Shown here: positions 1-64,000 of the stretch, one piece after another
Layout of the letters: every line of letters starts with the position of its first letter
How positions within the stretch are numbered: the first letter of the stretch is position 1
Assembly: GCA_019636285.1 (NCBI GenBank)
Contig: JAHBXV010000016.1
Coordinates: forward strand, 1-64,000
From: Planctomycetaceae bacterium
GTDB lineage: Bacteria > Planctomycetota > Planctomycetia > Planctomycetales > Planctomycetaceae
Direction: 5' to 3'
DNA length: 64,000 bases
Translations under genes and position numbers: made by a program
The notes under the pieces: model-generated
The model's input: only the letters and a program-made list of their open reading frames with translations
The model's database searches: none
What the model was told of the DNA's origin: nothing

Positions 1-281
1 GTAGTGCGAACACCTGGGGCCACTCGAAGTGGGTCGGCAACGGCATTGATTTTGGCTACCCCAACGGAATCAATTTCTGGCCGTGTTGCTCTTGGTCGCC
101 GCCGATCACTTCCATTCCCGGTCGGCTCGCCGATTGGGGAGCTCCAGGCAGCACTCACACGGGCGGCGCGCATGGCCTGATGGGGGATGGTTCGGTCCGA
201 TTTTTTAGCGAGAACCTCGATCGAACGACTCAGTCGCGTTTGGCCCAGATTGCTGACGGCAATCCGCTGGGGGATTTCTAA
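1..281 (+). CDS. DUF1559 pilin-like protein, C-terminal fragment
   Basis: The window opens inside this gene. The frame runs from base 3 to a TAA at 279-281, leaving 92 C-terminal residues. The tail holds the family signature HTGGAH, then GDGSVRF, and ends ADGNPLGDF, almost the same ending as the two complete DUF1559 proteins at 35.9-36.9 and 38.0-38.9 kb. DUF1559 proteins are a large planctomycete family with a type IV pilin-like N-terminal helix (outside the window here) and are thought to be exported; their exact role is unknown. A terminator hairpin and then a lipoprotein gene follow. Confidence 0.9.
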
Positions 282-337
282 GCATCCATTCCTTGCAATT
301 GTTGTTGGATCTCATTCACGGTGTTGTCATGAGCGCA

Positions 338-382
338 ACCGGGTGTATCCTCTGCTCGCAGGATGCACCCGGTTTCCTTTTT
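338..382 (+). terminator. Rho-independent terminator after the DUF1559 gene
   Basis: A 13-bp stem (ACCGGGTGTATCC pairing with GGATGCACCCGGT, one G-T wobble) with a 10-nt loop is followed by TTTCCTTTTT. It separates the DUF1559 gene from the downstream lipoprotein gene, so the lipoprotein is either attenuated or has its own promoter. Confidence 0.75.
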
Positions 383-396
383 CGGAGATTGCTCGC

Positions 397-858
397 ATGT
401 TGATGTGGAAATGCCCGCTGACCCTCTCTGTGCTGGCGGCAGGAACTCTAGCTGGTCTCGCTGGCTGTGGCGGCGGTTCAACCGTTCCGAAACTCGCTCC
501 GGTGACGGGCGTTGTGAGTATTGAAGGCACCCCGACAGCGGGCGTGACGGTGATCTTTACGCCGATGGGTGCCACCAAGACAACTGGCGGGTCCGGAGTA
601 ACGGTTGATGGTGGAAATTTTGAACTGATGCACCGCAGCGGCGAACTGGGAGTCGAACCGGGTCAGTACGCGGTGACGTTTTCCCGAATGGTCCTGGCGG
701 ACGGTTCTCCCCTTCCGGCCGGGAAGAGTCCGATCGAAGTCGACGCCAAAGAGTCCATCCCTCCCCGGTATCAGGATCCCTCCGATCCGGCCCACACGGC
801 GACTGTCGCCCCGGAGGGGGGCTTCTTTGAATTCGGAATCGGGGCTCCCAAAAAATGA
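397..858 (+). CDS. small transthyretin-like lipoprotein
   Basis: A 153-residue protein. The start was chosen at ATG 397 because GGAG lies about 9 nt upstream and the first ~27 residues form a lipoprotein signal (charged start, hydrophobic stretch, LAGC lipobox); the frame is open further upstream but there overlaps the terminator. The mature part reads as one beta-sandwich domain (VTGVVSIEGTP..GVTVIFTP), resembling carboxypeptidase-regulatory or transthyretin-like folds. It follows a DUF1559 gene, as two other lipoproteins in this window do (35283-35783 and 37230-37697). Function unknown; probably anchored in the envelope. Confidence 0.85.
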   Translation: MLMWKCPLTLSVLAAGTLAGLAGCGGGSTVPKLAPVTGVVSIEGTPTAGVTVIFTPMGATKTTGGSGVTVDGGNFELMHRSGELGVEPGQYAVTFSRMVLADGSPLPAGKSPIEVDAKESIPPRYQDPSDPAHTATVAPEGGFFEFGIGAPKK

Positions 859-862
859 GCCT

Positions 863-937
863 CCGTCAAAACCCGGTTGGCGGCTCGGAAACCTCTACAA
901 ATTCAGGAACATTTCGACGTCCAGAGGGTTTTGACGG
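863..937 (+). repeat. 75-nt inverted-repeat element, family C copy 1
   Basis: Ends are a perfect 12-bp inverted repeat, CCGTCAAAACCC and GGGTTTTGACGG. The interior shares CCCGGTTGGCGGCT and CCAGAGGG with the reverse complement of 57749-57823, which is also 75 nt long. The outer stem differs in compensating fashion between copies (CCGTC/GACGG here, GTTTC/GAAAC there). It begins 4 nt after the lipoprotein stop codon. The rest of the gap to 1102 shows nothing recognisable. Confidence 0.75.
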
Positions 938-1102
938 TACTACAATAGTAGTTAAGGCGGGATGGAAAACGCTTTCTGACGGGACAGCGGGACCATCGTT
1001 CCGACTGTCCCGTTCGTCGCTCCCAGGAGACGGGCTCACCGGCCCCTCTCCAGACAGCGCCTCGGACAGGATCCCTGGTAATGATGCAATTCTGAGCGGG
1101 AC

Positions 1103-2779
1103 GTGAGCGTCGTGGTCGGCAGCGCCCCCCGCGAAAGGGAATCTTCGTCGTCGCGTTGGGGATCGCCACCGCTCTATCGCCTGGCCTTGGCCCTCTTGGT
1201 GCTGTTGGTCTATGGCCAGACTGCCCAGTTTGAGTTCCTCAAGTACGACGACAACGAATACATCACTGAAAACCCGCACGTCCTGGCAGGGTTGTCGCCC
1301 GATTCCGTCCGTTGGGCGTTCACGCCCTCCGGCTATGCCGCGAACTGGCACCCGCTGATCTGGCTTTCGCTCATGCTCGACACCGAGCTCTTCGGTTTCT
1401 GGGCAGGCGGTTTTCATCTGACGAATGTCCTGTTGCATGCGCTGAACAGCCTGCTCGTCTTCGGGTTATTTTCCCGGCTCACGAACCGCCCCGCCCGAAG
1501 CTTCATGGTCGCGGCTCTGTTCGCGGTCCATCCCCTCCATGTCGAGTCAGTCGCCTGGATCACCGAGCGAAAAGACGTACTGAGTACCCTGTTCGCCCTC
1601 CTGTCGCTGAACGCTTACGTGCGCTTCGTCGAGCGGCGGCAAGCCGGTTTCTACTTGGGGGCTTGGTTCTGCCTGCTGCTCAGCCTGCTGAGCAAGCAGA
1701 TGTTCGTGACACTCCCCTGCATCTACCTTCTGCTGGATTTCTGGCCGCTCGGCCGGTTGTTGCCAGACTTCCCGACAGGACAGTCGCTAACGTCCCGGCA
1801 AGCCCAAGCTTTCCAGTTTAAACCTTGGAGATTGGTTGGCGAAAAGGTTCCATTCGCGGTGTTGAGTGCCGCATTCTGCCTCGTGGCCGTCTGGGCCCAG
1901 TCTGCGGGCAAAGCGCTCGCGGACTGGGAACAACTCCCGCTTCTCGAACGGCTCGACAACGCCGTTGTCAGCTACGTCATCTATCTCTGGCAGACCGTCT
2001 GGCCGGTTAATCTGGCGGTCTTTTATCCGTACCCTCCGGAGGGCAGAAGCGCCTGGGAGGTCGGCGCGTGCCTGCTGTTGTTATTATCAATAACCGGCGG
2101 AGTGCTCTCTCAAACGCGACGTCGGCCTTACCTGCTGATGGGCTGGCTCTGGTACCTGATCACGCTGCTGCCGGTCATCGGGATCGTGCAGGTCGGAGAG
2201 CAGGCACACGCCGACCGTTACATGTACTTTCCGCTGATCGGCCTCGCTCTGTCCGGAACATGGGGGCTGGCCGATGCTCTTGAAGCACGGGGCGGAAACG
2301 TGCGTGCGACATGGCTGATGGCGGGCACCGTTCTGCTCGTGACGGGCGGACTCGCCTGGATGCAGACGCGTTACTGGCGCGATTCGATCACGTTATTCCA
2401 GCACGCTCTGCAAGTCACGGACGAGAACTGGCTGGCTCACGCCACGTTGGCTTCCGCGTTGATGGATGTACCCAGTCCGGATCGCCTCCGCGAGGCCGAG
2501 TGTCACTTGCGTATAGCCCTGGAATTCAAGCCGAATTACGCAACCGCACATTACAATAGGGCGCTGGTCTTGAGTGACCTCGGCGACCTGTCGCGTGCCA
2601 ACGTGCATTTTCGGGAAGCGCTCGCGCTGAAGCCGGAACATGTCCGCGCTCGACTGCTGTTATGCCTCAACCTCAAGCGGCTGGGACTGACGAAAGAGCT
2701 GGCAAAAGAACGAGCGGAGTTGGACGCCCGACGGGACACGCTCCCGGAAGAGTTACGATCCGCGCTGGACGCTTTGTAA
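1103..2779 (+). CDS. TMTC-like membrane glycosyltransferase with TPR tail
   Basis: A 558-residue polytopic protein from a GTG start with GAGCGGG just upstream. The N-terminal two thirds carry about ten membrane helices. After the first helix lies KYDDNEYI (DD at residues 49-50), then HPLHVESVAWITERKD near 143-158; both are landmarks of the bacterial and eukaryotic TMTC/DUF1736 family of GT-C type O-mannosyltransferase-like proteins. The C-terminal ~110 residues form two to three TPR units (AHYNRALVLSDLGDLSRA). It probably glycosylates an exported protein or lipid using a lipid-linked sugar; the substrate cannot be read from sequence. The gene is convergent with another GT-C type gene, with 16 nt between stop codons. 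Confidence 0.85.
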   Translation: MSVVVGSAPRERESSSSRWGSPPLYRLALALLVLLVYGQTAQFEFLKYDDNEYITENPHVLAGLSPDSVRWAFTPSGYAANWHPLIWLSLMLDTELFGFWAGGFHLTNVLLHALNSLLVFGLFSRLTNRPARSFMVAALFAVHPLHVESVAWITERKDVLSTLFALLSLNAYVRFVERRQAGFYLGAWFCLLLSLLSKQMFVTLPCIYLLLDFWPLGRLLPDFPTGQSLTSRQAQAFQFKPWRLVGEKVPFAVLSAAFCLVAVWAQSAGKALADWEQLPLLERLDNAVVSYVIYLWQTVWPVNLAVFYPYPPEGRSAWEVGACLLLLLSITGGVLSQTRRRPYLLMGWLWYLITLLPVIGIVQVGEQAHADRYMYFPLIGLALSGTWGLADALEARGGNVRATWLMAGTVLLVTGGLAWMQTRYWRDSITLFQHALQVTDENWLAHATLASALMDVPSPDRLREAECHLRIALEFKPNYATAHYNRALVLSDLGDLSRANVHFREALALKPEHVRARLLLCLNLKRLGLTKELAKERAELDARRDTLPEELRSALDAL

Positions 2780-2795
2780 TCGCACGCTGACCCGA

Positions 2796-4412
2796 CTATG
2801 GCCGCATCCGCAACAGTTTCACCGCGACCGGAATCTGGGGGGCCGCCGCCTCGGCGAGTTCGCCTTCCAGAATTTCCGTCGCGCCGTCTTCACCGACTGG
2901 AACCAACGCCTCCAACGCGTAGCGACGGGGAATCTCGTTGTTCATCCAGTCGAAGAGCAGCCGCGGAGCCGTCGGACGATACAGCCACGAACTCGGCACG
3001 GTGACCACGGCCAGAAGTTCCGGTTCAACGGCTTCGATCTCACCGATCATCTGCCGCTGCATGGATTCGGCGTATTCGTGCTGTTCCGTCATGGGATACA
3101 TGTACAGGAACCCGGTCGCCGAGCGCCGACGGGCCAGAAACAGAATCTGCGGCTCCGACCCGAGCATCGCCACGCGAGCCGACGGGGGCGTGGAACTTTC
3201 GATGTACTCGGCAATCGCCGCCGACTCCGGAAAGGGGTTCTCGCTGTACATCAGCCTCGAGACCTTCTCCGGTGGCAGTCGAAACAGCACGTCGCTGTCG
3301 GCGTACAGGCTCCACGAAGCACTGGCGATCACCAGCACCAGCGGCACGACGAAGCGTTCCCGCTGCCGAAGTGTCTGTGACAGCAGATTGATGCCAACCC
3401 CCCCGGCGATCGCCACGCTGGGTAGCAGAAACAGAAAATAATGCTCCCGAAAATAGAGCCCCGGACACACTGCCAGAAAGCTGAAGACCGTAAAGAGAAC
3501 AAGGAAAACTCCCTGGGTCGCTCGACCGGCACTTCGCAAAGATGCGTACATCCCCACGGCCGCGAGAAGGAGCGCCGGCCATGCGAACATCGCGATCGGA
3601 AGGGCTGTTAATAGAAATAGGTCAACACCGGAAGACCACGAAACTTGCGACACATACTCCCGGGGATACTCCACGGTCCAACGCCAGAAATTGTCGAATG
3701 TTCCCGCCGCCGCCATCCCCGCGCACAGCATTCCGTAAAGCACCAGCGGACCAGCGAGAAGCCCCATGACTCGCGTTGCGAACTGCCTCGGCGCGGCAAA
3801 CCCGCTCATTCGCCAGTTCCAGGCCATCCACGTCAGTGCGAAGACAAGGAATACAACCGCTGTCTGCTTGACGAGAATCGCCATCCCGAAACACAGCCCG
3901 GCTCCACAAACCGTCAATAGACGTTGGCACGCCTGACTTCGCTGCAAAAGCCAGATTCCCCCCAAGGCTGGCAAAAGCACGAAGTGCTCGGCATTCGCCA
4001 TGAAGCCATGAACCGTATGTCCCACCGACACGACGGCAAATAGCGCCGCGGCGGCCACCGCTCCGACGCGGCTGGACCACTGTCGCCCCAGCCCGTAGAT
4101 CAGGATCACCGAAGCCAGATTCACAAGGACGAGTCCAAAACGAATCGCTTCAACAGAATGACCGAACACTGCCAGCAGCCCGGCATAAGCCGCGTGAATC
4201 CCCGGCAGCTTCATCGTATACGCTTCCGCATAAGGCGGAACTCCCTGCAGCATCAGCCAGCCGATATACGCGTACTCTCCCTCGTCTCGTTCAAGAGGCA
4301 AGGCCAGCAATCGGATTCTCAGGAGCACGACTCCCACCAGAACGATCAGCAACAGACCGAACGCGACGCGCGATGAGATGTCGTTCGAAGAGTCCGTCGA
4401 ATCACGAGGCAT
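2796..4412 (-). CDS. GT39 (ArnT/PMT-like) glycosyltransferase
   Basis: A 538-residue polytopic membrane protein. The acidic motif ERDEGEY at residues 41-47, right after the first helix, is the conserved first periplasmic loop motif of GT-C family 39 enzymes (dolichyl/undecaprenyl-phosphate sugar transferases). About ten further helices follow, with a soluble C-terminal part (~450-538). ATG 4412 is preferred because it puts the first helix near the N-terminus and has a purine-rich TGGGGA upstream; an in-frame GTG at 4502 would add 30 residues. The acceptor is unknown. Convergent with the TMTC-like gene. Confidence 0.85.
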   Translation of the reverse strand: MPRDSTDSSNDISSRVAFGLLLIVLVGVVLLRIRLLALPLERDEGEYAYIGWLMLQGVPPYAEAYTMKLPGIHAAYAGLLAVFGHSVEAIRFGLVLVNLASVILIYGLGRQWSSRVGAVAAAALFAVVSVGHTVHGFMANAEHFVLLPALGGIWLLQRSQACQRLLTVCGAGLCFGMAILVKQTAVVFLVFALTWMAWNWRMSGFAAPRQFATRVMGLLAGPLVLYGMLCAGMAAAGTFDNFWRWTVEYPREYVSQVSWSSGVDLFLLTALPIAMFAWPALLLAAVGMYASLRSAGRATQGVFLVLFTVFSFLAVCPGLYFREHYFLFLLPSVAIAGGVGINLLSQTLRQRERFVVPLVLVIASASWSLYADSDVLFRLPPEKVSRLMYSENPFPESAAIAEYIESSTPPSARVAMLGSEPQILFLARRRSATGFLYMYPMTEQHEYAESMQRQMIGEIEAVEPELLAVVTVPSSWLYRPTAPRLLFDWMNNEIPRRYALEALVPVGEDGATEILEGELAEAAAPQIPVAVKLLRMRP

Positions 4413-4522
4413 CGCTCTCGAAATCCCCAACGCGATCTCCACGATGTTCAGGAGTCTTGTCTGGAGTACGCGAGACCCGAGCAATTCGCTCGAGTCTCGC
4501 ACTGGTCATCCACGCATCGTCC

Positions 4523-5710
4523 TCACTCCCGAATCGCCTCGACCGCCAGCCGTTGGAACTCCCCGCGAATATCCGCTCCGTCGCTATTCCCGAAGTTCTG
4601 CCGGCTGATCAGCAGCACGAAAATCATCTGCTTCTTGGGGTCAATCCAGCCCTGCGTCCCAAACGCTCCGCCATGCCCATACGATCCCGGCGACAGCGAA
4701 TCCGACACCCCTTGCGGTTCGCGAACGAGGCAGAAGCCCAGTCCCCAGCCATTTCCCGGCGTGAATCCCGTCACCAGGTCGCCCGTTTGCAGTGTGGTCA
4801 TTTCCCGGATCGCCTTTTCGGAAACGATCCGCGCCCCGTCCAGTTCTCCGCCAGTCAGCACCATCTGGTAGAACCGAGCGAGATCCCCGGCTGTCGAAAA
4901 CAATCCTCCAGACGGATTGGGCGAAATGTCGGCCGACTTCTCGAACAGCCAGTGTTCGCCCGGTTCAATGTCCATCTTGTCGGCTGTCGGGCGGTAAAGC
5001 GTCGCCAGACGCTTCCGCTGTTCGTCTGTCGGACGAAACGTCGTTTCATCCATCTTCAGCGGCGCGAAGATTCGCTCCTGCAGAAACGTCTCGAACGGCT
5101 GTCCCGAGACCACCTCCACCACGCGGCCGACAACGCTCAATCCCGGCCCATACTGCCACTTGCTCCCCGGCTCAAACGCCAGTTCGCGGGCCGCCAGCTT
5201 GTCGGCGGTCTCAGCGAGCGACCCCATATTCCGCTGTTCGCCCGGCAACCCATTCGTATGCCGCAGGCAGTCGCGCACGGTGATTTCCCGCGCCGGAGCC
5301 ACACCACCGGCCAGCTTGGCGTTGGCGAACGCCGGAATGTATTTCGACACTGGATCGTCAAGGTTCAGTTTGCCTTCATCGACCAGAATCATCGCCGCCG
5401 TCGCGGTAATGGGCTTGGTCATCGAGGCAATCGCAAAGAGCGTATCCGGCGTCATTTTGCGATCGCTGGCGACATCCGCCAGACCGGTCGCCCCCACGTG
5501 TGCCACGATTCCCGGACGCGCCACCAGCGTCACCGCCCCTGAAATCTGCTTCGCCGCCGCGAACTCACGCATCCGCTCATCAATTTTCGCCAGTGCCGCG
5601 GCATCCATCCCCGCGCCTCGCGGATCAACACCCGGCGCGGCAGCCGGTTCCGCACCAATCAGCACCGTCGGCACGACAAGCCACAGCAGCAAAAGCGGAA
5701 CATGACGCAT
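4523..5710 (-). CDS. secreted serine hydrolase, beta-lactamase/AmpC-like
   Basis: A 395-residue protein with a cleavable signal peptide (residues 1-20, MRHVPLLLLW..IGA). The catalytic pair of the class C beta-lactamase/DD-peptidase fold is S96-M-T-K99; the second motif is the tyrosine region QYGPG (Y187) and the third the HGG at 346-348. The start at 5710 is supported by GGGAG 8 nt upstream. The family includes carboxylesterases, DD-peptidases and true AmpC enzymes; this member most resembles the esterase/penicillin-binding group. Substrate unknown. It lies 110 nt upstream of the GT39 gene on the same strand. Confidence 0.9.
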   Translation of the reverse strand: MRHVPLLLLWLVVPTVLIGAEPAAAPGVDPRGAGMDAAALAKIDERMREFAAAKQISGAVTLVARPGIVAHVGATGLADVASDRKMTPDTLFAIASMTKPITATAAMILVDEGKLNLDDPVSKYIPAFANAKLAGGVAPAREITVRDCLRHTNGLPGEQRNMGSLAETADKLAARELAFEPGSKWQYGPGLSVVGRVVEVVSGQPFETFLQERIFAPLKMDETTFRPTDEQRKRLATLYRPTADKMDIEPGEHWLFEKSADISPNPSGGLFSTAGDLARFYQMVLTGGELDGARIVSEKAIREMTTLQTGDLVTGFTPGNGWGLGFCLVREPQGVSDSLSPGSYGHGGAFGTQGWIDPKKQMIFVLLISRQNFGNSDGADIRGEFQRLAVEAIRE

Positions 5711-5781
5711 GGTGAAGACTCCCAAATGGTGAAGAACCCACATCGTCGGACTCGCAACGCCTGCCCAGCATACCTCATCCA

Positions 5782-5807
5782 TTAGCCGCGACCCACCGGG
5801 GAGCGCT
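5782..5807 (+). repeat. short dispersed repeat TTAGCCGCGACCC family, copy 1
   Basis: TTAGCCGCGACCC followed by ACCGGGGAGCGCT. Near-identical copies lie at 24846, 29243, 30741 and 37874, all in the same orientation and all left of 41.5 kb. At this copy an AACCATCAACC-type simple repeat follows within 25 nt. Confidence 0.8.
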
Positions 5808-5926
5808 GCCCCGCGCTTCCCCAACCATCAACCCTAAACCATCAACCATGCCGCTTCCTTGAGCGGCACCCCCCCCTCCCGCCATGATGACATCGCGGGA
5901 AGTCCTTTCGATCGGGAGCACACATC

Positions 5927-6787
5927 ATGCGGTGGCAGGGCGGACGGCAAAGCGGCAACGTGGAAGATCGACGGGGGACGCCCGGGCGGCCGGTCATGGC
6001 CGGCGGCGGCATCGGCATGCTCGTCCTGATCATCATTGTCATACTTCTCGGCGGCGACCCCCGGGCTCTGCTGCAAAACCTGCCGCAACAACCACCCCAG
6101 CAGGCCGGCCCCGTCGACCCCGAAGTCGCCGCTGCCGATGACGAACTCAAGCAGTTCGTCTCCGTCGTGCTCGCCGATACCGAGGACGTCTGGAACCAGC
6201 TCTTCCAGGAAATGGGCAGCCAGTACCCCGACCCCGCGCTGGTCCTCTTCAGCGGCCAGACACGCTCGGCCTGCGGCTTCGCCAGCGCGGCCATGGGCCC
6301 CTTCTATTGCCCCGCCGACCAGAAGGTCTACATCGACCTCGCCTTCTACGACGAAATGAAAACCCGTTTCGGCGCGCCGGGCGACTTCGCGCAGGCTTAC
6401 GTCATCGCCCACGAGATCGGCCATCACGTCCAGAACCAGATGGGCATCCTCGACAAAGTCCACTCATTGCAGGGCCGGGTCAGCAAAGCCGAGTACAACG
6501 AGGCCTCCGTCCGCCTCGAACTCCAGGCCGATTACCTCGCCGGCGTCTGGGCTCACCATGCCCAGCGCCTGCGGAACATCCTCGAACCCGGTGACATCGA
6601 AGAAGCCCTCAACGCCGCCTCCGCCATCGGCGACGACCGCTTGCAGAAGCAGTCGCAGGGCTACGTCGTCCCCGACTCCTTCACGCACGGCACCTCCGCC
6701 CAGCGCAGCCGCTGGTTCCGCAAAGGCCTCGAAAGCGGCCGCGTCGAAGACGGCAACACGTTCGACATTCCCTACGACGAACTGTAA
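5927..6787 (+). CDS. ypfJ: neutral zinc metallopeptidase (YpfJ family)
   Basis: A 286-residue protein whose start MRWQGGRQSGNVEDRRG matches the hallmark N-terminus of the YpfJ/KPN_02809 family. One membrane helix (about residues 24-42) is followed by a soluble domain carrying HEIGH (H162, E163, H166) and ELQADYLAG (E198), which supply the gluzincin-type zinc ligands and general base. Length is normal for the family. Membrane-anchored, probably with the peptidase domain in the periplasm; the physiological substrate is not known in any member. Confidence 0.93.
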   Translation: MRWQGGRQSGNVEDRRGTPGRPVMAGGGIGMLVLIIIVILLGGDPRALLQNLPQQPPQQAGPVDPEVAAADDELKQFVSVVLADTEDVWNQLFQEMGSQYPDPALVLFSGQTRSACGFASAAMGPFYCPADQKVYIDLAFYDEMKTRFGAPGDFAQAYVIAHEIGHHVQNQMGILDKVHSLQGRVSKAEYNEASVRLELQADYLAGVWAHHAQRLRNILEPGDIEEALNAASAIGDDRLQKQSQGYVVPDSFTHGTSAQRSRWFRKGLESGRVEDGNTFDIPYDEL

Positions 6788-6833
6788 CGCCCGGCTTCTC
6801 CTGCGCAAACTCCTCGCACTCCAGGACGGCACC

Positions 6834-7772
6834 ATGCTTGCTCGATTAAGTCTCGTTGTAGCGGTCTTGGCGCTGACCGGTTCCGCCTGGGGCGACCATC
6901 GAGTCCTCCTGCACGGCGACGGCCGTCTCGCCATCATCGAGCCCGACGGCCGCATCTCCTGGGAGATGCCCTGGGGCGGCATCCACGATCTTCACGTTCT
7001 CGACAACGGCCACATTCTCGTCCAGCAGGGAGCCGCGAAGGTCGCCGAGATCGACCCCGAGACCAAATCCGTCGTCTGGTCCTACGACTCCGCCACCGCA
7101 AATGGCAACGCGGGCAAGAAGGTCGAAGTCCACGCCTTCCAGCCGCTCGCGGACGGCCGCTTGATGATCGCCGAATCCGGGGCAGGACGGTTGATCGAGA
7201 TCGATCGCGAAGGTCACCTGCTCGGCCAGGTCCCGCTGAAGCTGAACCACCCGCATCCCCACACCGATACCCGACTCGCCCGCCGTCTCAAGAACGGCAA
7301 CCACCTCGTCTGCCACGAAGGGGACGGCACGGTCCGCGAATACTCCGCCGCCGAGAGAGCGCTCGTCTGGGAATACGAAGTCCCCCTGTTCGGCGAAGAG
7401 CCGCGCCCCGGTCACGGTCCCGAAGCCTACGGCAACAAATGCTTCGCCGCCGTCCGCCTGCCCACCGGCAACACGCTCATCTCAACCGGCAACGGCCACG
7501 GCGTCATCGAGGTCACCCCCAACAAAGAGGTCGTCTGGCGCATCGCCCAGCGAGACCTCCCCGGCATCACCCTCGCCTGGGTCACCACCCTCGAAGTCCT
7601 CCCCAACGGCAACTACATCCTCGGCAACTGCCACGCCGGCCCCAACCAACCCCTCCTCATCGAAATCGACCCGGCCACCAGGCGAGTCATCTGGACCCTC
7701 GACCGCTTCCAGGACTTCGGCAACAACGTCTCAAACAGCGTGTTGCTCGACGCGGAAGGCTCGCTGCGATAG
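6834..7772 (+). CDS. secreted PQQ-like/NHL beta-propeller protein
   Basis: A 312-residue protein; ATG 6834 is preceded by AGGA and opens a signal peptide (MLARLSLVVAVLALTGSAWG). The mature part is built from repeated blade motifs such as DGRISWEMPW, NGHILVQQG, KSVVWSYD, NGNYILGN and RRVIWTLD, typical of PQQ-like or arylsulfotransferase-like propellers that lack the enzyme motifs. No catalytic residues recognised. It starts 46 nt after the metallopeptidase and could be co-transcribed. Probably a periplasmic or extracellular binding protein. Confidence 0.85.
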   Translation: MLARLSLVVAVLALTGSAWGDHRVLLHGDGRLAIIEPDGRISWEMPWGGIHDLHVLDNGHILVQQGAAKVAEIDPETKSVVWSYDSATANGNAGKKVEVHAFQPLADGRLMIAESGAGRLIEIDREGHLLGQVPLKLNHPHPHTDTRLARRLKNGNHLVCHEGDGTVREYSAAERALVWEYEVPLFGEEPRPGHGPEAYGNKCFAAVRLPTGNTLISTGNGHGVIEVTPNKEVVWRIAQRDLPGITLAWVTTLEVLPNGNYILGNCHAGPNQPLLIEIDPATRRVIWTLDRFQDFGNNVSNSVLLDAEGSLR

Positions 7773-7911
7773 GGCCACCCTGCGGTAGGAGTGCCCGTTA
7801 AGATGACGACCCCGTCAGAATATGGGTTTCCATTAAGCAGCTTGGGTTTGCTCCCATCAAGAAGTAAGAGCCGATCAGCGTTTTTTGCCGCAATCAGCAC
7901 GGAGAGGACAC

Positions 7912-8373
7912 ATGTCGTTGAGAGAACGTGCGGTGGGTTCACCAAGGAGAGTCCGGGTTTACCGGCTGACAGGAACCCTGGTGACGATGTCGATAATCTA
8001 TGCAATCGGTGGATGTGCTCCCAATGATCCAGGCCCATTCTATTCGGGCGACTTTTTCGTCTTGAGCAAGAATGAAAAGGCGATTGTGATCAAGGACTGG
8101 GCGGGTTTCGGAATGGCCCGGCCACCGCAAGGCTATGTTGACATGGGCAAAGGGATGTCCGCTGACGGCCCCGAAACTCACTTTCCGAGGCTGGATTTCT
8201 TCCCGGAATCGACCGTAGTCACCTGGGTGCTTGAGGACGATCAAGAGGGAGAAGTCTTCTCTCAGGAGATCAATCTGAAGGGCATCGTCCCGCAGAACAC
8301 CGAAGGGCAGACAGAGTTCATTTTTGATGAAAATGGTGTGTGGACTGTCAGGTTTGTGGGCGCGGTGGAGTGA
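7912..8373 (+). CDS. hypothetical lipoprotein
   Basis: A 153-residue protein; ATG 7912 follows GGAGAGG at proper spacing. A signal with a basic N-terminus (SLRERAVGSPRRVRVYR) and hydrophobic core ends in IGGCAPND, a plausible lipobox. The rest (FFVLSKNEKAIVIKDW..) suggests a small beta-rich domain that I do not recognise. Base composition is visibly AT-richer than the genes to the left; it opens a 5-kb accessory stretch of poorly known proteins. Confidence 0.7.
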   Translation: MSLRERAVGSPRRVRVYRLTGTLVTMSIIYAIGGCAPNDPGPFYSGDFFVLSKNEKAIVIKDWAGFGMARPPQGYVDMGKGMSADGPETHFPRLDFFPESTVVTWVLEDDQEGEVFSQEINLKGIVPQNTEGQTEFIFDENGVWTVRFVGAVE

Positions 8374-8530
8374 TGCAAGTCGAGTGGATCTGCTTCAGGT
8401 TTTTTGGACAGAGTGAGCGCACTATTTTGGACGGCTCTGTGGCAGCGAGCCACAGGGCGGGTGTGGATGTCCTGAAGCAGGTGTTCGTTGATCGCCGTTC
8501 GCGCCCGAACAATCGATGAGTATCGCTCTT

Positions 8531-9793
8531 TCATTCGACGAATTTCGCTAACAAGATACGTGATCCTGCCATAGAGAGGAACTCTCTCGTTGCCGAATGG
8601 TACTGAACTGGCGCGAAGTCCTCCTGCTGAATCAGTCTCTCGCCGGACTCCACATCCCACACGGATGTTCCGAACTCGTCGCTGACTGAAAACAAGTATC
8701 CATCAAAAAACAAGGATGGAGCGACTTTCTTGGGGGGCCATGCTGATGTAGGGCGGACTCGCGGACCAGCGAACCAACGCAACTCGGTTCCCGTAACAAC
8801 ATCGAAAAGGCGAATTGCAGGAATCAGCCACTCGTCATCACTGCCCCAACCCCATACTGCCAATGTTGTTGGACCAACCCAACAGAGTGGACCATCCCAG
8901 TAATAATCGCGAGCGACCGGTAGCCGCAGCGAATCGCCATCTTCAGATTCCCAAGGATTCGACGTAACCCACTGCTGAAGATTCCACGTTCTGATCTGCC
9001 CGACCGGGTGCCAGATCCAACCATTGTCCGCAACCCATTGATTGTCGAGCGATACGGTCAATTGAGCATGGAAGTAGTCGAGGTAGTGAGGCGGTCGTTC
9101 TTCACTGCGTTCATATGAAGTGCTTGGGCGAGATGAGAGCAGTTCCCCCGATCGAAGATTGTAAATATCAAGTCGATTCCAATCCGTCGCAGTGATCGCG
9201 AGCGTGTGAATGCCGTCATCGCAGAAGGCAAATGGGAAAAATGAGTTCTCCGGGCGATAGTCACCTCGATCAAGAGGAAGAATGACCTCGCCTGTTTGAG
9301 CGTCGAGCACACTCCCGAATTGTGCTGAGGCCGGAAAGACGGCCACAAAATCAGCTCGCGAAGAGACTCGCAAACACGTCTCTTCGTCAATCGTGGCATC
9401 ACTCCGAATGGAAGCGATCCGAGAGACATATTGAAGCGTCTCGTCGAAAAATACGATCTCTCGCCTCGCAGTCAGACACGCCCAGCCGCCCGATGCGATG
9501 GGTTGGATGTCAATCACTTCGGTGTCGGACGGCAACGGCAATGCGACTTCCCGTGCCTCTAAGCGAAGCGACGTCTTTCGCACTTTGATCTCTGGCTCCC
9601 CTACGGTACCTACGCAGTTGAAGTGTCCGGCAAAGGTTGCCAACGCTTCCGGCTGAGCTTCAACGAGCGTATTCGGACTTGCCGGATACCGGTTCGCACA
9701 CTCTCTGCAGACGCAGTGATACTCGTTTCCAATTCCGGTGAACCAGACGAGGTGCTCATCCGAGCCGGGATGCAAGTGAGAGCAGTGGTACAT
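8531..9793 (-). CDS. hypothetical WD40-like beta-propeller protein
   Basis: A 420-residue cytoplasmic protein with no signal peptide. The N-terminus carries a Cys/His cluster (MYHCSHLHPG, then CVCRECANR) that could bind zinc. From about residue 90 on, WD-like blades recur: GWACLTARREIVFFD, TLAITATDWNRLDIYNLRSGELL, IRTWNLQQW, IRLFDVVTGTELRW, GTSVWDVESGERL. Similar paralogues are frequent in large planctomycete genomes; no function is known. AT-richer than the flanking core genes. Confidence 0.75.
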   Translation of the reverse strand: MYHCSHLHPGSDEHLVWFTGIGNEYHCVCRECANRYPASPNTLVEAQPEALATFAGHFNCVGTVGEPEIKVRKTSLRLEAREVALPLPSDTEVIDIQPIASGGWACLTARREIVFFDETLQYVSRIASIRSDATIDEETCLRVSSRADFVAVFPASAQFGSVLDAQTGEVILPLDRGDYRPENSFFPFAFCDDGIHTLAITATDWNRLDIYNLRSGELLSSRPSTSYERSEERPPHYLDYFHAQLTVSLDNQWVADNGWIWHPVGQIRTWNLQQWVTSNPWESEDGDSLRLPVARDYYWDGPLCWVGPTTLAVWGWGSDDEWLIPAIRLFDVVTGTELRWFAGPRVRPTSAWPPKKVAPSLFFDGYLFSVSDEFGTSVWDVESGERLIQQEDFAPVQYHSATREFLSMAGSRILLAKFVE

Positions 9794-9819
9794 ACGAACT
9801 TCTTGTTCAATTCCCCAAA

Positions 9820-9854
9820 GTGGCCCAGGTTGGCCGCAGACCTACCTGGGTGGC
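9820..9854. repeat. hairpin repeat CCCAGGTTGG family, copy 1
   Basis: GTGGCCCAGGTTGG and CCTACCTGGGTGGC form a hairpin. Related copies lie at 9933-9992, 11045-11085 and 50651-50695. This copy overlaps the extreme 5' side of the propeller gene's upstream region. Confidence 0.6.
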
Positions 9855-9932
9855 AATTCCAAAAGTGGTTGCCATTCACCCACCACTGCCGCAGGGAACT
9901 TAAGTTGCCGCGATTTTGTCGTTCTCACGCCC

Positions 9933-9992
9933 TGTGGCTTCGTCACACAGGTAGGGCGAAACGCCCAACCTGTGCCACCTCACAGATGTGAC
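9933..9992. repeat. hairpin repeat CCCAGGTTGG family, copy 2
   Basis: CACAGGTAGGGCG and CGCCCAACCTGTG pair around an AAA loop, followed by CCACC. Stem bases differ from copy 1 (CACAGG/CCTGTG instead of CCCAGG/CCTGGG) but pairing is kept. Confidence 0.55.
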
Positions 9993-10008
9993 CTCCTGCG
10001 GAGGGTCG

Positions 10009-10974
10009 TCACGGTTGAGTCTCATTGAACGATTCCACCAGTAACACAACCACCGCCGCCGTCAGGTGCAGCCCGAAACGTGCCAGCTGCGGTGCCACCT
10101 GTTGCCGATTGGCTCCTTGCCCATGTCCAGCCTTCTTGTTGCGCACAGTTGGGACGCCGCTTTCCAGCAGCGTGCGAAGAGACGTTAGTTGCTGCTGGGT
10201 AAACGTCGGCACCAAGTTGTTGCTGAGGCAAATCTCGATCAGCGGCTTCGCGGTGTCAGTTGGCTTGTACGGCCACCCCTTTACATCGCAAATGATCTTC
10301 ATTGAACTTTCAAACGCCTTGAGGCAATCGACAAGGCATTCAGTCAGGCGGCTATGCCGATAATGCTCGTACGCCTTCAAGAACTCCTCATTCGCTCCGG
10401 CAAATCGAGGGTCAGACAGCAGCGTGAGCGCAGGTGTGACCGCTTCGGAATGGAGGAGAGAGTTTGTCTGAACGATGATCTGCCCTGACTGGTATTGGTA
10501 GCCAATGCCGTGTTCGAGAAACCGCTGGTTGATCTCCCCAGCAACGGTGCTCGCATTGCACTCGTCGTCCAAAAGGCGGTGACGATCCCCTTTCTCAATC
10601 AATGCCATGACGATCTGCACGGAGTCGAGAACCTGCTCAGTCTCGCAGTTCTCGAAGAAGACCGTGAATTCGTCGCATAAATCCCTGGTCCTTGTGTCCT
10701 TCATCGACCGGACACGCCTTCTGATTTCCACGAGCCTCCCCATGCCGAGTTCACGGCGCAGGACAAGACACGCCTCGGCAAAGATGTCCGTACCTTCCGT
10801 GCCAATGGCGATGTAGGCGGGCACGGTGCGGTCACAGATTCTCTGTCGGGCATCGTCAAGGGCGTGGAGAAGCTGAATCCTCAATGGATGCGGAATATTG
10901 TCATAACAAAAGACATCCAGTGCCTTTCGGTCGGCTTCACGCTTCTTTCTGGAAAACAAGTCAAACACTGGCAC
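10009..10974 (-). CDS. STM4504/CBY_0614-like protein with abortive-infection-type C-terminus
   Basis: A 321-residue protein. The N-terminus MPVFDLFSRKKREADR..YDNIPHPLRIQ matches the opening of the STM4504/CBY_0614 family, related to AbiJ N-terminal domains. The C-terminal ~120 residues (AYEHYRHSRLTECLVDCLKAFESSMKIIC.., then VRNKKAGHGQG) look like the Abi-C domain, where the RN(x)4GHG stretch is the most conserved part. Such proteins are linked to phage abortive infection or are of unknown function in enterobacteria. It lies alone among lipoprotein genes in AT-richer DNA, which fits acquisition by transfer. Assignment is by remembered motifs, not a search. Confidence 0.65.
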   Translation of the reverse strand: MPVFDLFSRKKREADRKALDVFCYDNIPHPLRIQLLHALDDARQRICDRTVPAYIAIGTEGTDIFAEACLVLRRELGMGRLVEIRRRVRSMKDTRTRDLCDEFTVFFENCETEQVLDSVQIVMALIEKGDRHRLLDDECNASTVAGEINQRFLEHGIGYQYQSGQIIVQTNSLLHSEAVTPALTLLSDPRFAGANEEFLKAYEHYRHSRLTECLVDCLKAFESSMKIICDVKGWPYKPTDTAKPLIEICLSNNLVPTFTQQQLTSLRTLLESGVPTVRNKKAGHGQGANRQQVAPQLARFGLHLTAAVVVLLVESFNETQP

Positions 10975-11044
10975 CTTGATTCTCCATCTAGAGCGCCTTT
11001 CAAATCACGGAACAATTTGTTGTGGGCAAGCAAAGCGCATACCC

Positions 11045-11085
11045 GCAGGCTGACCCAGGTAGGCCTGCGCCCACCCGGTGCTACC
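11045..11085. repeat. hairpin repeat CCCAGGTTGG family, copy 3
   Basis: CGCAGGC and GCCTGCG pair around ACCCAGGTA; the sequence ACCCAGGTAGGCCTG is shared with the copy at 50651. It sits between the Abi-like gene and the DUF1963-like gene. Confidence 0.5.
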
Positions 11086-11090
11086 CCGCG

Positions 11091-12197
11091 TCAGTAGCTG
11101 TCCCAGGTCCAGGCAACCTTTCCATTCTCGTCGATCAGAAAGTACAGACAGCCCACGTCTGCGAACATCATGTTGTATTTTCCCCATCCATAATCATCGT
11201 CTAGTTTGCGCCAGTTGTCCGGTAACGTCTCAAGGCCGATGAACGGCCATTTGGCCCGCGGTGGATACGTTGACGGATGAATCGAATTGAGGGCGCATAG
11301 CAACTCATCATTGGGTCCGCGTGGGTCATTCTGAATGAAGTAAGCCTCGCGTCCAATCTTCGTCGATTGAGTCACGGGGAAAAGGTAGAACTGGTCATGG
11401 CCAGCCTTTTCAAACACATCCCGGCTCTCGGGAAACTCATTCGTGCGATAGATGTGGCCCGATAACCGCGGAACAGTGAACGACGGAGCTGGGCACTGTT
11501 CAGCAGAAACGGGTGTCTCCAGTTCGATGGAACTCCATTCGACGTGAATAGAATCGTCATTGTAGAGACCGTCGGCACCCTTGAAGAAAATCAGCATGAC
11601 GTCGTCAGGGAGCTTTTGCGAAACAATGTCGCGAGAATCAGCAAAGCAGAACTGACCAACGAACGTCAATGGCGTGCCATCGAGCGTAGGCCACGGCTTC
11701 GTCGATTCCCGGTGTGGCGTGCCGCCGAGTTTTGTGAGATAGGGTGCTTGCGGTGGGTCAACGCTCCAAAGAAAGAGATCAACTGGGACCGACCGTCCTA
11801 AATCCTGGGACCGAGCATATTGTTTGCGAACCAACTCGATTTCGCAGAGATGTGCAGGGCTGGTGATGATGGCACCGTGTGGCTTCCACAGGTCCAGGGG
11901 ATCGCCTTCCTCGGTCGAATCGAATCGACGTGGCCCGCTTGTCTTCTGAAATGTTTCAATGGGGAAGATCTTCGCCCAATGCTCGAAATCAACCTTGGGA
12001 TGCAAGCCTGACCCCTTCGCTTGGGCTTGCGGTGGCATCTCATGATGAGGCAACGGATTGCCCGGTGAGCAACCTGCCAGTGCGAGCATCAACAGGAAGC
12101 GGGCGTATCGAACGATACCTGCAAGGTAACAACTACTCGGCTGCCAAATTGCGGTAGATATGTGCCGCACTTCGGTGATGTGGCATGGGCTTATCAC
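11091..12197 (-). CDS. DUF1963 (YwqG)-like lipoprotein
   Basis: A protein of 368 residues from GTG 12197, which has GAGG 5 nt upstream; the frame is open to GTG 12365, but that start would place the lipoprotein signal at residue 90, so an internal start is more likely. The signal YARFLLMLALAGCS gives a clear lipobox. Tryptophan/proline-rich strings such as PWPTLDGTPLTFVGQFCFADS and GQFYLFP-like elements match the DUF1963/YwqG fold. Function unknown. Start position is the weak point. Confidence 0.7.
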   Translation of the reverse strand: MISPCHITEVRHISTAIWQPSSCYLAGIVRYARFLLMLALAGCSPGNPLPHHEMPPQAQAKGSGLHPKVDFEHWAKIFPIETFQKTSGPRRFDSTEEGDPLDLWKPHGAIITSPAHLCEIELVRKQYARSQDLGRSVPVDLFLWSVDPPQAPYLTKLGGTPHRESTKPWPTLDGTPLTFVGQFCFADSRDIVSQKLPDDVMLIFFKGADGLYNDDSIHVEWSSIELETPVSAEQCPAPSFTVPRLSGHIYRTNEFPESRDVFEKAGHDQFYLFPVTQSTKIGREAYFIQNDPRGPNDELLCALNSIHPSTYPPRAKWPFIGLETLPDNWRKLDDDYGWGKYNMMFADVGCLYFLIDENGKVAWTWDSY

Positions 12198-12352
12198 TTT
12201 GCCCTCGATTGCAGACACACGAAACTCGATACGACGGTAGTCGTCTGGCAAAAATTCCCCTCCCGTGAGAGTGGGGGCGCGCTCAGTACTCGCGACACCA
12301 GCGTTGGGCAGCGTATTTGTGTGGCGTTCGCTCAATTCTGCACCGCGAATTT

Positions 12353-12805
12353 CTAGTCCCACCACAAAAACATCAGCCCCTGTTTTGTTTCGGGGCCCAG
12401 TTCCATCCCGTCCCTTGCCGCCTCGGCGTTTCCAATCGCGAGAACGCGTGCCATTGCGGACGATTCGTCGGGAAGCACGACGATCAGGGCATCGGCATAG
12501 TCGCCGTCGAGATCTGGCTCAGCTATTATGGAGCTTGGCAGAACAACGACCTTGACGGCCCCGGCGCTATAGAGTTGCTCGACGAACTCAAGTGCTTCGT
12601 CTGTGCTTCCGAAGCGATTCGAGGCAAGAGCGGCTGTATGACGGTTCGATTTGAGCCAGTTTTTCGCCTCCGGCCCATTAGCTGCAGCAGCTTTGAATTC
12701 CTGGAGTGGATCTGACACTCCAGAGGTCGACCCCGCTGGACCTTGGCAGGAGCAAATCGCAAGCAGAACGGCAGGTAGTGCCAACCGCGCCTCTCGGTTA
12801 CTCAT
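12353..12805 (-). CDS. hypothetical lipoprotein
   Basis: A 150-residue protein starting at ATG 12805, with GAGG about 9 nt upstream. The signal MSNREARLALPAVLLAICSC ends in a lipobox-like ICSC. The mature domain contains FGSTDEALEFVEQLYSAGA and VVLPDESSAMARVLAIGN, suggesting a small alpha/beta domain. The stop overlaps the open frame of the downstream DUF1963-like gene, so the two may form an operon. Not recognised further. Confidence 0.75.
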   Translation of the reverse strand: MSNREARLALPAVLLAICSCQGPAGSTSGVSDPLQEFKAAAANGPEAKNWLKSNRHTAALASNRFGSTDEALEFVEQLYSAGAVKVVVLPSSIIAEPDLDGDYADALIVVLPDESSAMARVLAIGNAEAARDGMELGPETKQGLMFLWWD

Positions 12806-13107
12806 ACGAACAAACCTCAACTTTCGCCACGAGCGTGTCCGACAGGTCGACGACGGCAGAATTGCGGGAGAGCCACGACCGATCTCATTGATGCTCCGCA
12901 CAAAACTTCCACGGCGTACCGAAGCTTCACAATCGCGATGTTATCGGTGCAATCCCGTCCCAACCATCTAATTTCAGCGAAATCGTAGCCATGCCCTTGT
13001 GACTCGGCCGGGCCTGAAGGCCACCTCAAAACCACCTGTAGACACCCCGCCCGCGCCGCGTTTCACTCGCTAAGTCCTGTCTTCTCTCATCTCCCGGAAC
13101 ACCAGGT

Positions 13108-13920
13108 ATGCGGCTCCCCCTCCAAACCAACCGCCGCTCATTCCTCGCCCTGGCCATCTCCTGCGGCCTGGGGCTCCCCGCCGCCCGTTCCCTGCTGGCC
13201 AAGCCCGAGGACGAAACGTCTCCCGACCATCCGTTCGACGAGAACGTCCGCGTCACCGTGACGCCCACTCATCTGGTCGTTCAAAGCGACGGCATCCCCA
13301 CGCACAAGACCGCGACCTACCCGAATCGCGACAATCCCAATCGCATCCTGAAGCAGAACTACCGGTTCCTCATCCCGCGCGAGCCAAAAATCGCGGAGCG
13401 CACGACGCCCCTTCCCATGGGGCCGATCGGCGTGGCGATCAACGGCATCCCCTTCTACAACCCGTACAACCATCGCGGGCAGGACGCCGTCAGCGGCCCT
13501 TACGCCGAGGTCTTCGATTCCTGTTGCGGTCACCCCGACCCGATGGGCCGGTACCACTATCACAAGTATCCCGTCTGCGTGAAGTCCCCCTTCCGCGACG
13601 AACCCGGCACCCATTCGCCGCTCATCGGCTTCGCGTTCGATGGCTTCGCCATCTATGGACCCAACGACAGCGACGGCAAGTGGCCCACCGATCTCGACGA
13701 GTGCAACGGCCACCGCGACGACGAACGAGGCTATCACTACCACGTCACCGATAAAAGCCCCTACATTCTCGGGGCCTACCGCGGCGTCGTCGAGACAGCG
13801 AACTTCGATGGTGGTGGTCGCGGCGGCCCCCCAGGCCCCGGTGGTCGCCCCGGTCCTGGCCGACCCGGCCCCGGTCGTCCCGGCGGCCGCCCGCCCGGTC
13901 CGCCGCCACGGCAGTTCTAA
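13108..13920 (+). CDS. Tat-exported YHYH-domain protein
   Basis: A 270-residue protein. Twin arginines in TNRRSFLALAIS (residues 8-19) give a Tat signal. The YHYH domain carries the two name-giving motifs GRYHYHKYP and GYHYHVT, plus DECNGH; these His-rich motifs probably bind metal. The last ~35 residues are a low-complexity Gly/Pro/Arg tail (GGRPGPGRPGPGRPGG). YHYH proteins are common in planctomycetes and marine bacteria; no reaction is established. A separate transcription unit, divergent from the lipoproteins to the left. Confidence 0.88.
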   Translation: MRLPLQTNRRSFLALAISCGLGLPAARSLLAKPEDETSPDHPFDENVRVTVTPTHLVVQSDGIPTHKTATYPNRDNPNRILKQNYRFLIPREPKIAERTTPLPMGPIGVAINGIPFYNPYNHRGQDAVSGPYAEVFDSCCGHPDPMGRYHYHKYPVCVKSPFRDEPGTHSPLIGFAFDGFAIYGPNDSDGKWPTDLDECNGHRDDERGYHYHVTDKSPYILGAYRGVVETANFDGGGRGGPPGPGGRPGPGRPGPGRPGGRPPGPPPRQF

Positions 13921-14001
13921 CGACCACCGTCACATCACCCGCGCGGGGCAGCGCGGTCGCCGGTCGTCGTAGTCCCCCGACGACCTTCCCAGAACCGGCT
14001 G

Positions 14002-15687
14002 CTAACATGCGTTCGAGACCGTGCCCATGTCGGCGGACGCCTCGTGGACGATTCTGGCACGCTCCAGCGCGTCCGTGATGTGCGGGCAGATATTATCCCG
14101 CCCGACGTGCCGCTCGAACTCGGCCTGTCGCATCAGCCGGGCCGGCTGCGGCCTCGCCCCGCACAGGATCAGGTGGCGACCCGTGGCGTGAAGTTTGTCG
14201 GCCAGTTCCTCCAGCGCGAGCACCCCGGTGGCGTCGATCGCCGTCATGTTCCTCAGCCGCAGAACCACGACCGGCGAAAGATCCGCGATATGGTCGGTAA
14301 GGATCGACAGCTTCTCCGCCGTCCCGAACAGGAACGGGCCATGAATACGAACGATGGTGACGTATTCGGGAATCGGCTTGTCCTGCAGGATGTGCAACCG
14401 GCCGTCCTCGACATATTCCTTGGTGACCTTTTCGACGGTCGTGGTTCTTGACACCTGGTGGATGAACAGCAAGGCGGCAAGGACGATCCCCACCTGCACG
14501 GCCACCGTCAGGTCGGCGAATACGGTCAACGCGAAGGTGGCGAACCACACGACGATGGTCGCCCACGACATTTTCAGAAGCTTCGGAATTTCCCGCCACT
14601 CGCCCATGTTGTAAGCGACGACCATCAGGATGGCCGACAGGACGGCGAGGGGAATATGGCGAGCGAGCGGGGCGGCGAACAGCAGAACGGCCAGCAGGGT
14701 AAGTGCGTGAATCATCCCGGCCACCGGCGTCCTGGCCCCCGACCGGATGTTGGTGGCGGTACGGGCGATGGCCCCGGTGGCCGGGATGCCGCCGACGAAC
14801 GGAGTGGCGATGTTGGCGATCCCCTGAGCCACCAGTTCCACGTTTGGGTTATGCTTGTCGCCGCTCATCCGGTCCGCGACCACGGCCGACATCAGCGATT
14901 CGATGGCCCCCAGCAAGGCGACCGTCAATGCCGGAGAGAGCAGGGGGAGGATCATGTCCGTGTGGAAGTGCGGCACGGTCACGGCGGGCAGGCCGCTGGG
15001 AATGCCGCCGAAGCGGGTGCCGATGGTTTCCACCGGAATGCCAAGGGCCGCCACGACAATCGTGCCAAGCAGCAGGGCGGCGATGGAACCGGGAACCTTC
15101 TTGACGAACCTCATGCAGACGATCACCACTGCCAGCGCCCCGCCCGCCAGCAGGGTTGTCGTCGGGTCGATCGTCTGGAAATGAGTCGCGACGGCTTTCA
15201 TCCGGCCTGCGAATTCTCCCGGCACATGGTCGATCCGCAGCCCGAAGAAGTCTTTGATCTGCGTGCTGGCGATGAGAACGGCGATACCGTTGGTGAACCC
15301 GACAACGACCGGACGGGGAATGAATTGAACCGCCGCGCCAAGACCGGTCAGCCCCAGCACGACAAGCATGATGCCGGCCATGACGGTACAGACGAGCAGG
15401 CCGTTTAACCCGTGCCGGGCGACAATGTCGAAGACGATGACGACGAACGCGCCGGTCGGCCCGCCGATCTGCATTTTGGAACCGCCGAGAGCCGAGATGA
15501 GGAACCCGGCGACAACCGCGCAGTACAACCCCGCCTGCGGAGGAACGCCCGACGAGATGGCAAACGCCATGGCCAGCGGCAACGCGACCAGCCCGACCGT
15601 CACCCCGGCGATCAAGTCCGAGAGGAACGTCTTGAAGTTGTAACCCCGTAGCGACTCGATCAGCTTCGGCATTCCGCGTCGCTTCAC
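14002..15687 (-). CDS. SulP/SLC26 anion transporter with STAS domain
   Basis: A 561-residue inner-membrane protein. About 12 helices (residues 20-430) contain the SulP signatures LPLAMAFAISSGVPPQAGLY and GGPTGAFVVIV. A cytoplasmic STAS domain (about 435-550: VTIVRIHGPFLFGTAEKL..LRLRNMTAIDATGVLALEELADKL) completes the normal architecture. Transports sulfate, bicarbonate or other anions; the substrate cannot be decided. No carbonic anhydrase gene is adjacent that would favour bicarbonate. Confidence 0.93.
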   Translation of the reverse strand: MKRRGMPKLIESLRGYNFKTFLSDLIAGVTVGLVALPLAMAFAISSGVPPQAGLYCAVVAGFLISALGGSKMQIGGPTGAFVVIVFDIVARHGLNGLLVCTVMAGIMLVVLGLTGLGAAVQFIPRPVVVGFTNGIAVLIASTQIKDFFGLRIDHVPGEFAGRMKAVATHFQTIDPTTTLLAGGALAVVIVCMRFVKKVPGSIAALLLGTIVVAALGIPVETIGTRFGGIPSGLPAVTVPHFHTDMILPLLSPALTVALLGAIESLMSAVVADRMSGDKHNPNVELVAQGIANIATPFVGGIPATGAIARTATNIRSGARTPVAGMIHALTLLAVLLFAAPLARHIPLAVLSAILMVVAYNMGEWREIPKLLKMSWATIVVWFATFALTVFADLTVAVQVGIVLAALLFIHQVSRTTTVEKVTKEYVEDGRLHILQDKPIPEYVTIVRIHGPFLFGTAEKLSILTDHIADLSPVVVLRLRNMTAIDATGVLALEELADKLHATGRHLILCGARPQPARLMRQAEFERHVGRDNICPHITDALERARIVHEASADMGTVSNAC

Positions 15688-16081
15688 CGCCCGGCCTCCT
15701 GCTGATTACCATTCTAGAAGGACGTGGATAGTGGATAGGCGTTAGCATGGGCCAGAAGACCCATGCGTTTTCACTAACTACCAGCCACTAACCACCATCC
15801 ACTCCCCCCGAGTCTCCACGACACTATCACGACACCAGGCACCGTCCAACGAATACACATTCCAGACAAGGATTGCGCACGACGATCGAACGATGTCCTG
15901 ACACGGAAGGGCCTTCCGCCGAGTCGGCCGCGCGGTCTTGTCGGGTGCCGTTGGGGCTCGGGTCTCGACGGAACGTCCCCTGCGAATAACACGGGGGGTG
16001 CCACGCCATGAAGGCTTTGCGAAAGAGCGTGGGAGTTGTTCCTTCACCACGCCCTTCGAAGTGCCGGCCTGCGATCTCCGA
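15688..16081. other. intergenic, no gene recognised
   Basis: 394 nt between two genes on the minus strand. Contains an AACTACCAGCCACTAACCACC simple-repeat stretch around 15775-15806, the same style as seen at 35243 and 37204. Short frames here do not look like protein. Confidence 0.5.
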
Positions 16082-17359
16082 TCATCCGCGGCGAGACGCT
16101 CGCTTGCTGGTTGTCGTCACCACGTCGGCCACCTTACCCGACCCTTCCAGGGCCAGGTGAAAACGCTGCTCCCCCTCGAAGCGATGCAGACTGACGTGAT
16201 ACGCGCTGCTCGTCTTCGCCAGGTAGGGACGTTCCTCGGGAGTACTCGGCACGCGGAGTTTCCCCCACGAACCATCCCCCAGGTAGAGCACGCCGTTCTT
16301 ATCCGGTAGCCCGTTGGTCAGCGGATGCGTCCGCTTGAACGCGTGGTCGTGGTGCTCCAGCGCCAGATCGATCTTGTACCGCTCGAACAGCGGACACCAG
16401 TGCTCCCGCTGCTCCTCGCCCGTGCCAGCTTTTCCTAACGATCCCTGCGGATTGCGGACCGACGGATAGCACGGCACATGATGCGCGACGATCACATGCG
16501 AACGCTCTTCGCGTTCCTTGAGAGTTTGCGCCAGCCAGTCGGTTTGCTCCCCGGCGATCGGCGCGATATGCCCCGTATCCGGCAGCACCAGGCTCAGATA
16601 GTCGCCAAAGTCCAGGACCCCATAGGTCTTCTCGGAATAGAAACCGTCAAAGACCGACAGATAGCTCCCCGCTTTCTCGCGCGTGCCCCCGTAGCCGCCA
16701 TTGACTTCGTGGTTCCCGATCCCGCCGACCAGCGGAATCAGTCGCTGCTGCGAATCGAGCATCGTCCGGCTGTAATTCTGCAGAAACGACAGGAACGTTT
16801 GCGGCGACCGGCCGTTGTCATAGGCCAGGTCTCCGGCGATCAGCACGAAATGCGGATCCTGCTTCGCGGCGACCAGGTTCGAGGCCACCGCAGGTTCGCC
16901 AATCCCCGCATCGCCCCCCGAAACGAAGCTGAACTCATTCGTCGCTTTTGCCGGCATCGTACGGAATCGATAGTTCGCCGCCTGCCCGCTGATCTGAAAC
17001 TGATACTCCTCGCCCGCTGTCAGACCCGTCAGTTCACAGCGGTAGACTTTAAGATCAGTCCCCGGAAACGGCCGGGCCACGGCCGTCGCCGTCTGCGAGT
17101 CGCGACCCGCCACCAGGACATATTGCAGCGAGACATTCGGACCAACGTCCTGACCAACCCACTGAATGGTCATCGTCGTGGTCGGGTCGCGCTGCCAAGT
17201 CAGAAACAGCGAATCATGCGGCCCCTGCGGTACCGATCCCAACCGGGAATCCGCCCCGCTGCAAGACAGGTGCCCCCCCAGCGACAGCGCCGTCAGCCCA
17301 CCCAACGACCAATTCAAAAACCCGCGTCGATCAAGCCCGGCCATCGCAGGATCCTTCAC
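16082..17359 (-). CDS. Tat-exported purple acid phosphatase-like metallophosphoesterase
   Basis: A 425-residue protein. Tat signal LDRRGFLNW (residues 9-17). Residues ~48-138 form an Fn3-like N-domain (TTMTIQWVGQD..YRCELTGLTAGEEYQFQI) as in purple acid phosphatases. The dinuclear-metal motifs follow: GGDAG (148-152), GDLAYD (176-181), GNHE (215-218), VAHHVP and EHHDHAFKR. It probably releases phosphate from organic phosphate outside the cytoplasm. It lies 62 nt downstream of btaB on the same strand, which fits a phosphate-limitation theme. Confidence 0.9.
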   Translation of the reverse strand: MKDPAMAGLDRRGFLNWSLGGLTALSLGGHLSCSGADSRLGSVPQGPHDSLFLTWQRDPTTTMTIQWVGQDVGPNVSLQYVLVAGRDSQTATAVARPFPGTDLKVYRCELTGLTAGEEYQFQISGQAANYRFRTMPAKATNEFSFVSGGDAGIGEPAVASNLVAAKQDPHFVLIAGDLAYDNGRSPQTFLSFLQNYSRTMLDSQQRLIPLVGGIGNHEVNGGYGGTREKAGSYLSVFDGFYSEKTYGVLDFGDYLSLVLPDTGHIAPIAGEQTDWLAQTLKEREERSHVIVAHHVPCYPSVRNPQGSLGKAGTGEEQREHWCPLFERYKIDLALEHHDHAFKRTHPLTNGLPDKNGVLYLGDGSWGKLRVPSTPEERPYLAKTSSAYHVSLHRFEGEQRFHLALEGSGKVADVVTTTSKRASRRG

Positions 17360-17421
17360 CGTAAGGGGGCATAGCCACCTCGCCGTAGGCTGGGATAGCC
17401 AACGGCGTATCCCAGCTTCTT

Positions 17422-18192
17422 CTAAACCCCGTCAACCGGCTTGCGCCCCACAAACAAATAATGCGGCGCGCGCACAAACGGCAGATAAGGAAGCTTCCCC
17501 CGCCGCTGCGAAAGGCTGACGGTCTCGAACCGGCTGAGCAGATACGGCAGATGATCCGGATTCAAAAACACGTTGTCGCTGCCAAACCACAGCGGCCACA
17601 TCGATCGTGTCGACCAGCCGTGTTTCACAAGGCCCTCGGCCGGATACTTCCGGGCCACGAAGAAATCGACAATCCCGATCAGCCCCCCCGGCTTCAGCAT
17701 CCGGTAAGCCTGATCGACCGCGAGGAACCAGTCGGGAATCATCGTCAGCGAGTAACTCATCGTCACGATGTCCGCCGCCCCCTCGGGAGGAACAAACTTC
17801 GTGGCATCCGCATGCACCGGCGTGACGTTGGTCCAGCCACGATCGGTGACGCGCTGTTCCGCGACCTTGAGGAGCGACGACGACAGATCGACAAGATATG
17901 CCCGTTGCAGCGACTTCAGCCGCTCACCCCAGTGCTCGGCGTTCTCACCCGTGCCACACCCCAGGTCCACCCAGATTCCCCCCGGCGAATCCGGCAACAG
18001 GTCGAACAGCTCCTTGCGGCCGTGCAGCATCCGCTTGCGAAACGAGTCGTATCCGCCAGCCTGCCCCTTGTAGAACGACTCCAGCCGTTCTTCATGCGTG
18101 TTGCCAGTCGCGCGGGCGACCACCAGATGCCACAGAATCCGCAGATCGTTCAGAAATCCGCCAGAGGATTTGGACGCTTGCGGGGCACTCAT
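17422..18192 (-). CDS. btaB: BtaB-like betaine-lipid N-methyltransferase
   Basis: A 256-residue class I SAM methyltransferase. [18 protein letters not shown] (45-62) and the SAM-binding [15 protein letters not shown] (75-89) match BtaB, which trimethylates diacylglycerylhomoserine to the betaine lipid DGTS. Further motifs are [29 protein letters not shown] and [13 protein letters not shown]. The upstream neighbour on the same strand is btaA, about 200 nt away across a repeat. The call rests on this pairing and on the YDxFRxxxLxGR signature; alone it could be another lipid methyltransferase. Confidence 0.8.
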
Positions 18193-18198
18193 GCGGGG

Positions 18199-18384
18199 CT
18201 CGCTGACGCTTCGAGGCTGTGAATTTTTGTAGGGTCCGCTGTGCGGACCACAATTGGTTGTGGACTGCTTCGCATAACTGACCCTACATCTGGCGGTCGC
18301 CTGCTCTTGTTTCGGAAAAAATCACAGCCTCCAAGCGTCGGCGAGGGAAGTTCTGTTCTCCCCCTCGCTGACGCTTCGGGTTAC
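18199..18384. repeat. inverted-repeat insertion between btaB and btaA
   Basis: CTCGCTGACGCTTCGAGGCT at 18199 is matched in inverted orientation by AGCCTCCAAGCGTCGGCGAG ending at 18345, and both continue into A/T runs, giving ~30-bp imperfect arms around ~85 nt. Inside lies a perfect hairpin GGTCCGC-TGT-GCGGACC (18233-18249). A third copy, CTCGCTGACGCTTCGGGTTA, starts at 18364, just short of the btaA stop codon. This type of repeat is common in planctomycete genomes. It splits the presumed bta operon. Confidence 0.75.
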
Positions 18385-18389
18385 GACAA

Positions 18390-19592
18390 TCAAGTCGTCC
18401 GCAAATCGGCGATGCAGAAGCTGCCATACGTGTGAACGCGATCCTTTGCATGCAGTTCGGCCGCCTGTTCGCGGTGATAGTTCAGCATGTCGCCCAGGAT
18501 CCGCGGCTTCCCATCCACTTCGACACGCAGCGGGTTGATGAATTCGCCACTGAGCCCCGCGCTCCGCCACAGCACTCGAGCCGTCGGAGCCGCCCGGTCG
18601 ACAATCGCCTGCCATTCCTGCGTCAGCATCCGCATCGACGGATCGCGCGTCATCCAGTCCATATGGTCGAGCAGAATAAACCGGGTGATCGGCTGTTCGT
18701 GCTGCTGCAGAAACCCGACGACCGAGTTCGTATGCGTCGTCACATGGTCGGCCAGCCCCTGCCGCAACCGCTCGTAATTCTCGGGCTTCAGATATTCCGG
18801 GCAGCATTCCGGCGTGTATTCCCCAGTCAGGTAGACCCGCCAGAAGTAGTTGTCCTTCAGCGGCAACCGCGTGAAGACCGTCTCAACGCGATCCATCACG
18901 AACTGCAGAATCCCGCCGGGATAGCCATCGTCGATCTGCTTCCGCTGCGCCCGCGGAACCCCCAGTAGCGACAGCGTCACATCCCGCCGCATCGCCCAGC
19001 GAATGAAGGGCTTCCACAGCGCCTCGGCCAGTTTGTACTGCTGGAAGATATCCCGCTGCTGGTCCACGCTCGTCGCAGCCAGCAGGGCGTTGATGGAATC
19101 CCGCTTGCGGGCCATCCGGTTGACGTACGAATTCACCAGCCAGGCAAACGTGCCGGACGTTCCCCGGAAATAGAACGACTTCCGCCGTCCATGGGGCGAG
19201 AACAGCCCCCCCTTGCGATCCCAGAACACCCGCACATCAGCCGGCAGGTTGGGACGCAGCTTCTGCGTGTATAGCGACGACCAGTCCGAATGCGACCCGC
19301 GACCCAGAAGCTGCCAATAGTCCTCGTAGTCCAGAAACCGTGCCGCTGCGAGCTTCAGCTCGAGTAGCGCGTTCTGCCGCGGGTTCATGTCGACCGCATG
19401 CACGTGCCCCGCGCCGGCCAGAATGTAGTCCAGCGCGTTGCAGCCAGCCGAGGTAATCACCACCACCCGGTCGCTCGGCTGCAACTCCAGCGCGACGCGG
19501 TCCAGGCGGGGATCCTCCCAGCACTGGTTGTAGACGATGTTTCGTCCGTGGACGAACTGGAACCAACGCTTGCTCAGTCGTTCAGCGACCAT
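18390..19592 (-). CDS. btaA: BtaA (DUF3419) S-adenosylmethionine:diacylglycerol 3-amino-3-carboxypropyltransferase
   Basis: A 400-residue protein of the DUF3419/BtaA family. The N-terminus VHGRNIVYNQCWEDPRLD is the family signature, followed by the SAM-binding ITSAGCNALDYILAGAGHVHAVDMNPRQNALLELK. BtaA transfers the 3-amino-3-carboxypropyl group of SAM to diacylglycerol, making diacylglycerylhomoserine, the first step of betaine-lipid synthesis. Length is as expected for a stand-alone BtaA. The stop of the PlcP-like gene lies 51 nt upstream and BtaB follows, so donor lipid, transfer and methylation are encoded in order. Confidence 0.92.
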   Translation of the reverse strand: MVAERLSKRWFQFVHGRNIVYNQCWEDPRLDRVALELQPSDRVVVITSAGCNALDYILAGAGHVHAVDMNPRQNALLELKLAAARFLDYEDYWQLLGRGSHSDWSSLYTQKLRPNLPADVRVFWDRKGGLFSPHGRRKSFYFRGTSGTFAWLVNSYVNRMARKRDSINALLAATSVDQQRDIFQQYKLAEALWKPFIRWAMRRDVTLSLLGVPRAQRKQIDDGYPGGILQFVMDRVETVFTRLPLKDNYFWRVYLTGEYTPECCPEYLKPENYERLRQGLADHVTTHTNSVVGFLQQHEQPITRFILLDHMDWMTRDPSMRMLTQEWQAIVDRAAPTARVLWRSAGLSGEFINPLRVEVDGKPRILGDMLNYHREQAAELHAKDRVHTYGSFCIADLRTT

Positions 19593-19643
19593 GAACTGCC
19601 CAACCGGTTGGACGTCACGGACCGTGAACCGCTGAAACGGAGG

Positions 19644-20528
19644 TCAGGGTTTCCCGGCTGCGGCAACCGCTTCCGCCGGGGCCGTGGTCCGACGGGGCAG
19701 GGTCCGCTTGGGAACTGCTGCCCGGGTAATCACGGTGTGGCAATCATCGGTGGCCGGCGCCGAGACGGCGCGGTGATCGTCGAAGTAACGAATCAGTCTC
19801 AATTCACCGGCGTAATCTTCGACGAAAGCCGTGCAATTCTCAACCCAGTCGCCCGTATTGCAGTACACCACCCCGCCAAGGTCCGCGCGGGCGGGCGTAT
19901 GAATGTGCCCGCAGATCACTCCCTCGCAATTCCGCTCCCGCGCATGCCCCGCCAACCGCGATTCAAAGTCGCTGATATACCGGACAAACGCCTTCACCCG
20001 CCGCTTGATCGTGCTCCCCAGCGAATACTCGCTCCCCGGCGTCGTCCGCCGCCAACGGCTGAACAGCCGATTCGCCGACAGCAGCACGTCGTAGCCCAGC
20101 GACGCCATCACCGAGACCCACTTCGCCGCGGCCTCCACCCGGTCGAACTTGTCCCCGTGCGTCACCAGAAAACGCTGCCCGTCCGCCGTCTGGTGGACGA
20201 ACTCATCCTCGATCGAGACAAACCCGAAGTTCCACCGAAACTGCCGCAGAAAATCGTCGTGGTTCCCCGGCGTGTAAAAAATCTGCGTCCCGTGCTCATG
20301 CAGTTCGTACAGTCGGCTCAGGATGTCATTGAACTCGGGCCGCCAATCCAGCTTGCGCCGCAGCTTCCACCCGTCGATGAAATCCCCGATCAAATACAAC
20401 TGCTCCGGTTCGTAGCGATTGAGGAAGTCCAGAAACTCCCGCGTCCGCGCATGCCGACACCCCAGATGAATGTCGCTCACAAACAGCGCCCGCACCGAAC
20501 GACATCGCCTTCCCTGGTCGATGGCCAT
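19644..20528 (-). CDS. PlcP-like (LpxH-fold) metallophosphoesterase
   Basis: A 294-residue calcineurin-like phosphoesterase; ATG 20528 has GGAG about 8 nt upstream. Motifs in order: FVSDIHLGC (D19, H21), LIGDFIDGWKL (D49), PGNHDDFLR, VTHGDKFD, VICGHIHTP and YCNTGDWVENCTAF. Such proteins are usually labelled UDP-2,3-diacylglucosamine diphosphatase, but the VNTGDWVESCTA-like end and overall length fit PlcP, the phospholipase C that converts phospholipids to diacylglycerol during phosphate starvation. Position directly upstream of btaA, which consumes diacylglycerol, favours PlcP. LpxH activity cannot be excluded. Confidence 0.75.
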   Translation of the reverse strand: MAIDQGRRCRSVRALFVSDIHLGCRHARTREFLDFLNRYEPEQLYLIGDFIDGWKLRRKLDWRPEFNDILSRLYELHEHGTQIFYTPGNHDDFLRQFRWNFGFVSIEDEFVHQTADGQRFLVTHGDKFDRVEAAAKWVSVMASLGYDVLLSANRLFSRWRRTTPGSEYSLGSTIKRRVKAFVRYISDFESRLAGHARERNCEGVICGHIHTPARADLGGVVYCNTGDWVENCTAFVEDYAGELRLIRYFDDHRAVSAPATDDCHTVITRAAVPKRTLPRRTTAPAEAVAAAGKP

Positions 20529-20903
20529 TGCACAACTCCACCGGAGAATGTCCCTTCCCACCGCCACGGCAGGAATAGAACGAATCGTCACTCACTCCTT
20601 CGTCGAAAAGGATGCCTCACGAACGTTCATTCCTGATGAAACTGCCATGAACAATTGGCGAAAAAACTCACGCTGATTGAGTTTGTGACGACAATGAACA
20701 ATGTCGAACCCAACAGCCGAACTGCTTCATCACCACCTGCTGAACGCCTGGACCAACCGGAATGCGGGCAATTTTCGTCGATTGGGTAAACCTCCCGTTG
20801 TGTGCGGTCTTCCCCCGTGGCTACGCTCAAACTGGCCAAATCCAATTGGTACCGCACAGGCAAGATGTCGCCGTATCTAGCCCTATAAAACTGACTTTGC
20901 CCC
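20529..20903. other. divergent intergenic region, nothing recognised
   Basis: 375 nt between the PlcP-like gene (minus) and a methyltransferase (plus); it should hold both promoters. I see no clear Pho-box pair, terminator or small gene. Confidence 0.4.
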
Positions 20904-21686
20904 ATGGACGCCGATTTCATCGCCCAGTTTCGGCATCTCCACGAGCACCACTGGTGGTGGCGCACGCGCCTGGCCATCATTAACCGCGTGCTCGACAAAC
21001 ACGCCCGCCGTGCTCCCGGAAGTCCCGTGCTGGACGTCGGTTGCGGCGACGGTCTCATGTTCGACGACCTGTCGCGCTTCGGCGATGTCTTCGGGATCGA
21101 AGCCGATTCCAACGCCGTCGATGACAACGGCCCCTGGCGATCGCGGATCCATGTCGGACGGTTCGACGAATCCTTCCGCCCCGATGAGCGGTTCCACCTC
21201 GTCACCATGCTCGACGTCCTCGAACATCTTCCCGATGCCCCGGGTGCTCTCGAGCGCGTGCGCCAATTAATGGCCGACGACGGCCTGTTCGTCCTCACCG
21301 TTCCAGCTTTCAATAGCCTCTGGACGTCCCACGACGAAATCTGCCATCACTACACCCGCTACACCCGCGGCATGCTCCTCCCCATGCTGCGCGATGCCGG
21401 TTTCGACATCGTTCAGTCGCGATACCTGTTCCACTGGACCGCTCCCGCCAAAGTGGTCATTCGTTTGAACGAATGGCTCTTCAACCGCCGCGCCACCACG
21501 CCCAAGGTTCCTTCCCCCTTCTGGAACCGCTTCTTCGCCGGCCTTACGGCTGTCGAAGAGCGTATTTCGTGTGTCGTCCCGGTTCCCTTCGGCACGTCGC
21601 TGCTCGTGGTGGCTCGACCGGCGGCTCCCGTCATCGCCGGCACCATCCCGTCCCCCGTCAAGCGGTCAACCATCGCCGCGACCTGA
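20904..21686 (+). CDS. class I SAM-dependent methyltransferase
   Basis: A 260-residue protein with EHHWWWRTR near the N-terminus and the SAM motif VLDVGCGDGLMF (42-53), DVFGIEADSNAV, MLDVLEHLPDAPGAL and VPAFNSLWTSHDEICHHYTRYTR. The last string is typical of Methyltransf_11/23 enzymes near polysaccharide or lipid-linked sugar genes. A hydrophobic stretch near the C-terminus (LTAVEERISCVVPVPFGTSLLVV) may touch the membrane. No Shine-Dalgarno sequence is evident. Substrate unknown. Confidence 0.85.
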   Translation: MDADFIAQFRHLHEHHWWWRTRLAIINRVLDKHARRAPGSPVLDVGCGDGLMFDDLSRFGDVFGIEADSNAVDDNGPWRSRIHVGRFDESFRPDERFHLVTMLDVLEHLPDAPGALERVRQLMADDGLFVLTVPAFNSLWTSHDEICHHYTRYTRGMLLPMLRDAGFDIVQSRYLFHWTAPAKVVIRLNEWLFNRRATTPKVPSPFWNRFFAGLTAVEERISCVVPVPFGTSLLVVARPAAPVIAGTIPSPVKRSTIAAT

Positions 21687-21854
21687 CCGAGGATCTTCCG
21701 ACTGGCAAATCTTTGCCGATTTTTTGGATTCTGCTGATCCCGCGAACTCTTTCGAGCCGATAACGAGGGCGCGAAGGTCCGACTTTCGCCCGCGGGTCCA
21801 TAGCGTCGACTCGCGAACGTATCGACGTCGACGGCTGCGTCAGGAAGGCCTGCC

Positions 21855-22103
21855 ATGTGGGACGGATGCCGTTTCGTGCTGCTCAGCGGCCTCATGCTCC
21901 TCGCCGCGCTCGCGGCAGCCCGCGCCGATTGGGGCTCCGTCGGAACTCCCCCAAAACTCAGTCTGCGCCCCGCTCCAAGACCGTGGTATTCGTCGATCGG
22001 TCGCCCGGATTGGTCGTCCCGGCCGGTCGACCGGCGCGAAGCCGGACGCAAGGTCACGGCGGTTTCCCCAGAGCATTCGTCCGAGGTTCCCGCCCGCCGG
22101 TGA
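21855..22103 (+). CDS. small secreted protein (hypothetical)
   Basis: 82 residues. AGGAAGG lies 7 nt upstream of ATG 21855. The first 24 residues form a good signal peptide (VLLSGLMLLAALAAARA before DWGS). The mature ~58 residues are Pro/Arg/Ser-rich and unrecognised. Short and without known relatives to me, so it may be a chance frame, but signal plus ribosome site argue for a gene. Confidence 0.45.
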   Translation: MWDGCRFVLLSGLMLLAALAAARADWGSVGTPPKLSLRPAPRPWYSSIGRPDWSSRPVDRREAGRKVTAVSPEHSSEVPARR

Positions 22104-22472
22104 GCTTCGCCGCGAAGCATTCCGCTTTGCCGCATTAACCTCCCAAAGCCATTCAATCCGCGCAGTTTGCGCAATTGAACGCCGGAAACCGCGAATTTTC
22201 CCGGCCGGGTTTGACACCGGACTGCGGACGGTTCTATCCACCCGTTATCATCCCCCCAATCGATGTCATTTGAAGGGGTTCCTGCGTCGTCGTGACTCGC
22301 GGCGTCGCCTCGCGGAGACAGAGACCGGCCTGCCGCCTCGTCGACCGGGAACAGGCCCCGGTTTGCAGGCGTCGCGAAGCCCCACAATTCACGGCGGGCG
22401 ACGGCGCCTGCGTGGAAGCGGGAACAGTGCCTTGGTGGATGCCGGACAGGAAGCGTCAGGGAGTTTAAGACA
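22104..22472. other. intergenic region upstream of ugd
   Basis: 369 nt with no supported gene. The stretch just before ugd is GC-rich with CGTCGTCGTGACTCGCGGCG; no clear terminator or operator was recognised. Confidence 0.4.
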
Positions 22473-23792
22473 ATGCGTTTGACGATGATCGGCACGGGTT
22501 ACGTCGGACTGGTGACGGGAACTTGCTTCGCCGAAAGCGGGAACGACGTCACGTGCGTCGATGTCAACGCCGCGAAAATCGAAGGACTGAAGCGCGGTCA
22601 GTTGCCCATCTACGAACCGGGGCTGTCCGAACTGGTCGTCCGTAACCACCAGGCCGGACGGCTCAAGTTCACCACCCAGTTGAACGAAGCCGTTCCCAAC
22701 TCGCAGGTCGTCTTCATCGCCGTGGGCACGCCCCAGGGAGATGACGGCTCGGCCGACCTGAGCGCCCTGTGGGCCGTCACCGATGCCCTCGCTCCGCTGC
22801 TCAATCCCAAGTCCATCGTCGTCGTCAAAAGCACGGTCCCCGTCGGCACCAACCGCCGGGTCTACGAGCGACTCAGGGAACTGACGGGCCGCGAAATCCG
22901 CATCTGCTCGAATCCCGAGTTCCTCAAGGAAGGCTGCGCGATCGACGACTTCACCAAACCCGATCGCGTGGTGGTGGGAGTTCTCGCTGAAGACGTCGGC
23001 GAACAGATGCACGAGCTCTATCGTCCCTTCCTCCGCACCGAGAACCCCTTCCTGGCGATGGGCCTCGAAAGCGCGGAAATGACGAAGTACGTGGCCAACT
23101 GCATGCTGGCCACCAAGATCAGCTTCATCAACGAAATGGCCAACCTCTGCGAGCCCGTTGGTGCCGACATCAACGAGGTCCGCCGCGGCATCGGCTTCGA
23201 TCAGCGAATCGGCTTTCAGTTCCTCTTCCCCGGCGTCGGCTACGGCGGAAGCTGCTTCCCGAAAGACGTTCGCGCCCTGATGGCCGTTGCTGAAAACCAC
23301 GGCCGCAAGCCCGAGATCCTCCGCGCCGTCGACGAAGTCAACGACCGGCAGAAGCATGTCCTCTTCGAGAAAGTGAAGACCTACTTCAAGGGCGACCTGA
23401 AAGGCAAAACGTTCGCCATCTGGGGTCTCGCCTTCAAGCCCCGTACCGACGACATTCGCGAAGCCCCCTCGCTGGTCCTCATCGACCATCTCCTCGAGTC
23501 TGGTGCCAGCATCCGCGTCCATGACCCCGTCGCCATGGAAAACGTGAAAGCCCAGCACGGCGACAAGCTCACCTATTGCGATCACCACTACGACACGCTC
23601 GACGGCGCCGACGCCGTCTGCATCGTCACCGAATGGCAGCAGTTCCGGACCCCCGACTTCGACTACATGAGCCACAAGCTCAAACAGAAGGTCATCTTCG
23701 ATGGCCGCAACCTGTACGAACCCGCCGCCATGAAAGAGCGGGGCTTCTTCTACTCCGGCATCGGCATCGGCGAAGTCCCGACCGAAGGCTGA
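22473..23792 (+). CDS. ugd: UDP-glucose 6-dehydrogenase
   Basis: 439 residues, normal length. Rossmann motif [11 protein letters not shown] (6-16), STVPVGTNR (120-128), [15 protein letters not shown] (146-160), and the catalytic cysteine C261 in GGSCFPKD. It oxidises UDP-glucose twice with NAD to UDP-glucuronate in the cytoplasm. The following gene, 71 nt downstream, encodes UDP-glucuronate decarboxylase, so the product is committed to UDP-xylose for glycan synthesis. Confidence 0.97.
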
Positions 23793-23863
23793 GGCTTCGC
23801 GCAGATAAGTCCCTCGAACGTCCGGTAGTTGTCTTCCTTGAAACCATCTGTTCACGAGCGGTC

Positions 23864-24805
23864 ATGACTACGATCCTGGTAACTGGCGGCGCTGGCTTCC
23901 TTGGCAGTCATCTGTGCGATCGACTGATCGAGAAGGGCGATACGGTCATCTGCCTCGACAACTTCTTCACGGGCCGGAAAGAAAACATCCAGCACCTCGT
24001 CGGGCATCCGCGCTTCGAGCTGATCCGTCACGACATCGTTCACCCGCTCTATCTCGAAGTCGATCAGATCTACAACATGGCGTGCCCGGCGTCGCCGGTC
24101 GCCTATCAGTTCAATCCCATCAAGACCATCAAGACGTCCACCGTCGGCATGGTGAATATTCTCGGCCTCGCCAAACGCTGCAAAGCCCGCGTCTTGCAGG
24201 CATCCACCAGCGAAGTCTATGGCGACCCGGTCGTTCATCCCCAGCAGGAAGATTACTGGGGCCACGTCAACCCGCTCGGCCCGCGAAGCTGCTACGACGA
24301 AGGCAAACGCGTCGCCGAGTCGCTCTGCATGAACTACCACCTGGCCCACGGCGTCGAAGTCCGCATCATTCGCATCTTCAACACCTACGGTCCCCGCATG
24401 GACCCGAACGACGGCCGCGTGATCTCCAACTTCATCACCCAGGCTCTCCGCGGAACGCCCATCACCATCTACGGCGACGGCAGCCAGACCCGCTCGTTCT
24501 GCTATGTCGACGACCTGGTGCGCGGCATCATCGCCATGATGAACCAGGAAGACCACGTCGGCCCGGTCAACCTCGGCAACCCCGGCGAATACACGATGCT
24601 GGAACTGGCGGAACAGGTTCTCAAAGCAACCGGTTCCTCGGTCCCCCTCGCGCACGAGCCCTTGCCGAAAGACGACCCCAAACAGCGCTGCCCCGACATC
24701 ACCCGCGCCCGTCAGATTCTCGGCTGGGAACCCAAATTCCCCCTCGCCGAAGGCCTCAAATCCACCGTCGCCTACTACCGCGAAGCCCTCGGCATCAAGG
24801 CCTGA
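23864..24805 (+). CDS. uxs: UDP-glucuronate decarboxylase (UDP-xylose synthase)
   Basis: 313 residues from ATG 23864. Extended [16 protein letters not shown] (5-17), [22 protein letters not shown] and the catalytic Y144-x3-K148 in SCYDEGKR. The strings [21 protein letters not shown] (split here as NMACPASP and [11 protein letters not shown]) and [10 protein letters not shown] are diagnostic for UXS. It converts UDP-glucuronate to UDP-xylose and CO2. Operon-like with ugd. Confidence 0.96.
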
Positions 24806-24845
24806 TCGCAGCGGCCGAACACGATCTCAAAGCGCTTCAACCCAA

Positions 24846-24871
24846 TTAGCCGCGACCCACCGGGGAGCGCT
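24846..24871 (+). repeat. short dispersed repeat TTAGCCGCGACCC family, copy 2
   Basis: TTAGCCGCGACCC then ACCGGGGAGCGCT, identical to copy 1. It is followed at ~24884 by CTCTCCGTGCCTTGGCGG, related in inverted orientation to the CACGGAGGCGCGG stretches at 43510 and 50900. Confidence 0.8.
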
Positions 24872-25082
24872 GCTTCGCGATCTCTCCGTGCCTTGGCGGC
24901 TCCGTGAGAAACCCGCTTTGTTCGCCGCTCACGGGCACCTTCGTCTCTCTCGACTCTAGACCCTCGACACTCGACTCGCCCGACCCTCGACTATCTCCCC
25001 ACGACTCCCGACAATACTCTCCGTGACCGACACCCCCCCTCGGTCGTCCAACCACCGACATCCCTGCCGCAGGATTCGCACC

Positions 25083-26747
25083 GTGTCCGATTCGCACTCG
25101 CCGCGCTACCGGGCCGTTGTGTCCGATTTGCGGCAAGTCTTTCCGCAGCCCGTCTCGGACCGTGTTCACGACGCCTACCTGGTCTTTTCCTTCCTCCGCG
25201 CGCTCGATCAGCTCGACGCCATGAAGTCGGTCTCCCCGATTCTGGGCGAACCTGTCCAGCTCGATTACGAGGCGGCCAAGTCGCGACGCGTGGCTGACAA
25301 CCCGCAGTCGCTCGAAGACGTCACGTCCGAACTCGTCGCCCACCTCGCCGGCATGTTCATCTGGGGACACCCGCGCTCGCAGATCAATGTCGTCCCGCCC
25401 CCCACCATCGCCAGCGTCATCGGCGGCTTGCTCCCGTCGCTCTACAATCCCAACCTCGTCAGCGAGGAATCCGCCAAACGCGTCGCCGTCGCCGAGGTCG
25501 AGGTCTCTGCGATGGTCGCCGAACTCGTCGGCTACGACTCTGCCACGTCCGCCGGCCTCTTCACCTTCGGCGGCTCGGGAACTCTGTTGTACGGCGCGAA
25601 ACTCGGTCTCCAGAAATGCTGCCCCAACGAGGGTCGCCAGGGACGATCTGAGCGAGCCGTCCTCTTCTGCTCCCAGCAGGCCCACTATGCCTGCCTCAGC
25701 GTCGCCAACTGGCTCGGCATCGGCCAGGACAACGTCGTGCAGATTCCCTGCGGCGACGACAATCAGATGCACATCGACGAACTTGAGACTGCCATCCGCC
25801 GCGAAGTCGCCGCCGGTGCCCGCATCGCGGCCATCGTCGCGACCATGGGCACGACCGATCATTTCGGCCTGGATGACCTGCACGCGGTCGTCGAACTCCG
25901 CGATCGTCTCGTGGACGAACTGTCGCTCGATTACGTCCCCCACGTCCATGCCGACGCCGTCATCGGCTGGGCCTGGAGCGTTTTCAACGACTACGACTTC
26001 ACCGTCAACCCGCTCGAATTCCGCCATCGCACCGTGCGCGCGCTCGCCGGCACGCATCGCCGCATCCAATTCCTGAAGCTCGCCGACTCGATCGGCATCG
26101 ATTTTCACAAGACCGGGTTCACGCCGTACATCTCCAGCATGTTCCTCTCCCGCGATGCCCACGATCTCGATCTCATCGCGCGCGGAGCCGACGAAACCCC
26201 CTATCTCTTTCACGACGGGCACTATCATCCGGGACGCTACACCCTGGAAACCTCGCGCAGCGGCGGCGGCCCGATGGCGGCGCTCGCCAATTTGCTGCTC
26301 TTCGGCAAGAACGGGCTGCGGTCGCTGCTGGGCCACCTGGTCTCAATGGCCGAGTCGCTCCGCGAACATCTCGACGGCCACGCCGCCACCACGGTCGTCA
26401 ATCGCGAGAACTTCGGACCCGTCACGCTGTTCCGCATCTATCCCGACGGGGTCGATACGTTCGATGTGCTGCGCCGCGAACTGCACGACCCGGCCTATCG
26501 CGAAAAAGTGCTGGCCCACAACGACTACATCCGCCGCGTCTTCCACCTCGTCCACGACGACGCGCTCCGCGGCGAAGGAGTCGTCCTCTCGATGACCGAC
26601 AACTACCGCGAAACCGACTCCGGTGTCCCGCTGGTGGCTCTCAAATCCTACATCCTCAGCCCATTCTCCAGCGAAGAATACATCGACGCCGTCCTCGAAT
26701 CCCTCTGGAAAGCCCGCGCCACGATTCGCGCGGAAGACGGCAACTGA
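25083..26747 (+). CDS. group II PLP-dependent decarboxylase
   Basis: A 554-residue cytoplasmic enzyme from GTG 25083, which follows AGGA; an in-frame GTG at 25023 has no ribosome site. Motifs: TFGGSGTLLYGAKLG, QQAHYACLSVANWLG (H201 stacking on PLP), HVHADAVIGW (D291) and the Schiff-base lysine IDFHKTGFTPY (K343). The fold is that of glutamate, tyrosine, DOPA and aspartate decarboxylases; the long N-terminal part and ETSRSGGGPMAAL fit the glutamate/cysteine-sulfinate-like branch. Substrate cannot be fixed. It stands alone downstream of uxs. Confidence 0.88.
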   Translation: MSDSHSPRYRAVVSDLRQVFPQPVSDRVHDAYLVFSFLRALDQLDAMKSVSPILGEPVQLDYEAAKSRRVADNPQSLEDVTSELVAHLAGMFIWGHPRSQINVVPPPTIASVIGGLLPSLYNPNLVSEESAKRVAVAEVEVSAMVAELVGYDSATSAGLFTFGGSGTLLYGAKLGLQKCCPNEGRQGRSERAVLFCSQQAHYACLSVANWLGIGQDNVVQIPCGDDNQMHIDELETAIRREVAAGARIAAIVATMGTTDHFGLDDLHAVVELRDRLVDELSLDYVPHVHADAVIGWAWSVFNDYDFTVNPLEFRHRTVRALAGTHRRIQFLKLADSIGIDFHKTGFTPYISSMFLSRDAHDLDLIARGADETPYLFHDGHYHPGRYTLETSRSGGGPMAALANLLLFGKNGLRSLLGHLVSMAESLREHLDGHAATTVVNRENFGPVTLFRIYPDGVDTFDVLRRELHDPAYREKVLAHNDYIRRVFHLVHDDALRGEGVVLSMTDNYRETDSGVPLVALKSYILSPFSSEEYIDAVLESLWKARATIRAEDGN

Positions 26748-26794
26748 GAGGGCGAGTGTTCCGTCAAGGCCTGATTTTCGTGTGCCACTCTACG

Positions 26795-27123
26795 CTGTTA
26801 ACCTTCTTGGCTGCCGCCCCCACCGGCTTGACCGGTGGGAACGGGAGTTTGACAGCTAGCACGAGACCACGATCCGTCCCGGTCCGCCCCCGGCCAGCTT
26901 GTCTGGCCGGAGCAAAAGTTTGAGGGCTGGCCTCCAACGACCCTGGTCTGCCAGACTTGGCTTCCTGCCGAGCAAGCCGGCAGGGGAGCGGAGAGACCTG
27001 GTATGAAATCTCTAGCCTTCAAACTTTCCGTCCGGCGGGACAAGCCCGCCGGGGCTGTCGGGCAGCTGGAAAAAGAACAAACATTTTTCGCAGCTCTTGT
27101 TCCACCAAATAGGGTTAACAGCT
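26795..27123 (-). repeat. structured multi-hairpin element with terminal inverted repeats, copy A
   Basis: 329 nt bounded by GCTGTTAACC and GGTTAACAGC. Read on the minus strand it contains, in order: a GAACAA/TTGTTC hairpin, CCGGCGGGCTTGTCCCGCCG, AAAGTTTGAAGGCT opening a long stem, CTGCCGGCTTGCTCGGCAG, the closing AGCCCTCAAACTTT, CCGGCCAGACAAGCTGGCCG, and CCACCGGTCAAGCCGGTGG. The same order is found at 56332-56654 on the + strand, with compensating changes. No protein is encoded. It lies between convergent genes (decarboxylase and porin). Confidence 0.85.
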
Positions 27124-27131
27124 TCGCGTGC

Positions 27132-27148
27132 CACTGGCTTTGCCAGTG
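27132..27148 (+). repeat. CACTGGC hairpin repeat, copy 1
   Basis: CACTGGC-TTT-GCCAGTG, preceded by GTGC. Copies with the same arms and different loops lie at 34933, 50606, 54175 and 56796. It is followed by two other hairpin-type repeats: GGTAGCCGTGGGTCGC with GCGCACCCA around 27272-27297, and CGACCCCGACCAGGGGTCG around 27321-27340. Confidence 0.75.
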
Positions 27149-27378
27149 TGCCTTGCTCGTCTCTCGTCTTCACGCCTCATCCAAGGCTCCGCCTCGTTCA
27201 ACTGGGAACCAGGCAAATCCTCCGGCGAAACAATTACGCTCTCCCGACCGCGAAGCGGTCGAAGACGGTAGCCGTGGGTCGCGCAGCGCACCCACTGATT
27301 TGGGTTCCCAATAAATTCTTCCGACCCCGACCAGGGGTCGTAGACCAACATTGCTCTCAACCCTCAACCCTCAACCAT

Positions 27379-27418
27379 AAAAACGACAGAAGCCCGAGGG
27401 AGCAACTCCCCGGGCTTC
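27379..27418 (-). terminator. terminator of the porin gene
   Basis: On the minus strand GAAGCCCGGGGAG pairs with CTCCCTCGGGCTTC across a TTG loop, followed by TGTCGTTTTTATGG. It lies about 47 nt past the porin stop codon. Confidence 0.75.
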
Positions 27419-27464
27419 CGCCGAATCGAATCAGATCAGGCTAACGCAATCTTGCCGAGCGTTC

Positions 27465-28817
27465 TTAGAACGTGAAGATGGCGTCGATCCCGAAGACCGT
27501 CTGGTTGAACAGATCGTCGTTGTTGGTGGGAGACCACATATGGCGGACTTCCGGACGAACGACGATGTTGTCGTGAGGCGTGACGTTCACACCGTACGTG
27601 AGGGTGTGGTAGCTGGTGCCGTCGGCCTTGTACCATTCGGCACGGACACCGGCCTTCAAGAGATCGTTGATCTGGTAGAAGGCGTAGTTGATCCAGCCCG
27701 TGCTGTCGCCGGCCGTGTAGCTGTTCGGATCGGCGAAGTCGGAGCCGAGGTCGGTTCCCAGGACGTCGAACTGAGTCGCCGTGCTGAACTTGTCGTTCCA
27801 CTGGGCCGTCAGGATGACGCTGTTCACGGCACCGTTGCCGCGCCAGCCGAGATCGCCGAACGTCGTGTAGTACGAGAAGTTGAAAATATCGTTGACGGCG
27901 TAGCTGAATCCGCCGAGGAAGTTGCTGCCGCCGTTAAACCGGTCGAAGCCGGTATCCCAGCCAGCGGTCCAACCGCCGTTGACGGTCAGCTTGTCGTTCA
28001 CCGTGTACGCGGCCAGCACGCCGGTGTGGGTGAACGGCTCGCTGTTCCAGAACGTCAACTGACGGCTGTAGAAGAAGTTGGTGGGCGCCATGACCCCTTC
28101 ATACCCGACCAGGGTATAGAAGTGACCGATCTTCACCGACAGATCGCCCACGGCGATTTCGCCGTATGCCTGGGGCAGGGCGATTTCATAGATCCCGTGG
28201 TCGAAGCCGTTCAGGTAATCCCACGTACCGGGATTGACGTTACCGAACGACTGGCCTTCGTTACCGTCGACACCGTACATGGCGTCGAACCGGAAACCCC
28301 AGTCAACCCCTTTGCTCCCGTCCGCCGTCTTCTGGACGTAGGCATAGAGCTGGTTCAGGTTGAACTTGTCCCATTCCTTCTGGTTCCGGAACGGGCCGTT
28401 GCCGGTGAACGAGCCATCAGGATTGTTCTGATAGCCCATGTCGATCCAGCCGCCCCAGTCGAAGCCGTCTTCTTCCGACAGCTTCCAAGGGCCTGTCTTG
28501 CAGCCATCGCCGCTGCCGCAGCCGAAGACCGCGTCGGGATTGCAGACGCTGTCGCAGGCCGAGGCCACCGGCACGCCGCAGGTCGGAGCGGGAGCGCAAG
28601 CCGGAGCGCAGCTGTGATTCAGCTCCGCCAGCTTCCGGGCCGCTTCTTCATAAATGTGATCGCAGCACTGGGCCGCGGGGGCGGCTGGCGTGCAAGCGGT
28701 CGGGGCCGGCATCGCGCAGGTCGGGTCCGCCGCCTGCAGCGAACTGCTCACCAGCATGCCGGCGGTGCCGAGCACCATGCCGAAGCCGGTGAATCGAAGT
28801 TTCCGCTGATTCCGCAT
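27465..28817 (-). CDS. BBP2-type beta-barrel porin with Cys-rich N-terminus
   Basis: 450 residues. Signal peptide of about 29 residues (ends SSSLQA before ADPTC). Residues ~30-107 contain 11 cysteines, including QCC, CAPAC and CDSVC, and a short helix EEAARKLAELN. From residue ~115 to the end the protein is beta-barrel-like (DWGGWIDMGYQNNPDG, FTHTGVLAAYTVNDKLTVNGGW) and ends FGIDAIFTF with a terminal Phe, the BAM recognition signature. This matches the planctomycete BBP2 porin family. An AGGAG site precedes ATG 28817 and a terminator follows. Probably an abundant outer-membrane porin. Confidence 0.9.
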   Translation of the reverse strand: MRNQRKLRFTGFGMVLGTAGMLVSSSLQAADPTCAMPAPTACTPAAPAAQCCDHIYEEAARKLAELNHSCAPACAPAPTCGVPVASACDSVCNPDAVFGCGSGDGCKTGPWKLSEEDGFDWGGWIDMGYQNNPDGSFTGNGPFRNQKEWDKFNLNQLYAYVQKTADGSKGVDWGFRFDAMYGVDGNEGQSFGNVNPGTWDYLNGFDHGIYEIALPQAYGEIAVGDLSVKIGHFYTLVGYEGVMAPTNFFYSRQLTFWNSEPFTHTGVLAAYTVNDKLTVNGGWTAGWDTGFDRFNGGSNFLGGFSYAVNDIFNFSYYTTFGDLGWRGNGAVNSVILTAQWNDKFSTATQFDVLGTDLGSDFADPNSYTAGDSTGWINYAFYQINDLLKAGVRAEWYKADGTSYHTLTYGVNVTPHDNIVVRPEVRHMWSPTNNDDLFNQTVFGIDAIFTF

Positions 28818-29313
28818 CTCTTACTCCTGATTCTGACTCGTCGATCCTATGACAAGACTTCCTGGATGCAGTCGAAATACCGACGAGGCGGCTGCTGCCG
28901 TCCGTTGCGATTCGGGAAATCTTCCCGGTTCGCTGTCCCCTCGACCGCGAACGCCATCCCCATACGGCCCGAGTTTGAAGCGCTTCCAGGCCATCAGGTC
29001 TTGTAGGCAACATCGGTCCCAACCTTACAACCTTCACACGATTTACGATCCGCCCGATTCAGCCCGAAACGCCCTCAAACAGGCCCAAATCCGCACACTT
29101 TCTCTTCCTTGCCGGACTGACACCCGAAGGCCGCGCCCTGCAATCGCGACTGGCGGATTCTGCCGCTCCACTCGACGAGACCGCGCCACAACCGCGCGAG
29201 TTCGCTCAAACCGCAAACTCAAGCACCCGGCGCGCGCAGCCCTTAGCCGCGACCCAACGGGGAGCGCTTCTTCTCTCCCCCCCGTCTTCCTCGACGGGCC
29301 CCGCTCGCGGGGC
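28818..29313. other. intergenic region with two short repeats
   Basis: 496 nt upstream of the porin gene and downstream of the response regulator. It must hold the porin promoter, which I cannot place. It contains TTAGCCGCGACCC copy 3 (29243-29268) and a GC hairpin GGCCCCG-CTCG-CGGGGCC (29297-29314) touching the response regulator's stop codon. Confidence 0.6.
29243..29268 (+). repeat. short dispersed repeat TTAGCCGCGACCC family, copy 3
   Basis: TTAGCCGCGACCC then AACGGGGAGCGCT; one base differs from copies 1 and 2. Confidence 0.8.
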
Positions 29314-29763
29314 CTACGCCCCCGGAACGATCAGATCCTGCTTCCAGTAACGGGACAGCGTCTGGATCAGGTCGAGAAACCGGGCAATATCGAACGGCTT
29401 GACGAGGTAGTCCTGCACGTCAAGCTTCTCGGCCTCGGCATGGTCCGACTCATCGGTCGAAGCCGTCATCACCACGATCGGCAGGTTGCGGTATTCATCA
29501 GACGCTCGCGTCCGCCGCAGCACTTCGCGTCCATCGATGGCCGGCAGTGTCAGGTCGAGCAGCATCAGGTCCGGCCGCGGCGCCTGCGCGAACTGCTTCT
29601 GGCGATGCAGAAAAGCCAGGGCCGATTCCCCATCCGCCAGCCACGTCAGGCGATGAACAATCCCCGTCCCTTTCATCGCCGCGATCGCGATCCGCGCGAA
29701 CGTCAGGCTGTCCTCGATGAACAGGATCTCCATCGGACGGCCGACGGTATTATCGGGGGTCAT
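29314..29763 (-). CDS. single-domain response regulator (Rcp1-like)
   Basis: 149 residues forming one REC domain and nothing else. Acidic pair E17-D18 (LFIEDS), phospho-acceptor D70 (LMLLDLTLP), T100 (VVMTAS) and K122 (YLVKPFD) are all present. The sequence style (HRLTWLADGESALAFLHRQ, AIDGREVLRRTRAS) is that of the Rcp1 phytochrome-response-regulator group. It would receive phosphate from an unlinked histidine kinase; no kinase is nearby. The start could also be ATG at residue 11. Confidence 0.92.
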   Translation of the reverse strand: MTPDNTVGRPMEILFIEDSLTFARIAIAAMKGTGIVHRLTWLADGESALAFLHRQKQFAQAPRPDLMLLDLTLPAIDGREVLRRTRASDEYRNLPIVVMTASTDESDHAEAEKLDVQDYLVKPFDIARFLDLIQTLSRYWKQDLIVPGA

Positions 29764-29912
29764 CGGCGTGCTCGCGTCGTCATCGGTTCCGAGGCCGTCA
29801 AACCGCGAGTCCTTCCCGCGTGGCCCTCTCTCATTCTAGTACGAGACCGCCACGCTTTCCGCCAGGATTGACCCACGAAGACCAGATTTCCCCGTTCACC
29901 ATTCTCCGTTCT

Positions 29913-30698
29913 TCACGCGACGCCACCAATGCGCGTGGGCTCATCCAACGCCCCTCGCAAAACGAATGACAACGCCTCCGCCAGATCCCCCGCTGGCAGT
30001 TTCGCCAACTCAATCAACCGCTCCCCATACCGCTCCTGCGGCCCCGGCGAAGCTCCCGCCCACGCAACAAGCCCCCGTCCGACGTCCCACGTCTCATCAT
30101 GGGGCGCGAGCCACGTCAGCGCGACGTCTCCACCACACCCCGCCGCGACAGCACTCATCCGCTCCCGCAACCCGGGATCCTCCGTGCCAACAATCGCAAC
30201 CGGCAGCGGCCGCTCCAGAAGTCGTTCCCGTTCCGCGCGAATGGTCGTCCGCCAGACGGGATGCCGCCATTCCGGAATCAATTCCGTCAGCGGATCGAGC
30301 ACGAACCGGCGATAGCCCAGTCCCGGATGCGGCAGCGTCAACCGCTCACTCTGAACGACCATTTCGCCCAGAAACACCACATCCAGATCGATCGGCCGCG
30401 CCCCCCACCGCGTCCCCCGATCCCGCCCGAACGAATCTTCCAACCGCTGCAACTCATCCAGCAACTCCAGCGGAGCCAGCGATGTCTCCAGCATCGCCGC
30501 CGAGTTGACGTAACCGCCCCCCGCCGCGCTCCCCACGGCAACAGTCCGGTAGCATGGCGCCAGCCGCACGCTCCCACATCCCGGCAACCGCCCAAGCCGC
30601 TCAGCCGCCCGCCGAAAATGCCCCGGCACATCCCCCAGGTTCCCCCCCAAGGCAAGCACCGCCGTACGAACATCAGACCGAACATCTTCGGAACTCAA
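29913..30698 (-). CDS. folK: FolK (HPPK) with a C-terminal extension
   Basis: 261 residues from TTG 30698, which has AGAGG 6 nt upstream; the frame is open 39 codons further, but that part overlaps a dispersed repeat, so it is not counted. Residues ~10-155 are 6-hydroxymethyl-7,8-dihydropterin pyrophosphokinase: AVLALGGNLGD, YVNSAAMLETSL, ELQRLEDSFGRDRGTRWGARPIDLDVVFLG and HPGLGYRRFVLDPL. This is a folate-synthesis step. The last ~100 residues (VAIVGTEDPGLRERMSAVAAGC.. to LRGALDEPTRIGGVA) are not part of normal HPPK and are unrecognised. Confidence 0.88.
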   Translation of the reverse strand: MSSEDVRSDVRTAVLALGGNLGDVPGHFRRAAERLGRLPGCGSVRLAPCYRTVAVGSAAGGGYVNSAAMLETSLAPLELLDELQRLEDSFGRDRGTRWGARPIDLDVVFLGEMVVQSERLTLPHPGLGYRRFVLDPLTELIPEWRHPVWRTTIRAERERLLERPLPVAIVGTEDPGLRERMSAVAAGCGGDVALTWLAPHDETWDVGRGLVAWAGASPGPQERYGERLIELAKLPAGDLAEALSFVLRGALDEPTRIGGVA

Positions 30699-31016
30699 TC
30701 TCGTCCTCTCATCGCAACGCAGAACTTCACCCTCGGCAACTAGCCGCGCCCCAACGGGAAGCGCTCGCCTTCCGCTCCCATCACCCTCTTTTTTCCCTCC
30801 CCAACCACCAACCACGACCCACCAACCACTCTCTTTCCATCCCCCCTCCCCGCGTCCCCCTCTCTCTCTTCCTCCCCCTCTTAACCCTCAACCATAAACC
30901 CTCAACCATCGACCACCCCGTCCTTTGCCGCCCACCCACGATATGCTATTCCTCGTTCTCTTTCCGGCTCTCCGCTCTCGGCATTCCGCTTTCCGCTCGC
31001 TCTGTCAGGGAACCCC
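30699..31016. other. pyrimidine-rich intergenic region
   Basis: 318 nt between folK and the sigma factor gene. Holds TTAGCC-family copy 4 (30741-30765), long C/T-rich runs around 30790-30880, and AACCCTCAACCATAAACCC-type simple repeats at 30882-30917. No gene. Confidence 0.6.
30741..30765 (+). repeat. short dispersed repeat TTAGCCGCGACCC family, copy 4
   Basis: TAGCCGCGCCCC then AACGGGAAGCGCT. The A-to-C and G-to-A changes are shared with copy 5 at 37874, suggesting a subfamily. Confidence 0.75.
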
Positions 31017-31643
31017 GTGACCGATTCCTTCTTCCTCAGTCGCCTCGAACGAGCCCGGCAAGGCAACCCCGCCGCGCGAGACGAGCTCTTCACCGCCTGT
31101 CGCAGCTACCTGGCCCTGCTCGCCCGCGGCCAGATGGAGCGCCGCCTGCAACGCAAGGTCGATGCCTCCGACCTCGTCCAACAAACCCTCATGGACGCCC
31201 ACCGCGACTTCGACCGCTTCGCCGGACGCAGCGAAGGAGAATGGCGGGCTTGGCTCAAACAGATGCTCCGCCACAACGCGGGCGACGAGTTCCGCCGCTT
31301 CGGCGGCCAGCGCCGCGCCGCCCATCGCGAAGTCTCCTTCCAGCAGACAGCCAGTGACGACTCCGCCCGCAACTGGGAACTCCCCGACAGCCTCGGCACC
31401 CCCAGTCAGTTCGTCGCCGCCCGCGAAGAACAACTCCTCCTCGCCAAGGCCATGGAAGAGCTCTCCGAAGACCACCGCGAAGTCATCTTCCTCCGCAACA
31501 TGCAGAAACTCCCCTTCGACGAAGTCGCCGCCCAGATGGGCCGTTCACGCCCCGCCGTGCAAATGCTCTGGATGCGCGCCCTCAGCCGCCTCAAAGAACT
31601 CCTCGCCCGCGAATCCCCCTGGCGAGACTCCCACAACGACTGA
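31017..31643 (+). CDS. ECF-type RNA polymerase sigma factor
   Basis: 208 residues from a GTG start. Region 2 is VDASDLVQQTLMDAHRDFDRF and EGEWRAWLKQMLRHNAGDE; region 4 is LSEDHREVIFLRNMQKLPFDEVAAQMGRS with SRLKELL as the end of the HTH. This is the planctomycete ECF type that lies next to a Ser/Thr kinase; here the kinase gene starts 42 nt after the stop codon. No anti-sigma factor gene is present, so control is probably through the kinase. Target promoters unknown. Confidence 0.93.
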   Translation: MTDSFFLSRLERARQGNPAARDELFTACRSYLALLARGQMERRLQRKVDASDLVQQTLMDAHRDFDRFAGRSEGEWRAWLKQMLRHNAGDEFRRFGGQRRAAHREVSFQQTASDDSARNWELPDSLGTPSQFVAAREEQLLLAKAMEELSEDHREVIFLRNMQKLPFDEVAAQMGRSRPAVQMLWMRALSRLKELLARESPWRDSHND

Positions 31644-31685
31644 CAATTCACCCTCTCCACATTCTACATGGCTTGAACGCCTCTT

Positions 31686-33362
31686 ATGATCGACGATCAA
31701 CCCCTCTCCGACGACGACTCGCGAATACTCGCGCGTTTGCAGTCCTTGCAGGAAGCCCTCGAACGCGGCGACGGCCCCCGCTGCCGCGAACTCGTCGACA
31801 GGTATCCCGAACTCGCCCCCTTCGCCGGTTGCCTCGAACTCCTCGCCGAGTTCTCCCGCGAAATCGATTCCCCGACCGAGGGCGACGACTCCGACGTCAC
31901 CGTCCTCGGCCACTTCCCATCAAGTCCTACCTCGGCCAACTTTGCAGATGACTCGCGCTTGTTCGGCCGTTACGACCTCCTCGACGAACTCGGCCGCGGT
32001 GCCATGGGCGTCGTCTACCGTGCCCGCCATCGCGACCTCAACCGCCTCGTCGCCGTCAAAATGATCTCCTCCGGCCAGCTCGCCGGGCGCGATCTCGTAG
32101 ACCGCTTCTATCAGGAAGCTCGCGCCGCCGCTCGCCTGCGGCATCCCCACATCGTCGGCATTCACGACATCGGCGAAGTCTCCGGCCAGCACTACTTCGC
32201 GATGGACTTCGTCGCCGGCAAATCGCTCGCCGAGCACCTGCGGCAAAACGGGCTCCTCCATCCCGAGCAGGCCGCGAACCTCCTCGCCACGATCGCCGAA
32301 GCCGTCCATTACCTGCACGCACAGGGCATCGTCCATCGCGACCTTAAGCCCGCCAACATTCTGCTCGACGATCAATTCGCACCCTATGTCGCCGACTTCG
32401 GCCTCGCGAAAGTCTTCGAGGCCGGCAGCGTGCAGACCCGCACCGGAGCCATAGTCGGCACCCCCAGCTACATGTCCCCCGAACAGGCCGCCGGACGCAC
32501 CGATCGCGTCTCACCCCGCAGCGACGTCTACAGCCTCGGCGCCATCCTCTACGAACTCATCACCGGCCGGCCACCCTTCCGCGAACCCACCTGGACCGAA
32601 ACCGTCATTCAGGTCCTCGAAGGCGAGCCCATCCGCCCCACCCGAATCCACGCCACCGTTCCCCTCCCACTCGAACGCATCTGCCTCAAGGCTCTCGAAA
32701 AAGACCCCGAGCGTCGTTATGCGTCCGCCGCCGATCTCGCTGCCGATTTGAAGCGTTTCCTCCAGAACGAACCGGTCGACGCCTCCTCGGGCGGCGTCTG
32801 GCATCAGGTCGTTCGCTGGGCACGCCGCCAACCCGCGCTCGCCTGTCACTGGGGAGCCATCGCGATCGCCGCTCTCATCATCCAGATCCATGGTTGGCTC
32901 TTCCCCGAAGACGCCGGCAACTACCGCCTCATCGAAATCCTCCTCGCCGGTTGGGCTCTCCTGAGCGGCGGCTGGCAATGGCTCGCCAATCGCGACCGCA
33001 CCGAAGACCTCGGCAAAGCGGGTTTCCTCGTCACCGACGTCGCCATCGTCACCGCGTTCTTTCCGCTGGCCTCTGGCCCCCCCGGCACGCTTCAGGTCTT
33101 GTTCCCACTCCTCATCGCCGCCTCCGGCCTCTGGTTCCAGACACGACTCGTCTGGCTCACAACAGCCGCCTCGATCGTCGGAACGCTGTTCGGAGCCACC
33201 TTCATGCCCGCGCTCCGCACCCCCTGGCATTATCCCCTCATCGTCGTGACAGTCCTCTTCGTCACCGGCCTCGCCGTCACTCATCAGGTCGATCGCGTCC
33301 GCGCCCTCAGCCGCTTCTACGACCGCCGCCCCGGCCTCGAATCAAAACGGGGGATGCGTTGA
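31686..33362 (+). CDS. transmembrane Ser/Thr protein kinase
   Basis: 558 residues. An acidic N-terminal ~90 residues is followed by a complete Hanks-type kinase domain (~95-360): GRGAMGVVYRA loop, K125 (VAVKMIS), HRDLKPANILL (D219), DFGLA (D237), and GTPSYMSPEQAAGRTD. The C-terminal ~170 residues hold about six membrane helices (AIAIAALIIQIHGWLF to YPLIVVTVLFVTGLAVTH) and end in a short basic tail. It forms a pair with the ECF sigma factor directly upstream, a recurrent planctomycete signalling module. Confidence 0.94.
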   Translation: MIDDQPLSDDDSRILARLQSLQEALERGDGPRCRELVDRYPELAPFAGCLELLAEFSREIDSPTEGDDSDVTVLGHFPSSPTSANFADDSRLFGRYDLLDELGRGAMGVVYRARHRDLNRLVAVKMISSGQLAGRDLVDRFYQEARAAARLRHPHIVGIHDIGEVSGQHYFAMDFVAGKSLAEHLRQNGLLHPEQAANLLATIAEAVHYLHAQGIVHRDLKPANILLDDQFAPYVADFGLAKVFEAGSVQTRTGAIVGTPSYMSPEQAAGRTDRVSPRSDVYSLGAILYELITGRPPFREPTWTETVIQVLEGEPIRPTRIHATVPLPLERICLKALEKDPERRYASAADLAADLKRFLQNEPVDASSGGVWHQVVRWARRQPALACHWGAIAIAALIIQIHGWLFPEDAGNYRLIEILLAGWALLSGGWQWLANRDRTEDLGKAGFLVTDVAIVTAFFPLASGPPGTLQVLFPLLIAASGLWFQTRLVWLTTAASIVGTLFGATFMPALRTPWHYPLIVVTVLFVTGLAVTHQVDRVRALSRFYDRRPGLESKRGMR

Positions 33363-33461
33363 TGGTTGATGGTCGAAGGTTGATGGTTAACAATTAACGG
33401 CCAACCGGGGGTGGTGCTCTCTTCTCGACCATCAACCATCGACCTTCAACCATCAACCAGG
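33360..33461. repeat. palindromic array of GTTGATGG/CCATCAAC units
   Basis: Left arm: GTTGATGGTTGATGGTCGAA and on to 33394. Right arm: ACCATCAACCATCGACC from 33427 to 33461. The arms are largely complementary and enclose ~32 nt. Same-type simple repeats occur at 5826, 15775, 27354, 30882, 35243 and 37204. Confidence 0.7.
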
Positions 33462-33469
33462 CCCCGCCA

Positions 33470-34867
33470 ATGCCCTCCCACCAACTCGCCGCGACTTCTG
33501 CTCAGCGCCCCGTCTCGCGACGCGATCTCTTGAAATACGGCCTCGGCAGCGCCGCCGCGCTGGCAACCGGGTTGTGGCGGCCGCCGCGACTCTCGGCCGC
33601 CGAGTCTTCCAAGTGGCTCACTATCGAGTCGATCGATCGCACCACTTGCGAGCTTCCCTATCGCGAAGTCCCCGCCCGCGCGATGGCCCGCGAACTGCCG
33701 CACTGGAAGTACGTCGAAGTCTTCGAGGTGAAACTCAAGTCCGGTCATACCGGCCTCGGCGAAACGCTCCTCTATTACACTTGGGGCGTCTCCAGCGATG
33801 ACGACGTCGCCCGCGCGCTCGGCCAGAACGCCGCCGCCCTGATGTGGGACGACTCTCTCGGAGCCGGCTTGCAGATGGCTCTCTTCGATGCCGTCGGCCG
33901 CGCGCTCGATCTTCCCGTCCATGCCTTGCTGGGGAAACAACGTCACGCCACCACGCCGCTGTCCTGGTGGAACATCGACATGCCCCCCGAGGACATGGCC
34001 ACCGAATGTAAAACGGCTCTCGACGCGGGCTACATGTCGTTCAAAACCAAGGGCCGACCCTGGTTCGACCTCTGGAAGCAGATCGATCTCGCCATCAAAG
34101 TCGTCCCCGAGTCGTTCAAGATCGATATGGACTTCAACGACACGCTCCTCGACGCCGAGCGCGCGATCCCCATCCTCCTGGAACTCGACAAGATCCCCCA
34201 GGTCGACATCTGGGAGACGCCCATTCCGCAAAAAGACTTAAAGGGCAATCGCCGCATTCGGGAATCCGTCCTGGCGAAAGTCGCCATGCACTACGGCAGC
34301 CCAGACCCGTGGGAAACCCTGCGGGCCGGCGCCTGCGACGGCTTCGTGGTGGGCGGCGGTGCCTCGCGATTGATGAAGACAGGGGCCGTCTGCGCGATGG
34401 CCGGCACCCCCTTCTGGCTGCAACTCGTCGGCTCGCCAATCACGGCGGCCTTCTCGCTCCACTTCGGCGGCGTGCTCGAACTGGCAACCTGGCCAGGCGT
34501 CAATTGTCATCAGCTCTACATCGACAACCTGCTCACCGCCCCCATCGTGGTGAAAGACGGCTTCGCCCAGGTGCCCGACGGTCCCGGCCTCGGCTACGAA
34601 TTGAACCGCGACGTCCTGGAGAAACGAAAGGTTCCCAAACCCGCTTCCCGTCCCGATCCGCAGCGCCTCCTCGAAACCACCTGGCCCGACGGTCGCGTGA
34701 TGTACGTCGCCAGCAACGAAACGGTCAACTTCATGCTCAACCGCGCCATCGCCGCCGAAATGCCCTACTTCGAAAAAGGCGTCAACACCCGCCTCGTCCC
34801 CAACGACGGCTCCACCAAATACCGCGACCTGGTCAAAAAATCCCGCAACCAGCCCTACTTCCCCTAG
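33470..34867 (+). CDS. Tat-exported mandelate racemase/muconate lactonizing enzyme-like protein
   Basis: 465 residues. Tat signal VSRRDLLKYGLG (16-27). The enolase-superfamily barrel shows the KxK base (FKTKGRP), first metal ligand in KIDMDFND, second in VDIWETPIP, and the capping N-domain (YVEVFEVKLKSGHTGLGE). The region expected to carry the third acid and the opposite base reads VAMHYGSPDPWETLRAG and is not an obvious match, so catalysis may differ from known MLE enzymes. Export to the periplasm is unusual for the superfamily but recurrent in planctomycetes. Acid-sugar substrate likely, not determined. Confidence 0.87.
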   Translation: MPSHQLAATSAQRPVSRRDLLKYGLGSAAALATGLWRPPRLSAAESSKWLTIESIDRTTCELPYREVPARAMARELPHWKYVEVFEVKLKSGHTGLGETLLYYTWGVSSDDDVARALGQNAAALMWDDSLGAGLQMALFDAVGRALDLPVHALLGKQRHATTPLSWWNIDMPPEDMATECKTALDAGYMSFKTKGRPWFDLWKQIDLAIKVVPESFKIDMDFNDTLLDAERAIPILLELDKIPQVDIWETPIPQKDLKGNRRIRESVLAKVAMHYGSPDPWETLRAGACDGFVVGGGASRLMKTGAVCAMAGTPFWLQLVGSPITAAFSLHFGGVLELATWPGVNCHQLYIDNLLTAPIVVKDGFAQVPDGPGLGYELNRDVLEKRKVPKPASRPDPQRLLETTWPDGRVMYVASNETVNFMLNRAIAAEMPYFEKGVNTRLVPNDGSTKYRDLVKKSRNQPYFP

Positions 34868-35282
34868 CGCTGAGCGCGGGCGAAATGTTCGCGTCCCAAT
34901 GGCTGTTCGCGTGCCGCTGAATCCTCGTGTGCCACTGGCTCCGCCAGTGCGTCTTTAGCGTTTGCCTGCACGTGTTCCCAGGCTCCGCCTGGGAACACTA
35001 CTCCCCGAGGCTCTGCCTCGTTCTAGGCCAAGCAAGACGAATCCCGAGAACGAGAAAGCAAACGGCCCCGTCTTGCCAACCACCCCTTACTCCCACCGAT
35101 GCCGAAGGCATCGCAGACGGTAGCCGTGGGTCGCCGAAGGCGCACCCACGGTCCGGGCCCGCGTCCTGAATACGACCCCTGAAGGGGGTCGCAGAGAATC
35201 TTTGACGTGGTTCTCTGTCAGCGTTAATAGACGGGCCGTCCCCGTCTCACTAACCACCAACCACGACCCACCAACCACCCAA
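34868..35282. repeat. cluster of different hairpin repeats
   Basis: 415 nt without a gene. In order: CACTGGC-TCC-GCCAGTG (34933-34949, copy 2 of that family), TTCCCAGGC-TCC-GCCTGGGAA (~34977-34997), CCGAGGC-TCT-GCCTCG, GGTAGCCGTGGGTCGCC with GGCGCACCCACGG (~35119-35150), CGACCCCTGAAGGGGGTCG (~35172-35190), and ACTAACCACCAACCACGACC repeats to 35282. The same set occurs in a looser form at 27132-27384. Confidence 0.75.
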
Positions 35283-35783
35283 CTACTTCGTCACCACCTT
35301 CAGCTCCAACGTCTCCACCCCCGTCGCGGGCACCTCCACGACGAGATCGGTCTGGAGTGGGTCCGTATACTTCCTCGGCACCGCCAGCTTGACCTGCCCC
35401 ATGGCAATAAACTGGTCCAGGTCCATGCCGGCATCGGCGTCGGCCTGCGTCAGGTTAAACGGCGAACCGTCCGGCTTGGTGTAGTACTGCACGGTCACAC
35501 GATAGCGACCGGGAACCGCTCCTGGCTGACCATTGGTGGTCACCTCAAATCCGCCGCCCTCATCCGTCGCGGCCGCGGCTCCCATCCCCTGGCTTGCTTC
35601 TGGCGAGAAGAAAAGCCGCGCTCCGGTCAGCGGAGAGCCGTCGATCGTTGCCATCCCCTTGGCGACAACCGTCTCCGGTGCGTCCGAGGCAGCGCCCCCG
35701 CACCCAGCGACAGCCGAACAAATACCAACTAGGAACAGAACCTGACCCAAGGAAATCTTTGAAACAGAGTTCAAGAGATGCAT
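35283..35783 (-). CDS. small transthyretin-like lipoprotein, second cassette
   Basis: 166 residues from ATG 35783 (GAGG upstream). Lipoprotein signal LFLVGICSAVAGCGG (lipobox VAGC). The mature domain contains GMATIDGSPLTGARLFFSPEAS and GRYRVTVQYYTKPDG, the same beta-sandwich plan as 397-858 and 37230-37697. It follows the DUF1559 gene at 36865-35885 on the same strand, about 100 nt downstream. Confidence 0.87.
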   Translation of the reverse strand: MHLLNSVSKISLGQVLFLVGICSAVAGCGGAASDAPETVVAKGMATIDGSPLTGARLFFSPEASQGMGAAAATDEGGGFEVTTNGQPGAVPGRYRVTVQYYTKPDGSPFNLTQADADAGMDLDQFIAMGQVKLAVPRKYTDPLQTDLVVEVPATGVETLELKVVTK

Positions 35784-35884
35784 TCTGACTCGATCCTCGA
35801 TCACTAAACAATCAATGACTTACGATGCGGGCAAAACTTACCGCTCACGCGGACAACGGGCCGCCAATCGTCCGAAGAGGTTGC

Positions 35885-36865
35885 CTAGAAATCGCCGATC
35901 GTCTTTCCGTCGGCAATCCGATTGAGCGGATGAAAGACGTTCGTGAAGTCCGAGTTGTCGCTGATGAACCGGACAGCGCCATCACCCATCAGGAAGTGAG
36001 CACCCCCGGTGTGTTCGCTGCCGTAGCCCCACGCGTATTGCAGTGCAGGCGCTGTCGTCGAGCCGCCCGCCGTGCATGGCGGCCGGTTATAGGGAGCATT
36101 GATGTGGTAACACGCGTTGGGTGTATAACCGTGACAGCACGTATGGACACCGGCCCCCCAGTACGGTCCGTACGAAGAGCTGGTCTTGCCAAGCTGGCGT
36201 GATTCGCCAACCGCGATCGTGTTGCTCAGGCCATCTTTGACGTCGCCCAAGCGGGCGGAACCATTATTCCCGAACATCCCGATAGCGGTGTTGCCGCGAT
36301 AATTCGCGTAAGACGCACTGTAATCCGTGTAGTCGCCCGTCGCGAACAGCATGTTCGATCGACGGACGCGGTTTCGCTCGTAGAAGTCGGCTGGATTATT
36401 CGCGCCGGAGGTCACTTCCTGTCCACCCGCGGGATCGGACGGGCAAAGAAAGATCGTCACATTTTGCGAATAGACCGGCTGATTCGCCGTGCTCGTCGTC
36501 ACGCCTCCCGCGAGCGGACGTGTATAGGGGTTCGAGATGCTCGAAGGCAGGCTGAAGTTGTACTGGTTGTACAGCGGAGACTGATCCATGTACGGCAACA
36601 GCAGCACCCAGCCAGTCGTGTTCAATACGACGGGTTCGGCACTGTGTCGGCCCGAACCAATGATCGCCGGCGGCAATACGTTGTGCGTGTCGTGGTAGTT
36701 GTGCAGTGCCAGGCCGATCTGCTTGAAGTTGTTCTTGCACTGTGTCCGCCGCGCCGCCTCGCGCGCCTGCTGGACTGCCGGAAGCAGCAGCGCAATCAGA
36801 ATCGCGATGATCGCGATCACCACGAGCAATTCAATGAGCGTGAAACCTGACCGAACTCGGCGCAT
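35885..36865 (-). CDS. DUF1559 pilin-like protein
   Basis: 326 residues. The N-terminus RSGFTLIELLVVIAIIAILI is a type IV pilin-like prepilin signal and helix with cleavage before F; it continues LLPAVQQAREAARRTQCKNN, the DUF1559 start. C-terminal signature HTGGAHFLMGDGAVRF and ending ADGKTIGDF. The middle is Cys/Tyr/Asn-rich (CCHGYTPNACYHINAPYN), probably an extracellular beta domain. The lipoprotein at 35783-35283 follows it. Confidence 0.94.
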   Translation of the reverse strand: MRRVRSGFTLIELLVVIAIIAILIALLLPAVQQAREAARRTQCKNNFKQIGLALHNYHDTHNVLPPAIIGSGRHSAEPVVLNTTGWVLLLPYMDQSPLYNQYNFSLPSSISNPYTRPLAGGVTTSTANQPVYSQNVTIFLCPSDPAGGQEVTSGANNPADFYERNRVRRSNMLFATGDYTDYSASYANYRGNTAIGMFGNNGSARLGDVKDGLSNTIAVGESRQLGKTSSSYGPYWGAGVHTCCHGYTPNACYHINAPYNRPPCTAGGSTTAPALQYAWGYGSEHTGGAHFLMGDGAVRFISDNSDFTNVFHPLNRIADGKTIGDF

Positions 36866-37229
36866 GGTGGAGACTCCGTCGAAAACATCTTAAGAGAGAA
36901 TTGACGAATGCCAAAAACAGAACAGCTCGGCTGCGGCAAATGAATTCCACAGTCGAGCCCAATAAGCCGATACGCGCCGCAAAACGAATGCCGTATCGCA
37001 AGATTTGGCCCGTGCCCGCTAAATCGCCTGCTTTCGAGGGCAAGACATCTCGACGGCGTGGTGAGAGCTTTCAGCAATTCAAGACCTCTGTGCCGCAAAA
37101 TGCGACAACGCTGCGCAAGATTTCTGCTGTCATGAGTGACTGCTTTGGTTGAGCAGCACGGATGGCGACAGGTTTCAAAGAACTGCATGCCTGTCCCCGT
37201 CTTGCTAACCACCAACTACTAACCACCAA
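36866..37229. other. intergenic region between DUF1559 cassettes
   Basis: 364 nt. ACTAACCACCAACTAC repeats lie at 37204-37236, overlapping the end of the next lipoprotein gene. The rest is AT-richer and should contain the promoter of the DUF1559 gene; nothing specific seen. Confidence 0.4.
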
Positions 37230-37697
37230 CTACTTCTTCAACTCCAACCTAATATCCCCCTCGGCCGCCGGAATCTGAGCCGACAGCACGGTCTCATCCA
37301 GGCTGCTGTACTTAGGCGGCAACGCTTCCACCGCCCCCATGTCCGCCGGGGGAATGTTGGGATCGGGAACGATCGGCTTCCCCTGCCCATCGACCAGGTG
37401 GCTCACCACCACCTTGTAAGTCCCGGCCGGCGCGCCCACCGGGCCGCGCGGATGCTGCAGCTCGAATCGCCCCGACTCGTTCGTGATTCCCGAACATTCA
37501 ATCCCCTTGGTATCCCCCGAAGGAAAGAACATGACCATGGCATTCGGCAGCGGATCACCGTTCAGGGTGACCGTTCCAAAAACAAGCTCCGTCTCGGGAA
37601 TCGGCGGTTCACTGGCCCCAAAACAACCAGCCAGCACGAACGGGACAAGACACAGCGTGAAGCGAGACAATCGAGCGCGAATCGCAGTCTGTAACAT
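37230..37697 (-). CDS. small transthyretin-like lipoprotein, third cassette
   Basis: 155 residues from ATG 37697 (a TTG four codons upstream is possible). Lipobox VLAGCFG after FTLCLVPF. Beta-sandwich strings VFGTVTLNGDPLPNAMVMFFP, SGRFELQHPRGPVGAPAGTY and KVVVSHLVDG are close in plan to the other two lipoproteins. It lies 288 nt downstream of the DUF1559 gene at 38924-37986, with a TTAGCC-family repeat between. Confidence 0.88.
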   Translation of the reverse strand: MLQTAIRARLSRFTLCLVPFVLAGCFGASEPPIPETELVFGTVTLNGDPLPNAMVMFFPSGDTKGIECSGITNESGRFELQHPRGPVGAPAGTYKVVVSHLVDGQGKPIVPDPNIPPADMGAVEALPPKYSSLDETVLSAQIPAAEGDIRLELKK

Positions 37698-37873
37698 CTT
37701 GGCATTCAATCCGGAAAAATCTGGAACACGATCTTGGAAACTTGCTCCAACGTCATCACGGGGAGCACTCGAACTACAAAACTCAAAATGGCGATTGGCC
37801 GGGCGACTTCATCCGCCCGGCCAATTGCACGAAATGCTTATCTCTCCACTTCTTCGCGACCCTCATTCACCCC

Positions 37874-37899
37874 TTAGCCGCGCCCCAGCGGGAAGCGCT
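37874..37899 (+). repeat. short dispersed repeat TTAGCCGCGACCC family, copy 5
   Basis: TTAGCCGCGCCCC then AGCGGGAAGCGCT; most like copy 4. It separates the DUF1559 gene from its lipoprotein. Confidence 0.75.
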
Positions 37900-37985
37900 G
37901 CCTTCCCCCACTCACCCCCTCCCTGCGTCGCCCCCTCGTTCAAAAGGGCCGTCGCCCGGCTCTCATCCTTCAGCTTTCCGCTCGA

Positions 37986-38924
37986 CTAGAACTCACCCAG
38001 CACGTTGCCATCGCCCATGTAGGCGAGGCGCTGTCGCGTGACGGTGTCGATGTTCTCGGAAAGGAAGCGGACCGACCCGTCGGCGATCAGGATATGGATG
38101 CCTCCAGTATGCAGGCTTCCCGATCGTGACCAGCTACCCAGGCGTCCCGGAATCGTCGGCTGTCCGGTCCAGGTCCAGTCATTGATCCGCTGGCCCACCA
38201 GGTCCACGCCCGGCATCACCCAGCCGCGATAGCCCCACGCGGCCGTTCGCCCGTTGTAGACCATCAGTGTCGTCTCGGCCATTGCGACCGTGTTGCTCGA
38301 CCCATCGGTAATGTCGGCCATCCGGCATTTGCTCGCCTCGCCGAACATCCGCCGCGTGGTGCTCGCCGTCGCGGCCCAGTTCTCGCAGGTGTTGTAGAAC
38401 GGTGCGGCCGAGAAATCGTAGCAGGTCTTGGCTCCACCGGTCCCCGTGTTGGTGGCCGAAATGCCGTAGTGGGCGGTGGTCTCTGGATGCACGGTGATAC
38501 CCGGATCCGACGGGCACAGAAACGCCGTGATTGGCCTCTTGACGGCGTCCGCATTGCCCACGGTCGTTGGATCATTCGTCGCCGCGCCCGTTGCCATCGA
38601 CACATAGGTCGAGAACGCCACGCTGAAATTCATCGTGTTGTACAACGGCGCCTGATCGATCATCGGCAGCAGAAACGCCAGCCCATTGGTGTTGAGCAAC
38701 GGCGTCGTGCAGCGCCCTACCGATGACGGCGGAAACACGCTGGCCGTGTCATGATAATTGTGAAGCGCCAGGCCAAGCTGCTTGAGGTTGTTTCGGCACT
38801 GCGTCCGCCGTGCCGCCTCCCGCGCCTGCTGGACAGCCGGCAGCAACAGGGCAATCAGAATCGCGATAATTGCAATCACGACGAGCAATTCAATGAGCGT
38901 AAAACCTGACCGAACGCGGCGCAT
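37986..38924 (-). CDS. DUF1559 pilin-like protein
   Basis: 312 residues. The first ~45 residues are nearly identical to those of 35885-36865 (RSGFTLIELLVVIAIIAILI and so on), then the proteins diverge. Signature GGIHILIADGSVRFLSEN and end MGDGNVLGEF. The shared N-terminus and divergent rest suggest a recently expanded family with one export route and variable extracellular domains. Confidence 0.94.
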   Translation of the reverse strand: MRRVRSGFTLIELLVVIAIIAILIALLLPAVQQAREAARRTQCRNNLKQLGLALHNYHDTASVFPPSSVGRCTTPLLNTNGLAFLLPMIDQAPLYNTMNFSVAFSTYVSMATGAATNDPTTVGNADAVKRPITAFLCPSDPGITVHPETTAHYGISATNTGTGGAKTCYDFSAAPFYNTCENWAATASTTRRMFGEASKCRMADITDGSSNTVAMAETTLMVYNGRTAAWGYRGWVMPGVDLVGQRINDWTWTGQPTIPGRLGSWSRSGSLHTGGIHILIADGSVRFLSENIDTVTRQRLAYMGDGNVLGEF

Positions 38925-39240
38925 TCAAGGCTCCTGGTATCAGAAAGACACGGTGAGAAAAGGAAAAGAAGAAAATCACAGACCCGACCACCCATGCAGA
39001 ACCAATGCCGAGACGTGGAATTCGTGAATTCCCGATTCATTGTTCGTGAAGACACGCACTGAAATGGGTGGTGCCACCATTGTGTGCCTAAAATATGTGC
39101 ATGTCTACACATAAATCAGGCGTTCTCCCCGGGATGGGGGTTTGCGAATTCCTGGAAAGATATTGCGGCCGGTACCGCAGCGCCTGACGATGGGTAGCCG
39201 ATCAGGTTTTCCCCGACCTCTCGCCACATCGAGCCGCCGC
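38925..39240. other. AT-richer divergent intergenic region
   Basis: 316 nt between a DUF1559 gene (minus) and PhoD (plus). Contains the palindrome GGAATTC-GT-GAATTCC (~39014) and the AT-rich stretch AAAATATGTGCATGTCTACA (~39090). Both promoters should be here; no known operator recognised. Confidence 0.4.
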
Positions 39241-40953
39241 ATGTCTTTCACCCGTCGACAGTTCCTTCGCCGAGCATCCGGCGGAATTCTCATCCCGGCG
39301 GTTGCCAGTTGCTGGGCGGAACGGACCGAAGCGTCGTCCGCTGCCCCTCCCGAGTCGGTGTTTCCCCTGTCGGTCGCCTCCGGAGATCCGTCCCCCATGG
39401 GGGTGATCCTCTGGACCTATCTGTCCCCGGAGGTCCGCGTACCGAACGGCACGCTGGTGGTTCAGGTGGCGGTTGACCCCGCACTCATCGACTTGGTCGC
39501 CGAGTTCGAAGTCCCCCAGGAGACCCTCGCAGCCGAAACCGACGGAACCGTTCGCATCTCGCTCGATGGTTGGCTTTCTTCGGGACAGACGTATTACTAC
39601 CGCTTTGTGTACGAGGGGGTAGCCAGCCGGGTCGGTCGCTGCCGCACCCTCCCTCCTTCCGGAGCCGCGATTTCCCGGCTGACGTTCGGCGTCGTTACCT
39701 GCCAGGACTTCACCAACGGCTACTATGGCGCGCTGTCGCGGCTCGCCGACCGGAATGTCGATTTCGTCGTCCATCTGGGTGACTTCATCTACGAAACCGT
39801 TGGCGATCCGTCATTTCAGTCCCTCCCGTTCCCGGATCGCCGCATCGTCCTCCCCAGCGGGCAGGTCGCCGCGATGGGCCTCGAAGATTACCGCTTCCTC
39901 TATCGCCAGTACCGGTCCGATCCGCTGCTGCAAAAGCTCCTCGAACGCCACACGCTGATCGCCATCTGGGACGACCACGAGACGGCCAACGACTGCTACT
40001 GGGACTACACGCGCGATACTCTTGGCGCTCCCGATCATCCCCTCTCGTCCAACGGCGGCGACCCGGCGCGGCTGCGGCAGCTCAAGCTCGACGCCATGCG
40101 CGCCTGGAGCGAATACCTGCCGACAGCCATGGCTCCCGATCCCTCGGCGACCCACCCGTTTGACTACTTCCAGATCTATCGCCAGTTCCGCTTCGGTTCG
40201 CTCGTCGACCTGTTCATGACCGACGAGCGCACCTATCGCAGCCCGCATCCGTGCGGCGAAGACGAACGCCTCGCGTCGACCGGCTGCTTCCAGCAACTGC
40301 TTCCCTCGCAAACCATGCTGGGAACCCGGCAGCGCAACTGGCTGATCGCGGGGATGTCCCGATCCGCCGCCCGCTGGAAGGTCTGGGGAAACAGCGTCTT
40401 TCAGGGCGCCCTCAAACTGGGGCGAACCCGCTGGGCCGACGTCTACGCCAGTACCGATGCCTGGGACGGCTACGAAGGCGAACGCGCGATCATCATGCGC
40501 GCTCTCAAACGGGCCGGAGTGAAAAACCTGGTCGCTCTCACCGGCGACCTGCACACTTACATGGCATCGCTGCTGAAGATCAGCTATGCCGACCGCGACA
40601 ACACGAATGTCGAGAACCTCGTCGGTGTCGAGTTCATGACCCCTGCTGTCACCTCCTCAAACATTCGCGACCTGCTCAGCAACCTTTCATCCGACCTCTC
40701 CATCGCCGCCCGCAAGGCAAAGCTCGAATTGTCGCCGAATCTCATCGAGAAAGTCGTCCTCCAGACCAATCCGCACATCCACTTCTTCAACAGCGACTTC
40801 TGGGGCTACTCGACCGTCGAATTCACCCCTCAGCACTGCACCTACACGGCCTATCAAGTCGACAAAACCACCAACTCGGCGCTGGCCGCCGAAACGGTTC
40901 TCCGCCAGATTCGGACCCCCGTCGACAGGCCCAGCTTCATCGACCTCGTCTGA
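39241..40953 (+). CDS. phoD: PhoD-type alkaline phosphatase, Tat-exported
   Basis: 570 residues from ATG 39241, placing the Tat signal FTRRQFLRRAS at residues 3-13. N-terminal Ig-like PhoD_N domain (FPLSVASGDPSPMGVILWT..), then the phosphatase domain: VVTCQDFTNGYYGAL, FVVHLGDFIYE, IWDDHETANDCYWDY, VWGNSVFQGAL and VALTGDLHTYMAS. These supply Fe/Ca ligands of the PhoD family. It hydrolyses phosphomonoesters or diesters outside the cytoplasm. A second exported phosphatase lies at 16.1-17.4 kb. Confidence 0.92.
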   Translation: MSFTRRQFLRRASGGILIPAVASCWAERTEASSAAPPESVFPLSVASGDPSPMGVILWTYLSPEVRVPNGTLVVQVAVDPALIDLVAEFEVPQETLAAETDGTVRISLDGWLSSGQTYYYRFVYEGVASRVGRCRTLPPSGAAISRLTFGVVTCQDFTNGYYGALSRLADRNVDFVVHLGDFIYETVGDPSFQSLPFPDRRIVLPSGQVAAMGLEDYRFLYRQYRSDPLLQKLLERHTLIAIWDDHETANDCYWDYTRDTLGAPDHPLSSNGGDPARLRQLKLDAMRAWSEYLPTAMAPDPSATHPFDYFQIYRQFRFGSLVDLFMTDERTYRSPHPCGEDERLASTGCFQQLLPSQTMLGTRQRNWLIAGMSRSAARWKVWGNSVFQGALKLGRTRWADVYASTDAWDGYEGERAIIMRALKRAGVKNLVALTGDLHTYMASLLKISYADRDNTNVENLVGVEFMTPAVTSSNIRDLLSNLSSDLSIAARKAKLELSPNLIEKVVLQTNPHIHFFNSDFWGYSTVEFTPQHCTYTAYQVDKTTNSALAAETVLRQIRTPVDRPSFIDLV

Positions 40954-41092
40954 TCCCCATGAAAAGCCGCCGACGCTGTCGGCGGTCTTCCTTCCATCGC
41001 TGGCGAACCCGCGGCCCTTCCGGTTAGAACCAACGGGCGGTGCCGGGAACCGGCGCGTCTTTGGATCGACTTCTTCGCGAGACTGGCTTCCC

Positions 41093-42349
41093 ATGTTGAC
41101 ACTGGAACGCTTCACCTTCGGCGTCGGCGACCGCTTTGCTCACCAGGCTTCGGCTCAACTGGCGGCTTTCGAGAAAACGGCCGCTCTCGGCGTCGATGTG
41201 ATTCCCGTCTGGAACAAATCCAACCGCGAGCACACGTTCGTTGGCTCCGAACCGCAGAGCGTTCACGATGCGGCCGCGGCTGCGGTTCGCGCGCAGGGGT
41301 GGACCAGGCCCTGGCATGTCGACGCCGACCATATCCGGCTCGACACGGTCGATCGGTTCCTCACCTGTTCCGATTTCTTCACGATCGACGTCGCCGACAG
41401 CATTGGCCAGCCCCCCAGCGATGCCCATGTCGACGTCTTTCTCAGACGGCATCCCGAGTTGCAGGGGCGGATCGAGATTCCCGGGATCGACCAACCGTTC
41501 GAGGTCACCCCGGAACGGCTGGCCGGAACGGTGCGCAAATATCTGGCAGCCGTCGAAGAGGCGGGCCGCATCGCGCGACACATCGCCGTTCGAAAAGGGG
41601 GCAGCGAGCGGTTTATCGCTGAAGTCTCGATGGACGAAACCGACGCGCCGCAGACTCCGCCGGAACTCTTGATGATCCTGGCGATGCTGGCGGACGAAGG
41701 GGTGCAGGTGCAGACGATCGCCCCCAAGTTCACCGGCCGGTTTAACAAGGGGGTCGATTATGTCGGCGATCTTGAGCAGTTTGACCGCGAGTTTCGGGAT
41801 GACCTGGCGGTGATCGCGCATGCCGTTCGGCAATACGGGCTGCCGGTGAATCTGAAGCTGAGCGTCCATAGCGGGAGCGACAAGTTTTCGTTGTATCCCC
41901 TTATCCGGAAGGCGATGCGCGACACCGGGGCGGGGCTGCATTTGAAGACGGCCGGGACGACGTGGCTGGAAGAGATTATCGGTCTCGCGGAAGCCGGGGG
42001 GGATGGACTGGAACTGGTGCGCGAGATTTACGCTTACGCGTGGGAGCACATCGACGAGTTCTGTGCCCCGTACGCCGCGGTGATCGACATCGATCGCAAG
42101 AAGCTGCCGGACCCGACGGCGTTTAACTACTTCACGGGCGACGACGTCGCGCAGGCGGTGCGGCATATTCCGACCAACCCGGCCTTCAACGCGCACATCC
42201 GCCAGTTGCTGCATGTTTCGTTTAAGGTGGCGGCTAAGCAGGGGGACCGGTATTACGACCTCCTGAAGGCGAACTCCGAGATCGTCGGGAAGAACGTCAC
42301 CGAGAACATCTTTGATCGCCATATGCGTCCGCTGTTTCTGGACGCCTGA
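41093..42349 (+). CDS. uxaE: tagaturonate/fructuronate epimerase family protein (UxaE)
   Basis: 418 residues of the UxaE family: FGVGDRFAHQASAQL, PVWNKSNREHTFVGSEP, WHVDADHIRLDTVDRF, FIAEVSMDETDAPQTPPELL, TIAPKFTGRFNKGVDYVGD, LKLSVHSGSDKFSLYPLI and GAGLHLKTAGTTWLEE. Known members interconvert D-fructuronate and D-tagaturonate in hexuronate catabolism; metal ligands are among the D/H/E residues of these strings. Followed by an aldo/keto reductase and a lactonase-like gene. The compositional switch of the window falls inside this gene (about 41.5 kb). Confidence 0.88.
   Translation: MLTLERFTFGVGDRFAHQASAQLAAFEKTAALGVDVIPVWNKSNREHTFVGSEPQSVHDAAAAAVRAQGWTRPWHVDADHIRLDTVDRFLTCSDFFTIDVADSIGQPPSDAHVDVFLRRHPELQGRIEIPGIDQPFEVTPERLAGTVRKYLAAVEEAGRIARHIAVRKGGSERFIAEVSMDETDAPQTPPELLMILAMLADEGVQVQTIAPKFTGRFNKGVDYVGDLEQFDREFRDDLAVIAHAVRQYGLPVNLKLSVHSGSDKFSLYPLIRKAMRDTGAGLHLKTAGTTWLEEIIGLAEAGGDGLELVREIYAYAWEHIDEFCAPYAAVIDIDRKKLPDPTAFNYFTGDDVAQAVRHIPTNPAFNAHIRQLLHVSFKVAAKQGDRYYDLLKANSEIVGKNVTENIFDRHMRPLFLDA
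41400..41700. other. base-composition polarity switch (possible replication-origin or inversion point)
   Basis: By counting C and G on the + strand per 60 nt, lines up to about 41.46 kb are C-rich or balanced (for example 23 C to 14 G at 41401) and lines from about 41.52 kb are G-rich (14 C to 21 G at 41581). The trend holds across the window regardless of gene strand. Several repeat families invert across it. No DnaA-box cluster was recognised. Confidence 0.4.
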
Positions 42350-42385
42350 TTCCGATCCTTTCCTTGCACCTTGAGAGCCATCACC

Positions 42386-43321
42386 GTGATTCCGACTCGC
42401 CGTCTTGGGTCGACCGACCTGGAGTTGCCGATCCTTGGGTTTGGGGCCTCTTCGCTGGGGCAGGAGTTTCGCAAGGTCCGGCTCGACGAAGCACTCGAGA
42501 GCGTGCAGGTCGCGCTGGAGTGCGGGCTGAACTTCATCGATACGTCTCCCTTCTATGGCCGGGGGATGAGCGAGGTGCTGCTCGGCATTGCCCTCCGCGA
42601 TGTCCCTCGCGACTCCTATACGCTGTGTACCAAGCTCGGCCGTTATGACCTGGGGCACTTCGACTTTTCGGCGAGGCGCGTCGCCGAGAGTGTCGATGTT
42701 TCGCTGCATCGGCTGGGGACCGACCATCTCGACATTATCCTCTGCCACGACATCGAATTCGTCCCGATGCAGCAGATTGTCGACGAGACCATCCCCGCCT
42801 TGCGGCGTATCCAGCAGCAGGGGAAGGTTCGTTACATCGGGGTCAGCGGGTATCCGCAGAAGATCTTCCGGTTCATCTGCGACCAGACCGACATCGACTG
42901 CGTCCTCAGCTACAACCAGTACACGCTCCAGAACGCGCGGTTCGCCGAGGAGTCGGTTCCTTACCTGAAGGCGAAGGGGGTCGGCATCATGAACGCCGGT
43001 CCGTTCAGCGCCCGGCTGCTGACGAATGCTCCCCTGCCGGCGTGGCTCAAAGAGCCGGAAGAGGTTAAGGCCGCGGCTCGCCAGGCTGCCCAGTTGTGTC
43101 GCGATCGCGGGGTCGACATCGCCCAGCTCGCGTTGCAGTTCAGCCTGGCGAATCCCGAGATTGCGACGACGATCGCGGGGAGCGCCAACCCCGACAATAT
43201 CCGCAACTGGGCGAAGTGGGCGGTCGCCCCGCTCGACGAGCGACTGCTGCGGGAGGTGCTGGGGATTTTTGAGCCGGTTCATAATGTTGGGCATGTTGAG
43301 GGACTGGCTGAGAATAATTGA
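42386..43321 (+). CDS. aldo/keto reductase (L-fucose/L-galactose dehydrogenase-like)
   Basis: 311 residues from GTG 42386 (GAGAG upstream; a TTG 5 codons earlier is possible). AKR barrel motifs: RRLGSTDLELPILGFGASSLG, the catalytic tyrosine in NFIDTSPFYGRGMSE, the lysine in YTLCTKLGRY, and IILCHDIEF with the active-site His. The style fits L-galactose/L-fucose/D-threo-aldose dehydrogenases that oxidise the sugar to a lactone. It lies 36 nt after uxaE and upstream of a fuconolactonase-like hydrolase, so a lactone intermediate makes sense. Confidence 0.88.
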   Translation: MIPTRRLGSTDLELPILGFGASSLGQEFRKVRLDEALESVQVALECGLNFIDTSPFYGRGMSEVLLGIALRDVPRDSYTLCTKLGRYDLGHFDFSARRVAESVDVSLHRLGTDHLDIILCHDIEFVPMQQIVDETIPALRRIQQQGKVRYIGVSGYPQKIFRFICDQTDIDCVLSYNQYTLQNARFAEESVPYLKAKGVGIMNAGPFSARLLTNAPLPAWLKEPEEVKAAARQAAQLCRDRGVDIAQLALQFSLANPEIATTIAGSANPDNIRNWAKWAVAPLDERLLREVLGIFEPVHNVGHVEGLAENN

Positions 43322-43621
43322 ATGCGGTTGCGCGCGGAGGCGCGGGGGACGCAGAGAATTGATGAGGGGGGGACACGGAGAGGGGGAGATGGGGCGAGAG
43401 AGACGTTGTTAGTTGTCTCTCTGGGCCATCTTCTTTGTGTCTTTGTGGCTTGGTGAGGAAGACTTCTTGGGGATTGCTGGAGTCGTTTGATCCCACGGGA
43501 AGAGGAGGGGGCTCACGGAGGCGCGGAGGCACGGAGAGGAATGAAGAAGAAGAGTGAAGAAGAGGACGCGGGGATGGGGGGAGAGGGAGATGGGGCGATA
43601 AGAGGATAGGTCGGGGTTGGT
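43322..43621 (+). repeat. G/A-rich repeat-bearing intergenic region
   Basis: 300 nt. Contains CACGGAGGCGCGGAGGCACGG-type units (~43505-43535), GGGGGACACGGAGAGGGGG, and a CTTTGTGTCTTTGTGGCTTG stretch (~43433). Related units occur at 44466, 46183 and 50800-51030 in the same orientation, and in reverse complement at 24884 and 30790-30880 left of the polarity switch. Confidence 0.65.
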
Positions 43622-44452
43622 ATGCTTATTGATTCGCATCAGCATTTTTGGCGGTATTCGGTCGAGGGGTATCCCGGGATTTCGGAGGCGATGGGGCGGT
43701 TGCGGCGGGATTTTTTGCCTTTGGACCTGGAGCCTTTGTTGCGGGAGCAGGGAATCGCTGGGTCGATCGCCGTGCAGGCTCGGCAGTCTTTGGAGGAGAA
43801 TGAGTTTCTGCTGGGGCTGGCTGATGCGCATGATCTGGTCAAAGGGGTGGTTGGCTGGGTCGATCTGCGCGGCGAGCGGGCTGATGATGAGTTAGCCGCG
43901 TTTGCCTCTCACCCTAAGGCGGTGGGGGTGCGCCATGTGGCCCAGGATGAGCCGGACGACGGGTTTCTGGCGCGGCCGGAGTTTGTGCGGGGGGTGCAGA
44001 AACTCCTTACGCATGGCCTGGTTTACGACATTCTGATCTATGCCCGGCAGCTTCCGGCGGCGATCGAATTGGTGCGGCAGTGTCCGGATCAGCCGTTTGT
44101 GCTGGACCACATTGCCAAGCCGGATATTCGCGATCGGGAACTCGCGGTCTGGTCGGCCAACCTCCGCGAACTGGCCCGCTGTCCCAACGTCACCTGCAAG
44201 GTGTCCGGCATGGTGACGGAAGCCGCCTGGAGTGGCTGGCAACCAGACGATTTCCGTCCGTATCTCGATGTCGTTCTGGAAGCGTTTGGGGTCGACCGGT
44301 TGATGTACGGTTCCGACTGGCCGGTCTGCCTGTTGGCCGGGGAGTATGACGAGGTGATTGGCCTGGTGCGGGGGTTCTTCGCGGATGCTTCGCCGTCGGC
44401 GCGTGAGGCGATTTTTGGGGGGAATGCGTGTCGAGTGTACGGGTTGAGGTAG
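43622..44452 (+). CDS. amidohydrolase, L-fuconolactonase-like
   Basis: 276 residues. MLIDSHQHFW supplies the HxH metal ligands; VGWVDLRGE, GVRHVAQDEPD, PFVLDHIAKPDI, NVTCKVSGM and RLMYGSDWPVC (active-site Asp) are the landmarks of the COG3618 lactonase group that includes L-fuconolactonase and 4-sulfomuconolactonase. It probably hydrolyses the lactone made by the neighbouring aldo/keto reductase. Strongly G-biased codons on this strand. Confidence 0.87.
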   Translation: MLIDSHQHFWRYSVEGYPGISEAMGRLRRDFLPLDLEPLLREQGIAGSIAVQARQSLEENEFLLGLADAHDLVKGVVGWVDLRGERADDELAAFASHPKAVGVRHVAQDEPDDGFLARPEFVRGVQKLLTHGLVYDILIYARQLPAAIELVRQCPDQPFVLDHIAKPDIRDRELAVWSANLRELARCPNVTCKVSGMVTEAAWSGWQPDDFRPYLDVVLEAFGVDRLMYGSDWPVCLLAGEYDEVIGLVRGFFADASPSAREAIFGGNACRVYGLR

Positions 44453-44465
44453 TGAGAGGGTGGCT

Positions 44466-44592
44466 GAGAGGGGGCGACGCGGGGATGGGGTGAGGGGGAG
44501 ATGAAGAGTGGGGTTGGCTTGAGTGATTGTGATCTGGAGACTTCGGTGCCGGACTGGGGGATCGATTATCCCTGGGACGAGGGTCGTGTTTC
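44466..44592 (+). pseudogene. frameshifted 5' fragment of a DUF542 gene, left copy of a direct repeat
   Basis: Matches 46183-46304 with few differences, from a G-rich leader through the codons for SDCDLETSVPDW. One extra C in TTATCCCTGG (versus CATCCTGA in the intact copy) shifts the frame, and similarity fades after GTGTTTC. The intact DUF542 gene is at 46232-46450. The two copies bracket the ATPase gene. Confidence 0.75.
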
Positions 44593-44647
44593 TCCGGCGC
44601 AACTTCTTTTGCAGAAGATGGTTGAATTGGAGGAGCAAGAAAAGGTA

Positions 44648-44685
44648 AAGTGGTTTTATCTTTTTTTGATAAAGTGGCTTTATCT
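44648..44685 (+). promoter_or_regulatory. operator-like AT-rich repeat before the ATPase gene
   Basis: Two tandem AAAGTGGYTTTATC units (starting 44648 and 44671) separated by a T-rich spacer, with a perfect inverted repeat GATAAAG-TGG-CTTTATC at 44668-44684. It ends about 13 nt before ATPase ATG 44698. In GC-rich surroundings it is conspicuous; a role in autoregulation is inference. Confidence 0.5.
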
Positions 44686-44697
44686 CGCTGAGGTGGC

Positions 44698-46167
44698 ATG
44701 GCGGACTGGAAGTTCTATGGCCGAAAGGAGCAGCTTGCGGGTCTGGAGCAGATGCTCAACCGCAAACGCTGGTTTTTTGCCAAGGTGACTGGCCGCCGTC
44801 GAATCGGCAAGACAACGCTCATTCAGCAAGCCATGCGGGAAATCGGCAGTCAGCAGCCGGTCTTCTACGTTCAAGTCCCTGACTCGGAGCCAGCCGGTGT
44901 TCTCTCGGCGGTGAACGACGCGCTGGAAACCTTCCAGGTTCCCTCCGATCGATATCCACGCCCGCAGAATCTCCTTCAGCTGGCGAAGTTGCTGGAGGCG
45001 ATGGCGGAAGGTGGTTACATCCTCATTCTTGACGAATTCCAATACTTCAATCGCAAGGGGTACGAGGAATTCTGCTCGCACTTGCAGGCGGGGGTCGATC
45101 GACTGGCTGGCAAGGCCGACCAGGTGCATGGCGGACTGATTGTTCTGGGTTCGATTCACACGGAGATGATGGCCCTGCTCGAAGATCGGACGGCTCAGCT
45201 CTATCACCGAGTCACCGACACCATTGATCTGACACATCTCGACGTCGGCTCGCTTTTGTCGCTTTTGCGAGATCACACCGATCCGACTCCCGAGCGACTG
45301 CTGTTCCTCTGGAACCTGTTTGAAGGGGTGCCGAAATTCTATCGGGACTGCTACGAGCAGGGGGTGCTTGCCGCCGAGCGTCGGGAACTGCTCCGCCGCA
45401 TTTTCTTTGAGAGTTCATCGCCCCTGCGATCGGAAGCCGAGAACTGGTTTCTGCGCGAACTTCGAGGTCGGTATGACGTGGTGTTGAAGTTTGTCGCGCG
45501 CAATCCGGGGCGAATGCACAACGAGCTTGTCCATGCGATTCGCGAGGCGAGCGGGAGCCCAGATACCCAGATTGGCGGCTACCTGAAGGTGCTCATCGAG
45601 CGATTTGGACTGATCGAGCGAAAGCTACCCATCTTCTCCAAGCCAGAAGCCAAGCGCGGCCGGTACTATGTCACGGATAACTTTCTCCGCTCCTGGCTGG
45701 CGGCACTGGCGAATCCGGTCTCCGCGATTGCCTTCCGCCCGCTCGTCGACCTGATTGAAGAAGCCGACCTGCGTCTTGCAGACGCTGAAGGGGGAGCCCT
45801 GGAGAAACTCGCTGGTCAACTCTACGAGGAGCGAAGTCGCAAGGGGGTTGGGGATTTTCCGATTACCCGTCGAGTTCAAGGATTCTGGGACAAGGCCGAG
45901 ACGGAGATTGATCTGGTCGCGGTCAACGAGACCGAGCAATCCATTCGATTTGGTTCCTGTAAACGCTCTCCCAGAAAGCTGCTCTCCGATGTGAACAGCT
46001 TCAAGCAGCACGTTGAACGATTTTTGCAGGCCATGCCGAACTATCAGGAGTGGACGAAGCAGTATGTGGGGATTGCCCCGGTGCTGGATGCCGAGCAACG
46101 AGCCATCCTGGCCAGTCACGACATTATTCCGCAGGATTTGAACGACTTGACCGTTGGGCTGGATTGA
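44698..46167 (+). CDS. AAA-type ATPase with C-terminal DUF234 domain
   Basis: 489 residues. Walker A TGRRRIGKTT (31-40), Walker B ILILDEFQYF (108-117) and sensor-like LIVLGSIHTEMM. A winged-helix region follows (NELVHAIREASGSPDTQIGGYLKVLIERFGLIER), then the C-terminal DUF234 domain with E-IDLVAV and GSCKRS, matching the PD-(D/E)xK nuclease core noted in this family. This is the COG1672 archaeal-type ATPase group, common in archaea and scattered in bacteria; function unknown, sometimes linked to mobile or defence genes. GAGG precedes the start. Direct repeats flank the gene. Confidence 0.88.
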   Translation: MADWKFYGRKEQLAGLEQMLNRKRWFFAKVTGRRRIGKTTLIQQAMREIGSQQPVFYVQVPDSEPAGVLSAVNDALETFQVPSDRYPRPQNLLQLAKLLEAMAEGGYILILDEFQYFNRKGYEEFCSHLQAGVDRLAGKADQVHGGLIVLGSIHTEMMALLEDRTAQLYHRVTDTIDLTHLDVGSLLSLLRDHTDPTPERLLFLWNLFEGVPKFYRDCYEQGVLAAERRELLRRIFFESSSPLRSEAENWFLRELRGRYDVVLKFVARNPGRMHNELVHAIREASGSPDTQIGGYLKVLIERFGLIERKLPIFSKPEAKRGRYYVTDNFLRSWLAALANPVSAIAFRPLVDLIEEADLRLADAEGGALEKLAGQLYEERSRKGVGDFPITRRVQGFWDKAETEIDLVAVNETEQSIRFGSCKRSPRKLLSDVNSFKQHVERFLQAMPNYQEWTKQYVGIAPVLDAEQRAILASHDIIPQDLNDLTVGLD

Positions 46168-46182
46168 GGGTTGATTGTGATG

Positions 46183-46304
46183 GAGAGGGGGCGACGGGGG
46201 GATGGGGTGAGGATTGAAGAGTGGGGTTGGCGTGAGCGATTGTGATCTGGAGACTTCGGTGCCGGACTGGGTGATCGATCATCCTGAGACGCTGGGCGTG
46301 TTTC
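46183..46304 (+). repeat. right copy of the direct repeat flanking the ATPase gene
   Basis: Collinear with 44466-44592; it includes the ribosome site and first ~24 codons of the intact DUF542 gene. Confidence 0.8.
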
Positions 46305-46450
46305 AGGAGTTGGGGATCGACTGTTCCTGCGGCGGTAAGTCGCTGGGGTATGCGTGTCGGGAGCGCGGGCTGGATGGTGAGAGGGTGCTTGCCCGGCTGC
46401 GGGAGTGTGTGAGGGCGGAGGAAGAGGGGCGGTTGAGTCGTGGGGATTAG
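46232..46450 (+). CDS. stand-alone DUF542 (ScdA_N) protein
   Basis: 72 residues from GTG 46232, with TGGGG upstream. The core VPDWVIDHPETLGVFQELGI followed by DCSCGGKSLGYACRERGLD is the ScdA_N/DUF542 motif found at the N-terminus of iron-sulfur repair proteins (ScdA/YtfE/RIC). The CCGG-type cysteines are present as CSCGG. The hemerythrin-like di-iron domain that follows in full-length RIC proteins is absent. Small stand-alone DUF542 proteins exist; role probably redox or NO related. Confidence 0.85.
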   Translation: MSDCDLETSVPDWVIDHPETLGVFQELGIDCSCGGKSLGYACRERGLDGERVLARLRECVRAEEEGRLSRGD

Positions 46451-46493
46451 CCGGTGGCAAACTGCGAGGAATTGGGACCGCAGGTCCGAAAGA

Positions 46494-46525
46494 CCACTGC
46501 TGGGCCGCAGACGGTCCAGCAGTGG
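46494..46525. repeat. CCACTGCTGG hairpin repeat
   Basis: CCACTGCTGG and CCAGCAGTGG around a 12-nt loop, followed by CACGTGG. A weaker relative (GCCACTGC..GCAGTGG) lies at about 50428-50455. Confidence 0.6.
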
Positions 46526-46726
46526 CACGTGGCGATTTGTTCCCCGCATTGAGTCAAAAAGTGACGGCGGACTCACCCGAAAACCGCTTGACGATTGAAC
46601 ACTATCGTCACAATACTGGATTCCGTTCGGTGAAATGCTTGGGCGTCTGTGAACCTAGCCGTCTGAGCGAGACGCTGGTGGCGGCTTGCAGCGTCAATTC
46701 TTCTTCGCATTCCGAGCGCGTAGACG

Positions 46727-47350
46727 ATGCCGCGATTGTACCTACCTGATGTCGGAAAGCTCGACTCGCTGGGAATTCTATTCTCTCTGCTCCCAGGTCT
46801 ATTGACATATGTCGTGCAACGCGCTTTGTCTGGTCGGGAACAGAAGTTAGAGGCTGTTGACGCCATCCTTCACGGGCTCGCCTACACGGTGCTTGTTCAT
46901 GCCGTGTGGGCAGTTCTAACCATGTGGTCCTGGTTTCCGACGCCAGACATCTTTGGTCTCTGTGCCTGTGCAATCGCGTTGGGAGCTATTGTCGCGAAAT
47001 GTAAGAACAGCGGCTGGTTTTATGGCGCTCTTCGCTTTTGTGGGCTCTCGAGGGAATCTTCATGGCCGACGATTTGGGAAACTTCTTTTCGGGAAGCATC
47101 CCGACTCGGAAGCGAGTATGCCGTATTGCATCTGAAGGATCGCCGCCGTGTGATGGGCGCCGTCCGATTCTATTCCCACGATCAAGCCTCGGGACATGTG
47201 ATTCTTGAACGGGCGCAATGGCTCGATTCTGCAGACGGGATTGGCCAGATCGAAGGAATGTTTGTTGTCAGTGGGAGTGATGTTCAGTTCGTTCAGTTTC
47301 TCTTCCCGAAGGTTCAGTTCCTCGCTCAAGAAGAAAGGGCCACAGAATGA
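46727..47350 (+). CDS. DUF6338-like membrane protein
   Basis: 207 residues. Two to three membrane helices in the first 90 residues (LGILFSLLPGLLTYVVQRAL, ILHGLAYTVLVHAVWAVLTM, IFGLCACAIALGAIVA), then a cytoplasmic domain with PTIWETSFREASRLGSEYAVLHLKD, RRRVMGAVRFYSHDQASGHVIL and VSGSDVQFVQFLFPK. The architecture and the WETSF..VRFYS region fit DUF6338, a family without assigned function. Its stop overlaps the start of the next gene (ATGA), so translation is coupled. AT-richer than core genes, suggesting acquisition. Confidence 0.75.
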   Translation: MPRLYLPDVGKLDSLGILFSLLPGLLTYVVQRALSGREQKLEAVDAILHGLAYTVLVHAVWAVLTMWSWFPTPDIFGLCACAIALGAIVAKCKNSGWFYGALRFCGLSRESSWPTIWETSFREASRLGSEYAVLHLKDRRRVMGAVRFYSHDQASGHVILERAQWLDSADGIGQIEGMFVVSGSDVQFVQFLFPKVQFLAQEERATE

Positions 47351-47541
47351 GCGACGACAAGCAGCAAAGGCCGGATCCGCCGCCTCCTCCTCCGATTTGC
47401 CCAACGCCTCCAGACATCGAGTTTCGCGGCGGATGGAACCCTCCAGCCAAGTCACCTCCACCGACACCGCCGGTGGCTCCACCGCCGCCGCCACCAGCCG
47501 AACCACCGGTATTGCCGGCGCCGCCGCAGGCTCCCGAATAG
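47347..47541 (+). CDS. small proline-rich protein, translationally coupled
   Basis: 64 residues. The ATG overlaps the upstream TGA (ATGA). Roughly half of the residues are proline (RPDPPPPPPICPTPPDIEFR and later PPPPPPAEPPVLPAPPQ). No domain. Coupling to the DUF6338-like gene suggests the two products act together; the extended Pro-rich chain could serve as a binding arm. Confidence 0.7.
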   Translation: MSDDKQQRPDPPPPPPICPTPPDIEFRGGWNPPAKSPPPTPPVAPPPPPPAEPPVLPAPPQAPE

Positions 47542-48179
47542 GTTGTTCAAAGTGTCGCTGCGCTTGCCACGGCGGAGCAGAATCCACGCAGAGAAACAAG
47601 GGCAACATTTCTGTTTGGAGCTCAGTGAAACTCGTGATCCATTTCTGTCTTTTGCACGTTTGCTGCTCTTATCCAAGCAGGGTTAGGCCCAAGGAGCGAT
47701 TCTGTTGAAGCGTTTCTTTGATTGGTCGGAAAACCCCGGAAGTAGCCCGCCGACTGTCGTAGTCGACTGGATGACTCAAATGGGGCCAACCACAGCCGCC
47801 CGACGAGCCCCCGTGACAGGTACGGAAATGCGGCACAGCACCTTTTGGTGATGTGGTAACGACGTTACTCATCAGGAGACCGCAGCTTCGGCTGCGCGAC
47901 CCGGCGATAACCTGTCTGTCGCCGGGCCATTTTCTTACGCTGCCAGTGTTTTTTACTTGACGGAGGCCTCCCGAGCCATTGACTCTCTGGTGCTCGGGTC
48001 TTCATGTTCGCACGCTGAGACCGAGTGCATGGAGGCACATTGCCCGATGACGATTCATCCTTTCCAACGGCTCTTCGCTAGACGATCACGGACATCTTCA
48101 GCAAACGGTATTCGCGGAATCCGCATGGCCACGGGTCGGGAAGCAGTCCTCCACCGAATCTGGCGTCGGAGCAGGAAGA
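47542..48179. other. gene-poor region with hairpins
   Basis: 638 nt. Apart from the hairpin pair at 47881-47936, I find no repeat or gene I can support. A frame of 135 codons from 47957 has no family features and overlaps the next gene. Confidence 0.45.
47881..47936 (+). terminator. double hairpin with T-rich tail
   Basis: CGCAGC-TTCG-GCTGCG is followed by CCCGGCGA and TCGCCGGG around an 11-nt loop, then CCATTTTCTT. It fits a terminator for the DUF6338/proline-rich pair, though it is 340 nt downstream. Confidence 0.55.
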
Positions 48180-48929
48180 GTGGGTCATCAACGCAGCCAT
48201 TATATGGATCAACTCACTCGTTCGTCGGCTTCCTTCGTGTTTCGCCTTCTTCGAAAACAAGTAAACGCCCATCACAAGAGAATAACCTTGCAACCACCAA
48301 GGCAGGCTACGGTCGAAATTGCCGAGTTGCTAAAGCGAGGCGAAGGGCCGACTCTAGAATTTAAAAGCACTGTGCCCTCCCCGAGCGAAATCGCAAGACT
48401 CGTCTCTAGCATGTCAAACACAAACGGCGGCACCATTCTCGTCGGTGTTGCCGAGACCCCGATGAAAGTGGTTGGTATAGATTGGGCGAGATTCGAAAAG
48501 GCAGTTAAACTAGCGCAGAAGCAGTTGCACGGATCGCCACAATGGACCTCTCAATGTGTCATTCATGAAGGAATGAATGTTGGGGTTATCCACGTCTCAC
48601 AATCAACTGAACTTGTTGGGTCGGACGCTGGATACTTCGAGCGCAACGGCGATCGGGACACACCGATCGGAGCCGAACAGATTGCACGCAAATTGGGCGT
48701 GTTCGCGGGCTTGCACGAGACGCTCCATGCCATTCCAGAAGCGATTGAAGGAATGACACGATCGAACGAGGATCTCAGGGCTTCAAATGAGAGCCTTACG
48801 CAGAAGACGCATGCACTGACTGCCGCATTGGACCGAGCGAACTCGTGGAAGATGAAGCTGTTTTGGGCAGCCGTTGGTGCCCTTTGTACTTCACTTTCCA
48901 GGTGGTGTCTCGAACTCGTCGCGAGCTAA
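48180..48929 (+). CDS. AlbA_2/Schlafen-domain protein with C-terminal membrane helix
   Basis: 249 residues from GTG 48180, with AGGAAGA directly upstream; ATG 48204 is the alternative. Residues ~50-165 form an AlbA_2 (Schlafen-like) domain: EGPTLEFKST, IARLVSSMSNTNGGTILVGV and VGVIHVSQSTELVGS. A predicted coiled coil (RSNEDLRASNESLTQKTHAL) leads to a hydrophobic C-terminus (LFWAAVGALCTSL). Schlafen-like domains bind or cut nucleic acids and often occur in regulators or defence proteins. Membrane anchoring is unusual. AT-rich codon use. Confidence 0.75.
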   Translation: MGHQRSHYMDQLTRSSASFVFRLLRKQVNAHHKRITLQPPRQATVEIAELLKRGEGPTLEFKSTVPSPSEIARLVSSMSNTNGGTILVGVAETPMKVVGIDWARFEKAVKLAQKQLHGSPQWTSQCVIHEGMNVGVIHVSQSTELVGSDAGYFERNGDRDTPIGAEQIARKLGVFAGLHETLHAIPEAIEGMTRSNEDLRASNESLTQKTHALTAALDRANSWKMKLFWAAVGALCTSLSRWCLELVAS

Positions 48930-49043
48930 GAAGAGTTGGCTATATTGGTCAACAGTTCGTGATCTGTATGACATGGATCCACGAGGCTGGCTGAACTGCC
49001 ATTTGTGTTGGCATGGAACGCGAAGAACCGATTTCAGTGATAC

Positions 49044-49808
49044 CTAGTCGGTCAAAATGGACAATCGTTGGAGCATGCCGTTCGGGACGATCACTGCATC
49101 AGTGCTATCCGCTGGCACCAAAACAATGTCGGCGCTCGATCGGTAAACGAGCAACGCCGCTTCGAAGAATTCGCCATTTGTCAAAATAATCGTAGCCCGG
49201 AGACGATGGGAGTCGGCTTCTTCCAGTCCCGCGAACACCGCATGGATCGCAAAGAAGCAAAGGGACGCTCCAACAACAAGGGCTCGCAATCCTGCCGAGT
49301 GCGACTTTAGACCGCGATAGGCAATAAACCCCCACACCTGAAACAGAAGATACGGAATCGCGACGAGGTCGTTTCTGAAGTACCAAGCGGCCAAGACTCC
49401 GGCGAGCCCCAGCATGCTCCAGATTACCAGAATCCATAGAGCGACGGCCTCGGCTAGTGGAAGACGAATCGTCGATCCATCTGCCTTGGTCATGGACAGA
49501 GGCGAGAATTTGAAATCAGTGTCGGCCTGCGCGGTGCTGGGAGCGGCAGTCGTGCGCGGCTGCGGGATTAGAAACAGCCGCTCACGCGCCCAGAGGTATC
49601 CCATAGCGAACGAAAAGAGGCATAACAACGATCGAGTGTTGATCGCTACGATGTCAAGAAAGTCGACTCGCACGAGAGCCATTGGAACTGAAAATGCAAT
49701 GAGAAACGCCCTGTAGTAGGCGGTTCCAATCAAATACAGAAAAAGCGTGGCTAGTGTCGTCAAGGAGAGCCCGAGCTTGGCGACCGTCTCCAGTTTGTGC
49801 AGCTCCAC
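49044..49808 (-). CDS. hypothetical membrane protein
   Basis: 254 residues. About four to five hydrophobic segments (LSLTTLATLFLYLIGTAYY, LLCLFSFAMGYLW, AVALWILVIWSMLGLAGVLA, LLFQVWGFIAYRGL, ALVVGASLCFFAIHAVFAGL) and a C-terminal soluble domain with TIILTNGEFFEAALLVYRSS. No family recognised. Convergent with the AlbA gene; part of the same AT-richer accessory block. Confidence 0.65.
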   Translation of the reverse strand: MELHKLETVAKLGLSLTTLATLFLYLIGTAYYRAFLIAFSVPMALVRVDFLDIVAINTRSLLCLFSFAMGYLWARERLFLIPQPRTTAAPSTAQADTDFKFSPLSMTKADGSTIRLPLAEAVALWILVIWSMLGLAGVLAAWYFRNDLVAIPYLLFQVWGFIAYRGLKSHSAGLRALVVGASLCFFAIHAVFAGLEEADSHRLRATIILTNGEFFEAALLVYRSSADIVLVPADSTDAVIVPNGMLQRLSILTD

Positions 49809-49972
49809 GAGATGCTCCAGCGGTTTGAGTGATTGCGGCCCTCAAAGGTCCTTTTACGTACAGCAGTTGATCCAAAAAAGTCAATTGAGTGCGATGTGGG
49901 TGCACTGCTGTTCGAACCGCGGAAGGTTGAGTACGGCGGTGAGATATTTTGGCAATACAGTAGGGGTCGAAA

Positions 49973-50389
49973 ATGTCCGATGAGCTTTCAAAAAGTTACG
50001 TCGCCTCTGCGTGGGCGGACAGGTGCGATTCGGCGCGATCCCATGCGGGGCTTATCGCTTCGACCTGCAGGAATAGGCGCATTGCCGAGTTAATCATCGG
50101 AAGCGTGGGTGAGTTGTGCACAAGACCTGTGCCATCGACGTTGACGGAACTCGGCAATCTGCAATTACTGAGTATTCGCTTGAGCGGCAAGATTTCGGCT
50201 CTTGCAAGTGCTGATCATTCAATCTTGAGTCTTCCAGAAGTCGCGGACCAAGTAGTTGCCGAAGCGGAAAGCTTTTCGCGGGAATTCTGCCTTGATAGGG
50301 ATTGCAGTCCACGGGCGACGGGTTTCTCAATGGCGATCTCAAGTATTTGTCACAACGCGATAGTCCGTAGGTCTCGTGGAGGCGGATGA
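49973..50389 (+). CDS. hypothetical protein
   Basis: 138 residues; AGGGG lies 7 nt upstream of ATG 49973. Mostly helical (SLPEVADQVVAEAESFSREF) with no family recognised. It could be a decayed or chance frame; the ribosome site is the main support. Confidence 0.35.
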   Translation: MSDELSKSYVASAWADRCDSARSHAGLIASTCRNRRIAELIIGSVGELCTRPVPSTLTELGNLQLLSIRLSGKISALASADHSILSLPEVADQVVAEAESFSREFCLDRDCSPRATGFSMAISSICHNAIVRRSRGGG

Positions 50390-51055
50390 TCTTCAGGAGT
50401 GGTTCAGAGCTTGCAAAATCCGCCGGGTGCCACTGCTAGCTTGCCTTGCAGTGGGAGCGGTTGACTGGGCGACATCGCCGAAGTGGGATGCGTCTCCGTG
50501 CCGCGGGGCTTGGAAATGCCGAGTGCGCGCGATGAAATCAACCAATCTCGGTTCGGAGGGAATGGCGACTCCCCGTTTCGAGTATCCGACCCAGCGCGGA
50601 AAGGACACTGGCGGAGCCAGTGGCACACGGAGACCAGTTTGCCACCTCTTGTGGCTTCGCCACCCAGGTAGGCCTGGGGCCAACCTGGGCCACCCGGAGC
50701 GAGTTAGTATAGAGTCCGTCGGCCTTTTTGGACTTCATCGATGACATCAACGACGACGAACACTCCGCCGCGGGATGATGAGCTGGTTCGGGCGGCGAAT
50801 GCGGGGGAGTGAAGGGGAGAGGGAGAAGGGGTGACGCGGTGATGGGGTGAGGGAGCGATGGGGTGAGAGGGGAAGGGGAGACGCGGGGAGTGAAGGTGGG
50901 GGCTCACGGAGGCGCTGAGCCACGGAGAGATAGCGGGGGTGGTGTGGTTGTTGGGGTTGCTTTGCGGTCTCGGCGTCGTCTGCGGTGAATGGTTTTTTAC
51001 CGCGGAGGCCGCGGGGGGCGGGGAGAGAGGGCGTCAAGAGACGTGGGCCGGTGGG
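50390..51055. repeat. repeat-rich intergenic region
   Basis: 666 nt without a supported gene. In order: a CCACTGC/GCAGTGG hairpin (~50428), CACTGGC-GGA-GCCAGTG (50606-50622), GTGGC-TTC-GCCAC and the CCCAGGTAGGCCTGG hairpin (50651-50695, copy 4 of that family), then G/A-rich arrays (GGGGTGACGCGGTGATGGGG and similar) at 50805-50895, and CACGGAGGCGCTGAGCCACG at ~50907. Confidence 0.65.
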
Positions 51056-52807
51056 TTAGCGTTTGCTTTGGGTGGTGGACTTGGATTTTTGCGGTTGGTG
51101 GAAGAAGTAGATGACCTGGGCTGGGGAGCGGACGCCGACTTTGGATGACAGGGTTGGCGTACCGGCTTTCAGATCCTGGGTGAAGATTGCCCATTGCCAG
51201 ACTTCCTTGTCAGCCGAGGTGGTTTGCAGAATCTCTTTTTGTGGCGTCCAGCCTTCTTCCTTCAGGGCGTCCAGGAGTTGGGCCGAGACGATGCTTTGGC
51301 CGTTGATCTGATGCATAATGGCCATCGAGACCGAGCAGTCTGCCAGCACTTCCACCGAGCCGCGGCTGAGCCAGCCGCCGACTTGCGAGGAATCGCGGAC
51401 GATGAAAGCCGCGTCTTTCAGGTGGCGGGGGAATTTGAGGATCGCGTACTGGCGATCCCCGATGTAGGGAATTCTCGCGTCCACCGCTCCCAGGGAGTAG
51501 CTGCTGTTCGCGGCGAGGCGGACCGGAGGTTCTTTGGGGGCTTTGCGCTGGCCGATGGGTTCCGGCATGGGCGCCGACGGAGCTGGAGTGCTGGGTTTGC
51601 CGGGTGGTGGCGTGGGTGTGCTGGGGGGCGAGGTTGGGGTGGGCACGGTCGCGGCGACGGGCATTGCATCGAGGGGGACGGCCTGCGGGTATTTCGGCAG
51701 AGGGCCGTGGAGTTTGGCGAGCGTCTGCTGCTGGTCTTCGTTCAGGTCGAGAATGAAGAACTGGAGGTACTCGCCCTGCTGGGCAATGTAGACAGAGCCG
51801 TGGGCGCCGAACGTGGAGAGATTCTCCCAGAATTTGACGGCGAGAGGCTTATGCTTCCAGGTCTGGCGAATGACGAGGCTTTCGGCATCGAAGAGGAAGA
51901 AGTCGTAGTTGGCTCCCTGAGCGATGCCGATTGGCAAGTCGGGATGAAAGGCGACGTTTTGCGGGCCGCCGACATCGAGTCCGCCGAGCATGGTGTTGAA
52001 GTCATCGGTCGGGAAGACAGCCATGCCGAAGCGGGTCTTGGCGTTGGTGGGAGACCACCAGCCGCCGCCGGCCACCATGATGTACTTCGAGCCGTCGGGA
52101 CTGAGATGGAGATATCCGCCGGCGCCGACAGCCGTGTTGGGGTTGGATGCGATCATTTTCAGCTTCGAGCCGCTGATAGAATATTTGGAAACGGTGGCGG
52201 TCTCGGCGACGGTGACGCGCTGGATGTCGACGACGCCGGGGGCGGTGCGCTGAAAGCGGATCACTTCTTCGGAGGGGCGATTGGTGGCGGCGAGGAGGAA
52301 TTGTCCTTTTTTCGGGTCAACCCGGAGATACATGCCTTTGGCGATCGTCGGGCTAACGCGATTCGACTTGGGGTCGAGAGCGAAGATGTTTTCTTCCAGG
52401 TTAGCGGCGAAGACGGAGCCGGATTCCGGATGGCAGGCGAGCGACTGGACGGGTTCGCCTGGCAAACGGTATTCGCGAAGCTTCTTGCCGGTGGCGGCAT
52501 CGAGGGCATGAACGATGGTGCTGCCGTCGACGGAGACGAAGAGCTCGTCGCCCTGGCCGGTGATGCAAGCGGGTTTGAAGGGAACGGAAAGGCGCTGTTT
52601 TTCGGTGGCCGTCATGACATCGAAGACGATCAGCTCGGCTGTCGTCGGGCTGGTCATGATGAGGGTCTTGGTATCGGGCGTGAGATACCAGCCCTTGGTC
52701 TGAGGGACCGTGCAGGTGACGACGCGGGGTGCTTCGGCAGCGAAACCGGCGGCAGACAACAACACGCAGAGGCCCAAACCCGTGGCCAGTGTGCGGAAAC
52801 GTGTCAT
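51056..52807 (-). CDS. secreted YVTN/WD-like beta-propeller protein
   Basis: 583 residues. Signal peptide ends ..AAGFAAEA (about 23 residues). Residues ~25-380 are propeller blades (TLIMTSPTTAELIVFDVMTA, GDELFVSVDGSTIVHALDAATGKKL, ESGSVFAANLEENIFALDP). A proline/threonine linker (PTPTSPPSTPTPPPGKPSTP) leads to a C-terminal domain of ~150 residues (YSLGAVDARIPYIGDRQYAI..) that I do not recognise. Probably periplasmic or cell-surface; no enzymatic motif seen. Confidence 0.85.
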   Translation of the reverse strand: MTRFRTLATGLGLCVLLSAAGFAAEAPRVVTCTVPQTKGWYLTPDTKTLIMTSPTTAELIVFDVMTATEKQRLSVPFKPACITGQGDELFVSVDGSTIVHALDAATGKKLREYRLPGEPVQSLACHPESGSVFAANLEENIFALDPKSNRVSPTIAKGMYLRVDPKKGQFLLAATNRPSEEVIRFQRTAPGVVDIQRVTVAETATVSKYSISGSKLKMIASNPNTAVGAGGYLHLSPDGSKYIMVAGGGWWSPTNAKTRFGMAVFPTDDFNTMLGGLDVGGPQNVAFHPDLPIGIAQGANYDFFLFDAESLVIRQTWKHKPLAVKFWENLSTFGAHGSVYIAQQGEYLQFFILDLNEDQQQTLAKLHGPLPKYPQAVPLDAMPVAATVPTPTSPPSTPTPPPGKPSTPAPSAPMPEPIGQRKAPKEPPVRLAANSSYSLGAVDARIPYIGDRQYAILKFPRHLKDAAFIVRDSSQVGGWLSRGSVEVLADCSVSMAIMHQINGQSIVSAQLLDALKEEGWTPQKEILQTTSADKEVWQWAIFTQDLKAGTPTLSSKVGVRSPAQVIYFFHQPQKSKSTTQSKR

Positions 52808-53065
52808 GACGTCACCTTCAGGCAGAGAGGAAGATTGCCTTGGAGTCCGTCAGTGTGTGGCCGGGCGGCGGTGAGTTCAATTGGCAGTTCTACCTATATT
52901 GAGAGAGGGAGAGGGTGAGACGCGGGGAGTGGGGGTCGGGGAGGCTTCAAATTGATCGTTTGGGGTTGGGGGGATAGGCTTTTGCGGGTGGTGTGAGTGC
53001 GGTCTGGATGGCTGGGATTGGTGTTCGGAAGAGATTCTCCCCCTGTGAGTTTTTGATCGGGCAAT

Positions 53066-54094
53066 ATGCGCGCGATTCAGTTGGAGCAGCCTCAGCGGTT
53101 TTTGACGATTGATGTTCCCGAGCCGGCGGATCCGGGGCCGGGGGACGCCGTCGTGCGGGTGCATGCGGTGGGGATTTGCGGGACGGATTATGGCGGCTAC
53201 CTGGGGAAGATGCCGTTCTTCAGTTATCCGCGGATTCCCGGGCATGAGCTGGGGGTGAGCGTGGTCGCCGTGGGCGAGGGGGTGACCAACGTGCGGCCGG
53301 GCGACCATTGCGCGGTCGAGCCGTATATCAACTGTCAGCAGTGCTATTCGTGCCGTCGCGGTTATACGAACTGCTGCGAGCACCATCAGACGCTGGGCGT
53401 GCATTGCGACGGCGGGTTGAGGCCGTTGTTCACGGTGCCGGCCCGCAAGCTGCACCTGGCGAACAAGCTGTCTTCGGCTCAGAGCGCGCTGGTGGAGACG
53501 CTGGCGATTGGCTGCCATGCGGTCGATCGGGGGATGCCGAAGCCGGGGGATAACCTGCTCATCATTGGAGCGGGGCCGATCGGGTTGTCAGCCCTGGAGT
53601 TCGCCAAGCTGAGCGATGCCCGCGTGATCGTGATGGATATGAACGAGCAGCGGCTGGCGTTCGTGCGCGATCAGATGGGGGTGCCGGATACACTCTTAAC
53701 GACGGGCGATGGTTCGGAAGTGGAACGCCTGCGGGAGATGACCGGCGGGCAGTTCTGCGATGTGGTGATCGACGCGACGGGGAGCAACAAGTCGATGGCG
53801 AAGGCGCTGGAGTATTGCGCGTTCGCCGGGAAGCTGGTGTATGTGGGGATCACGCAGGCGGAGTTGCAGTTTCCGCATGCGCCATTTTTGCATCGGCGGG
53901 AGCTGACGATTCTGGCCAGCAGGAATGCGCTGTCGCGGGATTTTACGCGGATCGTGGGTCTCATCGAAGACGGGACGATCGATACGAAGCCCTGGATTAC
54001 GCATCGGGCGGCGTTCGAGGAGATGATCGAAGTCTTTCCCGACTGGCTGAAGCCGGAGAGCCGGGTGATTAAGGCTGTGGTGGAGATGGGGTGA
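53066..54094 (+). CDS. zinc-dependent medium-chain dehydrogenase
   Basis: 342 residues. Catalytic zinc ligands in VGICGTDYGGY and PGHELG; structural zinc cysteines in CQQCYSCRRGYTNCC; NAD-binding IIGAGPIGLSALE; conserved DATGS. The substrate-side region (PYINCQQCYSCRRGYTNCCE) fits the threonine/sorbitol/galactitol dehydrogenase branch. It probably oxidises a sugar alcohol or sugar acid, consistent with the sugar-acid genes at 41-44 kb. The strong G-ending codon bias is typical of this side of the polarity switch. Confidence 0.9.
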   Translation: MRAIQLEQPQRFLTIDVPEPADPGPGDAVVRVHAVGICGTDYGGYLGKMPFFSYPRIPGHELGVSVVAVGEGVTNVRPGDHCAVEPYINCQQCYSCRRGYTNCCEHHQTLGVHCDGGLRPLFTVPARKLHLANKLSSAQSALVETLAIGCHAVDRGMPKPGDNLLIIGAGPIGLSALEFAKLSDARVIVMDMNEQRLAFVRDQMGVPDTLLTTGDGSEVERLREMTGGQFCDVVIDATGSNKSMAKALEYCAFAGKLVYVGITQAELQFPHAPFLHRRELTILASRNALSRDFTRIVGLIEDGTIDTKPWITHRAAFEEMIEVFPDWLKPESRVIKAVVEMG

Positions 54095-54174
54095 TTGGTG
54101 GCGCGCGGTTGATCGCCACGCCCTTCGCGGGCTCAGGGCGTGCCACCCAGCCCGGAACGAGAAAGCCAAAGGCG

Positions 54175-54191
54175 CACTGGCATAGCCAGTG
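54175..54191 (-). repeat. CACTGGC hairpin repeat, copy 4
   Basis: CACTGGC-ATA-GCCAGTG, followed by GCACACG; the flank order is reversed relative to the copies at 27132 and 34933. An upstream hairpin CACGCCC..GGGCGTG lies at about 54118-54142. Confidence 0.75.
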
Positions 54192-54232
54192 GCACACGAA
54201 AGAACACAGAGCCCGGGAACGAGTGCCGCGGG

Positions 54233-54841
54233 CTAATCGAATGAGATGCCGCGGGCGCGGAGTTGGCGTTCGAGGCGGTTGGTGTCGATGAAGACTTCGG
54301 CGTCGAGTCCGAACTTTCGGCCGGCTTCGACATAGCGGGGGATGTCGTCGGTGTAGAAGCAGTTCTGGGGCGGGCAGTGGATGGCGACGAGGGCGGCTTC
54401 GTAGATTTCCGCTTCGGGTTTGATGGCGTTGACCTCGTACGAGAGGATCGTGGCGTCGAAGCGGTCGAGGAGGTCGTAGCGTTTGCAGATGAACTGGTAG
54501 TGCCAGATGCTGGTGTTCGAGAGGAGGACCAGCCTGAGCTTGCGGCGGCGGAGTTCGTCGAGAATCGGGACGATGGGCCGGTTGAGCTCGAAGATGTCGG
54601 ACGCGGCGTCGATGAGGGCGTCGAAGGGGATGTTGCGGCCGACGGTCTGCTGGATGCGGTCGTGAAACTCTTCGGCGGAGAGGAGGCCGCGTTCGAACTC
54701 CCATTGCAGGCCGGAATCGAGGAGCAGGCGGCGGAGATCGTCTCCGGAGCGTCCGCAGAGCTGCCCGACCTGCTGGCACATGCGGTCGTGGCTGAAGTGG
54801 ACGAGAACACCGCCCATGTCAAAAATCGCGGCCTGCAACAC
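54233..54841 (-). CDS. HAD-superfamily hydrolase (subfamily IA)
   Basis: 202 residues. Motif I is FDMGGVLVHF, with the nucleophile Asp and a Gly where many members have the second Asp, as in YihX-like phosphatases (FDLGNV). Motif II LVLLSNTSIWHY; motif III lysine in NAIKPEAEIYE; motif IV FYTDDIPRYVEAG. A small sugar phosphatase role is likely. The missing general-acid Asp may lower or alter phosphatase activity; function not established. Confidence 0.88.
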   Translation of the reverse strand: MLQAAIFDMGGVLVHFSHDRMCQQVGQLCGRSGDDLRRLLLDSGLQWEFERGLLSAEEFHDRIQQTVGRNIPFDALIDAASDIFELNRPIVPILDELRRRKLRLVLLSNTSIWHYQFICKRYDLLDRFDATILSYEVNAIKPEAEIYEAALVAIHCPPQNCFYTDDIPRYVEAGRKFGLDAEVFIDTNRLERQLRARGISFD

Positions 54842-55112
54842 CGAGTCGACCTTTCGAAGAAGGTGTCAGTTCGATCAGGTATCGAAACGGCCCGCGAGGA
54901 GTTTCCGGGGTTCCGATGGACCGCTGAGAAACTCGCAGGGAAATGGTACACTCAAAACGGCCGCGCCGAAGGGGTCGCGTGGGCGGAAATCACCGAATTC
55001 GGCATGCGCGGCGGCCGATGTGGCGATTGCGAAACAGGTCCGTTGCTGCGAGACACCGCCGTTGCCTGCTGACAGCCGTCCAATTCCTCCTCGTCCATCC
55101 TGAAGAGTCTCC

Positions 55113-55613
55113 ATGTCGTCCGACTACAACGATACGTTTACCGAGCCGGAAACCGTGCCCTCGCGGTCGTGGCCGTGCCTGCGGCAGTTCTGCGTCTTTC
55201 TGGAGAACCAGGTCGGCCGGTTGAACGAACTGATCCGTCAGCTCGAGGATCTGGACACCGAGGTGATCGCGATCGGGTTCGTGGACTCGGTCGACTTCGC
55301 GGCGGTGCGGCTGATGTTCAACAACTCGGACCGGGCGCGCGAGAAGCTGTGTCTATTGGGCGTGCACTTCACCGAGAGCGACGTCGTGGGTGTCGAGCTT
55401 CCCGACGAGGCGGCGCCCTTCACGGAACTGCTGACGACGCTCGCCAAAGCCGAGTTGAACATCCATCACCTCTATCCGCTGCTCTATCGCCGGATGGGCC
55501 ACCGCGTGATTGCCATCTACGTGGACGACATCGACTTCACGCTGCAAGTGCTCAAGGACGCGGGGCACACGATTGTGACGGAGTCGGATATTTTGATGGA
55601 TGATGAGCTGTGA
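55113..55613 (+). CDS. tandem ACT-domain regulatory protein
   Basis: 166 residues with two ACT-like units (LRQFCVFLENQVGRLNELIR and LTTLAKAELNIHHLYPLLYR). The first unit opening FCVFLENQVGRL is typical of stand-alone ACT proteins that bind amino acids. It probably senses an amino acid allosterically and acts on a partner enzyme; no partner is adjacent. A long inverted repeat follows the stop codon. Confidence 0.85.
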   Translation: MSSDYNDTFTEPETVPSRSWPCLRQFCVFLENQVGRLNELIRQLEDLDTEVIAIGFVDSVDFAAVRLMFNNSDRAREKLCLLGVHFTESDVVGVELPDEAAPFTELLTTLAKAELNIHHLYPLLYRRMGHRVIAIYVDDIDFTLQVLKDAGHTIVTESDILMDDEL

Positions 55614-55628
55614 CGGTGGAGAGGGATC

Positions 55629-55724
55629 AGGGATCAGCCGTCAGGAATCAGGAAAGAGTGAGCAGGAATCAGGGAGTCAGCGATCAGTGAATTGCTGATG
55701 GCTGATTCCTGACGGCTGATCCCT
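55629..55724. repeat. 23-bp perfect inverted repeat built from ATCAG units
   Basis: Arms AGGGATCAGCCGTCAGGAAT.. (55629-55651) and ..ATTCCTGACGGCTGATCCCT (55702-55724) are exact complements. The 50-nt interior repeats the same units (CAGGAATCAGGGAGTCAG, TCAGCGATCAG). It lies between the ACT gene and msrA and could fold as one long hairpin; there is no T-tract. Confidence 0.8.
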
Positions 55725-55743
55725 CACCGAAGGAGCGAGGACG

Positions 55744-56289
55744 ATGACGACCGAGCGCGAGATTGCGACTTTGGCTGGGGGGTGCTTCTGGTGCGTGGAG
55801 GCGGTGTTTGACCGGCTGAAGGGGGTGGAAGCGGTGGCGTCGGGGTACATGGGCGGGGAAACCGTGAATCCCACGTATGAGCAGGTTTGTACCGGGCGGA
55901 CCGGGCATGCGGAGGTGATTCAGGTTGCGTTTGATCCCAGCATGATCGGATTCGGGGATCTGCTGGACGTGTTTCTGACGACGCATGACCCGACGACGCT
56001 CAACCGGCAGGGGAATGACGTCGGGACGCAGTATCGCTCGGCGATCTTCTATCATTCGTCCGAGCAGGAACGGATTGCCCGCGAGAAGATCGCAGAGTGG
56101 ACGGCAGCCGGGTATTTCCCGCGGCCGATCGTGACGGAAGTGACCGCCGCGACGACGTTCTATCCGGCGGAAGGCTATCACCAGAACTATTACGCCGAGA
56201 ATCCGGCGCAGCCCTACTGCAACGCGGTGATTCCGCCGAAGCTCAAGAAGCTGCGGGAGAAGTTCGCGGACCGGCTGAAAGCCGAGTAG
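55744..56289 (+). CDS. msrA: peptide-methionine (S)-S-oxide reductase
   Basis: 181 residues. The catalytic GCFWC (13-17) with C14 as nucleophile, SGYMGG, YEQVCTGRTGHAEVIQV and GTQYRSAIFYHSSEQ are all canonical. No MsrB domain is fused. Reduces methionine-S-sulfoxide in proteins in the cytoplasm using thioredoxin. The start is supported by AGGAGCGAGG upstream. Confidence 0.97.
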   Translation: MTTEREIATLAGGCFWCVEAVFDRLKGVEAVASGYMGGETVNPTYEQVCTGRTGHAEVIQVAFDPSMIGFGDLLDVFLTTHDPTTLNRQGNDVGTQYRSAIFYHSSEQERIAREKIAEWTAAGYFPRPIVTEVTAATTFYPAEGYHQNYYAENPAQPYCNAVIPPKLKKLREKFADRLKAE

Positions 56290-56331
56290 TGCTCGGTCCA
56301 TCTTAAAGATGCGGATGGGCGGCTCTCTACG

Positions 56332-56654
56332 CCGTTATCCTTTTGGGAAGATCAATGACCACGAAATGCGTTTGGTCATTCTTTCGGCTGCCCAACCGCC
56401 CCGGCGGGCTGGCCCCGCCGGACGGAAAGTTTGATCGCTAGAGTCGTCCCGGTTTCTCTTGGCTCCCCTGCCAGGCTTGACCGGCAGGAAGCCGAGTCTG
56501 TCAGGCCAGGGTGAGTGCCAGCGATCAAACTTTCGCTCCGGCCAGACAAGCTGGCCGGGGGCGGACCGGAGTAGGGTGCGGTATGTGCTATCTGTCAAAC
56601 TCCCGTTCCCACCGGTCAAGCCGGTGGGGGACGCTGCAAAAAGAAGTAACGGCA
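56332..56654 (+). repeat. structured multi-hairpin element with terminal inverted repeats, copy B
   Basis: 323 nt bounded by GCCGTTA and TAACGGC. In order: AATGACCA/TGGTCATT hairpin with loop CGAAATGCGTT; CCGGCGGG/CCCGCCGG; AAAGTTTGATCGCT; CTGCCAGGCTTGACCGGCAG; AGCGATCAAACTTT (exact complement of the earlier 14-mer); CCGGCCAGACAAGCTGGCCG; CCACCGGTCAAGCCGGTGG. Collinear with copy A at 26795-27123 (opposite strand). It also lies between convergent genes (msrA and lpxA). Confidence 0.85.
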
Positions 56655-56690
56655 TAGAGTGGCTCTGCCAGCGCCTCTTGTTTTAGAATT

Positions 56691-56768
56691 CCTAACACAA
56701 CCTCTGTGCAATCAAGCGTTTGCCCGGACTTTCGCAAGTTTCTGGCGGGCACAACCGGTTGTGTTAGG
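56691..56768 (+). repeat. inverted-repeat element, family D copy 1
   Basis: CCTAACACAACC and GGTTGTGTTAGG are a perfect 12-bp inverted repeat around ~54 nt. The interior shares TCTGTGCA and GGCACAAC with 57838-57914. Confidence 0.7.
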
Positions 56769-56795
56769 GGTTCTTAGGCATTTGATTTCAGGCGC

Positions 56796-56812
56796 ACTGG
56801 CGGAGCCAGTGG
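56796..56812 (-). repeat. CACTGGC hairpin repeat, copy 5
   Basis: CACTGGC-GGA-GCCAGTG followed by GCACACG, in the reverse orientation to the two copies left of 41.5 kb. Confidence 0.75.
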
Positions 56813-56876
56813 CACACGAAAATCAAGCTGTCGAAAACAAGCTGTGACATAGTCCCAGCCGACGTCTCGCGAACGC

Positions 56877-57722
56877 TCAGGCGGCGCGGGCGATTTCCAC
56901 TTCGGCTTCGAGCGCGACGGGTGGAACGACCAGCTTCAACGATTCCTGCCCGCTGTGGCCGCCGATGCCGCGTTTGGAAGTCGCGCGGAGAAAGGCGAGC
57001 AGCCTCAGCCCCGGCTCGGAGACGAGGATGGAGGCCAGCTCGTCGACGGCATCGCGCCAGGTGCCTGGCTGGCGGTAGAGCCTGCGATAGACTTCTTTCA
57101 CTTCCGCGCGGGCAGCGGCGTTCATGCCGGAGCGACGCATGCCGACCACGTTGACGCCGACGCAGTGGCCTGGGCCGTCGACGGTCATGTAGGGGAGGAC
57201 ATCCTGCACGATCTTGGAGAGTCCGGCAATCATGGCGAGTTCGCCGACGCGGACGAACTGATGCACGGCCGCGTTGCCGGAGATCATGGCTCGGTCGCCC
57301 ACGTGGACGTAGCCGCCGAGGAGCGAGCCGTTGACCAGGACGACATCGTTGCCAAGCTGGCAATTGTGGCCGACGTGCGCGTGGGCCATGAGCATGCAGC
57401 GGTCGCCGAGAACGGTTTGCGTGCCTGGCTGCGTGCCGCGATGAATGGTCACGTATTCGCGGATAACGGCTTCGTCGCCGATGCGGGTGTAGCTGACGCC
57501 GCCCGAGAAGCTTTTGTCTTGCGGGAGGTCGCCCAGGATGGCACCGGCATGAACGTGGCAGCCGCGGCCGATGGTCGTTTCGCCAAGCACCTGAACATGC
57601 GGCGCGAGGATGGTGCCCGCTCCAACGGTGGCGGGGCCGTCGATGATGACGTAGGGGCCAACTTCTGCCGAGGGGTCGATCACCGCGCGGGGGTCGACGA
57701 CGGCGGTCGGATGGATGGGCAT
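56877..57722 (-). CDS. lpxA: acyl-ACP--UDP-N-acetylglucosamine O-acyltransferase
   Basis: 281 residues from ATG 57722 (CAGGGA upstream). Left-handed beta-helix hexapeptide repeats run from the N-terminus (IHPTAVVDPRAVIDPSAEVG) through YVTIHRGTQPGTQTVLGD and CMLMAHAHVGHNCQLGN, which contains the catalytic His; the helical C-terminal part (EVKEVYRRLYRQPG) is LpxA-type, not LpxD. First step of lipid A synthesis in the cytoplasm. It supports an outer membrane with lipid A; it stands apart from other lpx genes in this window. Confidence 0.93.
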   Translation of the reverse strand: MPIHPTAVVDPRAVIDPSAEVGPYVIIDGPATVGAGTILAPHVQVLGETTIGRGCHVHAGAILGDLPQDKSFSGGVSYTRIGDEAVIREYVTIHRGTQPGTQTVLGDRCMLMAHAHVGHNCQLGNDVVLVNGSLLGGYVHVGDRAMISGNAAVHQFVRVGELAMIAGLSKIVQDVLPYMTVDGPGHCVGVNVVGMRRSGMNAAARAEVKEVYRRLYRQPGTWRDAVDELASILVSEPGLRLLAFLRATSKRGIGGHSGQESLKLVVPPVALEAEVEIARAA

Positions 57723-57748
57723 TGCGTCCCTGCAAATTTCTAGAGGTG

Positions 57749-57823
57749 GTTTCAAAACCCTCTGGATGACGGGGTTTGTCCCCGATTTCGAGACGTTTTC
57801 AGCCACCAACCGGGTTTTGAAAC
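57749..57823 (-). repeat. 75-nt inverted-repeat element, family C copy 2
   Basis: GTTTCAAAACCC and GGGTTTTGAAAC, a perfect 12-bp inverted repeat. The reverse complement is collinear with 863-937: CCCGGTTGGTGGCT near one end, CCAGAGGG at the other. It lies in the lpxA leader region. Confidence 0.75.
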
Positions 57824-57837
57824 GTGTTCTAGGTCAA

Positions 57838-57914
57838 CCTAACGCGACCTCTGTGCATTCCGTTGCTGGCTGGCGATTCGCGGGCTTTTGACAGGCACAA
57901 CTGGTTGCGTTCTG
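57838..57914 (+). repeat. inverted-repeat element, family D copy 2
   Basis: CCTAACGCGACC at the left and GGTTGCGTT at the right (one wobble), with TCTGTGCA and GGCACAAC in the interior as in copy 1. It begins 14 nt after the family C element. The remaining ~260 nt to the next gene show nothing further. Confidence 0.65.
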
Positions 57915-58176
57915 GTCTGGATACGAGGTCGATCAAACGTGGGCCGACTCGATACGGTTTCCGGGACGACCGTCCTTGGCCGCCAGAGAAACCGTCGAAA
58001 TTCCGCCGCCTTCTAGCAGTTTTCCAGAACCCTGGACAGACCAGATTCGGCGGAATTTGCCGACGGGAAACAGATGTGCAGACCGTTCGCGAGGTCAGGG
58101 CGTGGAGGCGGGTCCGCCGGAACGCTAAACTCGCTGGTTCCTTTCACTTTCAAGATCGACTTCACGGAAACCGGCC

Positions 58177-61100
58177 ATGCACTTGTTCTTTCGCTGGGCC
58201 CTGGGATTGTTGGCGTTTGTCGGCTGGTCGGCGGCGGTCAGTGCTCAGCAGGCCACCATTCCGCATGCCCAGGACAAGCCCCCGAACGAGCCTCGCGACG
58301 CCCAGACGGCTGCCCGGATGATGACCGTTCCCGAGGGGTTCACGGTCGAAGTGGTCGCCGCCGAGCCGGACCTTGTCAATCCGGTGGCGATGGCGATCGA
58401 CGAACGGGGGCGGTTCTGGATCACCGAGTCGCTGGAGTATCCCCGCCGGGAGCCGGGGCCGGGTCGGGATCGTGTGAAGATTCTCGAAGACAAGGATGGC
58501 GACGGGACAGCCGAGACGGTGTCGATCTTTCTGGACGGTCTGAACATTCCGTCAGGCGTACAGGTGGGGCACGGCGGGGTCTGGATTGCCAATTCGCCCG
58601 ACATTCTGTTCGTGCCGGATGGCGACCGCGATGGGGTGCCGGATGGTCCCGCGCAGGTGGTTGTCACGGGGTTCGGGCGGACCGACACGCATGAGTTGCC
58701 CAACTCGCTGACCTGGGGGCCGGACGGCTGGCTGTATGGACTCAACGGGGTCTTCAATCACAGCCATGTGAAGTATGCCCCCGAGAACCCGAATTACGAA
58801 AAGGCGGGGGGTGAAAAACATCCCGGTTGGAAACTGACCTGTGCGATGTTCCGCATTCATCCGCGGACGCGGGAGTTCCAGGTCTTCTGCGAAGGGACCA
58901 GCAACCCGTGGGGGATCGCGTTCAACGACGAGGGGGATGCGTTCGTCTCGGCCTGCGTGATCGACCACCTGTGGCATCTCGTGGAGACCGGCTACTACCA
59001 CCGGCAGGGGGGGCCGTATCCGCCGCATACGTGGAAGATTGAGTCGATCGTCAAGCACAAGCATCAGAAGGCGGCCTATTGCGGCATCACGTGGTTCGAC
59101 AGCGACGCCTACCCGGAGCAGTACCGCAAGAAGCTCTACATGGGGAACATCCACGGCGGCTGCCTCAATGTGGACCGGATCGAACGGAACGGCAGCACGT
59201 ACGCCGGGTTTGGCGAGCCCGATTTTCTGACCGCGAACGATGCGTGGTTCATGCCGGTCGTCCAGAAGACCGGTCCGGACGGCTGCCTGTATGTGCTCGA
59301 CTGGTACGACCGCTATCACTGCTATCAGGACGCCAATCGCGATCCGGCGGGGATTGATCGCCTGAAGGGGCGGCTGTACCGGGTGCGGTATCAGGAGACG
59401 CCGAGGAAGACGGAGTTCGATCTGGCCGCATCGACGGATGAGCAGCTTATTGAGCTATTGGGGCATCCGAATGTGTGGATGCGGGAGACGGCGCAGCGGT
59501 TGTTGCAGGAACGGAAGCCGGTCCTGCAACAACTTGCGGCAGTCATTCTTGACGATGGAAAACCAGACGAGGTTCGACTGCGCGCATTGTGGGCAGTTCT
59601 TGGCGCGCATCCACAAACTCGGGGTCTTGGTGGCGATTATGAGAAACTCGTCACGCAACTCTTGCAGAGTCCCGCGCCCCAACTGCGTGCCTGGGGCATC
59701 CGAGCCATCTGGAACGATCGGATGAATTTCCCAATCCCAGAAGTCTTTGATGCCGCGATGAACCGTCTGATCACCGATGACTCGGCGGCGGTACGTCTGC
59801 AAGTGGCTATTGCGGCCTCTCACCCCGCCTGCGGAGATCGCATGGGACGTTTGCTGGGCGTCCTTCAAACAGCCGGAGATGATGAGTTACTGCAGCGAAT
59901 CGTCTGGCAGAACTTACATCCGCTGCTTGAGGATCGGGCAGGGGTAACCGAATTAATCCGGCAACTCAGTTCGGGAAGTTACCTGAATGCTCCAGCCGTT
60001 CAGGCGATGGTCCCGCGTCTGATCGATCGCTTGCTGGCTCGCCAGGACTTCGATGCAACCCCTGTGAGCAAGCTCTTTTCGCTCGTTAACGGCGGGCCGC
60101 AAGCGCATCCAAAGGTTGCCCAACAGATTCTCGACCGCCTCGCCATCGCTTCGCAAACTGGAGTTCTATCCCAAGAGAAACAGAAAGATTTAAAGCAAGC
60201 CTTCGAGACCGAGATCGCTACGACGATTTCGAGATCCGATTCGCCGCTGTTCCTGGATGCGGCCCTGTTGGCGACAACGTGGCGCATGGATGCGGGTTTC
60301 GCGGCCACGCGACAGGTGCTGGAGTCCGTGACAGTCCCGGAAGACCAGCGTCTTGCGGCCGCGAATGCTTTGATTGCCGCGGGGCAGGACGAAGTGCTGC
60401 GGGGCGTCGCGAAGGTGTTTGAGCAGTCGCCGGTTGCTCCGGTGGATTTCCGGGGGAAGCTGCTGGCGAGTTTGGCGCGGCTGGATGATCCGGAAGTGGC
60501 GGCGTTCGCGCTGGCGTTCTATCCGCAGATGGAAGCCGACTTGCAGCCGAAGGCGATTGAGCTGCTGACCCAGCGGCCGGCGTGGGCGAAGGCGCTGCTG
60601 GCTGCGATTGGCGAAGGGAAGCTTTCGGCGAGCGTCATCAATATCAACCAGGCGCGGCGGCTGCATGAGACGAAGGATGCGGATCTGAAGGAACTGCTCG
60701 CGAAGCATTGGGGCCAGGTTCGCGAAGGCCGCAGCACCGATCGCGAGCGGGTGATCGCCGATATGCGGCGGATGATTCGGACCACGCCGGGGGACGCGCC
60801 GCGCGGGCAGGCTGTGTATAAGAAGATTTGTGCCCAGTGCCATAAGATTCATGGTGAGGGAGCCGAGGTTGGTCCGGATATTACGCGGAATGGGCGAAAC
60901 GATTACACGCAACTCTTGTCGAACGTGTTCGATCCCAGCTTGGTCATCGGGTCGGGCTATCGGAGTTACACGGTGGCCACGCTCGATGGTCGTGTGATCA
61001 ACGGCTTGCTCGCGGAAGAGAGCCCGCAGCGGGTGGTGCTGAAGGTGCAGGGAGGGAAGCAGGAAGTCATTGCTCGCGACGACATCGATGTCTTCAAGGT

Positions 61101-61695
61101 GAGTGAAATTTCGCTGATGCCCGAGGGGATCGAGAAGCAGTACTCGGCTCAGGAGATCGCCGACCTGTTCGCGTTCCTCACGCTCGACAAGCCTCCCGGC
61201 GACCCGTCGGCCACGCGACTGCCCGGTGTGTACGACGTGGTGCCGCGCGAGTCGACCAACCCGGACGATTATGGATCGATCTTCCAGGAAGTGGCCCCCG
61301 GCTTTTCGCGGGTCGAGTCGGGCGAAGGGGGCGTGGCCTTACTCGCCGAGTTCCGCGGCCGCAAGAACGTGGTCCGCACGCACCCCGTCAGCCGGGATCG
61401 CCCGGCCCGGATGTTCGGCGAGTTCGCGGTGCCGGCGGAAGGGAAGTCGAAACTGGTGATCGAAGTCTCGCACGACCCGCGCGGCGACTGGCGACTGGTG
61501 ATGGGAGCGGCCAGCGGCGGCCGATTGTTTGATGAACTCATCAGCCGCGAAACGACGAAAGACGGCTGGGCGCGGTTCGAAGTGAGCCTGGAACGCTTCG
61601 CCGGTCAGACGGTGGAGTTGCAGATGTGGAACCAGGCGAATGATTGGGCTTGGGAGTTCGCGTATTGGGGGCGGGTGGAGGTGGTGACGGAGTAG
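58177..61695 (+). CDS. PVC-type sorbosone-dehydrogenase-like/HEAT/cytochrome c fusion
   Basis: 1172 residues. Signal peptide ending ..AAVSAQQ (about 24). Residues ~45-400: membrane-bound dehydrogenase-like propeller (GFTVEVVAAEPDLVNPVAMA, DERGRFWITESLEYP, FRIHPRTREFQVFCEGTSNPWG..). Residues ~410-860: HEAT repeats. Residues ~880-1010: cytochrome c with heme motif ICAQCH and EGAEVGPDIT. The C-terminus (~1030-1172) is a beta-sandwich. This is the typical planctomycete periplasmic fusion, presumed to oxidise a sugar or alcohol and pass electrons to its own heme. The central ~59.53-60.33 kb part has a different base composition from both ends. Confidence 0.93.
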   Translation: MHLFFRWALGLLAFVGWSAAVSAQQATIPHAQDKPPNEPRDAQTAARMMTVPEGFTVEVVAAEPDLVNPVAMAIDERGRFWITESLEYPRREPGPGRDRVKILEDKDGDGTAETVSIFLDGLNIPSGVQVGHGGVWIANSPDILFVPDGDRDGVPDGPAQVVVTGFGRTDTHELPNSLTWGPDGWLYGLNGVFNHSHVKYAPENPNYEKAGGEKHPGWKLTCAMFRIHPRTREFQVFCEGTSNPWGIAFNDEGDAFVSACVIDHLWHLVETGYYHRQGGPYPPHTWKIESIVKHKHQKAAYCGITWFDSDAYPEQYRKKLYMGNIHGGCLNVDRIERNGSTYAGFGEPDFLTANDAWFMPVVQKTGPDGCLYVLDWYDRYHCYQDANRDPAGIDRLKGRLYRVRYQETPRKTEFDLAASTDEQLIELLGHPNVWMRETAQRLLQERKPVLQQLAAVILDDGKPDEVRLRALWAVLGAHPQTRGLGGDYEKLVTQLLQSPAPQLRAWGIRAIWNDRMNFPIPEVFDAAMNRLITDDSAAVRLQVAIAASHPACGDRMGRLLGVLQTAGDDELLQRIVWQNLHPLLEDRAGVTELIRQLSSGSYLNAPAVQAMVPRLIDRLLARQDFDATPVSKLFSLVNGGPQAHPKVAQQILDRLAIASQTGVLSQEKQKDLKQAFETEIATTISRSDSPLFLDAALLATTWRMDAGFAATRQVLESVTVPEDQRLAAANALIAAGQDEVLRGVAKVFEQSPVAPVDFRGKLLASLARLDDPEVAAFALAFYPQMEADLQPKAIELLTQRPAWAKALLAAIGEGKLSASVININQARRLHETKDADLKELLAKHWGQVREGRSTDRERVIADMRRMIRTTPGDAPRGQAVYKKICAQCHKIHGEGAEVGPDITRNGRNDYTQLLSNVFDPSLVIGSGYRSYTVATLDGRVINGLLAEESPQRVVLKVQGGKQEVIARDDIDVFKVSEISLMPEGIEKQYSAQEIADLFAFLTLDKPPGDPSATRLPGVYDVVPRESTNPDDYGSIFQEVAPGFSRVESGEGGVALLAEFRGRKNVVRTHPVSRDRPARMFGEFAVPAEGKSKLVIEVSHDPRGDWRLVMGAASGGRLFDELISRETTKDGWARFEVSLERFAGQTVELQMWNQANDWAWEFAYWGRVEVVTE

Positions 61696-61783
61696 TTGGG
61701 GGCGAGGGGGCTGAACTTCGCCATAGTAACGAATTTGAAAAGGCGTGCTGAGAAGCATCAAGAGACTTGCAAAGGGTCGCAAT

Positions 61784-63367
61784 ATGAAGTTCAAGAGTGC
61801 GGCTCTTGACTGGGCGTTGGAACACATCATACGTCACGGCGACACAGACATCTTTCCGCGACTGTTTGAGTTCGATGCAATAAAAGGCCATTGGAAGGGA
61901 GGCGGTGGAGTCCGGGAGTGGATGCTGAGTCAAGATCCGCTGAAATGGCAAAGTCGGCCGCTCCGCAGATGCCTTGCGCCGAAGCACCGATTTGGGTTCC
62001 GGATTTCCACTCAGCTTGACCCGCTTGATTCAATCGCCTATGCAGCGCTTGTGTACGATTTAGGAAAGGATATTGAAAAACGCCGCCTACCATGCGACCG
62101 CGAGATCGTGCACAGCTATCGCTTTAGTCCGAAGCCAAACGGGCAGCTATACCACTCAGATTATGGTTGGAAGTCATTCCAAAAGCGGTCGAAGTCACTT
62201 GCCGAAAACCCAAAGTGTACTCATGTCGTAGTTGCTGATGTGGCAGATTTCTTTCCAAAAATATATTCCCATCCGCTAGAGAATGAGCTGGTCGCGTGCA
62301 CTGCTCGCCACAAGTCGGCTGCCAAGGCTTTGCTGAGGATGCTCAAACATTGGAATTCAACGATTTCGTATGGCGTACCGGTGGGGCCGGCTGTGTCGCG
62401 GCTGGTCTCCGAGTTGGCATTGACGATCATAGACAACGCTCTTGTAGGGGCAAATGCCGTATACTGCAGATTCTCTGATGACTTTCGAATCTTTTGTCAT
62501 AGTCAGCGAGAGGCTCACGAGCGGCTTGCATTCTTGGCACAGATGCTTTTCGAGGGGCTTGGGCTGACTTTGCAGCAAAGCAAGACAAGGATTCAAACGA
62601 GCGTCGAGTTCAGTAAGACGCTGGTGTCGCCTCGGCAACAGGAACGGCGCCGCCTGTCATCGCAGTTTGACGATATTATAGATGCAATTGGTCTGAGCGA
62701 TCCATATAAAAAGATCGACTATGAGTCGCTCAATAAGGTGCAAAAGGCGATGGTCGACTCGCTGAACTTGTCGCAAGTGCTGGCCGAACAGATTGTTTTG
62801 GGTGAGGATCTGGATATTCCCGTTGCATCATTTGTACTTAGGCGACTCTCCCAGTTGAGGGACAGTAGTAGTTTTGCTCGGGTTTTGGAGCGTCTCGATG
62901 CACTGTATTCGGTGTTTCCGGATGCGATAAGCTATATTGCTTCATTGGAGGGCATTCACGGTAACACAAGAAGAGTGATTGGCGCGAAGCTTCTGAGTGC
63001 GCTAGATGACACGGTTAGCGGGCATTTGGAGTTTCATCGATGCTGGGTGCTTAGCGTGTTTGCCAACAGTGACAAGTGGGATAATGAGCATGTTCTCGGC
63101 GGGCTTGAGAGCAAATGGTCGGACATTTTTACGAGGCGCGAGCTGATTATTGCTCGGGGCCGGGCGGGACATGATTCTTGGTTTAAGAAGGAGAAGCTCA
63201 ACTTTGAGAATATGGGGCCTTGGGAACGGCGTGCCTTTTTGTACGCAGCTAGCTGTCTACCGGGCGACGAGCCAAAGCATTGGTGGGATGGATTGAAGCA
63301 AGGCGGCAAACTGGATCCCGTCGAGAGAGCGATTGTTGGATATGGAAAGCAGCACCCGATCCGATAA
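61784..63367 (+). CDS. reverse transcriptase of UG/Abi-like type
   Basis: 527 residues from ATG 61784 (AGGG 7 nt upstream). Palm motifs: VVVADVADFFPKIYSH with catalytic D152; SYGVPVGPAVSRLVSELAL (motif 4); YCRFSDDFRIFCHS with F-S-D232-D233 in place of the usual Y-x-D-D; GLGLTLQQSKTRI with the motif 6 lysine. About 240 further residues form an alpha-helical extension (RRLSQLRDSSSFARVLERL..), as in abortive-infection and unknown-group RTs. There is no maturase, HNH or thumb domain of group II introns, motif 4 lacks the SQ of DGR enzymes, and the 88-nt gap upstream is too short for a retron RNA. Much AT-richer than its neighbours, so probably acquired. A defence role is inference. Confidence 0.88.
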   Translation: MKFKSAALDWALEHIIRHGDTDIFPRLFEFDAIKGHWKGGGGVREWMLSQDPLKWQSRPLRRCLAPKHRFGFRISTQLDPLDSIAYAALVYDLGKDIEKRRLPCDREIVHSYRFSPKPNGQLYHSDYGWKSFQKRSKSLAENPKCTHVVVADVADFFPKIYSHPLENELVACTARHKSAAKALLRMLKHWNSTISYGVPVGPAVSRLVSELALTIIDNALVGANAVYCRFSDDFRIFCHSQREAHERLAFLAQMLFEGLGLTLQQSKTRIQTSVEFSKTLVSPRQQERRRLSSQFDDIIDAIGLSDPYKKIDYESLNKVQKAMVDSLNLSQVLAEQIVLGEDLDIPVASFVLRRLSQLRDSSSFARVLERLDALYSVFPDAISYIASLEGIHGNTRRVIGAKLLSALDDTVSGHLEFHRCWVLSVFANSDKWDNEHVLGGLESKWSDIFTRRELIIARGRAGHDSWFKKEKLNFENMGPWERRAFLYAASCLPGDEPKHWWDGLKQGGKLDPVERAIVGYGKQHPIR

Positions 63368-63528
63368 CGTGTGATTTTGCGAAGTGGTCCAAGAATGGGA
63401 CGTGAGGCGGATCAATATCGGGCCACACGTTGGGGGCCGTTTGACTTCCGCGCCATCACTCCCATTCTTCGGTCCGTCGTGTACCATGATGGGCGAAATT
63501 CTCACCAAACGATTTTCGTTGGGGTTTG

Positions 63529-64000
63529 ATGATGACTTGGAAAGTGCTGTTGCCGATTGGGGATGCGACTGAGGTGATGGATACGTTGTATCCCATTTTC
63601 CGGTTGCCCGAGGATGATTTCGAGGTGGTGGTCGCCGGGCCGGAGGCGCGGTTGTATCACGGGGTGATGCACGAGATTCCGCCCGATTCGTCGATTCCCT
63701 GGGACATTACCCGCGAGCAGCCGGCCTACCATGTGCGGGCGACGATTGCGTTCAAGGACGTTGTGCCGACCGATTATGTTGGGCTGTTTCTGTCGGGGGG
63801 GCGGGCTCCGGAGTATCTGCGGTATGACCATCACTTGCTTGATGTCACGCGGCATTTCTTCCAGGCGAACAAGCCGGTCTGCTCGGTCTGCCACGGCGTG
63901 GAGATCGCGGCGGCGGCGGGATGCATCACGGGCCGGAAGATGACGAGCGTTGCCAAGTGCGCCCTCGACATCACCAGCTTCGGCGGCGAGTACGTCAATC
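63529..64000 (+). CDS. DJ-1/PfpI family protein, cut by the window end
   Basis: The first 157 residues are visible, from ATG 63529 (a second ATG follows directly; GGGG upstream). VLLPIGDATEVMDTLYPIFR opens the class I glutamine amidotransferase-like fold; DYVGLFLSGGRAPEYLRYD and the nucleophile elbow VCSVCHG (C121, H122) are diagnostic for DJ-1/PfpI. Members act as proteases, deglycases, hydratases or chaperones; which applies here cannot be told. It begins about 160 nt after the reverse transcriptase gene but returns to the G-rich codon use of the region, so it is unlikely to be part of that insertion. Confidence 0.88.
   Translation, partial: MMTWKVLLPIGDATEVMDTLYPIFRLPEDDFEVVVAGPEARLYHGVMHEIPPDSSIPWDITREQPAYHVRATIAFKDVVPTDYVGLFLSGGRAPEYLRYDHHLLDVTRHFFQANKPVCSVCHGVEIAAAAGCITGRKMTSVAKCALDITSFGGEYVN

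Follow-up and report, generated by a model that had tools for sequence, protein, structure and literature searches.

Two copies of a hairpin-rich element, A and B, lie in the window, i.e., the whole stretch of 64,000 nucleotides analysed here (G000:C22:1-64000), which is part of a genome of 6.37 Mb assembled in 113 contigs. Both copies are real, collinear and inverted relative to each other, and each is located between convergent genes, as the earlier note had described. For the element, which that note had put at about 325 nt and described as bounded by terminal inverted repeats, the exact limits are 26789-27127 for copy A (339 bp, forward strand) and 56326-56658 for copy B (333 bp, reverse strand). 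The identity between the two is 83% across the part aligned by BLAST. Compared with dinucleotide shuffles, both fold far better than expected, with z values of -7.0 and -7.9 for copies A and B.

Copy A carries the left terminal inverted repeat CTACGCTGTTAACC at 26790-26803 and the right one, GGTTAACAGCTTCG, at 27113-27126 (both on the forward strand). Between them we find four hairpin modules, H1 (26813-26861, forward; 8-bp stem, loop CTTGA, 16 nt, CTAG), H2 (26884-26932, forward; loop CTTGT), and, in opposite orientation on the reverse strand, H3 (26942-26990) and H4 (27010-27058). They are followed by a fifth hairpin, GAACAA/TTGTTC (27075-27102, forward), which is poorly kept between copies. 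The target duplication, GTGCCAC, stands on either side on the forward strand, at 26782-26788 and at 27128-27134, where it is also the foot of a REP-like hairpin (27128-27148). In copy B, H1 (56586-56634) and H2 (56516-56564) lie on the reverse strand and H3 (56461-56510) and H4 (56395-56443) on the forward strand; its left and right target duplications, read on the reverse strand, are GAGCCAC (56659-56665) and GAGCCGC (56319-56325), one mismatch apart.

With copy A as the BLAST query, 34 matching stretches were found in the own genome, and reading of the alignments revealed 12 near-complete copies with both ends present. Copy A and the copy at L002 are 96% alike. Two internal-deletion forms, L087 and L088, of approximately 113 and 62 bp, kept both ends, and there are blocks of modules without recognisable ends, e.g., L015, L017, L021 and L029. 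The latter may stem from an older spread by a Y1 enzyme or from some other spread, or their ends may have decayed. By a heuristic ORF call, the genes flanking the 12 full copies are convergent in six cases, tandem in six and divergent in none, and none of the 12 is overlapped by a coding-like ORF; the element encloses no gene. Related genomes had been named as the place to look for further copies; the full element was found in none of the 149 others among the 150 family genomes searched, where at most four candidates were scored per genome and fragments may be missed.

Aligned copies begin with NCTACGCCGTTAACC and finish with its inverse; terminal repeats given for L001, L002 and L005 with a shift of one or two bases were disregarded. 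Directly outside these ends stand direct 7-mers of the type GTGNCAC. Without L012 and L014, whose ends are degenerate, and L011, which has one end, the target-duplication test comprises 14 pairs. Read directly, seven of them are exact (7/16 when all two-ended copies are counted) and the total is 11 mismatches, against a mean of 21.6 for shuffled partners; none of 100,000 shuffles was as low (P<1e-5). Read as inverted repeats, none of the 14 is exact and the mismatches amount to 26, and the centre base of the 7-mer is equal in 13/14 pairs and complementary in 0/14. The duplications are not perfect throughout: 7 of the 14 pairs are inexact, and L012 and L014, two of the 16 two-ended copies, have no matching 7-mers. 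An extension of the terminal repeats outward to take in GTGNCAC was rejected in view of the direct orientation of the 7-mers, which do not form inverted repeats.

Empty sites and target duplication, which the earlier note had wished to see checked in relatives, could be checked in the own genome. For 4 of the 12 copies (L001, L003, L010 and L025) we found paralogous empty sites with a single GTGNCAC, namely uninterrupted CACTGGC..GCCAGTG hairpins plus the outer flanks, elsewhere in the own genome. This count excludes junction-spanning matches of L002, L004, L007 and L013, which are weak or represent the element itself. The direct orientation of the 7-mers, together with empty sites that hold only one of them, identifies the flanking 7-mers, at the level of sequence, as target duplications.

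The four hairpins H1-H4 are copies of one 49-nt REP-like module, with H1 and H2 facing H3 and H4. Its layout is an 8-bp stem with a 5-nt CTTGN loop, then 16 nt including AGTTTGA, then CTAG or a variant thereof. With a threshold of E<=1e-3, a module model has 90 hits in the own genome, almost all within element loci. From a list of 62 distinct modules, two spurious ones (L014:961 and L021:2071) were dropped, and 46 of the remaining 60, the rest being mostly near-duplicates, entered the module alignment. The GTAG/CGTC tag known from REPs is not a feature of this module: CGTC occurs at the hairpin foot of H4 only, and CTAG is found 16 nt away instead.

The earlier note had seen paired positions change together between copies A and B, naming the terminal repeats, the first hairpin and a long-range stem. 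For the module hairpins, covariation is real and strong: 99.2% of the cells are paired among the 46 modules, with 57 two-sided changes compared to 15.4 in shuffles, and a full-length alignment of 11 of the 12 end-bearing copies (L025 was left out, as it has no H3) shows 13 two-sided changes compared to 6.0. The picture differs for the other parts of this alignment. The fifth hairpin is 63% paired and has no two-sided change in the 11 copies; GAACAA/TTGTTC, the "first hairpin" of the earlier note, had there been set against a stem of copy B in a different register, i.e., against a non-homologous one, and it is the homologous stem that reaches only 63%. Pairing reaches 88% in the terminal repeats; the two-sided GCT/AGC exchange that had been taken as covariation does exist, but in copy A alone, while the same place is unpaired in one other copy of the 11. 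Likewise, the difference between A and B in the long-range stem is compensatory, but one position of this stem is unpaired in 3 of the 11 copies; the stem itself exists because the tails of H2 and H4 are inverted copies of each other. Since the modules covary and the fifth hairpin, the termini and the long-range stem falter, a constraint on pairing is evident for the module stems, not for the whole element.

Matches to PF01797 (Y1_Tnp) were found at nine places in the own genome. One of these genes, on contig C35 (L074:1099-1896, 265 aa, Y1_Tnp E 1.5e-12), encodes a Y1 transposase of the IS200 type (RAYT-like). Its flanking hairpins correspond to those of the element in order and orientation, with the equivalents of H4 and H3 upstream of the gene and those of H2 and H1 downstream, and the stop codon TAG of the gene lies within the CTAG of the H2 module. 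The second hairpin of this unit, at the place of H3, has a 16-bp stem unlike H3, so that the unit is to be seen as a relative and not as the proven parent of the element. With gene-flanking hairpins in the order of the element, the window element corresponds to the layout of the C35 unit minus the gene. The C35 unit has no IS4-type ends. By sequence, the element is an IS4-type MITE that encloses a REP block without a RAYT gene. The C35 gene found no match among PDB sequences. Direct repeats of about 28 bp (GCGCTCCCCGTTGGGTCGCGGCT and neighbours; L074:893-921 and L074:2022-2064) lie on either side of the unit, in contrast to the duplications of the MITE, which measure 7 bp.

Relatives of the C35 gene, 38-71% identical, were collected from 20 named contigs, and occur in 24 of 150 family genomes, the own one included. 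The module model, although built from own-genome copies only, matches the flanks on 17 of these 20 contigs and never the inside of a gene, save for one match that overlaps the last 4 bases of a gene. On L101 and L102, a gene-less block of four modules (+,+,-,-; L101:50-289 and L102:1118-1359) directly adjoins a block of the form +,+,gene,-,-, which is the same relation as that of the window element to C35. Of 78 flanking hairpins found in a scan, 23 have CTAG at a distance of exactly 16 nt, and all other offsets between 0 and 31 together account for a single case; 5 of the 20 contigs have no hairpin of the loop type scanned for. The contigs L102 and L103, titled Candidatus Kuenenia, carry a RAYT and hairpins of the same kind as L101, a contig of Planctomycetaceae, and may have a wrong label or have been binned wrongly.

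In an alignment of ten proteins, DHxH is invariant (10/10), as is the tyrosine of EYD, and there is no Y..EQ. The DHxH/EYD signature does not occur in the motif columns of Table 1 of PMC6006769. The class 3 TnpA_Y1 proteins of Quentin have NHVH and YV[VI]xEQ motifs and about 178 aa (PMC6006769); an assignment of the C35 gene to this class was rejected in view of DHxH, the missing Y..EQ and the length of 265 aa. What comes to light is a planctomycete Y1 lineage (DHxH...EYD) with a REP architecture of its own, hairpin-16 nt-CTAG, without a tetranucleotide at the foot. The sequence of hairpin, 16 nt and CTAG is a concrete recognition rule that can be tested. Simple scans showed repeated flanking hairpins at five of the nine PF01797 genes of the own genome. 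The Y1 genes at L075, L077 and L082 (C59, C13 and C70) are each flanked by a repeated hairpin of their own, and several REP families with separate Y1 genes may coexist in this genome.

The ends of the element point to a different type of transposon. The pattern of 7-mer plus end, with at most two mismatches, occurs in 32 of 170 family genomes. Four pairs about 1.5 kb apart were fetched from three of them (G066, G047 and G004). They enclose elements of 1505-1559 bp, with 7-mers that are exact in two cases and one mismatch apart in the other two; the ends are NCTACGCCGTTAACC on the G066 element and NCAACGCCGTTAACC on those of G047 and G004. One element was read per genome, which yielded ORFs of 461-482 aa. 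All three transposases match PF01609 and NCBIfam IS4_1, with 124 bits for L165 against a cut-off of 115, and with 106 and 113 bits, just below it, for the other two. The YREK motif, Y(2)R(3)E(6)K, is present in 3/3, and the DDE spacings are 89-103 and 99. A DDE transposase with the YREK motif, encoded by a single ORF, puts the autonomous partner in line with the IS4 family.

In addition, we fetched ten short elements (122-374 bp; G029, G105, G071, G036 and G056) that have the same ends and unrelated interiors; the 7-mers are exact in five of the ten. Here the module model gave no match on L166-L169 and L171-L175 and one weak match on L170, and it detected no REP modules in the IS4-type ISs L162, L163 and L165. 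Two of the short elements, L172:189-310 and L173:200-347, hold inverted GTAG-tagged hairpins in a REPIN-like arrangement, with the tags detected in part by a scan and otherwise by eye; next to the window element, they would be two further instances of REP pairs within such MITEs. IS4-type MITEs with internal REP pairs may be a recurrent alliance in planctomycetes.

A search with the L162 transposase was positive in 34 of 170 relatives and gave no match in the 113-contig assembly of the own genome, where no transposase that could mobilise the MITE was found. Genomes with the ends and genomes with the transposase overlap in 18 cases, compared to 6.4 expected (p 2.6e-7, 170 genomes), a figure that can serve as a guide only since the genomes are related to each other. 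Several candidates for a DDE partner in the own genome were rejected. Six places with ends (at most one mismatch) outside the known copies are coding-looking or unrelated, and extra places with end plus 7-mer are remnants, deletion derivatives or unrelated. For the PF01609 matches on C37 and C59, the judgement is based on short open frames alone (187 and 149 aa); the third one belongs to an IS on C28 with other ends.

Implementing these observations, we consider it very probable that the element is a MITE with IS4-type ends whose body consists of REP modules of a Y1/RAYT-like unit. Inverted ends shared with an IS, a target duplication, dispersed copies and the lack of an internal transposase are all found here. 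Ends and duplications are common to the IS4-type IS of the relatives and the own genome has no such transposase, which suggests an orphan MITE of an IS4-type IS. An IS4-type DDE transposase would recognise the NCTACGCCGTTAACC ends, act in trans and paste the element into GTGNCAC sites, thereby duplicating 7 bp. A counterpoint is that no IS4-type transposase of this group turned up in the own genome, although copies that are 96% alike suggest recent movement. Because copy A and L002 are so similar, the enzyme presumably was lost from this lineage, or it is absent from the assembly or hidden in contig gaps. The REP block could be what a REP-REP-RAYT-REP-REP unit left behind when it lost the RAYT gene, and would then have ended up between IS4-type ends, where either the ends or the block may have been there before the other. 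Again there is a counterpoint, as IS4-type ends are missing from the C35 unit and its hairpin at the H3 place is unlike H3, so that descent from the C35 copy itself is unproven. The module stems would be DNA hairpin sites bound by a Y1 transposase, which would also explain their covariation.

Of the two readings that the earlier note had offered, the non-autonomous transposon is supported by the terminal repeats, the 7-bp duplications, at least 12 full copies and the autonomous partners in relatives, and its mention of a hairpin-dependent mobile DNA holds for the body, since H1-H4 belong, as modules, to a RAYT-like element with a Y1 transposase. The other reading, a new ncRNA class, gained no support. 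A structured ncRNA, or a bidirectional terminator, that was copied around the genome and keeps its stems by selection on the RNA would fit the folding z values, the two-sided stem changes and the absence of divergent gene pairs around the 12 copies. Against it, REP-type DNA hairpins explain the stems, in other genera the module flanks Y1 transposase genes as a stretch of DNA, and the fifth hairpin does not covary. Moreover, no Rfam family matched at gathering scores, and what lay below them (E up to 5) was at chance level and not credible; the copies bear target duplications, the derivatives of approximately 113 and 62 bp retain the ends alone, and the full element was found in none of the 149 other family genomes, with at most four candidates scored in each. 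We therefore regard an RNA function of this kind as very improbable, and note that covarying hairpins across repeat copies can mark transposase sites rather than RNA.

Somewhat less remote, and still unlikely, is that a RAYT-like Y1 transposase moves the element via single-stranded DNA, as has been proposed for REPINs, with terminal repeats and 7-bp repeats being incidental. The four modules of the C35 unit in mirrored order, the RAYT-less blocks beside RAYT-bearing ones on L101 and L102, and the blocks without IS4-type ends speak for it; however, the same ends bound module-free elements, and the 7-mers are duplications, which Y1 transposition is not known to make at its targets. That the element is simply an internal-deletion remnant of the IS4-type IS itself would account for the common ends and duplications, but its interior consists of REP modules, which L162, L163 and L165 do not have, and this makes it the least probable explanation, hardly to be expected at all. 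The IS4-type MITE with a REP body could, finally, have two engines, i.e., IS4-type ends for double-strand cut-and-paste and modules still recognised by a Y1 enzyme, either of which moves or multiplies it. We put this forward tentatively, as a doubtful extension of the preferred reading; if it is true, nested REP mosaics would be built up as the element inserts at GTGNCAC, the foot of other REP hairpins. In any case, the element joins DDE-type MITEs and RAYT/REP palindromes, which are usually studied apart, and offers 12 full copies for comparison.

With bacterial MITEs of IS families the element shares its short, transposase-free form, terminal repeats in common with an IS, target duplication, dispersed copies and internal-deletion forms; it differs in its interior, where four REP-like hairpins of another type of transposon form a mirrored block. 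Palindromes that flank a Y1 gene and come in inverted pairs were found here, as in REPINs, BIMEs and REPtrons, whose opposed palindromic modules lie near a Y1 gene with one family per gene (PMC3116915, PMC3733652). In contrast to REPINs and REPtrons, there is no GTAG/CGTC foot tag here and CTAG is 16 nt off (PMC3116915, PMC3733652). A further difference is that nearly all modules reside in one four-module element, of which the full copies have IS4-type ends and duplications. The PATEs of Haloquadratum are likewise transposase-free derivatives of an IS200/IS605-type element with palindromes kept and the core deleted, but they have neither terminal inverted repeats nor a target duplication (PMC3119063); the element has both, which sets it apart from PATEs.

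The ISPepr1 subgroup of the IS4 family comprises elements of 1500-1600 bp with a duplication of 7-8 bp (Table 1 of PMC2266710), which agrees with the size of the relatives' IS (1505-1559 bp), its 7-bp duplication and its YREK motif. The subgroup has ends of the form YT-AA-YTT---A and AT-rich targets (PMC2266710), whereas the relatives' IS has CTACGCCGTTAAC or CAACGCCGTTAAC ends and GTGNCAC-like targets. The partner IS fits ISPepr1 in size and duplication length, not in ends or target preference, and is at most a candidate member of the subgroup. Insertion into REPs is known from REP-targeting IS (PMC1525189), and several copies here occupy GTGCCAC, the foot of a CACTGGC..GCCAGTG hairpin; those IS are autonomous, whereas here it is a MITE which itself carries REP-like modules. 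Searches of the open literature on REPIN/RAYT, MITE, IS4 and REPtron and on planctomycetes yielded no paper whose title or opening abstract presents such a hybrid. While MITEs, REPINs/REPtrons, PATEs and REP-targeting IS are known, their combination and the CTAG-at-16 architecture appear to be new.

Other repeats occur in the neighbourhood of the copies. At the H3 hairpin of copy L018 lies a different PF01609 IS (L213:261-1763, 411 aa, arms around CAATCCTGTTCGGCACGAG), which may have inserted there. Solitary ends with GTGCCAC are found at L083:6112, L084:2381 and L085:6488, each with a third hairpin family, GTGGCACGCCCTGAGG..GGGCGTGG, within about 100 bases. A second REP-like hairpin, GTGCCACTGGCnnnGCCAGTG, is a frequent neighbour of the element; it has five copies in the window (27128-27148, 34929-34949, 50606-50626, 54175-54195 and 56795-56815) where none is expected by chance, and the Y1 transposase gene at C92:144012 is flanked by it too. 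The palindromic stretch CCTAACACAACCGGTTGTGC...GCACAGAGGTTGTGTTAGG, at 56691-56768 between copy B and the gene that follows, looks like a further miniature element and has similar counterparts near L011, L016 and L088.

Follow-up and report, generated by a model that had tools for sequence, protein, structure and literature searches.

A strong, orientation-independent switch of strand composition on a planctomycete contig: a possible unusual or former replication origin, or an inversion boundary

Bacterial replication does not always start at an oriC that depends on DnaA. In the cyanobacterium Synechococcus sp. PCC 7002, replication proceeds from a unique origin independently of DnaA and oriC, which provides a bacterial precedent, and Synechocystis PCC 6803 replicates from multiple origins (PMC7198777). 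Gemmatimonadota chromosomes have been described in which strong strand bias is limited to certain regions; these are defined by gene direction and span 600 kb around the terminus (PMC11237797). Computational location of origins is difficult in planctomycetes, which have little genome-wide skew and two copies of dnaA, and a published dif prediction failed for the single planctomycete tested (PMC3025954).

Here we describe a switch of strand composition on contig JAHBXV010000016.1 (128,241 bp, hereafter C22) of a Planctomycetaceae bacterium, which we interpret as an origin, whether unusual or no longer in use, or else as one end of an inverted stretch. The window analysed is the 64,000-nucleotide first half of this contig (C22:1-64000). 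The source genome is a 6.37-Mb draft in 113 unordered contigs, and our genome-wide statements about it are based on 1.49 Mb sampled from it. For comparison, 0.8 Mb was sampled from a complete 7.28-Mb genome of the same family (G001); none of the relatives recovered belongs to the same genus. Gene calls come from a simple hexamer-based finder and may include a few erroneous short ones; r denotes third-position skew corrected for gene orientation. Scans of the 64-kb window for tRNAs and Rfam families returned no match.

GC skew in 2-kb windows is negative nearly throughout to 42 kb and positive beyond, and cumulative GC skew over all of C22 has a single minimum, at 41,455, from which it climbs to the contig end. 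The window divides as follows.

Positions 1-40,953: domain with a C-rich + strand, apparent in genes of both orientations and in fourfold-site and intergenic skew.
Positions 40,954-43,621: turning zone containing uxaE and an aldo/keto reductase gene, with almost no third-position skew.
Positions 43,622-64,000: domain with a G-rich + strand, extending beyond the window to C22:128,241 and weakening with distance.

The first-pass annotation had described the + strand as C-rich on the left and G-rich on the right in genes of both orientations, a C-to-G change with the sign expected at an origin. This description holds in sign, orientation independence and strength, and the effect is stronger than had been stated. 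At fourfold sites, + strand skew on the left is -0.440 in + genes and -0.278 in - genes, and on the right it is +0.347 and +0.361, respectively, with background genes of the same genome at -0.014 (+ genes) and -0.019 (- genes). Because + and - genes agree, an effect of gene direction is ruled out as the cause. Intergenic DNA follows the same pattern (-0.121 left, +0.118 right), r is below zero in 23 of the 31 genes that precede 41.0 kb and above zero in 56 of the 59 that follow 43.4 kb, and the two sets of r differ with a Mann-Whitney p of 5e-13. The fourfold-site frequencies of C and G are mirror images of one another (0.561/0.263 on the left, 0.268/0.562 on the right), amounting to a 2.1-fold G:C asymmetry at silent sites; T and A are balanced at these sites on both sides, and the base change is nearly independent of the adjacent base.

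The features around the turn are as follows.

Positions 39,358-40,953, + strand: phoD-like phosphatase gene, with which the strongly C-rich genes end (r -0.30; 39,142-40,953 if started at the first TTG).
Positions 40,962-40,990, + strand: terminator-like hairpin between phoD and uxaE, with 21 related copies in the 1.49 Mb sampled.
Positions 41,093-42,349, + strand: uxaE (tagaturonate epimerase family), intact (r 0.03).
Positions 42,386-43,321, + strand: aldo/keto reductase gene, which in relatives commonly adjoins uxaE (r 0.06).
Positions 43,337-43,606, + strand: intergenic G-rich arrays on the right margin of the turning zone.
Positions 43,622-44,452, + strand: amidohydrolase gene, the first strongly G-rich gene (r +0.39).

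The switch had been placed inside uxaE near 41.5 kb. The cumulative minimum agrees with that position, but the turn is a zone rather than a point, with uxaE itself neutral; the cassette partners of uxaE and the reductase gene, the amidohydrolase and an alcohol dehydrogenase, have r of about 0.4. An inversion breakpoint, offered in the annotation as an alternative, is excluded within the uxaE-reductase pair because uxaE is intact and has kept its neighbour in many relatives, but it is viable beside phoD or the amidohydrolase gene. No long repeat pair spans the junction of the two domains, where only the short dispersed hairpin was found. The hairpin family (AAAAGCCGCCGACGCnGTCGGCGGTCTTC) shows compensating stem changes among its copies, which cluster on contigs C57, C25 and C13. 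We considered these hairpins as boundary markers and rejected the idea, since their clustering is not limited to skewed contigs, C13 being another site of it, and they resemble ordinary terminators.

The arrays at the right edge of the zone belong to a larger set.

Positions 44,449-44,509, 46,188, 50,814 and 52,919, + strand: further G-rich intergenic arrays.
Position 30,839, - strand: G-rich intergenic array.

With a period of about 8 nt, six such arrays lie within 10 kb (43,337-53,000), a density far above that in the rest of the sampled genome. All seven arrays on C22 are on the G-rich strand, as are 18 of 22 across the sampled genome where local |r| exceeds 0.05; they are a second, non-coding sign of the same strand polarity. 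Apart from these arrays, which are found elsewhere too, the stretch from 40.5 to 44.9 kb showed neither recognisable iterons nor a recognisable AT-rich unwinding element. Similar sequence, including a partly duplicated small reading frame, flanks an ATPase gene (44,698-46,167) within 44,449-46,450, and it is possible that the ATPase unit was inserted between the two flanks.

The asymmetry peaks within about 40 kb of the turning zone. On the right, with low-GC3 genes left out, signed r drops with distance (Spearman -0.61, p = 1e-6), from roughly 0.31-0.39 within 42 kb to 0.28 at 42-60 kb, 0.23 at 60-75 kb and 0.18 at 75-90 kb; this side is fading by 85 kb. The 41 kb on the left show no fading with distance (p = 0.82, again without low-GC3 genes). 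Of the 59 genes in the G-rich right half of the contig, the G-rich strand carries 43. The strongest skew of any left-half gene is that of folK.

Positions 29,913-30,659, - strand: folK (HPPK), r -0.63.

A BBP2 porin gene in the left domain (27,465-28,817, r +0.28) is an exception to the pattern, and DUF1559 genes have r near zero. Two low-GC stretches, at 8,000-12,700 and 46,000-50,000, are probably recent acquisitions; the second contains DUF6338 and Schlafen AlbA_2 genes. Both are neutral in strand composition, as if too young for the bias, which fits a slow acquisition of skew in place.

Chance or ordinary background is a poor explanation for the switch. The eight-gene contrast at 41,093 is 0.479, the top of 281 positions tested, and the biggest among these outside C22 is 0.257. 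Mean |skew| in 49 other 20-kb samples of the genome is 0.033, with values above 0.1 in only two (-0.186 on C25, +0.119 on C2), and the background spread of r is about 0.10 beyond sampling noise. The C25 sample belongs to a strong, one-signed C-rich block (C25:24,000-72,000) in which skew reaches -0.24 with no switch; the block has a sharp left edge at 24 kb, and hairpin copies are found at 24,368 and 24,694.

Relatives indicate that the asymmetry belongs to the position rather than to the genes. Many of the records closest to uxaE come from planctomycetes (Schlesneria, Planctomyces and Planctomycetaceae MAGs), an affiliation that the DUF1559-type genes also fit. The uxaE loci of 31 relatives (21 kb each) have a left-right contrast of -0.005 +/- 0.053 versus 0.262 here, which rules out an effect tied to uxaE itself. 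Orthologs of C22 genes in G001 lack the asymmetry (rank correlation of |r| 0.15, p = 0.16) and are dispersed over its single chromosome in an order so thoroughly scrambled that former neighbours at the switch are no longer visible; an initial impression from folK and three neighbours that the neighbourhood of the switch is conserved between the two genomes failed on this scatter. By following up the most skewed sample of G001, we reached a similar switch there, a selected example: near 1.564 Mb, strand composition turns from C to G independently of orientation, with genes at about -0.2 to -0.5 before it and +0.2 to +0.4 after it. This position is far from dnaA-S, the short dnaA gene described below (6.474 Mb), from the full-length dnaA (0.001 Mb) and from the best parS-like site (0.237 Mb). 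A C-rich block at about 1.43-1.564 Mb lies between G-rich blocks at 1.24-1.36 and 1.564-1.576 Mb, suggesting an opposite switch near 1.43 Mb, about 130 kb away, and therefore giving the block the look of an inverted segment. The rplB gene (1.117 Mb) and both rRNA operons (1.180 and 2.299 Mb) all run in the + direction, which suits rightward forks through the whole stretch. None of them is more than 0.75 Mb from 1.564 Mb, as would befit an origin close by. On origin versus inversion, G001 thus cuts both ways. A chromosome-wide two-arm skew was not detectable in this genome (permutation p = 0.92).

The standard markers of a bacterial origin lie on other contigs, in agreement with the earlier failure to see dnaA or a DnaA-box cluster near the switch. 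A search of the 128 kb of C22 for DnaA boxes found five isolated one-mismatch boxes, one of them, at 48,586, between 38 and 50 kb; C22 carries neither a box cluster nor dnaA, and it has no parS-like site within two mismatches. Two dnaA genes are present in all of the Planctomycetia genomes checked. In the source genome, C28 carries the full-length gene, which matches DnaA_N, and C18 the short one, dnaA-S (349 aa, no DnaA_N match), whose 3' end carries five DnaA boxes within 223 bp (C18:131,816-132,038).

C18:131,816-133,079: dnaA-S and its DnaA boxes.

This is the sole DnaA-box cluster in the sampled DNA and, since only 75 such boxes occur in 1.43 Mb, it is not a product of chance. Three boxes lie at the same place beside dnaA-S in both G001 and G024, making the layout common to three genera. 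Skew adjoining the C18 cluster is weak. Three parS-like palindromes within 1.1 kb of C26 (112,724-113,836) are likely to be a chromosome partition site.

What a long-lived point of fork divergence would leave behind is a switch of this sign, strength and independence of orientation. We give a nearly even chance to the reading that the zone at 41.0-43.6 kb of C22 is a present or former fork-divergence point of the chromosome. Each locus would be pushed toward G on the leading strand, and large inversions would turn leading-strand loci into lagging-strand ones and back repeatedly in the time that silent sites take to turn over, averaging the skew away. A gene deep in a replichore would be caught by many inversions, and DNA close to the divergence point would seldom be flipped, so we propose that skew survives only there. 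In a toy simulation of 640 loci with random inversions and a fixed origin, strong co-directional skew faded within about 100 kb from the origin; elsewhere a noisy, near-zero background was obtained, with no protected partner domain at the terminus. The values on C22 and the spread of the background fit this simulation in kind, which makes an origin, present or former, the best single reading of a lone strong switch. That an active origin sits at phoD-uxaE-reductase today, lacking a DnaA-box cluster and distant from both dnaA and parS in a fast-rearranging chromosome, seems unlikely to us. The C18 locus may be the working origin now, in which case C22 would be a former origin or lie near it. 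Several observations count against an origin on C22: the markers on C18, C26 and C28, the unfading skew on the left, the one-signed block on C25, and the lack of recognised iterons or of an unwinding element between 40.5 and 44.9 kb. If the switch in G001 were of the same kind, rplB and one of the two rRNA operons would be head-on to replication there, and the opposite switch that brackets it also counts against the origin reading.

The main rival is that a one-signed skewed domain was cut, at phoD/uxaE or at reductase/amidohydrolase, and part of it flipped, an explanation we regard as possible but tentative. The C-rich block of G001 between its G-rich neighbours has the pattern of an inverted segment, and the shared direction of rplB and the rRNA operons there, the scrambled gene order between the two genomes, the existence of a one-signed block on C25 and the repeated hairpin between phoD and uxaE all speak for it. 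It has to contend, however, with near-maximal skew on both sides of the switch and with the lack of a long repeat pair across the junction. A single clean cut also fails to explain the neutral zone, because uxaE and the reductase gene are neutral while their cassette partners are strongly skewed, and it leaves the strong skew of C22 in an otherwise unskewed genome without explanation. An inversion inside a skewed domain near an origin would give the same local picture.

The right-hand decay of skew across some 100 kb, together with the restriction of the silent-site effect to G and C, not T and A, would also be in keeping with another strand-asymmetric process acting over about 100 kb only, such as repeated partial re-replication from the site. 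We know of no local system of this kind in these bacteria, and averaging by inversions requires no new process, making this alternative improbable. A secondary replicon, either a chromid or a megaplasmid, of which C22 is a part and whose origin lies at 41-43 kb, would be expected to have its own skew switch, and strong skew is limited to a few contigs (C22, C25 and part of C2). Nevertheless, we consider it very improbable: a search of window genes near the switch recognised no replication initiator, C22 contains core genes (folK, for example), the orthologs of its genes are scattered along the one chromosome of G001, and its repeats also occur on other contigs. Least probable of all is a terminus with inverted chemistry, in which forks converge at the switch and the leading strand is C-rich. 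Such a scheme is numerically possible, and the arms of G001 set by the DnaA-box/dnaA-S locus show a slightly inverse skew, but the two-arm fit is not significant, the coding bias of the right half is toward its G-rich strand, and G-rich leading strands are the rule (PMC8941118).

Should origins in heavily rearranged genomes be marked by local skew domains, they could be located directly from draft contigs. If the C22 domain is a former origin, it would be a record of an origin move; if it is an inverted segment, local skew alone misleads.

Like the switch at a DnaA-dependent oriC, that on C22 runs from C to G in the 5'-3' direction, at long range and regardless of gene orientation. It differs in the absence of dnaA, a DnaA-box cluster and parS, and in its fading within about 100 kb on the right, whereas the replichores of a usual oriC hold their skew for megabases. 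Irregular chromosome-wide skew together with an origin detached from dnaA, as in the cyanobacteria, would account for what is seen on C22. The cyanobacterial origins were shown by experiment, however, while C22 is known from composition alone, and, unlike in the cyanobacterial cases, DnaA boxes persist beside dnaA-S in its family. With the Gemmatimonadota regions C22 shares a strong strand bias in part of the chromosome only, but its bias lies in base composition and has an origin-like sign. Finally, the abrupt change of sign between adjoining blocks resembles the breaks in skew at inversion endpoints, from which C22 differs in having a neutral two-gene zone between two blocks that both stand far above the genome background.

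Follow-up and report, generated by a model that had tools for sequence, protein, structure and literature searches.

A partnerless DRT8-family reverse transcriptase in a planctomycete, with a conserved linker tyrosine as its candidate DNA-priming residue

What kind of reverse transcriptase (RT) stands alone on a planctomycete chromosome, and what, besides itself, might it use to make DNA? The question is raised by an uninterrupted open reading frame near the end of the window, the 64,000-nucleotide stretch of Planctomycetaceae DNA that was analyzed. The frame begins with an ATG at 61784, its stop codon ends at 63367, and it encodes 527 amino acids; homologues back this start, and an in-frame GTG is also found at 61745. 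An initial annotation, made without database searches, had described an atypical RT of UG/Abi character that might represent a new subfamily or work with a hidden non-coding RNA. The gene and its parts are as follows.

61784-63367, + strand: intact gene for a DRT8-family (class 1 UG/Abi) RT of 527 aa, by open reading frame, PADLOC Drt8 profile and tree
61771-61776, + strand: possible ribosome-binding site AAAGGG, 7 nt before the ATG, proposed from the sequence only
61841-61858, + strand: conserved N-terminal motif D-T-D-I-F-P of DRT8 proteins, codons 20-25 (62-64 homologues)
61964-62620, + strand: RT fingers and palm, residues ~61-279, by RVT_1 and the secondary structure of the model
62237-62239, + strand: catalytic Asp152 of motif A, invariant in alignments A2 and A3; catalytic motif by alignment to solved RTs
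62477-62482, + strand: catalytic Asp232-Asp233 of the FSDD box, invariant in alignments A2 and A3
62690-62734, + strand: loop linking the RT and helical domains, residues ~303-317, with no predicted helix or strand of 4 or more residues
62735-63352, + strand: C-terminal helical-repeat domain, residues 318-523, with predicted helices throughout and full-length Foldseek alignments

The protein is a complete RT with intact catalytic residues. Pfam RVT_1 matches residues 132-274 (E 2e-13), and the palm motifs named by the initial annotation are all found: DVADFF, which carries D152, GVPVGPAVSRLVSELAL, and RFSDDFRIF, which carries D232 and D233. The FSDD active site that it pointed out is nothing unusual: most members of the family have V, A, N or S as the x of [YF]xDD, with S occurring in the homologues L061, L067, L083 and L084 as well. 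In the N-terminal motif, D20 is invariant and D22, F24 and P25 are conserved at 90% or more. The long helical C-terminus was borne out by an AlphaFold2 model (mean pLDDT 93.7, pTM 0.93; lowest confidence at residues 281-310), in which residues 318-523 are almost wholly helical. Model and fold search thus both display the class 1 UG/Abi feature of an RT fused to an alpha-helical repeat domain. The best PDB matches of the model in Foldseek, all with full-length alignments, were DRT4/UG15, DRT6, AbiK and Abi-P2; AbiA matched more weakly.

Profile searches name the family. PADLOC Drt8 (PDLC03783) scores 474.6 bits and aligns residues 4-520 with profile positions 3-488 of 493, whereas the runner-up among PADLOC models, UG21, scores 151.4 bits; no NCBIfam equivalog reached its cut-off for this protein. 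We take DRT8, as modeled by PADLOC Drt8, to be UG7. In an RT-domain tree whose outgroups come mainly from planctomycete genomes rather than from the full UG1-UG28 set, eight of them classified, the window protein falls within a 25-row DRT8 clade (support 95/93), and DRT8 groups with the class 1 RTs UG14, Drt6 and Abi-P2 (97/94). Two retron-type and many group II-like RTs fall elsewhere in that tree. The group II maturase model gives 54.6 bits against a cut-off of 300, and Rfam scans near the gene matched no family, including the intron domains V and VI of group II elements and the msr-msd RNA of retrons. Profiles, fold matches and tree therefore agree with the earlier view that the protein is not a group II, retron or DGR RT and that it belongs with the UG/Abi RTs. 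Together, the Drt8 profile, the RT tree and the confident model with its class 1 matches settle family membership, and we regard assignment to DRT8, within class 1 UG/Abi, as nearly certain. The suggested new subfamily did not materialize as such, since the Drt8 model covers the protein from end to end. The host genome carries two further RT genes. One of them, L138, has a retron-type RT domain; the other, L139, is matched best in PADLOC by a general RT model. L138 (G000:C38, 1258-3627, minus strand) encodes at least 790 aa, with the RT domain C-terminal and more than 430 residues before it.

To place the gene within its family, homologues were drawn from 80 genome contigs, 5 viral contigs, three plasmids and planctomycete genomes. 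A single-sequence search of the genome contigs returned no relative and an alignment query did find relatives; phage records gave none, and five viral contigs had them. Thirteen nearest relatives, at 39-48% identity, form with the window RT a clade of 14 sequences, which we call the solo clade (SH-aLRT 99 in one tree; 99/93 in the RT-domain tree with outgroups; both for the members included in the trees). The rest of the DRT8 family is ~24-33% identical to the window RT. Solo-clade members come from Ignavibacteria, Bacillota, Planctomycetota, Bacteroidota, Acidobacteriota, Thermodesulfobacteriota, Pseudomonadota and KSB1, and because they were retrieved by one conserved peptide pattern, further members are likely. 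A dN/dS of 0.07 in the one pair measured, L057 and the Paenibacillus homologue L058, indicates that the protein is kept for function.

The history of the window gene itself is less easily read. Its GC content is 51.5%, against 60.5% for the window, making it the lowest-GC ~1.6 kb there (2 of 313 windows of the same length are as low), and it is present in a single copy in the 6.37 Mb genome. The picture of a single, AT-rich, inserted gene was therefore confirmed. It had also been placed between core genes; the neighbors, a PVC-type dehydrogenase/cytochrome-like protein (judged from sequence) and a DJ-1/PfpI protein, are indeed chromosomal, but the label "core" is not apt. No flanking repeats of note and no tRNA were found as mobile-element ends around the gene. 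Both flanking genes were found in relatives of the host, ~3 Mb apart in the nearest one and on different contigs in two others, so no empty insertion site could be read and the insertion is undatable from host synteny. One might suppose from the AT-richness, the single copy, the lack of adjoining defense genes and the lack of flanking-gene synteny that would date the insertion that the gene is decaying or non-functional. We consider this extremely improbable given the full-length frame, the intact catalytic and invariant residues, and the strong purifying selection in the clade, measured as it was in one pair. Elsewhere in the window, at 15772-15803, 30883-30909, 33361-33459 and 37205-37234, we observed short arrays of 7-nt units of the AACCATC/AACCACC type, of which the one at 33361-33459 forms a long near-perfect hairpin (MFE -50 kcal/mol).

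The clearest difference between the solo clade and other DRT8 proteins lies in what stands next to the RT. In another DRT8 clade, a PDDEXK gene (PADLOC RTasPDDEXK, PDLC03797) overlaps the RT stop codon at 12 of 12 loci, and this two-gene arrangement is presumably the form of DRT8 that has been tested experimentally. The partner is absent beside the RT in every member of the solo clade, the window locus included. Solo-clade RTs stand alone, and their neighbors vary between loci: an HNH effector-like gene at L057, a PDC-S57-like gene at L060, a SIR2-like DUF4917 gene at L061, a PDC-S11 nuclease-like gene at L062 and, a few kilobases off, a type I methyltransferase at L065. It is suggestive that several of these are candidate defense genes, a different one at each locus.

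The solo clade joins the RT+PDDEXK clade in a supported group (100/97 in the RT-domain tree), so the solo RTs may have lost a partner or exchanged it for another. This opens an alternative in which the DNA made by a solo RT activates an effector encoded elsewhere that takes the place of the PDDEXK nuclease, and the nuclease- or SIR2-type genes beside several solo RTs would fit it. We nonetheless think it unlikely. The neighbors are not conserved, those of the window RT are neither effectors nor defense genes, and a search of the host genome, run without a positive control, found no PDDEXK relative.

Other surroundings were seen across the wider family. The DRT8 RT of L023 (G071, 7216-9204) has an N-terminal extension opening LNGDQ..LSLREAMV.SL..I.DL.DLL; this opening recurs in the next two genes, at 9629 and 10475, and by eye resembles an effector-associated adaptor domain. 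At L024 (G153, 9239-11544), the RT overlaps a gene whose product, a nuclease, combines a NERD domain with a topoisomerase-type zinc ribbon and differs from the nuclease found in the PDDEXK clade; between L024 and its close relative L099, homology ends within 22 nt after the RT. On the Aminobacter plasmid pANY103b (L021, 5998-9683), the RT adjoins a retron type VII-A1 RT-DUF3800 gene, and a HerA/DUF87 ATPase lies on the opposite side. RT+PDDEXK pairs at L119, L123 and L133-L136, from Citrobacter and viral contigs, lie just after phage-type integrase-like genes and look like cargo of satellite or prophage elements.

If no protein partner is encoded beside the RT, a non-coding RNA might be. The initial annotation had raised this possibility and suggested looking for conserved flanking RNA among homologues; nothing conserved was found. 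Between relatives with different surroundings, homology in blastn begins no more than 35 nt before the open reading frame and ends no more than 22 nt after it, as seen in six pairs (L057/L058, L070/L080, L082/L086, L092/L093, L092/L102 and L024/L099). In the RT+PDDEXK pairs L111/L114 and L119/L123, homology runs ~700 nt past the RT, the length taken up by the partner gene, so the comparison is able to reveal a partner where there is one. A conserved cis-encoded RNA like those of class 2 systems ought to be visible in it as well. The one local feature of interest lies downstream of the gene.

63388-63475, + strand: imperfect hairpin downstream of the RT gene (z -2.8 to -3.2; rank 12 of 533 windows)

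This hairpin, ~20-108 nt past the stop codon and unique in the genome, with a z-score of about -3, is what speaks for an RNA copied by the RT, as in the class 2 systems DRT2, DRT3a and DRT9. It ranks only 12th, fold z-scores around the homologues revealed no common position of strong folding, and it is probably a local structural or terminator-like element rather than an RNA component. Sequence, fold and tree, moreover, all place the protein in class 1 and not class 2. As DNA homology between relatives stops at the ends of the open reading frame, a cis-encoded RNA is unlikely, and we give the RNA-copying alternative very little credence.

How a lone RT might start DNA synthesis is suggested by the class 1 RTs studied so far: they are reported to form homo-oligomers that carry out untemplated, protein-primed DNA synthesis. 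AbiK and Abi-P2, which are template-independent, prime from tyrosines in an N-terminal fingers loop (Tyr44 and Tyr61, respectively), and in AbiA the primer is Tyr298, which lies in the loop (290-310) connecting the RT to the helical domain. The first 85 residues of the window protein contain no tyrosine, and priming in the style of AbiK or Abi-P2 is thus unavailable to it. It does have a tyrosine in the linker.

62705-62707, + strand: Tyr308, the predicted DNA-priming tyrosine, by conservation and loop position

Of the 20 invariant columns in the 64-protein alignment A2, a single one is tyrosine, that of Tyr308 (64/64). The helices on either side of this residue span 283-302 and 318-326, and it borders the least confident region of the model. 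Across 93 proteins, truncated ones included, the column holds tyrosine in 80-86 under three MAFFT settings and in 61 under a high gap penalty, the losses being mainly in truncated or divergent members. The same signal appears when no alignment is used: of 85 distinct proteins, 95% have a tyrosine in the stretch +75 to +82 counted from R[FY]xDD (four divergent members lack it). At +79/80, a 3-residue window contains one in 82%, compared with a median of 7% over the windows of this size that follow the box. In L111 and L119, which are RT+PDDEXK loci, the linker tyrosine sits within an FDPY motif. Its conservation, the lack of an N-terminal tyrosine, the position of AbiA Tyr298 in the equivalent loop and the finding that two Abi-P2-type RTs have no tyrosine in this linker make Tyr308 the best candidate, and probably the residue, for priming. 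Neither the partnerless clade nor this invariant residue was within view of the initial annotation.

A conserved tyrosine need not be a primer. Tyr308 could be kept for structure or for stacking on product DNA, as tyrosines of AbiK and AbiA do, while another hydroxyl (a serine, a threonine or another tyrosine) primes; DRT1 primes on a serine, and columns 112 (0.89), 384 (0.86) and 161 (0.81) are also well-kept tyrosines. None of these three is invariant, however, and Tyr308 lies in a variable loop in which the flanking residues and the exact position drift while the tyrosine stays, which makes a purely structural or stacking role, in our view, rather unlikely.

The window RT resembles several known systems and differs from each in some respects. 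It shares with the two-gene DRT8 system the full-length match to the RT model, the RT core, the helical C-terminus and the linker tyrosine, and differs in its clade's lack of the overlapping nuclease gene. DRT4/UG15 and DRT6 are likewise single-gene class 1 systems and its best structural matches (TM by query 0.49-0.63), but at 14-17% identity they are distinct RT families by profile and, for the Drt6 type, also by tree. AbiA likewise joins a UG/Abi RT to a helical domain, and its priming tyrosine lies in the connecting loop; it differs in being a dimer with a C-terminal HEPN domain and is the weaker structural match (TM by query 0.42-0.47). AbiK and Abi-P2 have the class 1 fold in common with the window RT and differ in the site of their priming tyrosine. 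In reviews from 2026, DRT8 appears with the systems for which phage resistance, but no mechanism, has been reported; we found no published mechanism for DRT8 in the papers searched.

By analogy with these systems, we infer the polymerase activity, oligomeric state, priming residue, trigger and antiphage effect of the window RT, and we consider the following model likely. The RT would homo-oligomerize, as do AbiK, AbiA, DRT4 and DRT6, and D152, D232 and D233 would drive DNA synthesis without an RNA template. Each strand would start on the RT's own tyrosine, most likely Tyr308, leaving the RT covalently attached to its product. Accumulation or stabilization of this DNA during phage infection would then block the phage or the infected cell; one possible trigger logic is that of DRT4, for which a phage protein is reported to stabilize toxic single-stranded DNA. 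The antiphage role of the window gene is assumed here from its family and not from its surroundings.

A broader and more tentative proposal, which we would not yet bet on, is that the solo clade is a self-sufficient one-gene form of DRT8 making tyrosine-linked DNA of a composition new among DRTs, that Tyr308 primes synthesis throughout DRT8, and that the PDDEXK nuclease is an add-on of one clade rather than part of the core. Our comparison sets the one-gene form apart from the RT+PDDEXK form within DRT8, argues against a hidden RNA, and yields a single-residue prediction, Tyr308 (Y308F). Both the way in which DRT8 makes DNA and any dependence on its nuclease thereby become directly testable with small constructs.
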